Below, one piece after another: positions 1-64,000 of a stretch of 64,000 nt of DNA (the first letter of the stretch is position 1; every line of letters starts with the position of its first letter). Location: the NCBI GenBank assembly GCA_036873755.1, contig JAVTVY010025112.1:39182-103181 (forward strand). The letters run 5' to 3'. Below the pieces are notes generated by a model. It ran no database searches. It saw nothing but the letters and a program-made list of their open reading frames with translations, and was not told the DNA's origin. A program made the position numbers and the translations under genes. Origin of the DNA: Hanleya hanleyi (lineage: Eukaryota > Mollusca > Polyplacophora > Lepidopleurida > Hanleyidae).

Positions 1-1630
1 AGTTCTTATTCAGAACAAAAGTCTATTATGCGGCCCGACCCCGACCCGACCGCGACCAAGCGCTTAACTCTCTACCATGTTAACCATACTGACAAAGTAA
101 AATCACGATGATTTGTACAGATTGCAAGCATCGGGGACGAAACGTCCACCAGCAGAATCTCACCGTAACGTCCACCAGCAGAATCTCACCGTAACGTCCA
201 CCAGCAAAATCTCAACATATTCAGGTAACAATTAAGCGCAACATAAAAACGGGCTTAAAGGCGCTAAAACGCGCCACATCCTTCGGATGATTTTTTGTGC
301 GAAAGTAGGGAGTTTCTTGATACTGGGAAAAAATCTGCAATTCACACTGATTTCTTGGTTGTCAGTGTTCGTCTAAAAACTCGAAAACATGCATTCGATG
401 TGGGACATCTTAATGATATTTACTTCACTGATTCGTTTGGTGATATTATAAGACCAAGCGTGTCACTATGACATAGATTAGCTGTGTTATACGTGATGGA
501 AGTTGTCAGTCCTAAAAATAGCCAGTATAGCATGATACAGCATTGGACATGCAGTACAATTGGGCTTATAACCCCTTCGCCATGATGTATACAAAGTAAA
601 ACGTATACACAACTGTGACCGTAAGTGAAATCTTTCTCTAGCTATAAAAAATCGAAACATTATTCGGTTACAAGAAATCATGGTCATATACCTGTGGCTA
701 TACACCACGGTCATATATCTGTGTAGCATACGGTCAGAGTAGAACATGCAGCCCGACGTTCGGGATCTATAATCTGTTACAAATTATGATGTGTGCCGTA
801 TCCACCTCAAATACGGTTAGGAGTGCGCGATACTAGTATGCTATACAACTAGATAATTCGTGTAATGCTTCTCCAAAGATTGCCTCTAGTCGTATGTTGC
901 CTTGTCTTGACGATTGAAGGTGGGCTTCTGTAGCATAGGACAAGTTACAATTGATACCGTTCGCGCATACTATTTTGAGTAGTCGATCAATAAGGCAGTA
1001 TTGCCTAAGTTATCACTCGTTCGTCCTATCTTTTCGAACAAACCCAGGTAGTTTGATATACACAGGAATTTCGACGTATCCCTGTTATACTGCGTTCTCA
1101 GAATATGACCCGGCATCGTTACTCCGTCCATAATCACCTAGAAACTGGTCAACGCGCTGCTACCATGAAACAGAGATACTAGTAGTTTGACCACGTTTAA
1201 GAAATGATTATTATTTTTATTATCAAATAATAAATGATAATAGTTAAAAGGTTAGATTATTTATTCTCATGGTCCCCTGCTATGGCTTTGGATGATGAGA
1301 AGCCTATCACCAGTCTGTTGGGGTATGCGGATTGGAATATATTATCCCAATAAGTAAGTGTTTACAAGAGACTCTAGTACTGAAATAATGAAGGACTCTT
1401 CTTCCGACGGATTTCATCTAGATAGAAATAGAAAAGGTGTCAAGATGTTATACTTAGATACTTTTTTTCTCAGAAGACTCGCGATCGTCCGGAGTCCTTT
1501 ACATAACAAATTAGTGACCCACCCGGGCCAGAACGTTTCCTTATCCCTTACACAGGCAGACAAAGCGACCTTTGCAGAATAGTAGATTTATGAGTTGGCC
1601 TGAATTTCAGGATATAACAACTGAACTTAC
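1..1630. other. No gene recognised; short 26-bp repeat near the left edge
   Basis: I see no convincing exon here. At about 150-230 a unit beginning AACGTCCACCAGCA occurs three times at about 26-bp spacing; one copy follows GGGGACGAAACGTCC, a string that recurs at 2877. The next exon of gene A should lie here or left of the window, but nothing readable was found. Confidence 0.4.
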
Positions 1631-1905
1631 TTGAGTCTCAGCTAGACTACCTTCTATTGTTTCTGTCGTAGGATTATTTGTGCTTGTCCATGTCTCACTT
1701 CTCGCCGACGTTGAATCTGTCGCCGTTTGAACCAGTGTTGAGTTTTCTGCGGCTGTTGCATCTGGCACCGCTGCGTTATTTGTTGTTAGTGTTGACTCTG
1801 ACGTGGACCATACGGGACTCATTTGTAAAGTCGTGGTCGCTATTTCAATCGTGGAAGGTGCCACTGAGGAAGGCAACATAGGGCTACCACCGCTTGCTGT
1901 ACCAG
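1631..1905 (-). CDS. Gene A exon 5: Ser/Thr-rich mucin-like stalk
   Basis: A 275-nt exon after TTTTCAG encodes 91 residues dominated by Ser, Thr, Ala and Glu (for example IEIATTTLQMSPVWSTSEST), with Asn-Ser-Thr sequons and no cysteine. This composition suggests an O-glycosylated spacer between the folded domains and whatever follows. It ends in phase 0 at CAA|GTAAGT. Confidence 0.65.
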
Positions 1906-4900
1906 CTGAAAAGAAATTGGTTCATTGTAACAATCACCTTAACTTGGGGGTGATTCGCTTATATTGTGAAAATACGGTTTAGAATCTGTTGTGGATGATT
2001 CTTTCATATGCTTGATTTATACCGCTTAATATTATGCTGATTTATTTTGAATTGTTGCTATATTTCAACGAAGGCCATGTAAAAATTTTACCGCGTACAA
2101 TCTGATGTAGTGTAAATGTGTTTTTATTTGTCAGAGTGAAGATAGATAAAATTTCATGTTTGAACACTGACTTGTTCGAGTACTCATATTTTGTTAAACA
2201 AATGGCCGTGAGATATGAGAAATACTGGAGTCATTCAAGACGCTCAGTGGGCAATTTCTGTTCACAAATTATTTTCGCCATAATAATCAAAAACACTTTT
2301 ACACTTGACCGTATCACCACCAAAGTCAAAGCATCAAGCTCATATTATCTAAGCCGTATCATTCATAAATATTATTTCATTCAAATTCAATCCTTTTTCT
2401 GGAGATCTGAAATATCATTGTGGCTATCATTACAACGCATATGAGGGAAGTGGGAAGTGGTGCCGACATACTGACCTCACAGCATAGTCTTCTGGTTAAC
2501 CTATTCTAAAGCACATACCAAGAATCTAACGATTCGTGATATGTATTGTATCGCAGGTACGCTTTTATTGTACCTGTTCATGTGGCAACTTGAATGACAT
2601 GACCACACGGCCCCTAGCACCGGCATGAGCGGTATTAGATACAAATCTAGAGAGCTATGATGGAAATGCTCTGACAACTCGCATATTGGTAATTGGTGAG
2701 TTGTGTCGTTGTGACAACTCGTACACTGGAGATTGGTGAGCTGTATCGTGGTCAGATGAAAATGACGGCATTTAACACAAAAGACTAGTCTGTAAGGCCC
2801 GATGCCGACTCAGCATCAACTTGCCACAATGCCAACATATATCAAAGACCAAAAGGTCTCTACAGGGCACGGGCCTCGGGGACGAAACGTCCACCAGCAG
2901 AATCTCGCCATATACAGGTAAAAATTACAACGCATATAAGGTAAGTGGGAAGAGGTGCCGACATACTAACAGAGTCACATGACCTCACAGTATAGTCTTC
3001 TGGTTAACCTATTCTAAAGCACATACCAAGAATCTAACGATTCGTGATATGTATTGTATCTCAGGTACGCTTTTATTGTACCTGTTCATGTGGCAACTTG
3101 GATGACATGACCACACGGCACCGGCATAAGCGTTATTAGGTACAAATCTAGAGAGCTATGATGGAAATGCTCTGACAACTCGTATATTGGTAATTGGTGA
3201 GCTGTGTCGCTGTGACAACTCGTACACTGGGGGTTGGTGAGCTGTATCGTCGTCAGATGAAAATGACGGCATTTAACACAAAAGACTAGTCTGTAAGGCC
3301 CGATGTCGACCCAGCATCAACTTCCCACAATGCCAACAACCATCTTGATCAAATCCCCTTTCCAGCTTGATGAATTTTCACCTAAGATACGACGTATTTC
3401 CTTCACACAACGATCGTATTTTGCTACACACGTGTGACAATCTTTTTATCTTGTCCACTGCAAGCGAAAAAACATTTTGCAGAAATAGCACATAAAGCAA
3501 ACATTTAATGGATAAAGGGACCTACCTATGACGTCAGCTAGCTGTCTGGCACAATCTTCATCAATTGATTCATCTCCATCGTTATCTGAAAACTCAAACA
3601 GAAGTTTTGAATTACGAGCTAATTAAATAACTTAACGGGGGCTGCAAAAGGTGGATAACGGGGGCTGCAAAAGGTGGATAAGGATTATTACCAGAAGAAA
3701 ACTGTCCCTGTTGCCTGTTGTTAACTCCCCTGTCAGGTTTGGTTCCCACAGGGAAGGTCGGGTTCGAAGGCCCGCTGGTGCATGTGTAAAAGTTTTCCAG
3801 TTTCTTGCCGACAAGAGGTGGTTCTCACCGCGTACTCTGGCTTCCTCAACCAACCAAACTGGCTGTCACCATTTGTGAAATAACCTCGAGTGTGACATTA
3901 CACCAAATCCCCCCCCCCCCACACACAGGGAAGTTTAATGAATCCTCTAAATATTTTAATGCAGGAATCTCATAGCGTATTCGCGATGTTTTATCAATGT
4001 AATTTCGATCGTTCGGTTCCTTTGTGCTAACGCCTTTCCATGTAGAAGTTCATTATTATACAAGGTGAATATACTCTCATGAATATAGCGAGCTACTTGA
4101 TAACAACTGTCAACAGACCTGCGTTTGTTCCATCGCACAGTTCTTCGTCTATACGTCCATCACAGTCATTGTCCAGTCCATCCCCAACTGTATTGTTACT
4201 GATTGTACATGGCTGTGAAACGACAAAAGGACCATCACCAAAAAGACCAATCGATGTACCTTAGCATCTTAACACTCTGAGAGATATAGTGGTCCAAGAT
4301 ATAATTAATAGAGTAGAAAATACCTCAATTCCTGATCTAACGTTGGAATTTGTTGATTTTGAAACAAGTAATATTCGTAAATCGACAATATTCCACATTG
4401 ACTGAATTGCACGTTTGAAAAAATCAATCTAGCTATTTCGGGAAGGATTATTGTTGTTCGTGTACCAGCGACGGACTCCCTTAGTTGTCTAATCCCTCTG
4501 TTTACGCAGATAAACCTATCTGGGGCTTACTTACCGTATTGACAGGCGCCAGCCTCATGCCTGTCGGGAAGGAATACGATTCGTACAGAACATAGCCATA
4601 CAGGAAGCCTCCAAATGTCACGATCGTAGATGTGTGATAAATGGTATGGCTTCCATCAGACACTGGGATATGAGCACCCACGTAATCTGTCCCGCTAAAC
4701 TGAGTCCATGTCGTAGAACTGTTCAGTGCCGCGTTGTCTAACCGGAGACCAGACTTATCTGAGTCCTTTATTATTATCTGAAAGTAGTTGGTATACGAGC
4801 CGAAAGTCGAAGACTGGGGAGTAGTGAAGGTGTAGTCGGAGGCGTATTGCTCTATCGGATAGATCACCGTCATAGATGGATCGGACGTTTCCGTGGACCA

Positions 4901-6710
4901 AGCAAATTCCTGACTTCGGACCATCTGTACAACTAGAATAGGTTGGTCCGAAGTGACCGTTATAAAATCTGTTGAACTGATCACTAACTGGAAATGACCT
5001 CCGATTTTTGTGATCACTTGGCTGCCGTAGTTTGACACGTTGACGGTTGTACTGGCTTCGCTAGAGACACACTTGATCACATCGCCAACCGCCGTTTCGG
5101 GCGTCGGCACCAGGGCAAATGTTTTGCCCCACGTGGACACGGGCGGAAGCTGTTCCACCAAGTGATCGGAACTGTAACCGTCAATTCTTGTCCGTCGGTT
5201 GCCACTGAAGACAGCCACTGGTTTTGTAGATGATATATATGTCCCTGTCAGATCGCCTTGGCTTTGAATCTGCAGAGATTCATACTGGCTTAAGTTCACA
5301 GTGAATGTATCCCCATTGTAGTAAGCTATCCCGCCAAATTGGACTTCCAGAAAAGTCGCAGGATCAGGCAGCTTGATAATTACGGCGCAATTTTCCGTAG
5401 CAACCACGGCGAATTGAGTTCTGTACGTCGCAGGATGAAAGGAGACTGTGAAATGCTCTGTTCCAAGAACGTCTAACGGAAGAACAAGAAAAGCGTCATT
5501 GGTGTATTCCTCCTTATTCACGGCGTACACGACGACCTCATCATCGGAGTGTACAGTAATGGCGTTGTTCGACTTGACGGAACCAACTATGCGGAAGCCG
5601 GATGTTATGTTCAACTGGTGAACATACCCTGAATATACTTCGAATCGCTGATCAACCTGTGGACTCGTACTCAGCGGGGAGGTCACATGGACAGTGACGT
5701 TTGTAGGCCGGCTCGTCGTGACGTACAGCTCCAAGTCTGTGGAGTATGACGTCGCGTGATTATCCATGTATATCAAGAAGAAGTCTGTACCAGCGTTATC
5801 TGGTGCCCCAGTACCTGATAAATAATAAATCTACATATTATACGGACTGGAATCGTGGACTGTCTATTTAGGATATATACCACACTGATTTTAGGATGGA
5901 GTACTACCAACGTTGTTGTGAAAGACTAGTTGCTCATATCTTTCGTTATTGGAGAAAATAACTTGCTCCCATACGAAATACATGAGTGTATATGGCTGTA
6001 CTTTCGAAACAACCCTTCTGTGACGTTACAAGATAAACTACAACAAATAGCAAAAGGAAGAACTATCCGACAGAAACAAATGCCCGGTTCCTATTCAATA
6101 ATTCCACGACAAAGTGCGAATCGCGCTACACGCCAATCGAAAAAAAGTAACTCGCGACCGCCTTTGCTTTGTGAACGTTTTCATCATTTTATCTGGGACC
6201 ACAGTGTGGAGATGGAAACCGACCACAAACCACTCCAGAATTATGGTTTGAGATATCGCACACTCCGGGAAAGTATACATGTACATCGCAGACGCGTTGT
6301 CGCGTGTTGTTGACAAGAGTGTAACTTCAGTTTGTAAGAATGTAGCTGATGTCAATGCCTATGTTGATCTGATAGTTGAGAACATTGCAATATCTGATAT
6401 ATGGTTGACTCAAATTCGCAAAGAAACGCCTGATATGTGACCATGACAACCACAAAGAGTGATAGTGAGATTTATCCAAAGAGTGATATATAGTATGAAT
6501 ATCCTGGAGAAATGGTAGTCGTGTTTTAGATTTCAGTAATACGTACTGTGAGAAAGGAAATGTATTCTCGACCAACCGTTGATTTTTCACAAGCTCCAAA
6601 GTAGATGACTAATTAAAATCGGCCGAATTTAGTGATATCCTGCACTTACCTCTCCCAGACTGAAGAAGTTGAATTATCAGTAAAAGACCAATAAACACAC
6701 AAATTTCCAT
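1631..6710 (-). CDS. Gene A: IgGFc-binding-domain secreted/surface protein (5 exons, 3' end open)
   Basis: Five exons were joined by hand: 6710-6650, 5814-4535, 4212-4119, 3585-3526 and 1905-1631. Every junction has GT/AG borders and matching phase (1, 0, 1, 1), giving 590 codons without a stop. The order is a signal peptide, an IgGFc-binding N-terminal-type domain, two short Asp-rich loops (DGLDNDCDGRIDEEL and DNDGDESIDEDC) and a Ser/Thr-rich stalk. Such proteins are extracellular, and adhesion or mucus-type roles are known for relatives; the role here is inference. The last donor (GTAAGT after 1631) shows that at least one more exon follows, which I could not identify in 1-1630, so a membrane anchor or C-terminus may lie outside the window. 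A Ty3/gypsy scrap sits in intron 1. Confidence 0.8.
2431..3345. repeat. Direct duplication of about 420 bp (two copies, offset 495 bp)
   Basis: The sequence from ACAACGCATAT at 2432 recurs from 2927 with few changes, through the shared landmarks GGTACGCTTTTATTGTACC and AAAGACTAGTCTGTAAGGCC. Each copy holds two adjacent hairpins of the form GACAACTCG ... GGTGAGYTGT about 48 bp apart. The duplication lies in the last visible intron of gene A. Part of it (CACGGCCCCTAGCACCGGC) resembles the 3' region of the Penelope-like element at 49 kb, so it may be a decayed relative; that link is weak. Confidence 0.6.
3526..3585 (-). CDS. Gene A exon 4: second Asp-rich loop
   Basis: A 60-nt symmetric phase-1 exon, bounded by TTTTCAG and GTAGGT, reads DNDGDESIDEDCARQLADVI. 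It repeats the acidic pattern of exon 3 (DNDGD, IDEDC) and keeps one cysteine. Both phases fit the neighbouring exons, which is the main reason to accept so short an exon. Confidence 0.65.
4119..4212 (-). CDS. Gene A exon 3: Asp-rich DNDCDG loop
   Basis: A 94-nt exon after acceptor TTTCACAG reads PCTISNNTVGDGLDNDCDG then RIDEELCDGTNA. It begins in phase 0, matching exon 2, and ends in phase 1 before GTCTGT. The DxDxDG-type loop is the metal-binding-like motif often found next to IgGFc-binding domains in invertebrate proteins. Calcium binding is inferred from the spacing of acidic residues only. Confidence 0.7.
4535..5814 (-). CDS. Gene A exon 2: IgGFc-binding protein N-terminal-type domain
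   Basis: This 1280-nt exon encodes about 426 residues and runs from acceptor TATCAG at 5815 to donor GTAAGTAAG at 4534. The protein has the pattern of the IgGFc_binding family: an N-terminal half of short beta-strands with PLDVLGTEHFTVSF, then SGNRRTRI and the hallmark DHLVEQLPPVSTWGKTF, then repeated VTSDQPILVVQ and a C-terminal GFLYGYVLYES. Cysteines are few (CAV, KCVS). Relatives include FCGBP-like and many mollusc and lancelet surface proteins. The nine residues the open frame reads past ACG (V-S-K-P...) are intron. Confidence 0.85.
6180..6450 (+). mobile_element. Ty3/gypsy pol scrap (RNase H end)
   Basis: One frame reads HHFIWDHSVEMETDHKPLQN and, after a deletion and frame change, another reads YMYIADALSRVVDKS. 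These match in order the VEVETDHKPL and VADALSR segments that end the RNase H domain of Ty3/gypsy polyproteins. About 60 residues that normally separate them are missing, and no LTR is visible. It is an old fragment in intron 1 of gene A. Confidence 0.7.
6650..6710 (-). CDS. Gene A exon 1: start codon and signal peptide
   Basis: ATG at 6710 opens 20 codons, MEICVFIGLLLIIQLLQSGR, followed by donor G|GTAAGT at 6650/6649. The run of Ile/Leu/Val ending in Gln-Ser-Gly is a typical cleavable signal peptide. It ends in phase 1, and the next exon begins with the two bases needed to complete a Gly codon. This decides the start, because the large exon alone has only an internal Met. No convincing TATA box was placed; an AT-rich TATATATA run lies about 350 bp upstream near 7062. 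Confidence 0.75.
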
Positions 6711-7784
6711 GGTTCGATGTTAGTTCCACCCGTCGCTTGTTCACACCACGACGTATCAGCGACCGAACAAGCTGAAAGGGTTTGAAACGCAACGTAGTAG
6801 TTTTCAACAGCTAAAGCCTTCAAATGTTGAAAGAAATTTTTAACAAAATATTTCTACTCAATAGCCATTTAAGAAGATTTATCGATTCACCGGTACCGTA
6901 CTCTTCATAAGCAAAGAAAATAAAATTGGCGATCAAACGGAATCTCCAATGGATGGGGATACTTGCCTCTCTTTACAAGGATGGTAATAGCTTTCCGTCC
7001 TGAATCGTCGTCCTGAACTAAGAACGCAGTCGAATGTTGGATTTCAATGTAGTTGCAGTTATATATACGCGCTTTTAGTTATTTGCACTTACCAAATGTT
7101 TCTTCAAGTACGGAGTATAAGATCAGAAGTCAATACTCCAGAGCAATCCAATGTCTTCAAGAATGTAAGTGACCTGTACCTTATTGTAACAGTAACCGCA
7201 TTATGTTGTTAGAAGGGTGTAAACTGAGAAAAGCTAATTGTGATATTGGTACTTTAGTTTATGCACTATTACAGGTATTTATTTTATCAATTGAGTCACA
7301 ATGTAGTAGGATGACGGATTGTTACCCGTCTATTCAGAAAGTGTTTTGAGTCGCCGGCTCGCGGATCCCTATCAAGTACAAGTGGTTCCCTTTCACAGTA
7401 AATTTATCGTTCAAATATAGGTAAAACGAACAATAGCACAACTATAGACCATTATAACCTAATTTTACTTTCAAAGACTGAACTTTGAACTTTTAACCTG
7501 AATGTACGAATAATTCACATCAATACTGTGTTATGCATGCCTTGGATCTCAGCTTATATTTTGTATTTACCGGTATAATGGATCCAACAATATATTCCAG
7601 TCTACCTCACCTGTAAGCTTACAACAAATTCTTTAATATGAATGGATTTACAGCCGCATGAAAATTGTTTAACTTAACTTCATTGGGAATCAGTTTCTCT
7701 TAATTAAGGCAACACGATTTTCATTTCCCACCTCACATGATTACAAAACTTGAAAATCTCAAAATCTTCTGGATTGCCTGAAAA

Positions 7785-8172
7785 AGTCATCTGATGGTCA
7801 GGTTGAATTTGTCAATGGCTCAGATGGCATTATTGTGAGAACATAGAAGAGCCTGTTCACGAACCGGTGACTTCAGCTGATCAGTTAATGGGTTTGTCTA
7901 ATTTCATTTCCCCCTATCTTTTACCTCTGGAGATTACTGTAGTTTCTCAGTATTCGATGACACTTTCTTTGAATAGTGGAAAGATATAATACATATATAT
8001 ATAAAATTATGCCAGCTATCGCCACTTAAAAATAGTGGGTCTTATGGGTTAAAAGACAGGGCAAAGTGAAATTATACAACTCAGTAGCTGATCAGCTGAA
8101 GTCACTGGTCCATGAACAGACATGCTCTTCATTGTTCTCTCAATAAAGTGCAACTGAGCTATTGAAAGCGCA
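7785..8172. mobile_element. Foldback MITE with about 85-bp inverted arms
   Basis: The segment around 7810-7890 (ending GTGACTTCAGCTGATCAG) is repeated in inverted, diverged form at 8085-8165 (CTGATCAGCTGAAGTCAC). There is no open frame of note between the arms. It is non-autonomous by appearance. Confidence 0.6.
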
Positions 8173-8559
8173 CAAATGAGAAATAAATGTTATACGGTAA
8201 TACTGACTTGTATGTATCGACAATGCTCATAGTTCCAGTAATATGCAACCATGCTGTAGTATAAACAGTAAATGGCCTAAAGATATGTACGTGAACGCAC
8301 AGGCAGTGCCGAAGTCTATTTATTTAAAGAATTTACCGGCTCTATGGTGCATATATGTACGTATGGTAATTAGAATTTGTGGGGGGGATCAAAGAGAAAT
8401 CCAAAGACACCACGCCAGCCACTGGGACAGAGAGCTGACTGAGATTGGTGTTAGGTTGGTTGCATGTATGGCTGGCAAATGCATCATTAAAGATCAAGCG
8501 CAGACGAGGTTATATTTCATTTGTTGCATGAAGTATATATGAATTTTAATAAATGTTCA

Positions 8560-8632
8560 TACACGGGGTCTATAAATGTTCACACACGGGGTCTATAAAT
8601 TAGTATATGTTCAAACACGGGGTCTATAAATA
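8560..8632 (+). repeat. Three copies of ACACGGGGTCTATAAAT
   Basis: The word recurs at about 23-30 bp spacing (8562, 8587, 8617), each copy preceded by GTTCA. No function is evident. Confidence 0.6.
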
Positions 8633-9116
8633 ACACAATTGAGAAATGACAGAAACAAAGAAGCTGGATTGTTCAATACTGAAGTTGAAATTTATTACTT
8701 AATTAGGCTCATTTATTAATTAATTAATTACGCTCTATCATTAGGACAGGTACAATTTTTGTAACAGTAAAACACGAAGAACAAATCTGTAGAGAATGAC
8801 TACCATTTATCCATGATATTGACACTATATTGATATTGGCTTTTCGTTTTCCCTGTGTTAACTCGGACATTGGTACCTTCAAGTCGACTAATATTCCTCA
8901 AAGACATGAATTTGCCTTCGGTTGCCTCAAGGGCGCGTATTGATCGGTCTCTTTTGTATTCGTTTGGCGAGTTCCAGTGCCAAGCCGGATTACTTTCCTG
9001 TATACCTGACCACCGCCTGCATGTTCACACTTGATTTTGATGAGGTCAGCAACGATTCCCTCATTCATGCATTCGGAACTTTCGCCAGAAAAGCCGAATC
9101 AATTTATAAGTACGTG

Positions 9117-11708
9117 GATCGATATCCCGATGTCTGATAGTTGAATATATAGATACGGTGGCTTGTTAGGGCCATGCATTGATCTTATATAGCACCATAG
9201 AATATCCAATATTGTATCAGAATGTACTAGTCGATATCCCGATGTCTGATAGTTGAATATATAGCTACGGCGGCTTGTTAGGGCCATGTATTGATCTTAT
9301 ATAGCACCATAGAATATCCAATATTGTATCAGAACGTACTAGTCGATATCCCGATGTCTGATAGTTGAATATATAGCTACGATGGCTTGTTAGGGCCATG
9401 CATTGATCTTATATAGCACCATAGTATATCCAATATTGTATCAGAATGTACTAGTCGATATCCTGATGTCTGATAGTTTGAATATATAGATACGGTGGCT
9501 TGTTGGGGCCATGCATTGATCTTATATAGCACCATATAGAATATCCAATATTGTATCAGAATGTACTAGTCGATATCCCGATGTCTGATAGTTGAATATA
9601 TAGATACGGTGGCTTGTTAGGGCCATGCATTGATCTTATATAGCACCATAGTATATCCAATATTGTATCAGAATGTACTAGTCGATATCCCGATGTCTGA
9701 TAGTTGAATATATAGCTACGGCGGCTTGTTAGGGCCATGTATTGATCTTATATAGCACCATAGTACATGTATATCCAATATTGTATCAGAATGTACTAGT
9801 CGATATCCCGATGTCTGATAGTTGAATATATAGCTACGGCGGCTTGTTAGGGCTATGCATTGATCTTATATAGCACCATAGAATATCCAATATTGTATCA
9901 GAATGTACTAATCGATATCCCGATGTCTGATAGTTGAATATATAGCTACGGCGGCTTGTTAGGGCTATGTGTTGATCTTATATAGCACCATAGTATATCC
10001 AATATTGTATCAGAATGTACTAGTCGATATCCCGATGTCTGATAGTTGAATATATAGCTACGGCGGCTTGTTAGGGCTATGCATTGATCTTATATAGCAC
10101 CATAGAATATCCACTATTGTATCAGAATGTACTAGTCGATATCCCGATGTCTGATAGTTGAATATATAGTTACGGTGACTCGTTAGGGCCATGCATTGAT
10201 CTTATATAGCACCATAGAATATCCACTATTGTATCAGAATGTACTAGTCGATATCCCGATGTCTGATAGTTGAATATATAGTTACGGTGACTCGTTAGGG
10301 CCATGCATTGATCTTATATAGCACCATAGAATATCCACTATTGTATCAGAATGTACTAGTCGATATCCCGATGTCTGATAGTTGAATATATAGTTACGGT
10401 GACTCGTTAGGGCCATTCATTGATCTTATATAGCACCATAGAATATCCACTATTGTATCAGAATGTACTAGTCGATATCCCGATGTCTGATAGTTGAATA
10501 TATAGATACGGTGGCTTGTTAGGGCCATGTATTGATCTTATATAGCACCATATAGAATATCCAATATTGTATCAGAATGTACTAGTCGATATCCCGATGT
10601 CTGATAGTTGAATATATAGATACGGTGGCTTGTTAGGGCCATGCATTGATCTTATATAGCACCATAGTATATCCAATATTGTATCAGAATGTACTAGTCG
10701 ATATCCCGATGTCTGATAGTTGAATATATAGCTACGGCGGCTTGTTAGGGCTATGCATTGATCTTATATAGCACCATAGAATATCCAATATTGTATCAGA
10801 ATGTACTAGTCGATATCCCGATGTCTGATAGTTGAATATATAGCTACGGTGGCTTGTTAGGGCCATGCATTGATCTGATATAGCACAATATAGAATATCC
10901 AATATTGTATCAGAATGTACTAGTCGATATCCCGATGTCTGATAGTTGAATATATAGAAACAGTGGCTTGTCAGGGCCATGCATTGATCTTATATAGCAC
11001 CATAGTATATCCAATATTGTATCAGAATGTACTAGTCGATATCCCGATGTCTGATAGTTGAATATATAGCTACGGCGGCTTGTTAGGGCTATGCATTGAT
11101 CTTATATAGCACCATAGAATATCCAATATTGTATCAGAATGTACTAGTCGATATCCCGATGTCTGATAGTTGAATATATAGCTACGGTGGCTTGTTAGGG
11201 CTATGTATTGATCTTATATAGCACCATAGAATATCCAATATTGTATCAGAATGTACTAGTCGATATCCCGATGTCTGATAGTTGAATATATAGAAACGGT
11301 GGCTTGTTAGGGCCATGCATTGATCTTATATAGCACCATAGTATATCCAATATTGTATCAGAATGTACTAGTCGATATCCCGATGTCTGATAGTTGAATA
11401 TATAGATACGGTGGCTTGTTAGGGCCATGTATTGATCTTATATAGCACCATGTAGAATATCCAATATTGTATCAGAATGTACTAGTCGATATCCCGATGT
11501 CGGATAGTTGAATATATAGATACGGCGGCTTGTTAGGGCCATGTATTGATCTTATATAGCACCATAGTATATCCAATATTGTATCAGAATGTACTAGTCG
11601 ATATCCCGATGTCTGATAGTTGAATATATAGCTACGGCGGCTTGTTAGGGCTATGCATTGATCTTATATAGCACCATAGAATATCCAATATTGTATCAGA
11701 ATGTACTA
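9117..11708. repeat. 112-bp satellite array, about 23 copies
   Basis: The unit carries the landmarks CGATATCCCGATGTCTGATA, CATTGATCTTATATAGCACC and GTATCAGAATGTACTA. Successive GATGTCTG landmarks are 112 bp apart (9129, 9241, 9353), with small indels such as ACCATATAGAA. At least two sub-variants alternate (GGCTTGTTAGGG and GACTCGTTAGGG). The array resumes at 14106 after the insertion described below. Apparent minus-strand open frames (MALTSRRSYIFNYQ...) come from the repeat, since 112 is not a multiple of three and the frames drift. Confidence 0.95.
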
Positions 11709-11712
11709 TTAG

Positions 11713-11850
11713 TTATACGTCGCCCTTCCGGGGTAATACGGGATGAGATTTGGTTTCTCTCGCCATATTTTTCCGAGGCGCAGCCGAGAAAAAATATGGC
11801 GAGAGAAACCAAATCGAATCCCGTATTACCCCGGAAGGGCGATGTATAAC
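11713..11850. repeat. Long hairpin (inverted repeat arms about 60 bp)
   Basis: GTTATACGTCGCCCTTCCGG at the left is mirrored by CCGGAAGGGCGATGTATAAC at the right. The arms continue inward through TTTCTCTCGCCATATTTTT and its complement to a small loop (CCGAGGCGCAGCCGAG). It can fold almost end to end and is foldback-MITE-like. Confidence 0.85.
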
Positions 11851-12533
11851 GAATTTATCATATCTCAGAGCATTAAGAATCACTTTGGACTTCAAGGCCG
11901 ACATAATGGAACGGACTTCGATCGGACTTGCACTGGTTTCAGAACGATCCACAGCATGCACCGGAAAAAATGAACACAAAGACAAATGTATCATTTTTAC
12001 AATCCTCATCTTTAAAACGTACTAAGGGAGGAGCAAAGATAACGATAACATATACTGTAATCCGTGAACAATGAACCCGGTTTCTGTGTGAAATACCGGT
12101 GGGCTTCGGTGATAAAGAATGAACAATCTAACTTCAAATTCAGCTTCATCTCTTATGTTCTATTCTGAAAATCAGAAACGTATAAAATACTGGAACATTA
12201 AGCTTAATCTCAATTTCATATTTAATATTTAATAGCCATCGACGAGTATAATATCTAGATTATATACCTTTTGTTAATAAATACATCGAAAGACCCGTTC
12301 CGGATTCACATCTGTTGCGTGGATATGTAAGTTTCAAATACACGTGTGAACTGTTACATTTCCATTCTGTCTATAATTCAACACCGTGTCACTCGACAGT
12401 GTCACTTGTGTCATGTTTCCATAACATCACACAGGAGAAGGACCAACATGAACTGACTTAAATTTACAGTTCGAGAGAAAAATCGGAAAATCAAACTGTC
12501 CTGCACAATTTGGCAGAAGTATAGGTATTTGCT

Positions 12534-14032
12534 TCATTTTCGCACGATCATGTTGATTGCATTTATTGTGCAGTTATTGAACATTGGCGCTGAGGGATTT
12601 GCGGCGACCAGGATAGCTGTGGGAATGTCACACGATGTGGGCGGGACAGCGGTGCTGTCGAATTCACAAAACAGCTGATTAAGATCAAAATCAAAGTCGT
12701 CGGCATGGCCTTCTGCTCGTACATCCTGGGTGTGTAACACGGCCGACGTGGCATCATTTGACGTGGGTGCAGGGTACTGAGAAGATGATGTCACAGTTTC
12801 TGCAGGATGGGGTTTGACAAGAACATTTACTGGAAGTGTATGCGTACCGGTATTCGTCTTTCGGGTTGAACCCATCGTGTCAGGAAAGGCTACTGACGCA
12901 ACCGTGTGGCCCATTTGCAGTTTCTCGCCATCACTTACTCGCCGGTAAACCGACAGCGACGAGACAGATCTGTGACCTGTGACAGCCATTATTTGAGATG
13001 CTGAATAGTTGTTTCTACCAAGGATGGTGATGCCGGTTGCTCGTATACTGTGGTTGGTGTATGGTTCAGAAAGTTTCAGACGAGTGCCCAGGTTGGTCAT
13101 GAAGGCTGCCAAGCGGTGTTTCCCAATAGGTTTGTTATAATACCAAACTTTATCGTCGTCGAGGAAACTATCAACCGGGTACTGCCACAAGCGATCACAT
13201 TTCGGATGGAGTTTGGAGATATAACTTTCGAATGAAGCAACAGGACAGAACGGGGAACCTTCTTCTTCAGGCATGAATCCGGTAACACCCACTTTTTGCT
13301 GGGCCCGACGATTTTTTGTGAGTTCATCCTCCTTTTTTTTCACATACCTCTGCCCAGTTTTCGGGTCCCGCTTGATGATGAATGTGTTTTTTGTCATCTT
13401 TTCCATATTCTCCACTCCCCTTCTAAAGAAGAACAGACGTACATCGAACTGAACTTTATTTGCAAGCCCAGTTGGGGCTTTTGGGGACATGAGAACAGAC
13501 TTGTAGAGTTTACAACGATCGGACTCGTTTATGGGCTCATAATGATCGGTGTCGCCTTTTCCAGATGCCTTCAACTCTGCAAGTGCGGTTTGGAAGCACT
13601 CGTTGGCTTCATTAAATCCGAATTTCTAATCAAATCAAAAGTTTTCAAATACGGTGGGGCCTTCAGGTAACGATTCAGAGAATGTCGAAAGTTTTCGAGA
13701 GTGGATGTTTTGTACAATTCTCCGTCTTGTTTTCGGGCATCCAAATAAAAATGACTGAGTACCTCTGCTAACCTCTCGGCCGAGAATCCTTCGAATTCTT
13801 CACTCTGTCCCTTCTCTTTCAGGTAATACTTCAAAGTTCTGGCGGACGCTTTGTTCGATTTTTTTGTGTTGCTGGGAATAATATTAGCCCGCTTTTCAAC
13901 AACTTCATCGTCCGTGTGAGACGCGAAACGTTTGCCTGATTCAGCCATTTTGTTTAGCAGACGATGGAATCTAGTGAACACCTGTTCGTTGCCCTTGGCG
14001 ACGGGGGTATACGATATATATTCGACCAGCAA
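12534..14032 (-). CDS. Tyrosine recombinase, Crypton/KIAA1958 (DUF3504)-like, one frameshift
   Basis: Two overlapping frames make one protein of about 490 residues. The N-terminal part (14032-13571, 153 codons) holds an alpha-helical SAM-like segment (FSAERLAEVLSHFYLDARK, YKTSTLENFRHSLNRYL). The C-terminal part (read to 12534) holds the catalytic domain. One base is missing near 13618, where RNSD.NEANECFQ should run on. Catalytic residues appear intact: Arg in FFFRRGVEN, His-x-x-Arg in NHSIRATGITIL, His in VTGHRSVSS and Tyr in LSVYRR. The family cuts and rejoins DNA through that Tyr. The product would be inactive unless the frameshift is bypassed. The start is chosen as the first Met, 73 bp inside the right terminal repeat. 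Confidence 0.8.
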
Positions 14033-14105
14033 GTTGACAATACAGCATCACACATGAGGTCTGTCAGCCAATCAAAAGTCTACATGCTTCTCTGAGATAT
14101 GATAA

Positions 14106-14893
14106 TAGTCGATATCCCGATGTCTGATAGTTGAATATATAGCTACGGTGGCTTGTTAGGGCCATGTATTGATCTTATATAGCACCATAGAATATCCAAT
14201 ATTGTATCAGAATGTACTAGTCGATATTCCGATGTCTGATAGTTGAATATATAGCTACGGTGGCTTGTTAGGGCCATGTATTGATCTTATATAGCACCAT
14301 AGAATATCCAATATTGTATCAGAATGTACTAGTCGATATCCCGATGTCTGATAGTTGAATATATAGCTACGGCGGCTTGTTAGGGCTATGCATTGATCTT
14401 ATATAGCACCATAGAATATCCACTATTGTATCAGAATGTACTAGTCGATATCCCGATGTCTGATAGTTGAATATATAGTTACGGTGACTCGTTAGGGCCA
14501 TGCATTGATCTTATATAGCACCATAGAATATCCACTATTGTATCAGAATGTACTAGTCGATATCCCGATGTCTGATAGTTGAATATATAGCTACGGTGGC
14601 TTGTTAGGGCCATGCATTGATCTTATATAGCACCATAGAATATCCACTATTGTATCAGAATGTACTAGTCGATATCCCGATGTCTGATAGTTGAATATAT
14701 AGTTACGGTGACTCGTTAGGGCCATGCATTGATCTTATATAGCACCATAGAATATCCACTATTGTATCAGAATGTACTAGTCGATATCCCGATGTCTGAT
14801 AGTTGAATATATAGTTACGGTGACTCGTTAGGGCTATGCATTGATCTTATATAGCACCATAGAATATCCAATATTGTATCAGAATGTACTAGT
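14106..14893. repeat. 112-bp satellite array, right part (about 7 copies)
   Basis: Same unit as the left array and in the same orientation, resuming at TAGTCGATATCCCGATG and ending at ...GTACTAGTCGTT. The phase across the insertion indicates one array split by the recombinase element. Confidence 0.95.
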
Positions 14894-14944
14894 CGTTCAG
14901 ACAAATATTACTGTAGTATATAGCCTACATTCTTTCCTCTTTTA

Positions 14945-15022
14945 GTAGTTATACCCTACTGTTATAGTTATACCCTACTGTTAGTAGTTATACCCTACTG
15001 TTAGTAGTTATACCCTACTGTT
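14945..15022 (+). repeat. 17-bp minisatellite (TAGTTATACCCTACTGT, 4 copies)
   Basis: Four near-exact units lie just after the satellite, with a trailing half unit. Confidence 0.8.
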
Positions 15023-15400
15023 TACTGTTTGGCGTATATCCATATCTTGCTGATGAAGCACATATCAGTTTTATTTCAGATGTGCTTCGACGTCTTTAGG
15101 GAGAGTCATAACGATATAATCTTTATAAATTTGGCATTGTTTCATGAAGGTTTCTTGTTTATCGAAGATTTCATCTATATTAGGAGAACGATTATCGAAA
15201 AATGAAGAAAAGTGGAGAAAGTGAAGTGTTCTACAGAAGTTACAAATTCCCACAGGCTATATATTAATCAACTCACGACTTTGATTATACTGATTCATAT
15301 ACATCGTATATTTCGTCCAAAAATATTCGGAGATTCGTTGAATATTTTTTTGTAACCTTATCTTGTATCTAAAACCATTCAGTAGCATCCATCCACACCA

Positions 15401-16425
15401 GGCTTGCCTCATCAACACAAAACATAAACTAAAAGTCTATTATAAAGAGAGTAATAGCATCATGGATACATTGAGTGTGATGACAATTATTCTAGAACAC
15501 ATTCTATTCCATAGAATAGCCTTGTGTTATATACGCCGACTTCTAAATGCCTGTCAAAGAAATTATTCTAAAGTTGATTGGTTTTCACCTCCCATCGTGT
15601 AGCTGGAAAACTTAAATGAAGATACTTTTTTCGGTTTCCAGCAACAATACAATGTTATGGATAGCAACTTCTTAATTTATTTATTGCCTCATCAACACCT
15701 TGTGTTATATACGCCGACTTCTAAATGCCTGTCAAAGAAATTATTCTAAAGTTGATTGGTTTTCACCTCCCATCGTGTAGCTGGAAAACTTAAATAAAGA
15801 TACTTTTTTCGGTTTCCAGCAACAATACAATGTTATGGATAGCAACTTCTTAATTTATTTATTGCCTCATCAACACAAAACATAAACTAAAAGTCTATTA
15901 TAAAGAGAGTAATAGCATCATGGATACATTGAGTGTGATGACAATTATTCTAGGACACATTCTATTCCATAGAATAGCCTTGTGTTATATACGCCGACTT
16001 CTAAATGCCTGTCAAAGAAATTATTCTAAAGTTGATTGGTTTTCACCTCCCATCGTGTAGCTGGAAAACTTAAATAAAGATACTTTTTTCGGTTTCCAGC
16101 AACAATACAATGTTATGGATAGCAACTTCTTAATTTATTTATTGCCTCATCAACACAAAACATAAACTAAAAGTCTATTATAAAGAGAGTAATAGCATCA
16201 TGGATACATTGAGTGTGATGACAATTATTCTAGGACACATTTTATTCCATAGAATAGCCTTGTGTTATATACGCCGACTTCTAAATGCCTGTCAAAGAAA
16301 TTATTCTAAAGTTGATTGGTTTTCACCTCCCATCGTGTAGCTGGAAAACTTAAATGAAGATACTTTTTTCGGTTTCCAGCAACAATACAATGTTATGGAT
16401 AGCAACTTCTTAATTTATTTAATAT
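15401..16425. repeat. 280-bp tandem repeat, about 3.6 copies
   Basis: Landmarks CTTGTGTTATATACGCCGAC and TTCGGTTTCCAGCAACAATA recur. The last two full units are 280 bp apart; the second copy has lost about 100 bp (spacing 178). Copies are nearly identical, so expansion was recent. The 79-codon open frame at 15363-15602 is part of this repeat and is not called a gene. Confidence 0.9.
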
Positions 16426-17107
16426 CGATGTTTTAAATAGTAAACGTTTTCGAGCATTGAATTACAAACAAGTCAGCATATGTACTTATAAGGTAGTCAT
16501 GTGAGTAATTACCATCTTCGCTTACCCAAGTCTAACACCACACGTGTTGCCTTGGCTGAACGTAACACATTATCTGATCAGAATACAGGTCTGGTGATGT
16601 CATAGCGCTATAAATATTCCGTGGTCCATATTAGGGGAAGTGCAAATGTATGACCTCTTTAAAATTCAAATTTGATTGTCTATTCTAAGGGAATTAACAT
16701 CAATACACCCACCACTTCCCATATTTGGAGATCACACGGGCAGACATCAAAGAAAATCCTAGCTGCACGGTGTTGGCAAGCTCCTAACTTGATTGGCTAT
16801 ATGACATCACGTGCGTTTCCCGGTTTGAACCGTTTACTCTATTCAGTCAGTCAAGGTAAATGACGGAACGTTAGTGTAGTATTTAACTTGAAAATGTGAA
16901 GATGGTAATTACAAGATATCGTCGTAGGTTAACAGGTATATACAATAATATCATACGCGAATGGTAAAAAAATGGGCGCGAATTACAAGAAACCAAGAAA
17001 ATATAACAATGTATTTGTTCTATTGACCACTTCTAAATACCACTCAAACAACCTAAGTGTAGAATTATAACTTTGGATGGCGATTCCGAACGCTGAGCAT
17101 TGTTTTC

Positions 17108-17619
17108 CTAATGTTCAGCCATATAATACTCTGCGTCTCTGTGAAAGTCGTCGAGAAGGGGGTCGATTTTCCCTCCCCATGCGACCACCACAATTCCCTG
17201 CCCTGGAGGAGCGAACGCTGGAGCGCCGGCGTGTCCCACTGTTACCCTTATTCTATTCCTGTTATACAACTGAATCGTAGCGAAAGAATAGCCGCCACCT
17301 CCACCGCCTTGACCACCGGCTGCTCCGCCGCCCCCACCACCGTAAAGTCCTCCATCTGCTCCACGTGGAATCGTTCCACCGGGCCCTGAGCGCCCGGAAG
17401 GAATCTTCTTTGTTTCTGGCCTTTTCCGAATGCAGACGGGATCAGCGGTACCACCTCCACCACAATAAGAGAAGGTGGAGGCACCAGGGATTGGACTGCT
17501 GCTATCTCCCGTGGTCTCACCCGCCGCTCCGCCTGCCCCTCCGCACTCCTCATCTGTACGGCCATCTCCGCCGTTCGCTACCGTCCCTTGTCCGCCTTTC
17601 CCGTCTTCAGCAGCTGAAT
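17108..17619 (-). CDS. Gene B: last exon, glycine-rich domain end and stop
   Basis: A 512-nt exon after TTATTTCAG encodes 169 residues and TAG. Long Gly runs alternate with Cys ([22 protein letters not shown]), ending [20 protein letters not shown] then [20 protein letters not shown]. This is the C-terminal half of an ALK/LTK-type glycine-rich fold. No membrane segment follows, so the chain ends outside the cell. No clear AATAAA was found just downstream. Confidence 0.8.
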
Positions 17620-20600
17620 CTGAAATAATAAACACATGTTTCGATCAATCGTCAAAAATAAAGCGCAATGTGTGACTTTACATACTACTTTGCACGCAAA
17701 TCTCGACTTTGGGATTTGTTCGTTCTTCATCATCATCAAAATCCGTTGCCTGACGATTTTGATTGGTCGATGGCGGCCATATTCGTTTACGATGCAACTT
17801 CAAATGAGAAGGGTTTTTTTTATATCTCGACCCATTCATCATGTATGCCAAGTATCATTCGATCGGTTCAGTGATTCCGGAGATTAATATCTTATAAGGT
17901 TTTCTTATAAATCCAAGATAGCCGCCGGGGAATGTCAGTTTTTGGAAATGTTTTTAGAAAACTAAATTACATAAAAAATTAGGAGGGTGGAGAGGAATAT
18001 GTCGGAGAGGAATATGTATATGGAGTGGATATGCCCGGTTTGGGTGGGGGGAGTCAAGGGGAATATGTCAGGGGAGAATTTCCCTTCTTGTAGATTTACA
18101 TATCTCTGGCAAATGATTCTCATGACTGTCAGTGTAGAAATCCGTTGATAATCTACTATAACCATTATAATAGAAATGTTGTCTCTGGTCAAACAGAAAA
18201 CCGATGACATGCCTACCTTTCGGCACATGAATAGGTACACAACATGTATGTCCGCGGCAAGGTTATCACGTTTTGGATTATCAGTATTCGACTGACCTGG
18301 AAAACCGCGTGGATCAGAACATTTTTGTGAAACGTTCAATGGCAGACTGCTCAAGAAGGTAAGCTCTATTATGCTCCATGCCATCGTTGAGATGCTTTAG
18401 ACATCTAAGACAATACCCCGATTCCCGATATATTAAATTGAAGTCAATCCTTGGACAAAAAATTTCCCCCGATAGCAGACGCAGAAGCATTGACGTGTGA
18501 CACCCAGCATGAGTTTGTGGTTTGTACTTTTCCTCTCTTTCCTATATATAATGATTGATAACTGGATTATTTCCTACCTGAAATTGAAAAATATCCTAAA
18601 TGTACCCGTAATGGACCTTTATTGGAAAAGTAGGATAATTTGATTGCATATTCACCATATTTAAACCAGTTATCAACAGATAACTAGAGCCAATAGGCTT
18701 TGTTATGTATCGATGTGTGGGTAAGTTAACTGTTGAAATCATAGAAAAAGTAGATAACATTGATTTGCAATTCATACGTCTAGTGATGCCTGTGATCAGA
18801 ACACATGTGAATTCCACTGTGGATGGGTTTAGATAAAGCCAAAACAGTGAATTATAACAGTAACTTACTTTTAATGCAGAAAGTTGTAAGATAATCGAAT
18901 TTTGTAAATTCGTTTCAGTTAAAACGCTATAAAAATAGAACTAGGCAGGAACGTCTGAATATAGCTAATGATAGAAATTATAGAAAAACGTCATTTATTC
19001 CATGCCCGCTTGGATGTTCATGCTAATACTGTCATGTGAACAAGGTATTTCGATTATGGACGAGGAAATTCTTTATGAATGACTGCTGGTTTCAGCAGGT
19101 CAGCTCTGACCCTTGCATCGGCACCAGTCATCCAGGAATAGTAGTATCCATGAAATTATAATTTATTTGTCTATTCGACATGACAGGGAGTGTGTTTTGC
19201 AATTCTAGGTCAATTGTCTTCGTTATGCGTCAATGTCCTGTGGCATGGAGTCTTTTTTGGTTTTTGTGTTGTTTTTCGATGTGCATTCAGATTATTGAGA
19301 TGTGACGTCTTGTCAGTACGTCGGCATAGATCTCCACCGCCTTTATATAATGCGCTTAATTTTTATCTGCATATGGTGAGATTCTGCTGCCGGACGTTTC
19401 TCCCAGGCTTGCCCTCTGTACAAATCTTTGTGATTGTAGTTTGCGAATGTGGTTAACATGGTGAAGAATGAAGCGCTTGGTCGGCGTCGAACCTCACAGA
19501 CTTGTATTTTGAATAAGAACTTTTTCTACTGATATTTTCCCTGTTTCGGCCGTTTCTTCTATTTATCGGTCGCACAATTTATCGTTTTCCATCAGATGAC
19601 TTAATAGGGCTATTACATCATTGCCCGCGGATATTTGAATCTAATACTGCTCAATCCGCTGCTAGGGGCCGTGTGGGCATATCATTCCAGATGTAAACAT
19701 GAACATATACAATTAAAGCGTGGCGGAGATACAAATCAATTCAGGGATCATTTTTGGTTATTGTGGTGTTTTTGATATGCAGCCACAGCTCTGGCATGTG
19801 AGATCATATGATTTCTTGTCAGTACGCCGACATCTTTTCCCATCACGTTTATATATTGCGTTTAATTTGTTAAATGAATCGGCAAAGTTTCCCATCCTGT
19901 TTGCTTAGGTCATAAGGTCGTCTAGAGCAAATCGTTGTCTGATTCCCGATCTCATTGAATTAATCCCCAGACAAAAGATCTGTTCCGATAGCAATGGCAG
20001 ATGCATTGACCTGTGACTCCCATCACAAATTTGTGATTCGTACCTCTCCTCCTATGCCTAAAGCAAGGGGCAGATTTTCATGTATCGCTTTTGACCCGGT
20101 ACATATACAGGACTGAAAAGTTTGACCAGGTTTGCGTCTTACTCACTCAAGCAAGACAAAGTTCTTTTTCTAAAAGAAATAGTTCTGAAACTTTTTCTTC
20201 TTAGTATCCATGTTTTTTTTATTATTGAGTTTTGTATTATTATGTTGTTCGTATATGTAGGCTGAACATAATAGGAATGCCTCAATGATATGTTAGGTAC
20301 TTAGTCGATATTTTTCAGGGTTTGCTATTTTTCTGATTCAAATTGTGTCGTTTGCTTAGCCAGAACCTTGGAGAGGGTAACTCTGGTTGATTTAATCTGT
20401 GAATGTCACCAATGTGTTTACACGAAAAAGATTCTTTGATCAATCTTATTGTATACTGTATATCGAATTGCCTCTGACTTCCTTCATTTCATTGTTTCAA
20501 CTATGGTTTATAGATAATTTTGGCAACTGAATTTAAATGTTTCCCTCATATAGGCCCTCGTCTCCGAGCAATTGTTACACGGTTAAGTCAGTGGTGTTTT

Positions 20601-23600
20601 GCATACAGCAAAGTGTGGGTAACTGTCCGGTCCAGGCATGCTTACCCAGTTAAATTCCAGTCCCACTTAAGCGAACTTGTTTACGAAACTTTGCAATGTA
20701 ACGGTCATACTGTTTCGTAATGAATCGCTTTACAAAAGCCAGTTTTCCCGTCATTTGGGGCGAATAGATACATGTTTACAAATAATTACGACTGTTTGCG
20801 ATGCAGTTACGAAGAAATACGATACTTTTACGACATTTAGCGATATTTGCACCCAAATTGAGGCGATTCAGTGCGATACAGTTGCGAATATGTGCGATGT
20901 ATTTGCGAACGTTTACGAAGTGCATACGACAAGTTGCCATTATTTCACGATGTCTTGCGAATATGTACGAAGGTTTTACGACGTTTTAATGACAGTTTGG
21001 GTCACGTGGCGAATCACGTGAGACTTGTCATGATTGTGGTAAATTTGTTGTAAAAACGTGGTAAAAACATTGTATAAAAGTAGCAAACTCCTCGTTTATG
21101 GCAACAATTATTCTTAACTAGTCGTTAAATTCGCCACGGTGTCGTAACTTAATCGTAAGTCATCGTAAATTAGTTGTACGCGACTCGCCATAGTCGTAAG
21201 TGCTATCGCATTTTATCGCAAATAATCGCAATATATTCGGCGATTTTGTCTTAAAGTAAGTGCGACTTTCGTATATTAGTCGGAAAATGTTTACGTTTAC
21301 TTCGTATACCATCGTTTCCTGTCGTAAGTTATCGTAACTATTCGTAATTATTTTTCACTTGACGATTATTAACGGAACTGTTACCAATAAGGCGATTAAA
21401 TTACGACTTAATTACGATGCATTACCACGTAGTTGCGACGACTTACGATTATTTACGATAAAATGACTAATATTTGCGATTTAAGGCAAAATCGCATTGC
21501 TTGGCGAATTTTTTGAACATTTTGAAAATGGCGCGGCGATGAAACCGAGGCGACGATTTTCTTACGAATTGAAGCGCTGGCTTACGAATCATGGCGAATG
21601 TCTTTACGAATAGCTTGCGAGTATCTTACCAATACTTACGATCTTAAATCGTCAAGCTTCGTGAAGATGTGAGACTGGCACTTAAGGATACGTAACCCCC
21701 CTGAGGCAGTTTTATACAACCCCTGATAATTTGTCTTCTGTATCAATAAATACTGACGCGTAACGAAGACAATTGACCTAGAATTACAAAACACACACCC
21801 TGTCATGTCGACTAGACAAATAAATTATAATTTCATGGATACTACTATTCCTGGAGGACTGGTGCAGATGCGAGGGTCAGAGCTGACCTGCTGAATCCAG
21901 CAGTCATTCTTAAAGAATTTCGTCGCCCATAATCATGGATACGGTACTACTATTCCTGGAGGACTGGTGTAGATGCGAGGGTCAGAGCTGACCTGCTGAA
22001 ACTAGCAGTCATTCTTAAAAAAAATCCTCGTCCATAATCGAAATACCTTATTCACATGACAGTATTAGCATGAACATCCAAGCAGGCATGGAATAAATGA
22101 CCGTTTTTCTATAATTGCTATCATTAGCTATATTCAGAAATTCTTGGAATTTCTCGAAGTGGGTTTCCAAGGTTATATATACAGTAGTTCTATATTTTTT
22201 TTTAGACATTAATTGTTGCAGACAAAATCTACGACATCTAAAGCTATATAAGTTTACCCGAGTTGTTTGACTTTCCTCCCGAACCTCCTTCGGCCACAAG
22301 TATTTCTCCAAAGCTCGATCTCCCACCGTCTCCGGCGTCACGGAAACTCCGTCCGTCTCTCCCGCCGCCTCCACCTCCGATACATATTACATCAACCTGG
22401 TCGACACCGCTGGGGGCGATGAACAATCCCGAATACGTAAATATTCGCTGCCCTCGCCTCTCATTCCCGTATATAGGGTTTCTAGGGGCTACAAGTAATA
22501 CAGATAAAGCTATAGGTGGTAATTATATGTAAGACACTGATATGGCAATAATGATAAACGGACGGGATACGCAACAGCTTATTATTATATAGGATATCGG
22601 GTACACGCCACATATCCGTTGAAGGCCGGAAAGGATATGAAAATATAGGCAACGGCGAATGAAAATTAACGGACAGTATATGACTATTATTGTTCCATAA
22701 GATACTGAAACATCGAATATGTAAACGCGACATGAATATTATCAGTCAATACGACACCCATACGGCAAATGAGAATTGGCGAAAATATGAACATACAAAC
22801 TACCGACATGGTAAAATAAATGCATGGACATGATCAGCGCAGTACGAATTTCAATAGCGTTACCAAATTTAGTATACCGTAACGAAATTCCCACTTTGAA
22901 TGTTACGTTACTAAAACAGCCTAGCAATTCTCTAACCGTGTTGATGTATGTTATACTGATTAATGACTTAATGATTGTTTATTTTCACGATTTCTTAAAT
23001 TGAGCTAAATATGCAACGTCTAAGTAATATTTTTGCCGATAATCTCTCTATCTTAGTTTCAGAAAACTAGACGACAAATACAGGTATGTATATGTTTTTC
23101 ATTACTTGGACTTTCATTGCGCAAAATTTGGCTAATTAACCAATACGTAAAGATCAATATGTCAAGAATCGTGTGATGGCCTTATTTAAGTGTCGAAATT
23201 CTTCGTGTGAAAGCGAAAAGTTAGTACCAGACATTTCATGGTAAATTCTGACAAAGGAAGATAACCCCTACAATTAAGTTTACTTGTTTTTACTCCTTTT
23301 AATAACTCACAGAATCAGTGTAAGATATTTGTTACTTTTCAGTAGCAGTTTCGGTTGGTTAATGAAAATAGTCAGGTCTATTTAAAACTATTTTATTGTT
23401 TAGAGTATCGATCTGGTAACTTTGAATTGAAATACATAAATTCAACAATTCAAATTTTTAGGTAAAAAAGCTTGACCACACCGAACCATTGTTCGGTAAT
23501 TTGAAAATATCACATTTACACAAACTAAATATACCCGTGTGTTTGATGACCACACATTTATCCACCATCGTGATCCACTACCAGTAAGTTTCCAGGATTA

Positions 23601-26600
23601 CTTTATCAGAAACTCCGATGTCCAACTTCTCATTTTCTATTCTTAAAATTGCAGGACCTCGATAGTGGAACAACTGCCTCAAATCGACCTACCTATTCAA
23701 GTCAAAGCTCAAACCATCAGCTTTGCATCAAATTGACCTGTTTCACAAGTGCTAGGATAAATATATGTATATAATATTAGATATGTTAGATTTTATTGGT
23801 TATTTTCTATTTCACCTTGTATTTTCTTTTTTTTGCAAGTACTTTCTTTTACACCACTTAGGGATAGAACAAGCCCCTAGGGTTTTATTCCCGCCAAAAT
23901 TTAATTTCAACAAAGAGGAGAACTAATAAACTTCGTACATTTACTGGACAGATGATATAAAAAGTATTCGTCTATAGGACATTCGTAACGTAATTCTGAT
24001 CACAAAGTGCTATTGTGATAAGCTGAAATCATTCGATCTCTATATACTTTTCTAAATAATAAAAAAATAAACAACTTCCGAGGGGTCCTCAGCTAAGAAA
24101 GTAATAAATTACCTGGAAGACATATCGGCACATGGGACCATGATCCATTCCGGCACACCATTTCTTTGTCTGAACTTAGGTGAGTTCCATCTATGCACTC
24201 AGCAGTAACAGTGAATCCTTCTGGTACCACCTGACCAGTCGACTGATGAAGAGTGCTTCCGAACTCTATTTGTGGAATCGCACAGAAATCTGGAAGAGAG
24301 ATACATGCAATATTCTACCTTACTCGTGTATTTTATCAAATAAACATGAGGGGGAAGTCCACCCATGATCTAATACCGTGTTACTGCAGTTGTGAAGAAC
24401 GATTGAATTTGACAAGTGCACTTGTAATCGCTCAAAATTCAAGTGTGCGCTAAAACAAATTACCTGTCGAAAGAAAAGCAAATGAAAAAATCTGGGTTAT
24501 CCCTTGAATAGACCAGAGACCCTAAAATTATAGGGTCTCTGAATAGATCTAGTTTGGGTCTGTTTATTTTGTTCAGATTATATTATCATCTTAACGGCAC
24601 TGTGTCGTCTGATTTCTATTGTAACAATAGATTTAAACACTGATGACGTTTTATACTTCTTTCAGTCACGGGATGAATTGTGATTACTTTAATTGTCACC
24701 GCACAGTGCAGGTGCGCGCGCAAAGCGTAAATTCCTTTATGTTACCCGGTGTGATGGATAAGAATGTCCTGGTGATTAGTGTCCCTTTTCATATCCTTCT
24801 CTATTGCAACCAAGGACGGACACTTGTCCCCAATGCGGAGAAAGGTAGGTTAGAAGATATATGGGCAGGACACTCTTAGCCACCGTACATTCTTAGCCTC
24901 CACACCGGCACACCAAACATCGGACGTGTTTGCCCGGTTTTGCCAGTCCAGGGATTTCGCGTTGGCAGATAAACTGATGTCGTGTTACATGTGGGAGGTA
25001 GCAGGGTAAATCGATAGAGGTATTATGAATTCCTCCTGCCATTTGTCATGGACGTACATTGAATGATGAGATAGAACTGGGATGAAACGTCATCAGGTTT
25101 CAGGCCTCTGCGTTGTAGATCATTAGAGAAATGTTAGACAAGTTGTAATCACGAAAGTCACGAAGCATTCAATTATATAACGTACTCATATTTTGTATCC
25201 GATCTTCAGGATCCATATAGCAACTCAGTTTGTCTCGAGTCATTGTCATTCCTTCCGGACATGCGCAAACTGACTGGATTCCACGTGGTAAGCACATATG
25301 GCTACACGTTTTATGCCTGTCGTGGCAAACATTCCCTGAAATGAACAGCCAGAAGAATTTAAACAATGTGCAGTCGATTATATTATCAATATGGGAGTGT
25401 TACAATTTCTTCCTTGCTAAAAAGACCCGAATTAAGGGCTGCGCATAAGAGATATATTAGAATAGAATTGCTGAGTAGAGTTGTGTGTAGTTAAGTACGA
25501 TGGGTAAAGGGTTCAGCTTTGGGAAAGTTGGTCAGATAAGGGGAGGAGGAGAGATAATCCAATGAATAAACTCACTTGCTACTTTTCTTCCTCTTTGCAC
25601 ATTCATGCTAACAGGCAGGAAGAATGGGCTCGATTCCCCCAACAGTACCTTATCCTCTCCGTTAGATTTTCTTACTCTGGGATAGAAATGCCTCACATTG
25701 TCAACCATGTAGAACAAAAAATATTGTACGTCCAAAGATCCGTTCCAGGGAGGCATTTTTATGAAAAGCGTCAGGCATTGAAAACTACTTGAAAATCCGT
25801 CGTTTACAAATGGCTTGTCCAGTTCTACCTGTTATATTCAGCGCTCCCATTAATGAATCAATATGGATCGGTGTCCTGGCCAACATGGATGCCTTACAGA
25901 AACACCCTAACAGAAGAGGTTCATTTTTTACCCCTGGATGTAAAAGGCAGTTAGAATATTATTAATCTGTGAATAATTTGGTTTCTTGTCAGATTCGCCG
26001 TCCCATGTTCCACCATCATGTAGATCAAGTAGATCGCTTACTTCTGATCAGCACGATTCTGACCAATTAGAAATTGTGCTTCCATGGAATATATTGAGAT
26101 TGTTTCTCGAGTATACTGGGATTTACATTAATGTAAAACTTATCCTCTCGGGGTTATTTTCAGGCTATTTGCGTGATTCCAGGTGCAAAGGACCATGGAT
26201 AAATTAGTTTACACGGAGAAATGCATTCAGCAGAACAGAACCCGTGTGAAGCTGGAGTGATTCTTACCTGTAAATGGATGACTGTGAGCGCTCGATCCAG
26301 TAGAGGTAGTTTGGATCGACGTCGAGGGCCTGCATTTTTTCGTCGGGTAAAGATACGATTATCTCCCTTCGACTTATCTCTGTGCTTGTACTCTCCAATC
26401 TCATACTGTTCTCGTCAAACCAGTACAGCCGATTCGCTGCAATGTTAAGCATAGAGGATTTAGCAAATAAATACTCCCTTAGAACAGAAAGTTCTGTACA
26501 CAAACGAAATGATACTGTTAAAAAAATACGGAAATATTTAATCAGAGCCTATCTTTCAAAATAGATATGTTTAGTTGAAGAACCTATATGTTCCTTCTTT

Positions 26601-29600
26601 GGCCTCCACTCCGTGGGGTCAGGGGGGGGGGGGGGAGGCTTTTTGGTTCAGCACATCCATTCTTGCAAAGAACCTTAGAAATACCCTTTTTCCTAGAGTG
26701 TGCAAGTCAGTATGGTACTCTGCAGGGTCTTAGCATTTTTCGCGTCTCAACAGCATTGCATAGAAGTCTTACTTCATTGCTGAATACATTCCCCAAACAT
26801 TCTCTGTTCTTGTGTTGAAGAGAATGTCTTGGAGAATTTCTAAACTTTCGGAGTTGAATCATTATTATCAATGAGAACCCTGGTAATAACCCCGAGTAAC
26901 CAATTACGCTTACTGTAGATATGCTTCCAGATCTATTCCTCGAGTGAGACGACTTTGGCATTAAATAATGAATGTTTTATTTAGGGGAGATTGGGGTACA
27001 GTGGGGCATGGGGCACAGTGGGACAAGCCGTCTAGCTCTTTTGTTAAGAACAAGAGGCACATAACATTACTATCAGCAGAAAGCTATCGCCCCTATACAA
27101 CTTCTATATTGATTACAAGTAAAACCTATCATTGGTAAAAAATTAAGGACTCAAAAACTGTTTTTGAGCAGTCCAAGTAAATTTTTAGGACTGAGGATGA
27201 TAGTTCGTTATGCGAAGTGTTCAGCAGTACTTCATCGCTGTTTTATTACTACTGAGAGAGGGTGGACAAAGGTACACTTCAATTATATCGATTTAGTATC
27301 TCAGCTGTATGTGTTAGTTTTTTGTCATCAAAAGGAATATATCATGCATGTGGGGCAGAGTGGGACACTTTTGCCGGGACAATAATAATCAAATGGTGAA
27401 ATTTCCTTTCATCCTGAAATGCCATCAAAGTGCATTATTTTGTTTCCTAGATGGTAGTATTTGCAAATCCTGTCAGATTTGATGAGTTTTACTAAAATTT
27501 TCAAAGTCAAATGCTTTCGTTGGGATGAGAATCACACAAAATATTTTTTTCCTCAAATTTGGCTCCTGGGAAATATTTTACGTAAAGCAGGGGCCTGAAA
27601 TAGCAACTAACTTAACCACCGCTGTTGAATATTCTAAACTCCTATGAAACATATTATTATATACTTCTTATAAAATGTATTTTGATTATTGTCCCATCGC
27701 ACCCCAGTGGGTGTCCCAGAGTACCCCATAGTGGGGCAAACTGGGACACATTTTTTTACGTTTTTAAAATAGAATCTTGAAGAAAAGTATAACAGATATT
27801 TCAGATTTTTTTGTGTGACTATGTCATAATAAGTATAAGTTATAACGAGAGTATACAAAGCTACACTACAGGACAATAATAACAGAGATTTTTGCAAAAA
27901 GGTGAAAAATGTCCCAGTGTACCCCAATCTCCCCTACGATTTGGCATTCGCATTTTTCTTAGACTCAGTCACGATTTCATTTGTCTTAATCACTGTTCAT
28001 TTTTAACCGTTCAGATTTCTCCAATCTCAGTAATACATGCAACTCAGATAATTTGATCACGGTGGATATAACAATGGAGTTTACCAATAATGTTTCTGTG
28101 TCCACAACTGTCCTCTGGGACCTGCTTTTACATCTGCATCAACGGATGTCAGTTATGTACCATGACTTTAGCTAAACTTCTCTATATACAATTTCAGGGC
28201 AGATTATCTACTCACCGTCTCGTCATTAATGCCGCTATTTCTCACGAAATCGCTTCAACTCTACGTACAATGTTTCCTACAAATGCATGTTTCTGCTCAA
28301 AGAACTCTCATTGAAGCGAATAAATTCGTATTTCCTGCTGTCTGATCAAAATAAAAGTAATTGTCGATCCGCTATATGTGAGGTGATTTGGCCTTCCGTA
28401 ATTGTTCAATAACAACGTCCTTTGAAACCGAAGAGAACCATGTTCTCGGGAAAGCTTAGACAGTTCCGCTCTATGCAGTTCGTAACCCATCAGTACTGTT
28501 CAGAAAGGTCCTGATATTGGATGTTTCTGTGCAGTAACTGAGTGATACTGTGCGGAAATCTTCAGGTCAGTACTGTAAAGTCATTAACTGAGCTGTTCAT
28601 CAGAGCCAACAACTGGAAATTCCCATCCCGTTCAGTAGGAGTGTGGAGGCTAAGAGTGTCCCCTCTATAGGAGTGTCCGTAGACTCATCTCCAGGATAGG
28701 GTTGTCCTAGGCAGGACTGGAGTGTCCTAGGCAATATCTCCGTGTTATGCTCCATTTTATAGGGTAGGACACTGTTAGCCAAGCGAACACTCTAAGCCGT
28801 TACAGGGACATAGAACTGTACAGTAACTGCTTGGTACCTATCAGTGACTCAGCGGTACTGTATATGACTAATCAGTACAGTTAGGTCAGCAACTGGTCAG
28901 TAATACAGATACTACATAATACTGATCAATCCCAGCATTAGTTGCGTACAAAATAGTCGTACAAAATGTTTTGTACATACCTGCTGAATCCAGTGAGAGC
29001 CCGACGGGTCGAGATGGTAAAGGCATGAACAATGTGAAATTACTTCCGTCCATGTTACATCGGAGAATGCCGGATGATGTAGACACGAACAATATCCTTA
29101 GAACAAACAATTGGACGAGGAAATTTCATTACATTTCATTTTGGATGTTTGCGAACTAGGTTTATCCTGCTTTAAGTATTTGACGTTCTTACTGAACTAT
29201 ATCATTGGCCATCATTTGAGCCCACTCTGGAATATCTACCGTGCCTTCGGAGAATAACTAGGTTTATTGAACACGATAAATCTGCTTCGATAGGGGATTT
29301 TCATGCGAAAATTTGTTTCCAGTCAGGATAATTAAGACTTTCAGAAATCAAAGCTGTAAAAACGGCAGTACATGGAAATAGATGGGAAATAGAAAAAAAG
29401 CATCCTACTTGGTAGTGCGATTCTCACCCCTGTTCTGCATGTGTTACGAGATCTCGCGCATCAGTCACGTTGTTGGCGATAATGGCGTGATATAATGTAT
29501 CTGTGGTAATTACGCCTATGACGGAATCCCCGACGTCAAGGTAATACAGTAGTCGAGTGTTTTCTTCGACCACTAGCTTTATGACACCTGCAAGGAATTT

Positions 29601-32600
29601 TTGTATTATTATAAATTCCTTTTGTAGAGACGTTATAAATTTACCCAGTAATCTACCAGAGATGTAGAAATACATTGACTGCTCACATTGATGTCATATA
29701 GTCCTCAAAAAAAACATTTCAATCATTGAATCATGCCTGTCATATGGAATCTACCGAAGATTATACCATTATTCTGGGAATGAGATCCTTGTCAAGTGGA
29801 TATTACTAATGCCATAAGGCAATTGTGGAGACTCACTCAAATTTTCCCGGGTCAGTAACACTTCTTGTTCGCTGCCGTTCATGTGAGCTCTGTTAATGGT
29901 TCCTTGCATGACGTCACTCCAATAAACCTGGATGAGATAACTGACATTAGAGTGAATAATAAATACCGCATCCAGGCTTGTGAGAATCCATCAGATTTGC
30001 TGATGTATTCCTCGTGTATAGGCATTCATTCGTGGATATAGATAGTCCATTCATCCTCGAGTCCATAAAGTTGCCATCTTGGAATTCAAGAACTATATTA
30101 AATACCTAATTTCCCAAGAACGTAACGGTTCATTTTGAAATCAGATGCACAGCAACCGAGTCGGTTAATGGCGGACATCCACGATACAAAAAATTCGGGG
30201 CTGGCAGTGAAAAGTCTATGCCGCTACTTCTTGGCCCTGTCTCTTCAATTAGTGAACCAAATTTTAAATTAAACCAGAAGACATCACTTTCTAATTTTGA
30301 AAATGAAATCATTTATGCTAACCTTCTCATCCACGGGGTTATAAGAAACACTGTGTGGTTGTTGTAATGTCTGAAGGGGTAAAGCGTGGAAATGGAACAT
30401 CCATAGGTCAAGTTGGATGATAGCCCCGAGTCTTTGGTCCGCCACGAGGATAAATTTATCGTTAACAAAATCTGATGAAGGAAAAGGCACATGTTACAAC
30501 AGACTAACGTTAATGATATGGTTAAAACAGTATTTTATCTCATTAATGAAATAAAATGGAATTGGGGAATTTGCTTGGCCTATATCAACATCTCTCTTCA
30601 CAGAACGTTATATTACAATAATGTTCAAGAAATATATTTCTAACCGACATCATAAAGAGAAGCAGACAGCGTAGTATTCAAATGAGAATAATAAATGAAA
30701 GAGAAATAGTGCAGATTACGACTGGTAACGTTAAGAGATAGTATTATCCGAAGCACGGTACTAGGTCGTACATATATGGCATATAATAAACCAGAAATCT
30801 GTTTGAAATGAAAATGTAGTAATTGATTCTTGAAAATAACCGAATATTCCTTATAGTTTAGATCATCGCTGCCAAACAGTAGGGTGTTAATATCTATGGT
30901 ATGATTAGAATAAACGTTCGAAAGATACTGTCTGAAATTGGTTTGTATGATGCGTCGGCAATCACGGGAGAAATAAGATAAACCCTCTCCGACGATACAC
31001 AAGTCCAACCACTGGTCGCAAACTCTCAGATTACACCGGCGCTTACCTCAATGTTACAATCTCTGAAAATGACCCACATTTAATCCTTACCCACCAGTTT
31101 AACATTTTCAGTCCATGGTGACGGCCCCGATAATAAATCCAAAAGAGAAATCAGCCTTTGAACTGTTCAGCCGAAGATCCACTCTGAAACACCCGCCATG
31201 TCATTTTGAAGTCGAGTTCATCAATATTGGGAGGTAATTTGAACATCGTCGAAAACTGTCCTATGGGGCGTTTTTTTTTCAATGCATGTTTCACTTAGAC
31301 AAATCACAGTTACCAGTAGTGTTGATTAATAAAAGGCGAGTGCCTTAATAAGTAACCTAAAAGATTCAAGACTAATGGAAGAATAACAAATGTTATTTGA
31401 CTTTCCTAATCCAGTTTCTGTAATGCCCATGCAATGAATTTTCCGACAGTATCAACGAGATAATCAAAGTCAATTTTCAGATTGTCATACACAAATTGAC
31501 GTCACCTTCACAAATTGACGTCGCCATATCGGTGAATTCGGTTTTAAAATGGCATGGCGGTTGTTAAAAGTGGGGCTCAATATATTATAAACTGATTACT
31601 CGTTTGGATGTATGATCGGGGCGTTACCATTAACTGTAAATATTGCACTGGCGCGTAATGATTAATTGTGGACCATTTTCAGAGAGTGTAACATCGAGGA
31701 AAGCGCATGTGTAATCTATGCGTTTGTGACCAGTGAGTGAAGAGCTTTACTGCATGGCGTTGAGAACTACGAGACGCCATGTAAAAACCTTGCCCAAAGC
31801 TGTTACGGAATGTTGTTAATACATGTAGTAATTTCCGGCGGCGCGGCGCCGCCGGATATCTGAATTCGGTAAACATGGGAGCGGCTATCTTGATATTGGA
31901 CGAGTAACAGGTGTTTTCTCGAGCCATACTTCAAAGGCGTGCCATGGAGTGATCCAACTAGTTTCATATCGTAAAACGACAGGATTGTATCACCCGTTCG
32001 TGGTTAACACATTAATATTAATTCTGTTATAATGAATTCATCGAATAAATGTCCTTTAGTACTATTTTATTATGACTGAGAGACCAAATCGGTGACCATA
32101 CATGATCAAGTTATTCACCTGTACGTCTGCAGCAAAATGTTTGAGATTGAACTGCGAGTTACTAAAAACTCGAAACAGTAAAACACGCGGAGCGGATTGA
32201 TGTGTAGAGAAAGTCGATCTAGGCTTAATTTACAATGACACACATCAATAAAGAAATAGTGGCTTGATGATGGGTCCCATATAATGCCACACGCGAACTC
32301 TTACATCAGGCTATATGAAGTGACTTAATATGTCAACCAGAGAACATTACTTTCAAAGTCCTAGTTGGACATGCGGTTCATGTGCACATTTTGCCAGCAA
32401 GCACTTAACTTCCGGCTAACCCCACACTTTCCAGATGGGTCATTGCGCGAACTACATTAGTCAAACCTTTAATGAAAACAAACAAATCGACGTTTTTTTT
32501 AACCATAATTGTGCATCGTTACCTGTATTCACCAGTTGCACACGTAATCGGCTTGTAATACGCAGATTATAAGCTACAAACGTTTCCGCCGGCATTGATG

Positions 32601-35600
32601 CATTGATGCATCTGCATCAATAAGTTTTCTTGTGTAAGTAATGAATCCTGCTGCGTGACTATCGTCCATTTCTGTTCGAAGAATTTGAATAATCAAGGAT
32701 TCAATGCTGAACACCTTACCTGTTATGCAACTTTTGTTGTTGTTTGACAGCCTGTATCCAAAGGCGCATGCGCACGTGTAGTTATAAAAGTTTGGCAGAC
32801 ACAGATGCTGACAGCCACCATTTTGTTTTCCACACGGATCTAGAAAAATTATCGTAATCAATATGACTATTAGATAGAGCTTTGGTCAGATTTTCTGTCC
32901 TGCTGGAAAATATATTTCTCATTCCTTTTAAAGAAAATATGGAATAGTTACCATTAGGACATGTTTAAACGGTCTCTGAACAGCATCAGCGAAATGATTA
33001 TTTACAGGTACATGCTGAACAAATTCTACTTGAATGATATGAGACAACTTTTTTTATGTTACGAGTTAAGAACATTAATAGGTTCTCTGTGAAATACAAA
33101 ATAACAGTGACATGTCAATTATCTTATTCTCATATATTCACATTTACTGCGCAAAAAAGCATAGAAGCAAGTTTCCAGATTTGACCTCTGTGTAGTTACT
33201 CTGTGAAGAAATAATGTACGATTGTATATTTACACTCTGCAACCTACCAACCTTTAAAAACGACCAAATCCAGATGATGCCAATTTCAATGTGCTAGAAA
33301 TGTCCAAACATTTTAAATAGTCAAGTGCAGCCCAAATAGGCAAATATTGAATGTGTTTTAGATTGAATTTGTTCTTTTTATTTGTGCTTAGAACATTTTT
33401 GGAATGTATTCACGAATAGGACTACAATCATAAATGTATGCAATAGACGGATATGTTTATGATTTGCTTACTGAAATAGAACGGTTGATTTCCCGGATGG
33501 TGGAACATAACGTCATAAGGGAGACCATCTTCAGGATGATGGCCAACATACCGCCCGGTCTTCTTGTTCACAGCGTGTAATCCTCTAGAGTCATATCGCC
33601 AGTCAGCGTATATCACGTATTCCTGTGAAAATACACGGTTTGTGAGATATTTGTAAGAAGCTTTTTGTAGAAAAGGATCCGACAATGCCGATGATGGGGG
33701 CATATCAACATTGGTGAAGAACAGATGAAAACGAGATGGGCAGACACTCCCAAGGCTCGATGGAGCGTTTATCTGAGATATGGATGCTCCATTGGCCGAG
33801 ATAGTGGCTCAGACAATCACGGTCGATTATTCTGCTTTCAATCAGCATGACAACTTATTTACAACTTCGATATATATATATCTGGTGAGGAGAATTGTAT
33901 ATTTGTTGCGAAATATACTATCTCAGAGTGCACGGGATTTGGCCCTACATTTTGCTTATGAAACAATCCGTTTGTTTTGCTTATTTGCTCAGAATCTAAA
34001 CTGGAATCTTTCAAACTACGTTTACTTCTCGACTAAAATAACGTTACCTTCATTACAGTGAGTGATCTGATGACAGAGTGAACTTGTTGATAGACTACTT
34101 TCCGTTCAGCGCCATCTAGCCTGATAGATACAATGTGGCCGTAGGCTTCATCCGACCAGTATAATCTGAAACAAGAAAATAGGACAATCAATTATTTAAA
34201 TTTGTGAATGAGGAATACACGAAGGAGATAATACTAGGTATGCCGGATAAACGAAGGAGACAATACTAGGTATGCCTTATAAACGAAGAAGACAACACCA
34301 GGTATGCCAGATAAACAAATGAGACAATACTAGGTATGTTGGATAAACGAACGAGACAACACCAGGTATGCCGGCCAACGAATGAGACAGCACTAGGTAT
34401 GCCGGGTGAAAGAATGGGACAACACTATGTATGCCGGATAAACGAAGGAGATAATACTAGGTATGTCGTGACTGCGTGGTCGCCGGCGTGGCATACGTCA
34501 CTCACCGGTGTGACCGAAGAACCAGAACGAGGTACGACAGCGATAGTCGTATACTATGTGTACACTGAGAGCGAAGGAGATTCACCATGATACCCAAACG
34601 ACTAGAGAGCCCTGGTTGTCGGGTAGATTTCCGTGGGTTTCAGAACTATTCCCCAAAGTATTCGCTATGATGCTGGAATGGTTATTTGGAAGTTAAGGAC
34701 AACTGGTTCTCGACAAGATACCCTACGGATTCGTCACGATTCCCCAGTTTCTCCACGTGATTTCCCTGATCACCTCACACCGTGGCTGTGAGATCTTCGG
34801 CGCATGCGTGTGGTTTTTTACATTCCTACTGCCTGTCTGCTGTTCAGTGTCTACTATGGGTAGTCTTTGTTCAGAAAAATCCACACCAATCTTCTGCTTC
34901 TTCATCCCATCGATGTGATATTTCATACCAGTTACATTTATCGAAACCTCAAGAATGATTTTCAAAGCTTTTGTTCCAAATGTGATACGGTATATTGTTC
35001 TTGGATCAACATCAATGTGAAGGACAACACTGGTTTCTTACAATTCCCACATGAACATGCATATTGTGCTTAAATTCATTTTCTAAGGAAAAATATTTTG
35101 TCAAACCGATCGGAGTTATTATAAGTCAGACTATAATAATTTCTATTAAGACTGAGAACAGGAACGGACAGTAACAAACCATCATTGATATTGTTCGCAT
35201 TCATAATTGATTCATAACACCGAGTGGAATAGGAAAACCAGCAATAAATTATCCCCCACGACGACCCAAGACATCGAGAGGATTCCCTTGATGACCCCCC
35301 TATAGGGCATCCGGTTGATTCACTTGAAGCATCACAACGATTTCCATATTTCTCTCAGTGTACGACTTGCATATGCTACACCTGACTTATTAAGATGATC
35401 TTCAGAGCCACACAGGGGGCGGGGCTAGTGTACGCGCCACCACAGTGCTCTCGTTTGTTGCGTAGGAAATGGAATGCTGGCATGCATATCAAATCTGGAG
35501 TCATGCACGAAGGCTTCCTAGCTTGGTCAAGTAATTTATGGAATGAGAGTGGGTGGGAGCGAGAGTATATACAGCACAGAATTATGGCCAGCTCTACTAG

Positions 35601-38600
35601 GCAGAATGCTAGATATGGGGTGGGTAATGGATGGAACAACACATGGCTCTACCAGGTCAAATTGAGATCAGCCCATCGAATTATGGAGACTGATTTCAAC
35701 AATATTTACTATGAGAAACTGGGACCCAGGGCATCAAAGCCTCAGTCGCGAGTGAACGGATCTCCAAGATGGATACTCGTTAATCAATCTTATTAAAATT
35801 ATATCTCAAAAGGCTGCGGCGTAGATGGATCTAACGACATGTCTCTGTTCTGCTCGTTCACCAATCGACAGAGTTCTGTGAAATGTCAGAAACTGAAACG
35901 AGTTAGACTGTTTTCATAATAGACTGGGTGAGTCTCCCACACTTATGACAATCTGGGTCAGTCTGCGACGGTAGCCAGCCACAAAAGAGCAGAAGTTCCA
36001 CCCGATCTAGACAAACGTCAGACATCAATTGATTTAACACCTTTAACACATAACTAATCTCAATCCAATTTGAATTTTCTGATGAACAAAACTAATTTCA
36101 ACCTCTCCCGTTGAATGTCCAACACTAGATCTGTAGGCTGAATCATGGCCTCTGTCACAATGCTTTGCCGATAGGATCCGTCCATGTAGCAGCTCTCTAG
36201 ACCCGGGGCATCACTGATCCAAAAAATCTTTCTTTAAAATAAATAAATAAATGAAAAGATCAGTACAAGGTCGATTATTGTGCGAGTCGATTTAGAAGTT
36301 TTTGAATCTTGAAAATGTACATGTTGCTAAGTGCCTGGAAGGGAACTGTTGTGTCAGAGAATATGACAGTAGATAGGAAGTGAGAGTTCTAGCACGGCTG
36401 GCATCAGTTCGTTCGACAAGGCGCTGTCGTATATATTAGTGAATTAAATCCTAAAAGTATGAGGTCCTCATGTGAGTCTGTGAGTAAGGAGAATGTGTGA
36501 GTTCATAAATGGACCACTTTAAGGGTATTACCCTCGCATCTCAGTACATTTCCTCATTTGGCTAGGACACTACCATGCCAACCAAATCAATCTGGTTGCG
36601 CCAGAACACCCACTTTTCATCTACAAAATGATTGTGGAAAGGTTGGAAACTATCGGTAATATTTACTAACACGATTTTTATGCTTTCAAATTGTGTTTGA
36701 TTTATTTCAGGCATATCACAATGGAGGTCTTTAAACTATTTCACGTTCACCTTCTACCCGGGTGAAGAGCCAAGAACCTCGGTCTGTATTTCTCCCTCTG
36801 TATTAGATATTCGATGTAGTGACCCTGACTATTGGAAACCAAGAGTGCGCGTTTCACCGAATCTGTCCAAAATACATTCCTTGTGCTCCAGTCAACAACC
36901 AAACCTGAAAAGCACAGGAAGAATCTTAGACCCAGCAGCAAAGACCCTAATATTGTGGTCCATTGTAACTTTCAAACTTTGTTGACATATATGTGATGGT
37001 TTTAATGATGTTATAATATACAACGAAATTTGGAAGTTCAAGCAAATGGTTCAGTAGAAGAAACCTGCGTAAAGCTTGCAGTATATTCACGCATATAGAA
37101 TGCGACATACCTTCTACTTCTCCAACAGTGAGGATGATCTGTTCCACTTTTGAATGATAGTTTAGACCAATTTTCAATATAGCCTGAAGTGAAAAGAACA
37201 AAAAAAAATAACATCTTTTGTTCTTTATAGCTGGTCCCGCTTCGAAACACGTACAACCTGGATTGGAACATAGTAACAATTTTCCACACTTTTTGCATTG
37301 GCCTCCTTTAGAACATCTACACGAAATTCTGGATGGTGAATTTTTCATTAATACAATATTGATCCGGTATTGATATAAACAGTCGCCTCCCCTAACAAAG
37401 ATCGTCTTCACACGATGATCAAGACATCCATTCGGCAGTATATTTTTCCACATTTTTATGGTCTTTTGATGAACAACCACAATCAAAGTGCATAAGAGGT
37501 AATTGGGAATTCATTTTAACAGATCTCACTATTGCCGACAAATCAACATACTTACTTTAGATTTCGTTTCAGAGCAATATATTACACCGTTGTGAACATC
37601 GGAGGTGAGTTTATGTGGGCGATAACTCTTAGAATACACAATGTCTTGGGAGGTTATAGCTGCCGTTACGTCCGCAAAATTTCTGGGGATTCTGTAAATA
37701 CCATGGCGCTTCGTAAACATCATGGCGTTCCGAAACACAGGCAAATTGGGGTCCGCTGTTAAATAATGTAATATACAAACGTGATACGTTTATCTGGAAT
37801 ATGTTCCCTGGAGTGACTTATTGCACATACACCGATTTATTGATAATATTTGTTTTACAGATTAACGCCGTACCCGATGTGAGATAATTAAATTCTGGTA
37901 TAAATAATTCTTTATCACATAAGACCGCGTCGACACAAAGACGGTAAAACATTGTCTCTGCACTGAAATACCGGAACATCGTTCCCTGAGCTCCATGTAC
38001 GCCCTCGCCCGAGAGAATAGATCGGCCCAGTGGAACACCAGATCTCGTGATCTGGATGGGACTATCAAAATTTGTTGTCAGGGGTAACTGAATTTCAAAT
38101 GAGTACAATGCCTACATTTATTCCGTAATTTAGCATTTATAACGTTTATAAACTATGCTTTAGAATAGAAATAAAGGATGGTTTTCCGTCCTCTAACTGT
38201 TTTGATAATGAATGGTAACACGGAATTGCCTTTATGTTTTAGGACTCAGACTGCGGCTTCGTCCCAAAGCAATAGTCAATTCCGTTTTACCATCCATTAT
38301 CTGAGTAGCTAGAGGACGGAAATCTAATATTTATTTCTCAACCCTATCTGGCCTGGGCGATTTGGGGTGTACCGCAACCTTGGGGGAGGGGGCGGGGGAG
38401 CGAAAAGTGCCCCCTATATATTTTCGCAATCCATAAGACTAAGAGGGCTGAAACTTACCACACTATATCTTCCTGTCAAGCTCTACTAGAAAATGTAAAA
38501 AAAAAAATCAAGATGGCCGCCATGATGACGTCACAGTGACTTCATTTTCAGTTTTTGGTCGATTTTTCGTTCAGATTTTCCGACTTTGTTTTATTCAGGC

Positions 38601-39058
38601 GTTCTCTTCGCAAAAACTGCATGATAAATTAGTAAATTATAATCAGATATAAAATAAAATAGGTATTTTTTTCATGCAGAATACCCACTTTTTTATGCGG
38701 AAAAATACAAATTTTGAAGAAATCTGACGAAAATATCACTTTTCTGGCACCGCACGTGGTCACCATTTTGAATTTACCTATGATTCACTGCACGGAGGGT
38801 AATGTCAGATGGGCTCGAAATGACCCCAATATGATAATCTACAAAGTCACGGAGTATCAGCTCCCAATTTTCTGTGATTCCGTAGATAGGAGCAAAAAAG
38901 TGCGGAAATATTGTTCATATTTCATTTATACATACCTTCGCAGGTAGTGTCATCCCAGTTCAAACGGACACTTCCACTGTTGTCCAAACAAATACACTCC
39001 GATGAATTGAAAGATTTGCTCACACAAAACTGGGAACATTTCCTTTGAGCACAACTCG
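17108..39058 (-). CDS. Gene B: EGF-propeller-EGF-propeller-EGF-sushi-glycine-rich protein (18 exons, 5' end not seen)
   Basis: Exons: 39058-38936, 37755-37556, 37183-37111, 36904-36751, 36231-36103, 34165-34048, 33622-33472, 32839-32720, 30471-30323, 29927-29837, 29587-29428, 29096-28981, 26436-26268, 25784-25576, 25335-25186, 24289-24113, 22452-22258, 17619-17108. All borders are GT/AG, phases agree at every junction, and the sum gives about 997 residues before a TAG stop. The order is EGF, six-exon YWTD-type propeller, EGF, six-exon propeller, EGF, sushi, ALK/LTK-type glycine-rich domain. The propeller-EGF units are LDL-receptor-related in style. No transmembrane segment is seen, so a secreted ligand-binding or matrix protein is inferred. 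The first visible exon begins in phase 1, so 5' exons are missing; the 14.8-kb palindrome lies immediately upstream. The least certain border is the start of exon 14. Confidence 0.8.
18956..22137. mobile_element. 3.2-kb element with about 280-bp terminal inverted repeats, in a gene B intron
   Basis: TGAATATAGCTAATGATAG at 18956 is mirrored by CTATCATTAGCTATATTCA ending at 22137. Homology continues inward for about 280 bp on the left (to about 19232) and 380 bp on the right, where an internal segment (GGTCAGAGCTGACCTGCTGA) is duplicated. The interior holds no gene. It carries two diverged copies of a dispersed repeat (TTGTCAGTACGTCGGCAT at 19312, again at 19818) and a long array of TTACGA-like words. 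It lies between the two glycine-rich exons, so it is spliced out. Confidence 0.75.
20765..21660. repeat. Array of degenerate TTACGA/TTGCGA words with orientation switches
   Basis: From about 20770 to 20985 the words TTACGA, TTGCGA and GTGCGA recur every 10-15 bp on the plus strand (for example GATGTATTTGCGAACGTTTA). From about 21120 to 21350 the complement TCGTAA/TCGCAA takes over, then the first orientation returns to 21650. The spacing is irregular and the text between the words differs, so it is not an ordinary tandem repeat. Confidence 0.7.
22258..22452 (-). CDS. Gene B: glycine-rich domain, first exon
   Basis: A 195-nt exon reads [20 protein letters not shown] then ICIGGGGGG and a Gly/Arg/Ser-rich stretch. 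The F.Y.G.F..P.GV..V.V...GGGGGG pattern matches the start of ALK/LTK-type glycine-rich domains. The acceptor was set by phase (GCGAG|GG at 22452) and could be a few bases off. It joins the next exon as [11 protein letters not shown]. Confidence 0.75.
22453..24112. other. Intron of gene B, nothing recognised
   Basis: AT-rich sequence without coding signals or clear repeats, apart from the glycine-rich acceptor tract next to 22453. Confidence 0.5.
24113..24289 (-). CDS. Gene B: sushi (CCP) exon
   Basis: A 177-nt phase 1-1 exon between CTTCCAG and GTAATT. It reads [15 protein letters not shown] ... [15 protein letters not shown] ... [16 protein letters not shown]. Four cysteines, the GFTV..EC and NGSW..P.C segments are diagnostic of a complement-control module. 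The open frame in the opposite direction is a shadow. Confidence 0.85.
25186..25335 (-). CDS. Gene B: third EGF-like exon
   Basis: A 150-nt phase 1-1 exon after TTTCAG reads [20 protein letters not shown] then [18 protein letters not shown]. Six cysteines in EGF spacing follow the second propeller. Its donor GTACGT (25185) is unusual but phase-correct into the sushi exon. Confidence 0.8.
25576..26436 (-). CDS. Gene B: second propeller, exons 13-14
   Basis: Exon 26436-26268 reads [17 protein letters not shown] ... [15 protein letters not shown] and is clear. Exon 25784-25576 is less certain at its 5' border: an AG after TAG at 25785 gives the required phase and the reading ...[20 protein letters not shown] and [16 protein letters not shown]. 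It ends at A|GTGAGT, which joins the next EGF as [11 protein letters not shown]. The poor fit of its first 25 residues to a blade suggests that border could be wrong. Confidence 0.6.
26983..27936. mobile_element. Non-autonomous TIR element (AGGGGAGATTGGGGTACA ends)
   Basis: TAGGGGAGATTGGGGTACA at 26982 is mirrored by GTACCCCAATCTCCCCTA ending at 27936. GGGGCA/GTGGGACA words recur inside both ends and in the middle (27351, 27693-27752). No coding frame is seen. It lies in a gene B intron. Confidence 0.75.
28981..30471 (-). CDS. Gene B: second propeller, exons 9-12
   Basis: Exons 30471-30323, 29927-29837, 29587-29428 and 29096-28981. Signatures are [53 protein letters not shown] and [19 protein letters not shown]. 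The join DEK|VYWSD is in phase 0 and ENL|SVIKL in phase 1. Blade motifs are looser than in the first propeller. Confidence 0.8.
31189..31570. mobile_element. Possible MITE with CCGCCATG-type inverted ends
   Basis: CACCCGCCATGTCATTTTGA at 31190 pairs with TTTTAAAATGGCATGGCGGT near 31550. There is no gene between. Gene B intron. Confidence 0.4.
32720..32839 (-). CDS. Gene B: second EGF-like exon
   Basis: A 120-nt phase 1-1 exon between TTTTCTAG and GTAAGG reads [20 protein letters not shown] then [18 protein letters not shown]. The NGGCQHLC and CACAFGYRL segments are the standard LRP-type EGF that follows each propeller. Confidence 0.85.
33472..34165 (-). CDS. Gene B: first propeller, exons 6-7
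   Basis: Exons 34165-34048 ([20 protein letters not shown] ...) and 33622-33472 ([20 protein letters not shown] ...) complete the first propeller. The second ends [16 protein letters not shown] in phase 1, leading straight into the next EGF exon (FYFNPCG). Confidence 0.8.
34217..34468 (+). repeat. 32-bp minisatellite, 8 copies
   Basis: The unit ACGAAGGAGACAATACTAGG plus TATGCCGGATAA recurs with substitutions. It lies about 50 bp beyond exon 34165-34048 in the intron of gene B. Confidence 0.85.
36103..37755 (-). CDS. Gene B: first YWTD-type propeller, exons 2-5
   Basis: Exons 37755-37556, 37183-37111, 36904-36751 and 36231-36103 join in frame. Blade signatures are [52 protein letters not shown] and [16 protein letters not shown] (the last spans the next junction). 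The Tyr/Phe-Trp-x-Asp motif and the following ...LDG/MDG turns are typical of six-bladed LDL-receptor propellers. The border at 37111 (GAAG|GTATG) was set by phase. Confidence 0.75.
38172..38336. mobile_element. Small foldback MITE
   Basis: GGTTTTCCGTCCTCTA at 38178 is mirrored by TAGAGGACGGAAATC at 38310, and GAATGGTAACACGGAATTG by CAATTCCGTTTTACCATCC nearer the middle. Gene B intron. Confidence 0.65.
38936..39058 (-). CDS. Gene B: first EGF-like exon
   Basis: A 123-nt phase 1-1 exon reads [20 protein letters not shown] then [20 protein letters not shown]. Six cysteines in EGF spacing (C-C-C-C-C-C) precede the first propeller, as in LRP-type proteins. It joins directly to the exon at 37755 as [11 protein letters not shown]. 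Confidence 0.8.
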
Positions 39059-39819
39059 CTGAAACAAATTATCAGAGTGCGTATTAAATGAATTGATATA
39101 TCAATCTCTTCCCGACATTATTATTCATATCACCACTACCACATTGTGTTTGGTCAAAGAATATGAGAAGTTTTATGAGGGTACTAAATACTAGTTTGAT
39201 TATTCGACTGATTAGATCAATGATGTGTTTAGATCTAGAAAACTTCTGTTTACAGAGTTGCCTGAATTCTTTTTTAAAATATTTATTTAAAATTGAACAA
39301 CATCAGGATATGGGTATTCAACAGTATATGTTGCGCACCAATTTTGGTATTTGTTTTCGGATTCACTTCAAATTGGTTTCTGTATCCTAGGTTACTTTCT
39401 TCAAAGCTCGTTCTTAAGTAATCGTTTTAACATTGGTTTGAATCTCACATATCTGTGCAGTACATGTAGCTAAGTCAGGCATAAGTAGTATATAAAACTG
39501 AAATTCCCTATTATTTATGCAAATTTGTGGCGGTCACGTGGCGGCTCTCGTCCAATCAGAAGCGAGTATTTCAAATTGACCAAAAAACTACCTCCAGCAC
39601 AGGAGAGTTCCAATTTTTCCAGGTCAAAAATAGTTCCATGTATTCATCCGCGGTGATGCGGTCTGGCAGCAATTTTGGCGGTGATGCGGTCGCGGAAAAA
39701 AGCTTCCGCGAGAAAAAGTAGTCCCTAGATAAAATGGTCCGATTGGGTCGAGTGAGGTATCCATGTGAAGCATTCATGAAGGGGCATCTAATGGACTGGG
39801 TGTGGGGTTGAAATATCGG

Positions 39820-40080
39820 CCTTCTGCGCATGCGCGGTGGCCGAAGGGTATGAAAATAGCCTTTTTGGAGCTAGGGAGCCCCTAATGGTCCAATGGGGTC
39901 GAGTGAGGTATCAATGTGAAGCATTCATGAAGGGGCATCTAATGGCCTGGGTGTGGGGTTGACATATCGGCATTCTGCGCATGCGCGGTGGCCCAAGGGT
40001 ATGGAAATAGACGTTTTGGGAGCTAGGGGAGCCACTAATGGGCCGATGGAGTTCTATGAGGTATCCATGTGAAGCCTAGA
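39820..40080. repeat. Outer repeats of the left arm with NRF1-type palindrome, about 150 bp period
   Basis: Two near-copies share CCAATGGGGTCGAGTGAGGT, GAAGCATTCATGAAGGGGCA and CTGCGCATGCGCGGTGGCC. The mirror block is at about 53870-54070. Confidence 0.7.
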
Positions 40081-40369
40081 TGAAGGAGTATCTAATGGGC
40101 CGGGTGGGTGCATGTAAAATTTTTCCTGAAAAAAAAAAACGAAAACGGACTTTATCGAAAAATCCGGGAAAATGCCTATATGGGGTATGGGGGATATATA
40201 GGTCGCCGGGCTTAACGGGGTTTGCCTATCAATAGAGTTATCTGCCCCTAGTTCCAGGGTGGGTGTATGTAAAATTTTTCCTGAAAAAATACGGAACACG
40301 GACTTTATCCTAAATTACGTGAAAATGCCTATATGGGGTATGGAAGGTATAGGACCATCCTGGGAAACC

Positions 40370-40870
40370 TACTTCTCAACATTTGCGGTATAGGTTGTGG
40401 GGTCTCGTTTTCTTAGTCTCGTCAAGACAAACATCATAGGAAGTGTCCCGGAGCGAATCGGTGAAATTTTTGAAAAAGTACGATATAGCCTCATATAGTC
40501 CCATACTGGGGTATAGGACCGATGTTTGTCCCCCTGGGAAACGTACTTCTATACATTTGCGGTAGGGTTGTGGGGTCTCGTTTTACTCGTCTCGTCATTT
40601 AGAACATGATAGGAAGTGTCCCCGTGCGAATCGGTGAAATCTTTGAAAAAGTACGATATAGCCCCATATAGACATATATATATAAATATATATTCCCATA
40701 CTGGAATATAGGTTCAATGTTTGTCCCCCTGGGAAATCTACTTCTATACATTTGCGGTAGGGTTGTGGGGTCTCGTTTTTCACGTCTCGTCATTTAGAAC
40801 ATGATAGGAAGTGTTGCGGAGCGAATCGGTGAAATTTTTGAAAAAAGTCACCAAGGCCTGGGTAGGCCCA
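40370..40870. repeat. About 180-bp repeats of the left arm, three copies
   Basis: Shared words GTTGTGGGGTCTCGTTTT, AACATGATAGGAAGTGT and GAATCGGTGAAATTTTTGAA. The mirror block is at about 53130-53600. Short open frames here are repeat shadows. Confidence 0.8.
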
Positions 40871-41369
40871 TAGGCCTATACTGCATGGCTATGGGTGTAT
40901 AGGGCCATACGGGGTGGACATGTTGGAGTCTAGGTCAGTCACTGGTGGTCCAATGGGGTCGAGTGAGGTCTTATTTTGAAGCTCTCGTGAAGGAGCATCC
41001 CACTGGGCTAATGGTTCGTCCGTGTTCAATAGTCTGCGCATGCGCAGCCTAGCCCGTAGTAGAGAAAACAGGCATTTTCGGGGTATGTGGGTGTGTGTTT
41101 GGGGTAGAGATGGACTATTCACGGTCCGAATGGGTCGTAGAAGGTGTCAAAGTGAAGCTTGTGTGGGTTAGAGTCAGGATGGCGTGTTTTTAAGTGCAAG
41201 TCGCGTCAATCTGTGCATGCGCAGCCTGGCCGTAGTAGAGAAAACAGGCATTTTTGGGGTATGTGGGTGTGTGTTTGGGGTAGAGATGGACTATTCACGG
41301 TCCGAATGCGTCCTGGAAGGTGTCATTTTGTAGCTCTCGGGGTGTAGACCCCGATTTGGGGCTGTTCAC

Positions 41370-41800
41370 AGCATCTGTGACGTCATTGGTGACGTCATCA
41401 GTACGAGTAGTAGCGAAAGTGTGCATTTTGGGGCAGTACAGGAAGGTATTTGGGGTAGGGATGCTTCATCCTCAGTCCGAATGCGTCGTGTGGGGTGTCA
41501 TCTTGTAGTTTTCGGCGTGCAGACCTCGATTTGAGGGCTGTCCACAGCATCTGTGACGTCATTTGTGACGTCATCAGTAGGAGTTGTGGTGAAAGTGAGC
41601 ATTTTGGGGCAGTGAAGGATGGTATTTGGTGTAGAGATGGACCATCCTTGGTCCCAATGCGTCATGGGCGGTGTCATGTTGTAGCTCTCGGGGTGTAGAC
41701 CCCAATTTGAGGGATAGCCACAGCATCTGTGACGTCATTGGTGACGTCATCAGTACGAGTAGTAGCGAAAGTGGGCATTGAAGGTTGTTACTTGGTGTAG
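41370..41800. promoter_or_regulatory. 176-bp repeats with paired CRE octamers, left arm outer block (3 units)
   Basis: Each unit holds two TGACGTCA words 13 bp apart (CTGTGACGTCATTGGTGACG...), followed by GTACGAGTAGTAGCGAAAGT. Units begin near 41375, 41551 and 41727. TGACGTCA is the CREB/ATF consensus; activity is inferred. Confidence 0.75.
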
Positions 41801-42407
41801 ACATGGACCATCCGCTGTGCGAAAGCGTCGTGTGAGGTGTCATCTTGTAGCAACGCCCAGCAACGCCATTCTGAATGCTTCAACGCCCTGGTGAAATAGC
41901 TCAGAAGTTTTGATATTCCATGGAATTGCCACTAATTCTTCGAAATGCAGTGACGCCCGTCAACGCCAGTCGTTACACCTTAACACTCTAACATAACGCC
42001 ATGATATAGACCGGAGAGAGAACAACAACAGCAACAACAACAACAAGGATGACACATGAGAGAACAACAACAACAAGAAGTTTTTTCGTATAGTTTATTC
42101 TCCCCAATGTTACATCATACCCACGCTGGGGGAGCCGCGTTGGGTATAATTACAATTCAAGAAGATTCTTGTCCAATCAGATGCCACCATTTGTATCTGT
42201 CATATTCGTTCCTGTCCGTTAGATGTATTCTCGGCTACTCTTGTCCAATCAGAAGTCGCCATTTCAGAAAGTTCCATCTTCGGCCATGTTCGCTCTGAAC
42301 CGTTTGTTCTAATCGTCATCGGGCAGGCCAGGATACCGTTGAGGCCACATATACTCAGATAGTTGTTTGTGCATTCTGAGTATCTATCAGTGCATGGGTG
42401 AATACTT

Positions 42408-43331
42408 TCATCCGATGGGGATGGTGGTCAGTTTAACCACGAAGAACGTAAAATTGGTCACCCTCTCCACTTGCCATTTTGTGTTTTGTCGTTGTTGTCG
42501 TACCCATTCCAAACTATCCACGCTGTCCAGTTCCTTCAGCATCGTCTCCAGTGACGCACGATGGATAATGGTGAAAGGCTGGTCAAACACCCGGATATTA
42601 TTGCTGGGATAAAAGTAACGGAGCTGGTCTGTCTCTTTATGGCGAAGAATGTATCCAAAAGTGAGATTTAACTTGAAGGTTGTATCTTGGTCGTTGAAGA
42701 TGGCTTCCACGTAGCTACGTAGACGGATGTTTTCTTCCAACGGGAAATTATATAAGTCCAATATCGGGCGATGCCGATGAAAACAGTGTCGGATCATGTA
42801 CCAATGGCGTCGATACATCTCACGCACTGGATGATCTTCGGGTAAGAGATCACTGGGAACATCCACCGCATCTTCCAGAAAAGGTTCGATGTTGTCAGGC
42901 GTATGACTCGAAACCGTAACGGTGGAGTCCGGCTGGAAATCCAGGCTCTTCTGAACTGTGGGTACAGGCGGGCTCTCCGTCATCGCATCACCCGTGGCGT
43001 TCGTCTCCCCGGGCTTATCTTCACTGGGTCTGACCTTTTGCGGCTCCTCTTCAGTAGGAAGTTGTCGCCCAAATCGTAGAGACAGGACATGAATCAAACG
43101 CTGATGCCGTCTTAACTGACTGCGTCGTTTGAAGAGTTGACCACATTCATAACATTGTTCCTTCGCACCCTTGTGGAGTGAGCGTTCGTGGCGCAGTAAA
43201 GCATCTTCCCGATTAAATGACCGTGCGCAGGTTATACAAGAATATAGTGTACCAGTGTGGATGGAGGACTCGTGTCGTCGCAAGTCTTCTGGGCGAGTAA
43301 ACAGCTTCTGACAAGTTGTGCAAGAGAACAT
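42408..43331 (-). CDS. Left-arm long C2H2 zinc-finger protein (307 aa)
   Basis: The start chosen is ATG at 43331 (MFSCTTCQ), because the initiator A lies at about 43355, leaving a leader of about 24 nt; Met codons further upstream would not be transcribed. Three or four C2H2 fingers fill residues 1-90 (CTTC..FTRPEDLRRHESSIH, CITCARSFNREDALLRHERS, CYECGQLFKRRSQLRRHQRL). A Pro/Glu/Asp-rich linker follows. The C-terminal 150 residues form an unnamed domain with MIRHCFHRHRPILDLYNF, FKLNLTFGYILRHKETDQLR and EWVRQQRQNTKWQVERVTN. Transcription runs outward from the palindrome centre. It differs from its mirror copy at seven residues. Its TATA box is altered to TGTAAAA. Confidence 0.8.
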   Translation of the reverse strand: MFSCTTCQKLFTRPEDLRRHESSIHTGTLYSCITCARSFNREDALLRHERSLHKGAKEQCYECGQLFKRRSQLRRHQRLIHVLSLRFGRQLPTEEEPQKVRPSEDKPGETNATGDAMTESPPVPTVQKSLDFQPDSTVTVSSHTPDNIEPFLEDAVDVPSDLLPEDHPVREMYRRHWYMIRHCFHRHRPILDLYNFPLEENIRLRSYVEAIFNDQDTTFKLNLTFGYILRHKETDQLRYFYPSNNIRVFDQPFTIIHRASLETMLKELDSVDSLEWVRQQRQNTKWQVERVTNFTFFVVKLTTIPIG

Positions 43332-43606
43332 ATCGGCTGTGGATCTGGAAATCATGAACACCGTAAAAAAATTGCCACTTTTACACGTTTTTCAGTGACC
43401 TTCGTGTCTTTTCGGCAACCTCCGTGTCTCTTCGGTCATCTCCGTATCTTTTCGGTGACGTCCGTGACTCTTCGGAAGTTAGAGGGGAGGTGACCGGCCT
43501 ATCGACCAATCAGAAGCCATCATTTCAGAAAGTTCAATCTTCGTTCAGTGTAACCTAAACGTCTTCGGGCAATCCATGATACTGAAGCTCGAAGCTCTTA
43601 CTTCTC

Positions 43607-43897
43607 TCATTCAACACTGAGATCAATCTCCATCGGCTCTTCAATCCGCGGCGAATCGACCTCCATGGGTTCTTCTATTCTCAGATCCATTCCGATAGAA
43701 ACTGAAATATCTGGTCTCGAGAGTGGCGAGCGTGACCCGTGTATAACATTTCGGTGACGACTCAATTGACTGGGATGCTTAAAGGCTATATCACAATCCG
43801 CACATGTATGCATGGGTACTTCGTGGCATGCACGTGTGTGACAACGCAAACTGTCCAAGCGATGAAGGCGCTTCGAGCAAGTTGTGCAAGAGAACAT
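43607..43897 (-). CDS. Left-arm short C2H2 zinc-finger protein (96 aa)
   Basis: It starts MFSCTTCSKRLHRLDSLRCH and has two C2H2 fingers (CTTC..H.RACH and CADCDIAFKHPSQLSRHRNV...H), then an acidic tail with a repeated RIEEPMEVDSP/RIEEPMEID. The first residues and the leader (TTTCCAGATCCACAGCCGAT) match the long gene, so the two are paralogues. TATAAGA lies about 28 bp before the initiator. Its mirror copy differs at two residues. Confidence 0.75.
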   Translation of the reverse strand: MFSCTTCSKRLHRLDSLRCHTRACHEVPMHTCADCDIAFKHPSQLSRHRNVIHGSRSPLSRPDISVSIGMDLRIEEPMEVDSPRIEEPMEIDLSVE

Positions 43898-44399
43898 ATC
43901 GGCTGTGGATCTGGAAATGATGAATGCCGTAAAACTTTCGGCTCTTATAGGCCAACATAGGAGTACCCGGATGTTCTACAGTCAGGGATGTACAAGAACC
44001 CGGATGTACCCGGATGTAAAAGTGCCCGGATGTTCACGAATGTACTACCATCCCGGACTTCTATCAGGCCCAGGTCCAGAAGCTCTCACGTCCTGCACCG
44101 AACTACTGCTCGGTAACCCGTGAGTGAATTAACCACGGTCGCATGCTGTAAAATGGGTCTCCGTCATGGCTCTGCAACCATAGGAATGGGCTTGTGAGAT
44201 CCAGAGGGACGTGTTAGACCATGTTACACATGCGCGTCTACACGTAGATCTACGTATGTAGTCCGTGATAAGTACTATTCTGATTGGTTAGTCCAAAAAG
44301 AGAGCAACAACAACAACAACAGCAAAGATTACAGGTCAATCCTTTTTATTAGCCCCTCCATCACAGCACATCCACGCTGGGGGAATCGCTATGGGTGTG

Positions 44400-44850
44400 T
44401 GGGATGTCCGCGTCATCTGTGACGTCATCGGTGACGTCATCGGTACGAGTAGTAGCGAAAGTGGACATTTTCCGGCAGTACATGAAGGTATTTGGGATCG
44501 AGATGGGCTATTCACGGTTCGAATGCGTCCTGGAAGGTGTCATCTTGTAGTTCTCGGGGTGTACATTCCGATTTGAGGGATGTCCGCGTCATCTGTGACG
44601 TCATAGGTGACGTCATCGGTACGAGTAGTAGCGAAAGTGGACATTTTCGGGCAGTACATGAAGGTATTTGGGATCGAGATGGGCTATTCACGGTTCGAAT
44701 GCGTCCTCGAAGGTGTCATCTTGTAGTTCTCGGGGTGTACATTCCGATTTGAGGAATGTTCGCGTCATCTGTGACGTCATCGGTGACGTCATCGGTACGA
44801 GTAGTAGCGAAAGTGGCCATTTTCGGGCAGTACATGAAGGTATTTGGGGT
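44400..44850. promoter_or_regulatory. 176-bp CRE-pair repeats, left arm inner block (3 units)
   Basis: Units at about 44412, 44588 and 44764 each carry CTGTGACGTCAT plus GTGACGTCATCGGTACGAG. Open frames of the type MGSRWAIHGSNAS read through them only because 176-bp units happen to lack stops. Confidence 0.8.
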
Positions 44851-44869
44851 CGAGATGGTGCGGTAGGAA

Positions 44870-45020
44870 TATCATTCTGCGCATGCGCAGACGCAATCCG
44901 GAGCTCTCGTCCAATGAGAAGCGAGTATTTCAAATCCGTCACAGAGCTCTCAGCCAATCAGAAGCGAGTATTTTGACCCGGTGCATTGTGGGCCATATCC
45001 AAGATGGCGGCACGTATGTT
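44870..45020. promoter_or_regulatory. Left inner cluster: NRF1, two CCAAT, two YY1-type sites
   Basis: TTCTGCGCATGCGCAGACG (NRF1 palindrome) is followed by TCGTCCAATGAGAAGCGAG and CAGCCAATCAGAAGCGAG (CCAAT boxes), then two CAAGATGGCGGCAC words (YY1 consensus, minus strand). The same set is mirrored at 45700-45860. Factor names rest on consensus words only. Confidence 0.7.
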
Positions 45021-45129
45021 CAAGATGGCGGCACATCCGGTGTCGAAAACTGGCCATCCCGTCGGGATGTGGTCACCTAGTGTCGAAAACTGGTCCTTGT
45101 ATGGGTCCTGCTAGACGTTTTGACGCCAT

Positions 45130-45600
45130 GATATAGACCGGAGAGAGAGAGAAAACAACAACAACATAGACCGGAGAGAGAGAGAGAAAACAACAACAAC
45201 AAGGATGACACATGAGGGAACAACAACAACAACAAGTCTTGGAGCTCCGGAGCTCATGGAACTCGGAGCTCCGGAGCTCCGACGCCACCACCGGGCGTTG
45301 ATGGGCGTTGCTACAAGAGAACTCGGAGCTCCGGAGCTCCGGAGCTCCGGAGGTCACTTCCACTTCTGTTCACGTGACCGGAACTGACCTTTGACCCCGG
45401 CGCGCGCGGTGTAAAGGTTTCCACCTCCGGAGCTACGGAGCTTCGAGTTCTCTTGTAGCAACGCCCGTCAACGCCCGGTGGTGGAGCTCCGGAGCTCCAA
45501 GACTTGTTGTTGTTGTTGTTCCCTCATGTGTCATCCTTGTTGTTGTTGTTTTCTCTCTCTCCGGTCTATGTTGTTGTTGTTTTCTCTCTCTCTCCGGTCT
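45130..45600. repeat. Palindrome centre: AAC/GTT runs, GGAGCTCC words and unpaired spacer
   Basis: Mirror pairs of CAACAACAACAAC/GTTGTTGTTGTTG and GGTCTAT/ATAGACC flank stacked GGAGCTCC palindromes (45240-45350 and 45425-45500). The unpaired middle, about 45354-45424, holds GTTCACGTGACC (E-box palindrome) and a CGCGCGCGG run. This centre could extrude as a cruciform. Confidence 0.8.
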
Positions 45601-45699
45601 ATATCATGGCGTCAAAACGTCTAGCAGGACCCATGCAAGGACCAGTTTTCGACACTAGGTGACCACATCCCGACGGAATGGCCAGTTTTCGACACCGGA

Positions 45700-45865
45700 T
45701 GTGCCGCCATCTTGAACATACGTGCCGCCATCTTGGATATGGCCCATAATGCACCGGGTCAAAATACTCGCTTCTGATTGGCTGAGAGCTCTGTGACGAT
45801 TTGAAATACTCGCTTCTGATTGGACGAGAGCTCCGCATTGCGTCTGCGCATGCGCAGAATGATAT
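45700..45865. promoter_or_regulatory. Right inner cluster: YY1-type, CCAAT, NRF1 sites
   Basis: Mirror of 44870-45020: two GTGCCGCCATCTTG words, two CTTCTGATTGG words and TCTGCGCATGCGCAGAATG. Both orientations face outward toward the CRE repeats and genes. Confidence 0.7.
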
Positions 45866-45879
45866 TCCTACCGCACCAT

Positions 45880-46380
45880 CTCGACCCCAAATACCTTCAT
45901 GTACTGCCCGAAAATGGCCACTTTCGCTACTACTCGTACCGATGACGTCACCGATGACGTCACAGATGACGCGAACATCCCTCAAATCGGAATGTACACC
46001 CCGAGAACTACAAGATGACACCTTCGAGGACGCATTCGAACCGTGAATAGCCCATCTCGATCCCAAATACCTTCATGTACTGCCCGAAAATGTCCACTTT
46101 CGCTACTACTCGTACCGATGACGTCACCGATGACGTCACAGATGACGCGAACATCCCTCAAATCGGAATGTACACCCCGAGAACTACAAGATGACACCTT
46201 CCAGGACGCATTCGAACCGTGAATAGCCCATCTCGATCCCAAATACCTTCATGTACTGCCCGGAAATGTCCACTTTCGCTACTACTCGTACCGATGACGT
46301 CACCGATGACGTCACAGATGACGCGGACATCCCACACACCCATAGCGATTCCCCCAGCGTGGATGTGCTGTGATGGAGGG
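45880..46380. promoter_or_regulatory. 176-bp CRE-pair repeats, right arm inner block (3 units) ending at a poly(A) signal
   Basis: Three units with GATGACGTCACCGATGACGT. Immediately after, CCCCCAGCGTGG precedes AATAAA at 46384 and a GTTGTTGTTGTTG stretch, the layout of a transcript end. This suggests a non-coding transcript across the repeats, which is inference. Confidence 0.65.
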
Positions 46381-46383
46381 GCT

Positions 46384-46430
46384 AATAAAAAGGATTGACC
46401 TGTAATCTTTGCTGTTGTTGTTGTTGTTGC
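46384..46430 (+). terminator. Poly(A) signal with GT-rich downstream run
   Basis: AATAAA at 46384-46389 is followed within 25-40 bp by TTTGCTGTTGTTGTTG. The same pattern follows the long zinc-finger gene at 48668. Confidence 0.6.
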
Positions 46431-46719
46431 TCTCTTTTTGGACTAACCAATCAGAATAGTACTTATCACGGACTACATACGTAGAGCTACGTGTAGACGC
46501 GCATGTGTAACATGGTCTAACACGTCCCTCTGGATCTCACAAGCCCATTCCTATGGTTGCAGAGCCATGACGGAGACCCATCCCTATGCGACTCGCATTT
46601 TACAGCATGCGACCGTGGTTAATTCACTCACGGGTTACCGAGCAGTAGTTCGGTGCAGGACATGAGAGCTTCTGGACCTGGGCCTGATAGAAGTCCGGGA
46701 TGGTAGTACATTCGTGAAC

Positions 46720-46850
46720 ATCCGGGCACTTTTACATCCGGGACTTTTACATCCGGGTACATCCGGGTTCTTGTACATCCCTGACTGTAGAACATCCGGG
46801 TACTCCTATGTTGGCCTATAAGAGCCGAAAGTTTTACGGCATTCATCATT
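46720..46850 (+). promoter_or_regulatory. Promoter of the right-arm short zinc-finger gene
   Basis: Five or six ACATCCGGG words (46725-46800; ETS-like core on the other strand) precede TATAAGA at 46817-46823. The initiator-like TTCATCATT has its A at 46845, 28 bp downstream. The leader TTTCCAGATCCACAGCCGAT then leads to ATG at 46869. Confidence 0.7.
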
Positions 46851-46868
46851 TCCAGATCCACAGCCGAT

Positions 46869-47159
46869 ATGTTCTCTTGCACAACTTGCTCGAAGCGCTT
46901 TCATCGCTTGGACAGTTTGCGTTGTCACACACGTGCATGCCACGAAGTACCCATGCATACATGTGCGGATTGTGATATAGCCTTTAAGCATCCCAGTCAA
47001 TTGAGTCGTCACCGAAATGTTATACACGGATCACGCTCGCCACTCTCGAGACCAGATATTTCAGTTTCTATCGGAATGCATCTGAGAATAGAAGAACCCA
47101 TGGAGGTCGATTCGCCGCGGATTGAAGAGCCGATGGAGATTGATCTCAGTGTTGAATGA
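46869..47159 (+). CDS. Right-arm short C2H2 zinc-finger protein (96 aa)
   Basis: Mirror copy of 43607-43897. It reads MFSCTTCSKRFHRLDSLRCH ... with two fingers and the acidic RIEEPMEVDSP tail. Changes against the left copy are Leu to Phe in finger 1 and Asp to His in the linker (SIGMH). Both lie away from the zinc ligands. Confidence 0.75.
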   Translation: MFSCTTCSKRFHRLDSLRCHTRACHEVPMHTCADCDIAFKHPSQLSRHRNVIHGSRSPLSRPDISVSIGMHLRIEEPMEVDSPRIEEPMEIDLSVE

Positions 47160-47284
47160 GAGAAGTAAGAGCTTCGAGCTTCAGTATCATGGATTGCCCG
47201 AAGACGTTTAGGTTACACTGAACGAAGATTGAACTTTCTGAAATGATGGCTTCTGATTGGTCGATAGGCCGGTCACCTCCCCTC

Positions 47285-47415
47285 TAACTTCCGAAGAGTC
47301 ACGGACGTCACCGAAAAGATACGGAGATGACCGAAGAGACACGGAGGTTGCCGAAAAGACACGAAGGTCACTGAAAAACGTATAAAAGTGGCAATTTTTT
47401 TTACGGTGTTCATGA
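47285..47415 (+). promoter_or_regulatory. Promoter of the right-arm long zinc-finger gene
   Basis: Four to five diverged 20-bp units of the type CCGAAGAGACACGGAGGT end at TATAAAA (47381-47387). The initiator-like GTTCATGATTTCC has its A at 47412, 31 bp from TATA. An inverted CCAAT (ATTGG) lies at about 47251. In the left arm the TATA word reads TGTAAAA. Confidence 0.75.
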
Positions 47416-47435
47416 TTTCCAGATCCACAGCCGAT

Positions 47436-48359
47436 ATGTTCTCTTGCACAACTTGCCAGAAGCTGTTTACTCGCCCAGAAGACTTGCGACGACACGAGTC
47501 CTCCATCCACACTGGTACACTATATTCTTGTATAACCTGCGCACGGTCATTTAATCGGGAAGATGCTTTACTGCGCCACGAACGCTCACTCCACAAGGGT
47601 GCGAAGGAACAATGTTATGAATGTGGTCAACTCTTCAAACGACGCAGTCAGTTAAGACGGCATCAGCGTTTGATTCATGTCCCGTCTCTACGATTTGGGC
47701 GACAACTTCCTACTGAAGAGGAGCCGCAAAAGGTCAGACCCAGTGAAGATAAGCCCGGGGAGACGAACGCCACGGGTGATGCGATGACGGAGAGCCCGCC
47801 TGTACCCACAGTTCAGAAGAGCCTGGATTTCCAGCCGGACTCCACCGTTACGGTTTCGAGTCATACGCCTGACAACATCGAACCTTTTCTGGAAGATGCG
47901 GTGGATGTTCCCAGCGATCTCTTACCCGAAGATCATCCAGTGCGTGAGATGTATCGACACCATTGGTACATGATCCGACACTGTTTTCATCGGCATCGCC
48001 CGATATTGGACTTATATAATTTCTGGTTGGAAGAAAACATCCGTCTACGTAGCTACGTGGAAGCCATCTTCAACGACCAAGATACAGCCTTCAAGTTAAA
48101 TCTCACATTTGGATACATTCTTCGCCATAAAGAGACAGACCAGCTCCGTTACTTTTATCCCAGCAATAATACCCGGGTGTTTGACCAGCCTTTCACCATT
48201 ATCTATCGTGCGTCACTGGAGACGATGCTGAAGGAACTGGACAGCGTGGATAGTTTGGAATGGGTACGACAACAACGACAAAACACAAAATGGCAAGTGG
48301 AGAGGGTGACCAATGTTACGTTCTTCGTGGTTAAACTGACCACCATCCCCATCGGATGA
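47436..48359 (+). CDS. Right-arm long C2H2 zinc-finger protein (307 aa)
   Basis: Mirror copy of the left long gene, full length and uninterrupted. The start chosen is ATG at 47436, 24 nt after the predicted initiator; an upstream GTG or ATG (47412) would fall at or before the transcript start. Fingers occupy residues 1-90, the acidic/Pro linker about 90-155, and the C-terminal domain (YRHHWYMIRHCFHRHRPILD ... TTIPIG) the rest. Differences from the left copy are L/P, R/H, P/W, T/A, I/T, H/Y and F/V, against a single silent change that I found (Cys TGT/TGC). Nucleic-acid binding is inferred from the fingers. Confidence 0.8.
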   Translation: MFSCTTCQKLFTRPEDLRRHESSIHTGTLYSCITCARSFNREDALLRHERSLHKGAKEQCYECGQLFKRRSQLRRHQRLIHVPSLRFGRQLPTEEEPQKVRPSEDKPGETNATGDAMTESPPVPTVQKSLDFQPDSTVTVSSHTPDNIEPFLEDAVDVPSDLLPEDHPVREMYRHHWYMIRHCFHRHRPILDLYNFWLEENIRLRSYVEAIFNDQDTAFKLNLTFGYILRHKETDQLRYFYPSNNTRVFDQPFTIIYRASLETMLKELDSVDSLEWVRQQRQNTKWQVERVTNVTFFVVKLTTIPIG

Positions 48360-48667
48360 AAGTATTCACCCATGCACTGATAGATACTCAGAATGCACAA
48401 ACAACTATCTGAGTATATGTGGCCTCAACGGTATCCTGGCCTGCCCGATGACGATTAGAACAAACGGTTCAGAGCGAACATGGCCGAAGATGGAACTTTC
48501 TGAAATGGCGACTTCTGATTGGACAAGAGTAGCCGAGAATACATCTAACGGACAGGAACGAATATGACAGATACAAATGGTGGCATCTGATTGGACAAGA
48601 ATCTTCTTGAATTGTAATTATACCCAACACGGCTCCCCCAGCGTGGGTATGATGTAACATTGGGGAG

Positions 48668-48720
48668 AATAAACTATATGAAAAAACGTCTTGTTGTTGT
48701 TGTTCTCTCATGTGTCATCC
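48668..48720 (+). terminator. Poly(A) signal of the right-arm long zinc-finger gene
   Basis: AATAAA at 48668-48673 lies about 310 bp after the stop, preceded by CCCCCAGCGTGGG and followed by CTTGTTGTTGTTGTTC. It is the same module as at 46384. Confidence 0.65.
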
Positions 48721-49160
48721 TTGTTGTTGTTGTTGCTGTTGTTGTTCTCTCTCCGGTCTATATCATTACAAGCGTCTAGTCCGTCATTCATAATCCAGCC
48801 GTCGTCCATTAGAGAATATCCGCGTCCATAATCCAAAGACCTATTCCATTTCCATATAACAGTATTAGCACCAAATTCAAAAAGACAAAAGTATACATAA
48901 ACATAGGCTTGTTTCCTGCAAGAGAGAAGCGGTCAACAGTTTTCAATGATGCCGGCAAGACATCATGATGTTCCAAAATATCAAATCCGTATCGCTGATC
49001 AGTATTCTTAATCCATAATATTCGTTATAGAGTCGTCATCTAAAAATGATGTACCTCAGTCACGCTTTGATTGTGACTGTTCATATGAGTACCATGAGGA
49101 TCTTGAAGTACATGGGTTCATACGGCCCCTAGCCCCGGGTTAAGCGGAATTAGACACAAG

Positions 49161-49470
49161 TTACGAAACGTAGCGCCATAGATCTTGCACGCTACGTTCG
49201 TATTTTGCTATCAGCATGCGATATGTATCGCCAAATTTGAGAAACTTTGAGTGGAGGCGCTTGGTGGAATAGCCCTGTTTTATAAGTTTCTGCAACAATG
49301 TTTTGTGACGTTGATTAAAATCATCACATTTAACACAGGATCTAGCAAATGCTACTAAGCGAGATATGTATACGCCATATGCAGGTCCCACTGGAATATT
49401 ACTGTCCAGAAAGGGATAGTTTACGATGTCGAAATTGTAATCATCTCTTTTGTCATAAAGTCGACGAGAG
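49161..49470 (-). pseudogene. PLE protein, C-terminal part in a shifted frame
   Basis: LYDKRDDYNFDIVNYPF ... GPAYGVYISRLVAFARSCVK ... LQKLIKQGYSTKRLHSKFLK is the standard end of PLE reverse transcriptases, ending at a stop near 49161. It is one frame off from the catalytic core, so this copy is dead as it stands (one stop, one frameshift). Confidence 0.8.
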
Positions 49471-50089
49471 AGAATGCCCGCTTCATTTTATAGAGGTAGA
49501 GATCTAAATAAGATGTGCCTGTAGGGCTATCTGTAGTTTCCTTCAAATCCAGTGAAGGTGGATATATATCCTTCACTGCGTCATTTATATAGCGATTATC
49601 CACAGCGAGAAGATCGTCTATATAGCGTTTGGTGAATGAGAAGGAACGGGCTTTGAGTGGATCGGTTTTTGAAAGCGCCAGCATATAGTCATATTCATAA
49701 GAGAACAGATACAGGTCAGCCAACAGGGGTGCACAATTAGTACCCATTGGAATACCTATATGCTGCTGATATATTGTGTTGCCAAATTTCACATAGATAT
49801 TTTTAATGAGAAATTCAAGCAACTCTATAAACAAAGAAACATCCCATGAATGATATCTCTTGTATGTAGTAGAGCTAAAGAATGCTTTATGGCTTCCGAC
49901 ATTAATATATCTACGATCAGTTTTCTTGAACACAGATACTATTAATGAACTTATACGGTCAATAAGGTCCTGATGAGGGATTGTAGTATAGAGAGTCGAG
50001 AAATCCCATTTGGATACATGTCTGTACGGTATGTGACCTTTAGCATCAAGTTCTTCCGTAAGACATTTTGAGTTTTCCAATATCCACAT
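49421..50089 (-). CDS. PLE protein, second part: RT catalytic core (222 aa)
   Basis: Same frame as the preceding part after the TAA. It carries SKWDFSTLYTTIPHQDL (first catalytic Asp), GIPMGTNCAPLLADLYLFSY and KRYIDDLLAVDN (catalytic Asp pair), then TSYLDLYLYKMKR. After about 49480 the frame is wrong: the expected SRRLYDKRDDYNFDIVNYPF lies in the next frame, so one base has been lost or gained there. Confidence 0.85.
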   Translation of the reverse strand: MWILENSKCLTEELDAKGHIPYRHVSKWDFSTLYTTIPHQDLIDRISSLIVSVFKKTDRRYINVGSHKAFFSSTTYKRYHSWDVSLFIELLEFLIKNIYVKFGNTIYQQHIGIPMGTNCAPLLADLYLFSYEYDYMLALSKTDPLKARSFSFTKRYIDDLLAVDNRYINDAVKDIYPPSLDLKETTDSPTGTSYLDLYLYKMKRAFSLVDFMTKEMITISTS

Positions 50090-50095
50090 ACATTC

Positions 50096-51958
50096 TTAGT
50101 TCTTAGAAATAGTGGCGCAATACCTTTCCCAAAATGCTTTTACCTCCTGAAGGGCCCTCGTCAATAGGGTTGAAAGAAGCTTGGTGGTGCAGCTTCTAGA
50201 ACCAGCTATGAATCTAGCTTTGTATGGTGATTTATGCATTTTGGGAGTCCAGTATATTTTTGGTATGTCGCTATGATTGGTTGGAAGACAAATACCTCTT
50301 TCCCTGAGAAACTTTTTGTGATTGTTAAATAAATCTTCCAGAGTAAATGCACTTTGGGAGTAAGTAGATGTATTTGATAAAGATATGTCTACACTCAATT
50401 CTTTAACCAGCACCTGGTAATAGTAATATTTACATATGAATATTATATTATTCGGAGCTTTGTCTGCTGGGACTATGACGAATTTACTCTGGAGATTTGC
50501 TAGAACTTCTTGCGAATTGAGGTTTCTCAGTACTTGTTTTGCTTGGGGAAGAGTACTTCTGTCAATATGGCGGATTGTTTCAACGACCTTGCTCTTGGTG
50601 AGGTCCAGCCAATCAGCGAGTACTGTAGGTTCAACTTTTTCTCGCTTAGACCAATCAATAACGTACTGTTCTAATGCAGTCAGGACTATCTTCTGGTCCG
50701 CCTTCAGATTTATTCTTCTTGGCTCTCTATATTTAGGTCCTTTCATCAGGAGTAATTTCAGATCCTTATCACTCACCACATCAAGGTCACCAGTCACAAT
50801 ATGTTTGCATGGTGTATAGATAAAATTCGACAATTCACAATCACAACTATAGCCTCCTGACGTGTATAAGTTCCAGTCAAACTCCTTGACAGCATTGGAG
50901 TAATTGAATATTTTGGTGGCTATAGATTTAGTATACTTATATGAAATGCAAGGAGGTTCTGTGAACTTAAAATAGTTTGGTACAGCGTTGCGTACCTCTG
51001 GATCATTCAGGATTCGAGGTAAATTAATGATGTCCAGTCCTTTATCTAAGTAGTTGAGTTTCAAGAAAAGCCGATCTTGAGATGTTTCGATTATGTTCAC
51101 TGGACGATACAACCGAAAATACGCTATATCTTGACATACTTTACTGATTTTGGATGGTATTATATTTCCTGAAGACGCAGATTGCTGTATATCTCTGGCT
51201 ATTTGATTTAAAGCTCTCAGAGGTAACGCATACAGAACTGTACGTAAGCTATGTATACTATTGGGTGCGTTAGTTAAACCCATTAAGTAATTTAAAGTGA
51301 TATGATCGTGAATCATCGAACTATTAAACTTTCGCCAACCATGGCTGCGTTGTCTCCGTTGATGGGGTTTAAATAGTTGGGTAATGTTGGAACGGCGGTT
51401 TGTAGCATTGCCGAACCCACTGACATTATCATTTAAACCAAACGGAAACACCGACCCAAGTTCTAGCATCCAGAATAATTCCCGCTCTCGGATTTTTCTC
51501 TCAAATCCAAAGGGGGAATCCTTAGTAGATGGATAGACGACGTCTATGATCTGAATACTAAAGTTATCCCAGCCATGGTCGGGTCCAGAAAAATGCCTAC
51601 CTATAAGCAATTGCTTTTTCCTAACGGATTTTCTGTGACCGTTCACCCTAAGATGGAGTCTTTGGGTGGTCTTGCCAACATACTGTTGACCACACTTCTT
51701 ACAGGAAACTAAGTAAATACAGTTTGTAGTAGAACAACTAAGATCAACATACGAGTTAACAGAATATGAGTTACCAGTTAACGCGGAACTAAATGAAGCT
51801 GAAGTATTAAAGAGTGGACACGTGAGACATCCACGGTGTCCACACTTAGAAATTTTGAAATTATTACATGTAGAATTCGGTGCTAAACAATCATCAAGCG
51901 CAATATTGCAAGGTTTGATGTCGTGGCCTTGCTTTGCTGTCAGAAATATATCTGTCAT
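50096..51958 (-). CDS. PLE protein, first part: GIY-YIG nuclease plus RT N-terminal region (620 aa, then stop)
   Basis: Residues 39-47 hold CGHRGCLTC, a zinc-type cluster. The GIY-YIG core follows: IYLVSCKKCGQQYVGKT at about 81-97, then LRVNGHR and an acidic RERELFWM near 160. A long linker contains CDCELSNFIYTPCKHI. RT motifs start with FVIVPADKAPNNIIFICK and PKIYWTPKMHKSPYKARFI. The frame is open upstream of the listed Met to the element border (...VRNALRPFSIQM), so the true start may be lost. A single TAA at 50098-50096 interrupts it; the same frame resumes as ECMWILENSK. Confidence 0.85.
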   Translation of the reverse strand: MTDIFLTAKQGHDIKPCNIALDDCLAPNSTCNNFKISKCGHRGCLTCPLFNTSASFSSALTGNSYSVNSYVDLSCSTTNCIYLVSCKKCGQQYVGKTTQRLHLRVNGHRKSVRKKQLLIGRHFSGPDHGWDNFSIQIIDVVYPSTKDSPFGFERKIRERELFWMLELGSVFPFGLNDNVSGFGNATNRRSNITQLFKPHQRRQRSHGWRKFNSSMIHDHITLNYLMGLTNAPNSIHSLRTVLYALPLRALNQIARDIQQSASSGNIIPSKISKVCQDIAYFRLYRPVNIIETSQDRLFLKLNYLDKGLDIINLPRILNDPEVRNAVPNYFKFTEPPCISYKYTKSIATKIFNYSNAVKEFDWNLYTSGGYSCDCELSNFIYTPCKHIVTGDLDVVSDKDLKLLLMKGPKYREPRRINLKADQKIVLTALEQYVIDWSKREKVEPTVLADWLDLTKSKVVETIRHIDRSTLPQAKQVLRNLNSQEVLANLQSKFVIVPADKAPNNIIFICKYYYYQVLVKELSVDISLSNTSTYSQSAFTLEDLFNNHKKFLRERGICLPTNHSDIPKIYWTPKMHKSPYKARFIAGSRSCTTKLLSTLLTRALQEVKAFWERYCATISKN

Positions 51959-52239
51959 TTGGATTGAAAAAGGTCTTAGTGCATTTCGAACTATTAGAGA
52001 CTCGGCCGAGAACTGTATACTATTGGACGGGCGTCACTGCATTTCGAAGAATTAGTGACAATTCCATGGAATATCAGAGCTTCTGAGCTATTTCACCAGG
52101 GCGTTGAAGCATTCAGAATGGCGTTGGTGGGCGTTGCTACAAGATGACACCTCACACGACGCATTCGCACCGCGGATGGTCCATGTCTACACCAAGTAAC
52201 AACCTTCAATGCTAAAAAACGCCCACTTTCGCTACTACT

Positions 52240-52660
52240 CGTACTGATGACGTCACCAATGACGTCACAGATGCTGTGGCTATCCCTCAAATTGGGGTCT
52301 ACACCCCGAGAGCTACAACATGACACCGCCCATGACGCATTGGGACCAAGGATGGTCCATCTCTACACCAAATACCATCCTTCACTGCCCCAAAATGCTC
52401 ACTTTCACTACTACTCCTACTGATGACGTCACCAATCACGTCACAGATGCTGTGGACAGCCCTCAAATCGAGGTCTGCACGCCGAAAACTACAAGATGAC
52501 ACCCCACACGACGCATTCGGACTGAGGATGAAGCATCCCTACCCCAAATACCTTCCTGTACTGCCCCAAAATGCACACTTTCGCTACTACTCGTACTGAT
52601 GACGTCACCAATGACGTCACAGATGCTGTGAACAGCCCCAAATCGGGGTCTACACCCCGA
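52240..52660. promoter_or_regulatory. 176-bp CRE-pair repeats, right arm outer block (3 units)
   Basis: Mirror of 41370-41800: GATGACGTCACCAATGACGT at about 52246 and 52601; the middle unit has one octamer changed (CAATCACGTCACAG). NRF1-type ACTGCGCATGCGCAG follows at about 52771 and 52950. Confidence 0.75.
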
Positions 52661-53129
52661 GAGCTACAAGATGACACCTTCCAGGACGCATTCGAACCGT
52701 GAATAGTCCATCTCGACCCCAAATACCTTCCTTCACTGCCCCAAAATGGCCACTTTACTTACTACAACCAACTGCGCATGCGCAGATTAACGCGACATGC
52801 ATTCAAAAACACACCATTCTGACTCTACCCCACACAAGCTTCACTTTGACACCTCACACGACCCATTCGAACCGTGATTAACTCATCTCTAACCCAAACA
52901 CACCCCTACATAGCACCCAAAATGCCTGGTTTCTATACTACGGCCAGACTGCGCATGCGCAGACTATTGAACACGGACGAACCATTAGTGTAGTCAAGTG
53001 CTCCTCCACGAGAGCTTCAAAATAAGACCTCACTCGACCCCATTGGACCACCATGGACTCCAACATGTCCACCCCGTATGGGCCTATACGCCCATAGCCA
53101 TGCAGTATAGGCCTATGGGCCTACCCAGG

Positions 53130-53640
53130 CCTCGGTGACTTTTTTCAAAAATTTCACCGATTCGCTCCGCAACACTTCCTATCGTGTTCTAAATGACGAG
53201 ACGAGTAAAACGAGACCCCACAACCCTACCGCAAATGTATAGAAGTACGTTTCCCAGGGGGATAAACATTGAACCTATACCCCAGTATGGGAATATATAT
53301 TTATATATATATATGTCTATATGGGGCTATATCGTACTTTTTCAAAAATTTCACCGATTCGTGCCGGGACACTTCCTATCATGTTCTTGACGAGACGAGA
53401 AAACGAGACCCCACAATCCTACCGCAAATGTATAGAAGTACGTTTCCCAGGGGGACAAACATTGATCCTATACCCCAGTATGGGACTATATGGGGCTCGG
53501 TGACTTTTTTCAAAAATTTCACCGTTTCGCTCCGGGACACTTCTTATCATGTTTGTCTTGACGAGACTAAGAAAACGCGAAGTAGGTTTCCCAGGATGGT
53601 CCTATACCTCCCATACCCCATATAGGCATTTTCCCGTAAT
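53130..53640. repeat. About 180-bp repeats of the right arm, three copies
   Basis: Mirror of 40370-40870, with AAAATTTCACCGATTCG, ACACTTCCTATCATGTT and AAACGAGACCCCACAA. A TATATATATA run lies between units at about 53290. Confidence 0.8.
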
Positions 53641-54329
53641 TTAGGATAAAGTCCGTATTCCGTATTTTTTCAGGAAAATTTTTACATACACCCACCCTGG
53701 AACTAGGGGAAGATAACTCTGTTGATAGACAAGCCCCGTTAAGCCCGGCGACCTATATACCCCTCATACCCCATATAGGCATTTTTCCAGGTTTTTCGAT
53801 AAAGTCCGTGTTCCGTATTTTTTTTTTCAGGAAAAATTTTACATGCAGCCACCCAGCCATCAAATACCCCTTCACCTAGGCTTCACGTTGATACCTCACT
53901 CGACCCCATTCGACCATTAGGGGTTCCCCTAGCTCCAAAACGGCTATTTCCATACCCTTGGGCTACCGCGCATGCGCAGAATGCCGATATTTCAATCCCA
54001 CACCCAGCCCATTAGATACCCCTTCACCTAAGCTTCACTTTGATACCTCACTCGACCCAATCGGACCATGCAGCGTATTTCCAGTCTAGGGACTACTTTT
54101 TCTTCGCGGAAGCTTTTTCCCGAGACCGCATCACCGCCAAAATTGCTGCCAGACCGCATCACCGCGGATGAATACTCTCCTGTGCTGGAGGTAGCTTTTT
54201 GGTCAATTTGAAATACTCGCTTCTGATTGGACGAGAGCCGCCACGTGACCGCCACAAATTTGCATAAATAATAGGGAATTTGCGGTTTACCTACTACTCA
54301 CGCACAGCGGCGTAAGGTGTTAGCCTGAT

Positions 54330-54790
54330 AATAACGCCTCTCGATGGTTTCGCGATATTCTCTCGACGCTTTCTCGATCTAAATTTCTCGACATTCTCTC
54401 GATCGAAAAAAAACGATTCATTCTCGATGGGTCAAAAAGAACGAATAAATTACAAGCGTCTAGTCCGTCATTCATAATCCAGCCGTCGTCCATTAGAGAA
54501 TATCCGCGTCCATAATCCAAAGACCTATTCCGTTTTCCACATAACAGTATTAGCACCAAATTCAAAAAGACAATCATAGTATACATAAACATAGGCTTGT
54601 TTCCTGCAAGAGAGAAGCGGTCAACAGTTTTCAATGATGCCGGCAAGACATCATGATGTTCCAAAAATATCAAATCCGTATCGCTGATCAGTATTCTTAA
54701 TCCATAATATTCGTTATAGTTTTTTCCCCATTTTATTTTCTCGACATTCTCTCGATGACTTCCCGATATGATCGATATTTCTTTGAGAAA
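54330..54790 (+). repeat. TCTCGA-rich stretch split by the PLE fragment
   Basis: TCTCGA(C/T) words recur on both sides of the fragment (CTCGACATTCTCTCGAT at about 54387 and again at about 54740). The motif spacing is irregular, recalling the TTACGA array at 21 kb. Confidence 0.5.
54451..54719 (-). mobile_element. 5'-truncated PLE 3' end
   Basis: 269 bp nearly identical to 48767-49030, starting at the same base (TACAAGCGTCTAGTCC) and stopping at TTCGTTATAG. A fixed 3' end with a variable 5' end fits target-primed reverse transcription. It interrupts a TCTCGA-rich stretch. Confidence 0.85.
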
Positions 54791-55417
54791 ACCAAAGAAA
54801 ATTCACGATTGAAGGAAAAACGATTAATGAAGACGCTTCCTTAGGTAACAAACATGTGAAAAATAGACAGCATAACCGAGCAATTGACTTTATGATGACA
54901 CCTCATGACCGCAATTTAAAATTTTCCTATGATCCGGTGTACCTAGGATTATGCAAATAGTCAAAATGACGACAATTAGATGCGCGAAAAAGAGTTTCAG
55001 CGCTCTTTGTGCTGGAGCTTCGATCAAAAGTTTGGTAGGGATGGGTACCCCAATGCCCCCACCCCTTGGACAAAATAGGGTTAAACCCTAATGCAATTAT
55101 ATCTACACCACAGTACACGGACCTCTCTTCAATGAAAATCATAAAAAACATATCTTTTTTATGTTTTGTTTAAGTCCAGAGAACTTATTTTTAAATTTAT
55201 ACATAATAATGTGTGGATCAACTGCATGGAAATTATATTGATATATCTATGAATTGATTTATGATTACATATTTTCACTGTAGACATGATACGTTGTTTA
55301 GTTTGATTCTTTGAAACTTGTCTCAAGATTTATATTCACATTATTATAATATTTGCAGATCCTCGTCTTGCCATTCTTATTTGTCCAACGTTTCAATCAG
55401 ATTATTCTCTTTTGCAG

Positions 55418-55976
55418 TCTATTTTGGATCACTATGCTTCTGATCGCATCGGGGTGTTGTCTCACCACACTTACCGAGCAATTTAAAAGGCTCTTTTCCT
55501 ATCCGGCAAAAACTACAACAGCTTTGGAATTGCAAACAGAACTAGTTTTCCCGACCGTGACCCTCTGTAATTTAAACCATTTGAGACAGAGTCTTCTGAA
55601 GGAAAAACCCGACATGTTCAAATATTTGACCCCCTTCTCTGCGAATGTTGACCGGTGTGGAGAAATGGAATGTATGGAAATGCCGCAATCCAGTGAACTC
55701 GACCCTGAAGATGCACAGTGGCTTCGGAACGCTTCGCACCCAATGGAGTCTACGATTTTCTCTTGCACTTGGGACAATGTTGCACGGAACTGTAGCGAAC
55801 TCTTTCAATTCATTACAACTGATTTTGGCATGTGTTACACCTTCAATCACAGAAGCGCTGAAAGAAGGAAGGCACAGGTATCAAAGCACGCAGGCTCCAA
55901 ATATGGTCTCAGAGTTTTGGTAAATATTGACCAATCGGAATACAGCTCAATGGATAGTTTATCTGCTGGACTCAAG
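55418..55976 (+). CDS. Gene C exon: TM1 end and FPTVTLCN segment
   Basis: 559 nt. FPTVTLCNLN is the family signature just after TM1. A Cys pair (CTWDNVARNC) and FGMCYTFN follow in order. An alternative acceptor (ATTTGCAG at 55358) would add about 20 residues including FLFVQRFNQIILFCSLFWIT; the TTTTGCAG acceptor is preferred for its pyrimidine tract, but either keeps the frame. Confidence 0.8.
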
Positions 55977-58900
55977 GTAGGTTCACAGTCGATTCAAAGA
56001 TTACTTCAACTAGGGATCACGAAAGAATACATAGTCACGTTTGAGGACAACGGTGTGCCTACATCTGTTCAAGATTTTCAGCTGTATAAGGCATATACAA
56101 TGATGTATTAATCGATTCAGCAACTTTGGTATGTAGATTGTTTTAAATATCACTGGACATGGAGTAAAGAGCAATAGCTATTTATAGTGGTTCGATTGGG
56201 AAATGTTTCCGATCGATAGGCCTATCCATTAGATCAGACAGTGATTAGTTAGGCAGTCATCCCTGTCCGATTATGAGAGTTAAACGGTAAATCGCGCAAT
56301 CTGGGCGTTTTGTCAAATCTACGATTATATTTTCACCGGATGACGATAAGGAGAATCACTACAGCGTTATCATTCTGTTTTTCTGGACAGGGTTATCTTT
56401 CCGCAATGCAGTTTACAAATCGCAGGTTGTTTTTTGACGCATCCTATCGATACGTGTCCTTCGGAAATCCACAACCGCATATTATATTGGCTGATGAAGA
56501 AGAACTGAGGCTATTGAACAATTGGCACATTAGCAATGAGAAATGAAAGTTTCCGCCTTAAAGTTCCCGGCCATCATCTTAACAATCCTTTGACAATTTG
56601 AATCATGGATGCACTTAGAGACAAGCGGCAGATCCTGCTCAACAGTTATTAAAAGTTCATCCATAAAGATTGCACGTGTCCAAAATCGACAGACCTTAAT
56701 CATTCGACGATATTTTCAACCAGGTATGACGCAGGTCCCGCGCAGAGGCTGTGTGGTCATGTCATCTAAGATGTCCACATGACGAAAAACTTAAAAAAAT
56801 AGAGGATATGTACTGTTTGTTGATGAATATCATAAATATTTCATCGAGTGGGATGACAAAATACCAATTTTCTCATTCCACGCGATGAAGTATTTATGGT
56901 ATTCATCAACAAACAGAAGATCTTCTTTTTATTTATACATAACAATGGGATATTGAAAACTTTTCGTCAAAAAAAAACAAAACGAAAAAACCTAAATAAA
57001 TCACTCACTGTCGATTTAGAATCAGATCAATTTGGCGGATTACTCAGACATCAGGCACTACGCTAGAAAACGTAGTTCTCGACTTTATCGAATAATATGC
57101 CTTAAACACTTTTTTCACAACAAATTTAAAGACAAACAACGATTTTCGTTTACGCTTATGTGAATTTATCACACGATAAATCATGTTCAGAACATTTACA
57201 AATTCAGAGTGGCGCGCGCGTATGTATACACAATATCTGTGGAGCACATGCAGTGAAGTGTCAGTTTCTGCGAGAAGCGGAGAAAAATGATGTTGGAAGT
57301 CCATCCATATTTGTTTGCAAATAAACGTTCATTGAGGCAATTTGGACTTACCTAGCGATATCCAAAATTTCAAATAACTGTCAACTATTAAAAGAAAGGA
57401 ATGTTCAACTCAAGCCCGTGGCGAGGTCCGTAGTTGCTGGTGTTGGTGAGACCACGTCAACTGTCGGGGGGGGGAGCGAGAACTGCAGTCCGCCGGAGAG
57501 ATCGGGAAGAAGGGGACGGATGACCTGGTACTGGCTTTCCGCTGTCAGCGTGAAATTTGACTGCTGTAACTGCGGCGCTTGATGGAAATGTACGTGGGCA
57601 GTCCCGTGAATTTCATTGCCAACGAAAATACCAGTCAGGGAGGGTAAGTGTTGAACAAAGCCACATCACCTTTTGCCTTTCGCTTGATGTTATCGTTCTC
57701 TTGAGCCCGAAGAAAGTGATCCACATCTTCTAATGTTACCATATCAAATTTGCGACCACCTGGAGTGGGTGCTGGTTCCAAGATCTCAAAATCTATGTCA
57801 TCCAACTCCTCATCATCACTGAATAAATCTGTAATATTTTCCAAACTGGCCAAGAAGTCATCCATTTTTCCCCCTTCTAATTTTCGTTGAAGCAGAAACC
57901 GCTGTTCAATTTTGTTCCCATGCGATATGAGTGATATCATCATGGTTAGCAATCTGATGATTGATGGCATCCAGATTTCATAGTCTACATGGCATCATGA
58001 CTGGGAAGTCCCGGGAACAAGATTACACTACTTTCGCCATCTGGTGGCCTTAGGCAGCATAACAGGGAGGTTACTCTATTTAAAAAGTAGTTCCGGGCAT
58101 TTGGCTGCTGTGAAGATATCATTTGTCATTGGTTTGTTACTTTTACTCAAGGATTTCAGCTGTTCTTGCTTGGAACGATGGACTTCTCTGCATCTATCAA
58201 CCTGAATATCTGTCTCTTCTGAGGTACCTATCAATGCTTGCCAATAAACGATCTCACTGTTGACGGTTCATATTCCTCTACATTCTTCGTCTTAACAGCC
58301 AGAAAGAAACTGGCAATATAATCATTAAGTTCAGTTGGAGGAATCAGTTCAGGATCTCGGTATTCATTCTGACTTCTCAGGTAAGTGTTGAACAAAGCCA
58401 CATCACCTTTTGCTTTACGCCTGGTGTTATCGTTCTCTTGAGCCCGAAGAAACTGACCCACATCTTCTAATGTTACCATCAAATTTGCGACCACCTGGAG
58501 TGGGTGCTGGTTCCAAGATCTCAAAATCTATGTCATCCAACTCCTCCTCACCACTGAATAAATCTGTAACATTTTCCAAACTGGCCAAGAAGTCATCCAT
58601 TTTTTCCATCTAATTTTATTGAAGCAGACACCGCTGTTCAATCTTCAAGGTCATCAAGGTTGGCAATCTGATGAATGATGGCATCCAGATTTCATTGTCT
58701 ACATGGCATCATGACTGGGAAGTCCCGGGAACAAGATTACACTACTTTCGTCACCTGGTGGCCTTAGCATCACAGGGAAGTTACTCTATTTAAAAAGTAG
58801 TTCCGGTCATTTTACTGCTGTGAAGATATAATTTGTGATATCGCTATAGTAACGATATCACAAATGATGATAACGCTATGTTATCACATTTATGACTGTG

Positions 58901-61900
58901 ATAGTTTTCAATATCCCATTGTTATGTATATAATAAATGCCTCGCTCAGGTGCTAACCATCACAAAGATATTTTGGTTGTTGAATGTTTCTAGATATGCC
59001 GTCAGAATATTGGCCTGTGGGGTCATATGACTTCTTGTCAGTACATCGGCATCTTTTCCCACTACCTTAATATGTTGCGTTCAATCCCAAACTACTTTCA
59101 TTGAAGACAGAAAAGCGATCATCTGTTTTCAGTCATGCCTGAAAGACAGCAAAATGTTCCTAATATCGTCAATTCTGTATCGCATAGCAGAAATCTTATT
59201 AAGTATTCTTGAATATACTATATACCAGTTACTCCTCACATGTGAAAGTTCATGGCATCACCAGGAAAACAGTGTACTGCAGTATTTCTTTAAGAGCATC
59301 ATGTTCATACGGTTCTTAGCCCGATGGGGAAATTAAACACGACTCACGAAACGTAGATATCCCGAAGGCGCTGGGTATACCAGCCTTCTCCAGCTAGTTT
59401 CTGCAAAACTGTTTTATCCAAATCAAGATGAAGGCTTGGCGTATGTAGGGATTTATATATGTGTTATATACAACTATTCCTATTCATAAGTGAACACATA
59501 TATCCGTACCAAAAGGAACCGACAGATTGCTTTTGATATATGTTACTACCAAACTACTCATAGCATTAATGATGAATTCAAATATACATTGAAACACTAT
59601 GTATTTTGTTCGATGTTTCTAACCTTGTTGCCCAAATGCTCATGTATGTTAATGTTGGTAGTAAAGAACGTATAATATCTCTCTGTGATTGTGACCGAGG
59701 CCATCACAGCTGCAAGTGAACTATACTTTCTTTTCCAGCTTTCTAGGTCTACTTTCTAGGTCTAGCTATAAAGCGTATATTGTTTATAGCAGCCCTTCCA
59801 ATCATATATGATGTACCCGTTTTAGCAAATTTTGTATGAAGGTGCATCTGTTGAATCGCTGTAGGTTGTACTTCACGACTTTGATCGAGTCCCTCTTGTC
59901 ACTGAAGACGGTTTTCATGTAGCCCCTGGATTTTCTTGGTCAGCACAAATAACGGCTACACGAGTAAGTATTGTATTTGTCCAAAACGCCCCAATCGTCG
60001 AACTGTATATTTAGCGATATGGAATTGTACCCGCGTACATTTTGCTGCTATCTGTGGAGGAATCTAGGATGATATCAAAGCGTCAGATCCGACTTTCTGT
60101 AGGTAACCGTCGTCCATAGAAAATATAGAGCCTATCTTGCATATCGCTCCAATACAACAGTTTCCAATGCGGCCTGTGATTAACTGGGAATACCATGATC
60201 TTCCAGATATTTTTAGCTCACCATCACCAGATGGTGGGCTGTTCAAATCACTTTTCGTCCGTGGTCCGTCGTCCGTCCGTCCGTCCAGGCGTCCGTCGTC
60301 CGTCCGTCCGTCGTCAGTCCGTCCATAAACAATTCTTGTTACCGTGATTTCTCAGGAACTACCGGATGGATCTTTCTCAAATTTGGTACACATGTTCCCC
60401 TTGGGGTCTAGTTGTGCAAGATACCTTTTCTGGTCCGATTCGAAAACCCAATATGGCCACCAGGCGACCATCTTGGATTTCCCAATGAAACTTTGTTACC
60501 GCGATTTCTCAGAAACTACTGCATGGATCTTTCTCAAATTTGGTACACAGGTTCCCCTTGTGGTCTGGTTGTGCAAGATACCTTTTCTTGTCCGATTTGA
60601 GAATATCCAATATGGCCACCAGGCGACCATCTTGGATTTCTCCATGAAACTTTGTAATCGTGATTTCTCAGGAACTACTTCACGGATATTTCTCAAATTT
60701 GGTACACAGGTTCCCCTTGGGGTCTAGTTTTGCAAGATACCATTTCTGGTCCGATTCGAAAATCCAATATGGCCACTAGGCGGCCATCTTGAATTTCCTA
60801 ATGAAACATTGTTATCGCGATTTCTCAGGAATTGCCGCATGGATCTTTCTCAAATTTGGTACACATGTTCGCCTTTGCGTCTAGTTGTGCAAAATATCTG
60901 TTCTGGTCCAATTCGAAAATCCAATATGGCCAACAGGCGGCCATGTTGGATTTTTCCATGAAACTTTGTTATCGCGATTTCTCAGGAACTACTGCAGGGA
61001 TCTTCCTCAAATTTGGTACACAGGTTCCTCTTGGGGACTAGTTGTGCAAGATACCTTTTCTGGTCCGATTCGAAAATTCAATATGGCCACCAGGCGACCA
61101 TCTTGGATTTACCCATGAAACTTTGTTATCGTGATTTCTCAGGTACTACTGCATGGATCTTTGTCAAATTTGGTACACAGGTTCCCCTTGATGTCTAGTT
61201 GTGCAAGATACCTTTTCTGGTCCGATTCGAAAATCCAATATGGCCACTAGGCGGCCATCTTGGATTTCCTCATGAAACATTGCTATCGCGATTTCTCAGG
61301 AACTGCTGCATGGATCTTTCTCAAATTTGGTACACAGGTTCGCCTTTGCGTCTAATGGGGCAAGATACCTTTTCTGGTCCGATTTGTAAATCCAATAAGG
61401 CCAACAGGCGGCCATGTTGGATTTCCTCATCAAACTTTGTTATCGCGATTTCTCAGGAACTACTGCATGGATCTTCCTCAAATTTGGTACACAGGTTCCT
61501 CTTGGGGTCTAGTTGTGCAAGATACCTTTTCTAGTCCGATTCGAAAATCCAATATGGCCACCAGGCGACCATTTTGGATTTCCCCATGAAACTTTGTTTT
61601 TGTGATTTCTCAGGAACTACTCCATGGATCTTTCTCAAATTTGGTACACAGGTTCCTCTTGTGGTCTAGTTGTGCAAGATATCTTTTCTGGTCCGATTCG
61701 AAAATTCAATATGGCCACCAGGCGACCATCTTGGATTTCCCCTTGAAACTTTGTTATCGCGATTTCTTAGAAACTACTGCATGGATCTTTCTCAAATTTG
61801 GTACACAGGTTCTCGGGGTCTAGTTGTGCAAGAAGCCTTTTCTGTTTCGATTCGAAAATGCGATATGGCTACCAGGCGGCCATCTTGGATTTCCCCATGA

Positions 61901-63481
61901 AACTTTGTTATCGCGATTTCTGAGGAACTGCTGCATGGATCTTTCTCAAATTTGGTACACAGGGATCCCTTGGAGTGCAGTTGTGCAAGATACCTTTTTT
62001 GGTCCGATTCGAAAATCCAATATGGCCGCCAGCCGGCCATCTTGAATTTTCCCTTGGAACGTTATCGTGAATTCTCAGGAACTAATTCATGGATCTTCCT
62101 GAAATTTAGTACACAGGTCCCACATGGGGCCTACTTGTGCAAGATACCTTTTTTGGTCCGATTCGAAAATCCAAGTTACGCTTCAAATTGTTAAGGTATT
62201 CCCGAGTTGTGACGTTGCATCACAAGAGTCGGCGGATCAAACGGTGGGGCATATTCTATATATTGAGTATAGAGAATATCCATACCTTCACCTTCTATAT
62301 CAAGGAGTTCAGATGATTACGAATTAAAATGTATTTTTTTCAAATTTTAAATCAGTTTACTTTAGTCTATGCCGATGCAAGTGAACTGCCCCGCCGTTTC
62401 GTCTGCCGACGGGTCGGCTACACGAAGGGATGTCACTCGTGACGCAACGTCACAACTCGACAACTGTAGACTACCGGTACTGCGTGTTTCGATCCAACCG
62501 AGATAATCAAGATTCAGACACTTCCAAAGTTTCAACATTATTGCAGGGACCGGATCCCTCCAGTATCAAGTTCTGTACCGGTACCATCTTACTATTTCAG
62601 AGCGTGGTATCTTAAAAGAGATATCCTTGACTAGCCCAGTAAGCAGAACAGAATTAGCATTCGTTCCTAATTTTTAAATCTTAGGTACGTATGTTTCATA
62701 GCTCATGAAATTGTCAAAGAGATTTGTCTTCGCTTCCAGTACCCAATGATGGCACGGGCAAAAAAAAATACTACAAAACGAAGACGAAGGATCCTCCGGA
62801 CATTCAGTTTCAGACTAACTTTCTCATTTCACTTTTACTATAACAACCAACATCAAGTACAGTTTCTAGAAATCTTGAAACTCCTGAAACTTATGAAGAT
62901 AATATCTTAGCGTTTTCCAGTGTCCCTTTTTCGATCTTTTTCGCTCAAATTCGAAATTCTGCAAACAAAATTACAAATCAATCGTTTGTTCTTAGTAACA
63001 ATGGACAAAAAGATCCTCTTGTCATTAGCTTACAATTATCGGACAATTGTGGGCGCCAAGATCCTTCAGGATCTCTCGTTTAGAGAACGATAGTATCGGC
63101 TGTAGCTGTTTGCATTGTTCGTGCCACTTACTTCCAAAGCCTTATCACCACAAATACAGTCTAAATATCCACAGTGCGTTCTGTTCGGTGTTGGAAATCG
63201 CATAATGAATATTTTCGCCAGTCATGTCATGTCTGCTGGAGCTGAAGTATTGTATGGCTCACGGCGGCTATAACTCTTCAGTGATAAAAATGATTGAATA
63301 ACATGTGTATTTTAGGTCCAGTTTTTACCTCCACCTTACAAGGCATATGGCAGTGTTGAGTGCGTGGAACATCCTCTCCCTTTGCGCTATTACGACCGGT
63401 ACGACATAAATGCATGTATTCTGGAATGTCGATTGGAGTATCTACGTCAAAAATGTGGTTGTAAAGGCTTATATGATCCAG
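55418..63481 (+). CDS. Gene C: DEG/ENaC/ASIC-type sodium channel (partial, two exons seen)
   Basis: Exon 55418-55976, from TTTTGCAG to AAG|GTAGGT, encodes the end of TM1 (FWITMLLIASGCCLTTLTEQ) and the early extracellular domain (ELVFPTVTLCNLNHLRQSL, CTWDNVARNCSELFQFITTD, FGMCYTFN, SKYGLRVLVNIDQSEY). Exon 63316-63481, from TTTTAG to CCAG|GTAAAC, encodes FLPPPYKAYGSVEC ... CILECRLEYLRQKCGCKGLY, the conserved cysteine-rich segment after the palm strands. Both are phase 0 at the shared side, but about 40-60 residues normally between them are absent and I found no exon for them in 55977-63315. The N-terminus and TM2 lie outside the clear exons or the window. Confidence 0.75.
56813..56916. repeat. 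Hairpin of two 44-bp arms
   Basis: CTGTTTGTTGATGAATATCA at the left is mirrored by GGTATTCATCAACAAACAG at the right, with a loop of about 16 bp. It lies immediately left of the 27-bp inverted repeat below. Confidence 0.85.
57640..57905 (-). pseudogene. Recombinase-family N-terminal fragment, copy 1
   Basis: KMDDFLASLENITDLFSDDE ... DIDFEILEPAPTPGGRKFD and MVTLEDVDHFLRAQENDNIK ... ALFNTYP. The acidic leader followed by the helical segment matches copy 2, then homology stops at AACACTTACC. No catalytic domain remains. Confidence 0.65.
58250..58609 (-). pseudogene. Recombinase-family N-terminal fragment, copy 2
   Basis: MEKMDDFLASLENVTDLFSG ... PTPGGRKFD, then two bases missing against copy 1 shift the frame to VTLEDVGQFLRAQENDNTRR ... 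LFNTYLRSQNEYRDPELIPP and TELNDYIASFFLAVKTKNVE. The segment ELNDYIASFFLAVKTKN..EYEPST is the core-binding helix region of KIAA1958/DUF3504-type tyrosine recombinases. The 465-bp unit including flanks is duplicated (57640-58130 and 58385-58850). Confidence 0.7.
58980..59440 (-). mobile_element. Decayed PLE 3' fragment
   Basis: 59340-59440 translates on the minus strand near DLDKTVLQKLAGEGWYTQRL, matching the end of the PLE at 49161-49330. The adjoining 59090-59340 follows the same 3' region order (AGTTTTCAATGATGCC-like, CATACGG..CTTAGCCC). TTGTCAGTACATCGGCAT at 59036 is the dispersed repeat also seen at 19312 and 19818. Confidence 0.6.
60255..62180 (+). repeat. 157-bp tandem repeat (about 12 copies) preceded by CGTCCGTC run
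   Basis: Each unit holds CGCGATTTCTCAGGAACTAC, CTCAAATTTGGTACACAGGT, TCTGGTCCGATTCGAAAATC and GGCGACCATCTTGGAT. TTTGGTACA landmarks are at about 60382, 60539, 60698 and 60855. A (GTCC)n-type run (60260-60325) starts the block. All open frames here are repeat shadows. It lies in the gene C intron. Confidence 0.95.
62330..63315. other. Gene C intron, nothing recognised
   Basis: No exon with DEG/ENaC character and no clear repeat. The missing middle exon of gene C was looked for here without success. Confidence 0.4.
63316..63481 (+). CDS. Gene C exon: PPPY and CGC cysteine-rich segment
   Basis: 166 nt. VQFLPPPYKAYGSVECVEHP then RYYDRYDINACILECRLEYL and KCGCKGLYDP; order and spacing are those of ENaC/ASIC proteins. 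The donor at 63482 leads on to exons beyond the window. Confidence 0.85.
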
Positions 63482-63814
63482 GTAAACTTACAGTTATACA
63501 TTCATATAAATTGTGCTGATATAAAAAAGATGCGATGGATCATCAGATAATATAACTAACGTCGTGTAGTTTACATCTCCATGGTGTTCAAGTAAACAGG
63601 CATAATCAAAGCGTGACTGAGATGCATCATTCTCTAGAAAATGACTCGGAAACTCATTTAGATGAAGAACACTATTCGGTGATAAGGATTCTATGTAAAG
63701 AATGTTATGAAGTCTTGCCGATATCATCGAAAAGTTGTTGACCGCTTCTCTCAGCAGGAAACCATTATTTAAAATTTCATTTCATGAAAATTTGGAATTG
63801 ATGCTAACTGTCGT

Positions 63815-64000
63815 ACTAACGAGGTCTTTAGATTATTGACACAGAAATACTTGTACTGTTGAGGTCTTTGGATTATTGACACAGAAATGCTTGTACTAAC
63901 CGGGTCTTTGGATGATTGACACAGAAATACTTGTACCAACGAAGTCTTTGGATTATTGACACAGAAATAGTTGTACCAACAAGGTCTTTGGATGATTGAC
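63815..64000 (+). repeat. 40-bp minisatellite running off the right edge
   Basis: The unit GGTCTTTGGATTATTGACAC plus AGAAATACTTGTACTAACGA recurs every 40 bp, about 4.6 copies to the end of the window. Confidence 0.85.

Follow-up and report, generated by a model that had tools for sequence, protein, structure and literature searches.

Polinton replication is mostly inferred from Polinton genes. DNA viruses are known to generate snapback genomes as side products when they replicate, and the palindromic SYREC recombinants of adenovirus 12 are one such case. Among transposons, Foldback/MULE elements have target duplications of about 9 bp and a MULE transposase, and the Tm1 and Tetris foldback elements reportedly combine giant inverted repeats with tandem repeats inside them. 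Vertebrate Mavericks are reported to have 5'-(AGT)2//(ACT)2-3' ends, 6-bp target site duplications, and two gene modules that are both directed to the center (PMC8097293). Duplications of 6 bp are described as typical of rve-integrase (PMC12220804).

The window analyzed here is a 64,000-nucleotide stretch of a Hanleya hanleyi contig. Self-BLAST of the window confirmed a genuine 14.8-kb palindrome at 39484-54298, which is far beyond chance. The palindrome of mirror-ordered blocks had been predicted from the sequence, with bounds (39490-54285) no more than 15 bp off its actual ends. Its unpaired center was also foreseen, although at about 70 bp instead of the measured 80 bp. The features are as follows (positions are those of the window).

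39484..45344, no strand: left arm, from self-BLAST pairing
39484..39608, plus strand: left tip, the outermost terminal inverted repeat, AGTAGTATATAAAACTGAAATTCCC..., a 95.2% inverted match to 54298-54174 (self-BLAST); the AGTAGTA start is common to the other copies read
41274..41779, no strand: tandem repeats of 176 bp in the outer left arm, with TGACGTCA sites in pairs
42408..43361, minus strand: long gene of the left arm, three C2H2 fingers plus a domain of 140-160 aa with homology to the N-terminal part of Polinton PolB
43607..43897, minus strand: short gene of the left arm, placed by mirroring the right-arm coordinates; its product of about 96 aa has, by eye, two C2H2-like fingers
44401..44858, no strand: tandem repeats of 176 bp in the inner left arm, with TGACGTCA sites in pairs
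45345..45424, no strand: center without pairing, 80 bp
45425..54298, no strand: right arm, split by a Penelope-like insertion, from self-BLAST pairing
45876..46333, no strand: tandem repeats of 176 bp in the inner right arm, with TGACGTCA sites in pairs
46869..47159, plus strand: short gene of the right arm, two C2H2-like fingers (by eye)
47388..48359, plus strand: long gene of the right arm, protein 97.8% identical to that of the left arm
48767..52025, minus strand: Penelope-like retroelement in the right arm, foreign to the palindrome element (self-BLAST gap, ORFs, Pfam)
49421..50089 and 50096..51958: ORFs of the Penelope-like insertion, reverse transcriptase (RT) and GIY-YIG, respectively
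52136..52765, no strand: tandem repeats of 176 bp in the outer right arm, containing TGACGTCA sites
54174..54298, minus strand: right tip, reading inward AGTAGTAGGTAAACCGCAAATTCCC..., with the first ~20 bases of another type than those of the left tip

The inner arms are 97.9% identical over 3,288 columns (42001-45255 inverted against 48766-45484), and two outer-arm blocks are paired at 92.4% (40406-41961 inverted with 53577-52026) and 90.3% (39885-40375 inverted against 54069-53579). The Penelope-like element, overlooked in the original prediction, adds 3.3 kb to the right arm relative to the left.

Each arm has one long and one short ORF, all transcribed outward, in agreement with the two outward zinc-finger genes per arm that had been predicted. 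Between the two long ORFs, 11 differences were counted in 933 compared bases; the earlier count was 9 of 924. The start of the short gene is 92% identical to that of the long gene over ~65 bp. ORFs were listed from 120 aa upward in the window and, stop to stop, from 70 aa upward in 39479-48766. The Pfam scan covered the two long ORFs and the ORFs of the inserted retroelement, and shorter ORFs were read by eye. In the long ORFs, Pfam recognized no catalytic domain, neither DNA_pol_B_2 nor a transposase. No rve integrase was found among the ORFs listed for the window copy, and no packaging ATPase or capsid gene was recognized among them. Searches of the PDB returned zinc-finger proteins, both by sequence (among 60 of 196 matches listed) and by fold (among 50 of 491 matches listed, with a weak model of mean pLDDT 64.8). 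Two long metagenome proteins, which cover 27% of the query and one of which reads as a many-finger protein, were set aside.

We searched the same genome (2.48 Gb) for copies, other palindromes, and empty sites. From 49,452 first-look candidates, the long gene gave at least 125 scored matches at 91-100% identity, 116 of the 125 without a stop, so that the arm is not a unique locus. In all 15 contigs with two of the scored matches, these were arranged minus then plus, i.e., inverted and outward. Twelve copies were read at both ends; for C16465, C10796, C9869, and C13662, the ends alone were read and their pairing comes from the tip search. The ends are AGTAGT...ACTACT, and 11 of the 12 copies start with AGTAGTA at both ends, followed by related tip sequence; the ends were found via a search for AGTAGTA, but the 6-bp duplications nevertheless adjoin the motif. 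A perfect 6-bp target duplication (6/6) flanks 7 of the 12 copies (C9051, C14388, C21315, C7982, C10796, C9869, and C13662), two more have 5/6 (C16465 and C11054), and three have none (the window copy, C4916, and C3123, the right end of the last being doubtful). The ends with their flanking duplications show integration of the element. C9869 lies in a repeat, with its 6-bp duplication, and has an exact empty site: its flanks plus one GACGCT equal a Penelope copy at window positions 54504-54447 over 58 of 58 bases. The palindrome belongs to a mobile element that is abundant in this genome. The other palindromes and the empty site bear out the suggestion of a mobile, virus-like inverted-dimer unit as opposed to a chance host duplication.

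The long protein ties this element to a known class. Its C-terminal domain shares homology with the N-terminal part of PolB of the Polinton type: it aligns at 35% over 161 aa with a 1409-aa ORF bearing DNA_pol_B_2, and with L002 the identity is 35% over 144 aa and the fingers are similar too. L001 also codes for an rve+chromo integrase and for an ATPase that matches Adeno_IVa2 weakly. Together with the AGTAGT...ACTACT ends, the 6-bp duplications, and the terminal inverted repeats, this homology relates the palindrome to (adintovirus-like) Polintons/Mavericks, contrary to the earlier view that it falls outside known transposon classes. It differs from them in being a palindrome without a recognized PolB core, integrase, ATPase, or capsid gene, with genes that are duplicated and directed outward. 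At ~5.8 kb, its inverted repeats occupy almost all of the element; those of vertebrate Mavericks measure 46-1,447 bp (PMC8097293).

Polintons and PolB palindromes are found in the same genome, which has 164 DNA_pol_B_2 and 108 integrase matches. PolB and integrase lie ~7-9 kb apart and convergent in canonical-looking Polintons such as C27644 and C13854. Two PolB palindromes, C4967 and C41214, were checked in sequence: their arms are ~8.4 kb long, with main blocks 91-93% identical, and both arms carry PolB and 238-aa ORFs; each palindrome has one arm with a truncated or split PolB frame. Like the window element, they are palindromic, with AGTAGTA tips, outward genes, and N-terminal fingers on PolB. 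They are unlike it in their gene content and in the absence of a clean 6-bp duplication (4/6 for C41214 and 1/6 in register for C4967). The C4967 PolB matches the window protein via the fingers only, and the C-terminal domain has no match there.

We consider the palindrome most likely to be a non-autonomous, satellite-like derivative of Polintons/Mavericks, of snapback type with two giant inverted arms (probability, about 0.72). During protein-primed replication, a displaced strand would have folded back and been copied, leaving the origin-bearing end present twice. The palindrome could then be copied from both tips by PolB acting in trans and inserted by a Polinton rve-integrase, likewise in trans. 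Its selected zinc-finger proteins are predicted to bind element DNA, most likely the tips or the tandem repeats, and would thereby most likely promote replication or transcription or keep them under control. The genome's canonical Polintons and its palindromes with PolB are candidate suppliers in trans. Selection on the long gene is indicated by its dN/dS ratios with distant paralogues, 0.21-0.34 overall and 0.14-0.26 for the C-terminal domain, although the lowest value, 0.21, belongs to a copy with a stop and a saturated dS of 1.7. The window copy looks like a recombinant or a chimeric assembly of two element types, a junction that would explain its unlike tips and flanks and its more divergent outer arms. 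Several observations count against this reading. None of the Polinton genes named above was recognized in the palindrome, and the window copy lacks a target duplication, as the PolB palindromes lack clean ones. Recent copies seem nearly unconstrained, with ratios of ~0.6 within the group and 0.53-0.96 in other close pairs. The palindrome arm had no nucleotide match to the canonical ends compared (two 2-kb stretches of C27644 and 1.5 kb of C13854) or to the PolB palindrome C4967. The right end of C27644 is ACTACT, with no longer stretch in common with the palindrome in the end regions read. The gene order is a further difficulty: genes point outward here but to the center in vertebrate Mavericks, and merely folding back a canonical end would not yield this order. 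A parallel in form is the snapback particles of adeno-associated virus (PMC8235507), which have a palindromic genome with one end region twice and include subgenomes that may regulate the parent. Snapback and defective DNA-virus genomes are products of infection, whereas the palindrome belongs to a family that is inherited and dispersed and has selected genes of its own.

A virus-like, autonomous palindromic replicon is an unlikely alternative. Here, the zinc-finger proteins and a host polymerase would copy a hairpin genome, and the Polinton ends would be borrowed. Consistent with this, the long gene is conserved across deep divergence, and several subfamilies bear additional related finger genes in their arms. 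Against autonomy, the long ORFs have no recognized catalytic domain, and the ends and 6-bp duplications are those of integrase-using Mavericks, with integrases plentiful in the genome. Two scans of IMG/VR gave no relative, and no HUH Rep/NS gene, as in parvovirus-like hairpin-ended viruses, was found among the ORFs examined.

A cut-and-paste foldback transposon (MULE/foldback, Galileo/P, or similar) with captured Polinton sequence was already disfavored and seems improbable. The giant inverted repeats of the palindrome are, foldback-like, partly made of tandem repeats, as in Tm1 and Tetris, but those elements have other end motifs and target duplications and another transposase lineage. The 6-bp duplication in 7 of the 12 copies is shorter than those of these classes, and the ends carry the Maverick (AGT)2 motif. 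An element with its own transposase was rejected, as no such ORF was recognized. Of the 27 TGACGTCA sites in the window, 23 lie inside the palindrome, and CCAATCAG occurs 13 times in it (insertion excluded) versus 0 times elsewhere in the window; a regulatory role was considered for these candidate sites.

We give very little credence to an assembly artefact or a local inverted host duplication. The reason to consider it is the window copy itself, which has tips unlike each other and flanks unlike each other, a mismatch that had also escaped the original prediction; for this copy alone, a chimeric join of two real copies is possible. The family is not an assembler fold-back, because copies occur at independent loci with their own matched target duplications, one with an exact empty site, and because the outer arms within a copy differ by 2-5% (four other copies compared). 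The dispersed copies with target duplications also rule out host duplication or pure artefact for the family as a whole. Least probable of all is that zinc-finger host genes, recently domesticated from Polinton PolB, were spread by segmental duplication instead of mobility, which would suit conserved ORFs in many copies but not the precise ends, the copy in a repeat with its 6-bp duplication, the flanks that differ between the copies read, or the near-neutral evolution of recent copies.

More speculatively, and less likely than not, palindromic Polintons may form a self-sustaining class of replicons whose genomes pass on as two mirror-image arms. The PolB palindromes would serve as replicases, and the zinc-finger ones would be satellites that seize or restrain replication with a detached N-terminal PolB module. 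If the palindrome does represent an inherited, high-copy, selected snapback lineage, genomes of this kind are able to turn into stable mobile elements. The palindrome would then also be a natural Polinton satellite system, and its stand-alone zinc-finger N-terminal PolB module would allow tests of the role of this module.

Self-comparison of the window bore out the original prediction of a palindrome, which runs from 39484 to 54298. Arm identity is 97.9% over the inner 3.3 kb, then 92.4% across 1.5 kb and 90.3% across 0.5 kb, and 95.2% in the outermost 125 bp; the unpaired center measures 80 bp. Each arm carries one long and one short gene, both transcribed outward. The long gene product (about 317 aa) consists of three C2H2 fingers, a linker, and a C-terminal domain (C-domain), and the short one (about 96 aa) has two fingers, as judged by eye; the starts of the two genes are 92% identical over about 65 bp. 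In each arm, tandem repeats of 176 bp with TGACGTCA sites occupy both an inner and an outer part. The right arm also holds a Penelope-like element; where it is inserted, the left arm has about 40 bp that lack a counterpart in the right. A fragment from the end of the same Penelope-like family (54447-54720) lies directly outside the right tip.

Further features of the window, with the Penelope-like element
9119-11708 and 14106-14895, 112-bp satellite adjoining the tyrosine-recombinase ORF and the further ORF
12534-13574, tyrosine-recombinase ORF (DUF3504/phage integrase match)
13571-14032, further ORF beside the tyrosine-recombinase ORF
48767-52025, Penelope-like element in the right arm (ORFs: GIY-YIG, N-terminal; RT, in a separate frame)
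60336-62174, 157-bp tandem repeat (11.7 copies, 87% matches)

The tyrosine-recombinase ORF we take to be Crypton- or DIRS-like.

Searching the animal's own genome (2.48 Gb, 52,793 contigs) with the long protein gave at least 125 matches at 91 to 100% identity (125 scored from 49,452 first-look candidates), 9 of the 125 with a stop codon. At least 15 contigs, the window's included, contain two scored matches, and in 15 of 15 a minus-strand match is followed by a plus-strand match, i.e., the genes point outward. Stretches from nine further contigs were mapped piecewise (C17252 for one half). Among the mapped pieces listed, copies extend tip to tip on C9051 (about 131899-143357), C14388, C21315, and C7982; the copy on C44968 breaks off at the end of its contig. 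In several copies (C21315, C7982, C4916, and C17252), an arm contains a second long gene, which is about 65 to 70% identical.

We compared the ends of 12 copies, including the window's. For C16465, C10796, C9869, and C13662, the ends alone were read, and the left-right pairing came from the tip search. AGTAGTA, the motif used to locate the ends, is followed by related tip sequence on both sides in 11 of the 12 copies; in C3123, the right end is doubtful. With both ends read, the 6-bp flanks are identical in seven of the 12 copies and one base apart in two (C16465 and C11054). A flanking duplication is absent in three: the window copy (GGCATA versus CACGCA), C4916, and C3123 (with its doubtful right end). 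Left and right tips are unlike each other in the window copy, C4916, and C11054. The flanks of C9869 plus a single GACGCT equal a Penelope copy in the window (54504-54447) at 58 of 58 bases; the C9869 insertion has an exact paralogous empty site there. The family of zinc-finger palindromes inserts precisely, with a 6-bp duplication and Maverick-type ends.

Best-block identity between outer arms within a copy is 96.1% in C9051, 98.1% in C7982, 94.8% in C21315, 95.5% in C14388, and 90.4% in the window copy. The window's left arm resembles C9051 (93%) more closely than it does the window's right arm. We therefore conclude that the window copy consists of halves of two elements, joined either through recombination in the animal or during assembly.

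Among 5.8 billion predicted proteins, the C-domain had one relative at an E-value cut of 1 and four, including that one, at a cut of 0.1. A third protein search returned two long proteins with 27% coverage of the query; the one that was read proved to be a many-finger protein. Scanning bacterial and archaeal genomes yielded three contigs with relatives (L001 to L003), all in a tubeworm (Escarpia) symbiont MAG. These are probably animal DNA inside the Escarpia laminata symbiont MAG and appear to be Polinton contigs. On L001, the C-domain homologue opens a 1,409-aa ORF matching DNA_pol_B_2 (2.9e-9); the contig further encodes an ATPase (weak Adeno_IVa2 match), an rve-plus-chromo integrase, and an ORF that looks capsid-like by eye and matched no Pfam family. 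On L002, a single ORF holds fingers, the C-domain homologue, and, by eye, an apparent polymerase start; Pfam recognized the fingers alone. The long protein is 35% identical to these PolB N-terminal homologues over 161 aa (L001) and 144 aa (L002). Since the domain starts the PolB ORF on L001 and shares one ORF with the apparent polymerase start on L002, the long protein is, judged by sequence likeness, a stand-alone homologue of Polinton PolB's N-terminal region. Its structure model was weak, and zinc-finger proteins were its matches among the solved structures listed.

The same genome holds 164 DNA_pol_B_2 and 108 Polinton-integrase matches, and on several contigs PolB and integrase converge at a distance of about 7 to 9 kb, as in the canonical layout. 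At its right end, C27644 reads ACTACT, with terminal repeats 87% identical to its left end region; past ACTACT, its end regions show no likeness to the palindrome arm. Among the matches listed, PolB is inverted and outward on C4967, C41214, C28015, and C17501.

PolB palindromes read in sequence
G000:C4967:16472-33958, PolB and an unnamed 238-aa ORF per arm
G000:C41214:88373-105580, PolB and an unnamed 238-aa ORF per arm

Their arms are about 8.4 kb, with main blocks 91 to 93% identical and other blocks 85 to 99%. In each, one arm has an open PolB frame (1,196 to 1,201 aa); in the other arm, the frame is split or shortened. The match between C4967 PolB and the window's long protein is confined to the fingers. 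Both have AGTAGTA tips, with flanks agreeing at 4 of 6 (C41214) and 1 of 6 (C4967) bases. A large group of Polinton-type integrase ORFs is uniform in length, with 366-aa frames; by eye, most of the contigs concerned are not among the PolB matches listed. This group may be a second integrase-bearing family.

Six-base-pair duplications are described as the typical product of rve integrases (PMC12220804), Mavericks as carrying (AGT)2 ends (PMC8097293), and Polintons as encoding protein-primed PolB and a DDE integrase (PMC6431247). The zinc-finger palindrome would be replicated and integrated in trans, and it may have originated by fold-back during strand displacement. Simple fold-back is disfavored because canonical Polinton/Maverick genes point inward, whereas those of the palindrome point outward; such an origin would require an ancestor with outward genes or a later inversion. 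A toad with Maverick modules pointing apart is mentioned in PMC8097293. Among the papers listed by literature searches of open-access PMC text, none dealt with palindromic or snapback Polintons.

Across 21 coding copies of the long gene (one with a stop), mean dS was 0.045 and mean dN 0.027 (ratio, 0.6), and six arm pairs summed to 14 synonymous and 31 nonsynonymous differences. Among recent copies and arm pairs, the long gene is close to neutral. In comparisons with more distant paralogues, dN/dS was 0.34 and 0.21 (the lower value involves a stop-containing copy whose dS is saturated) and 0.14 to 0.26 for the C-domain; close pairs in this comparison gave 0.53 to 0.96. The long gene evolves almost neutrally once inserted but under constraint over the lineage as a whole, the pattern of a mobile element for whose propagation the protein is important.
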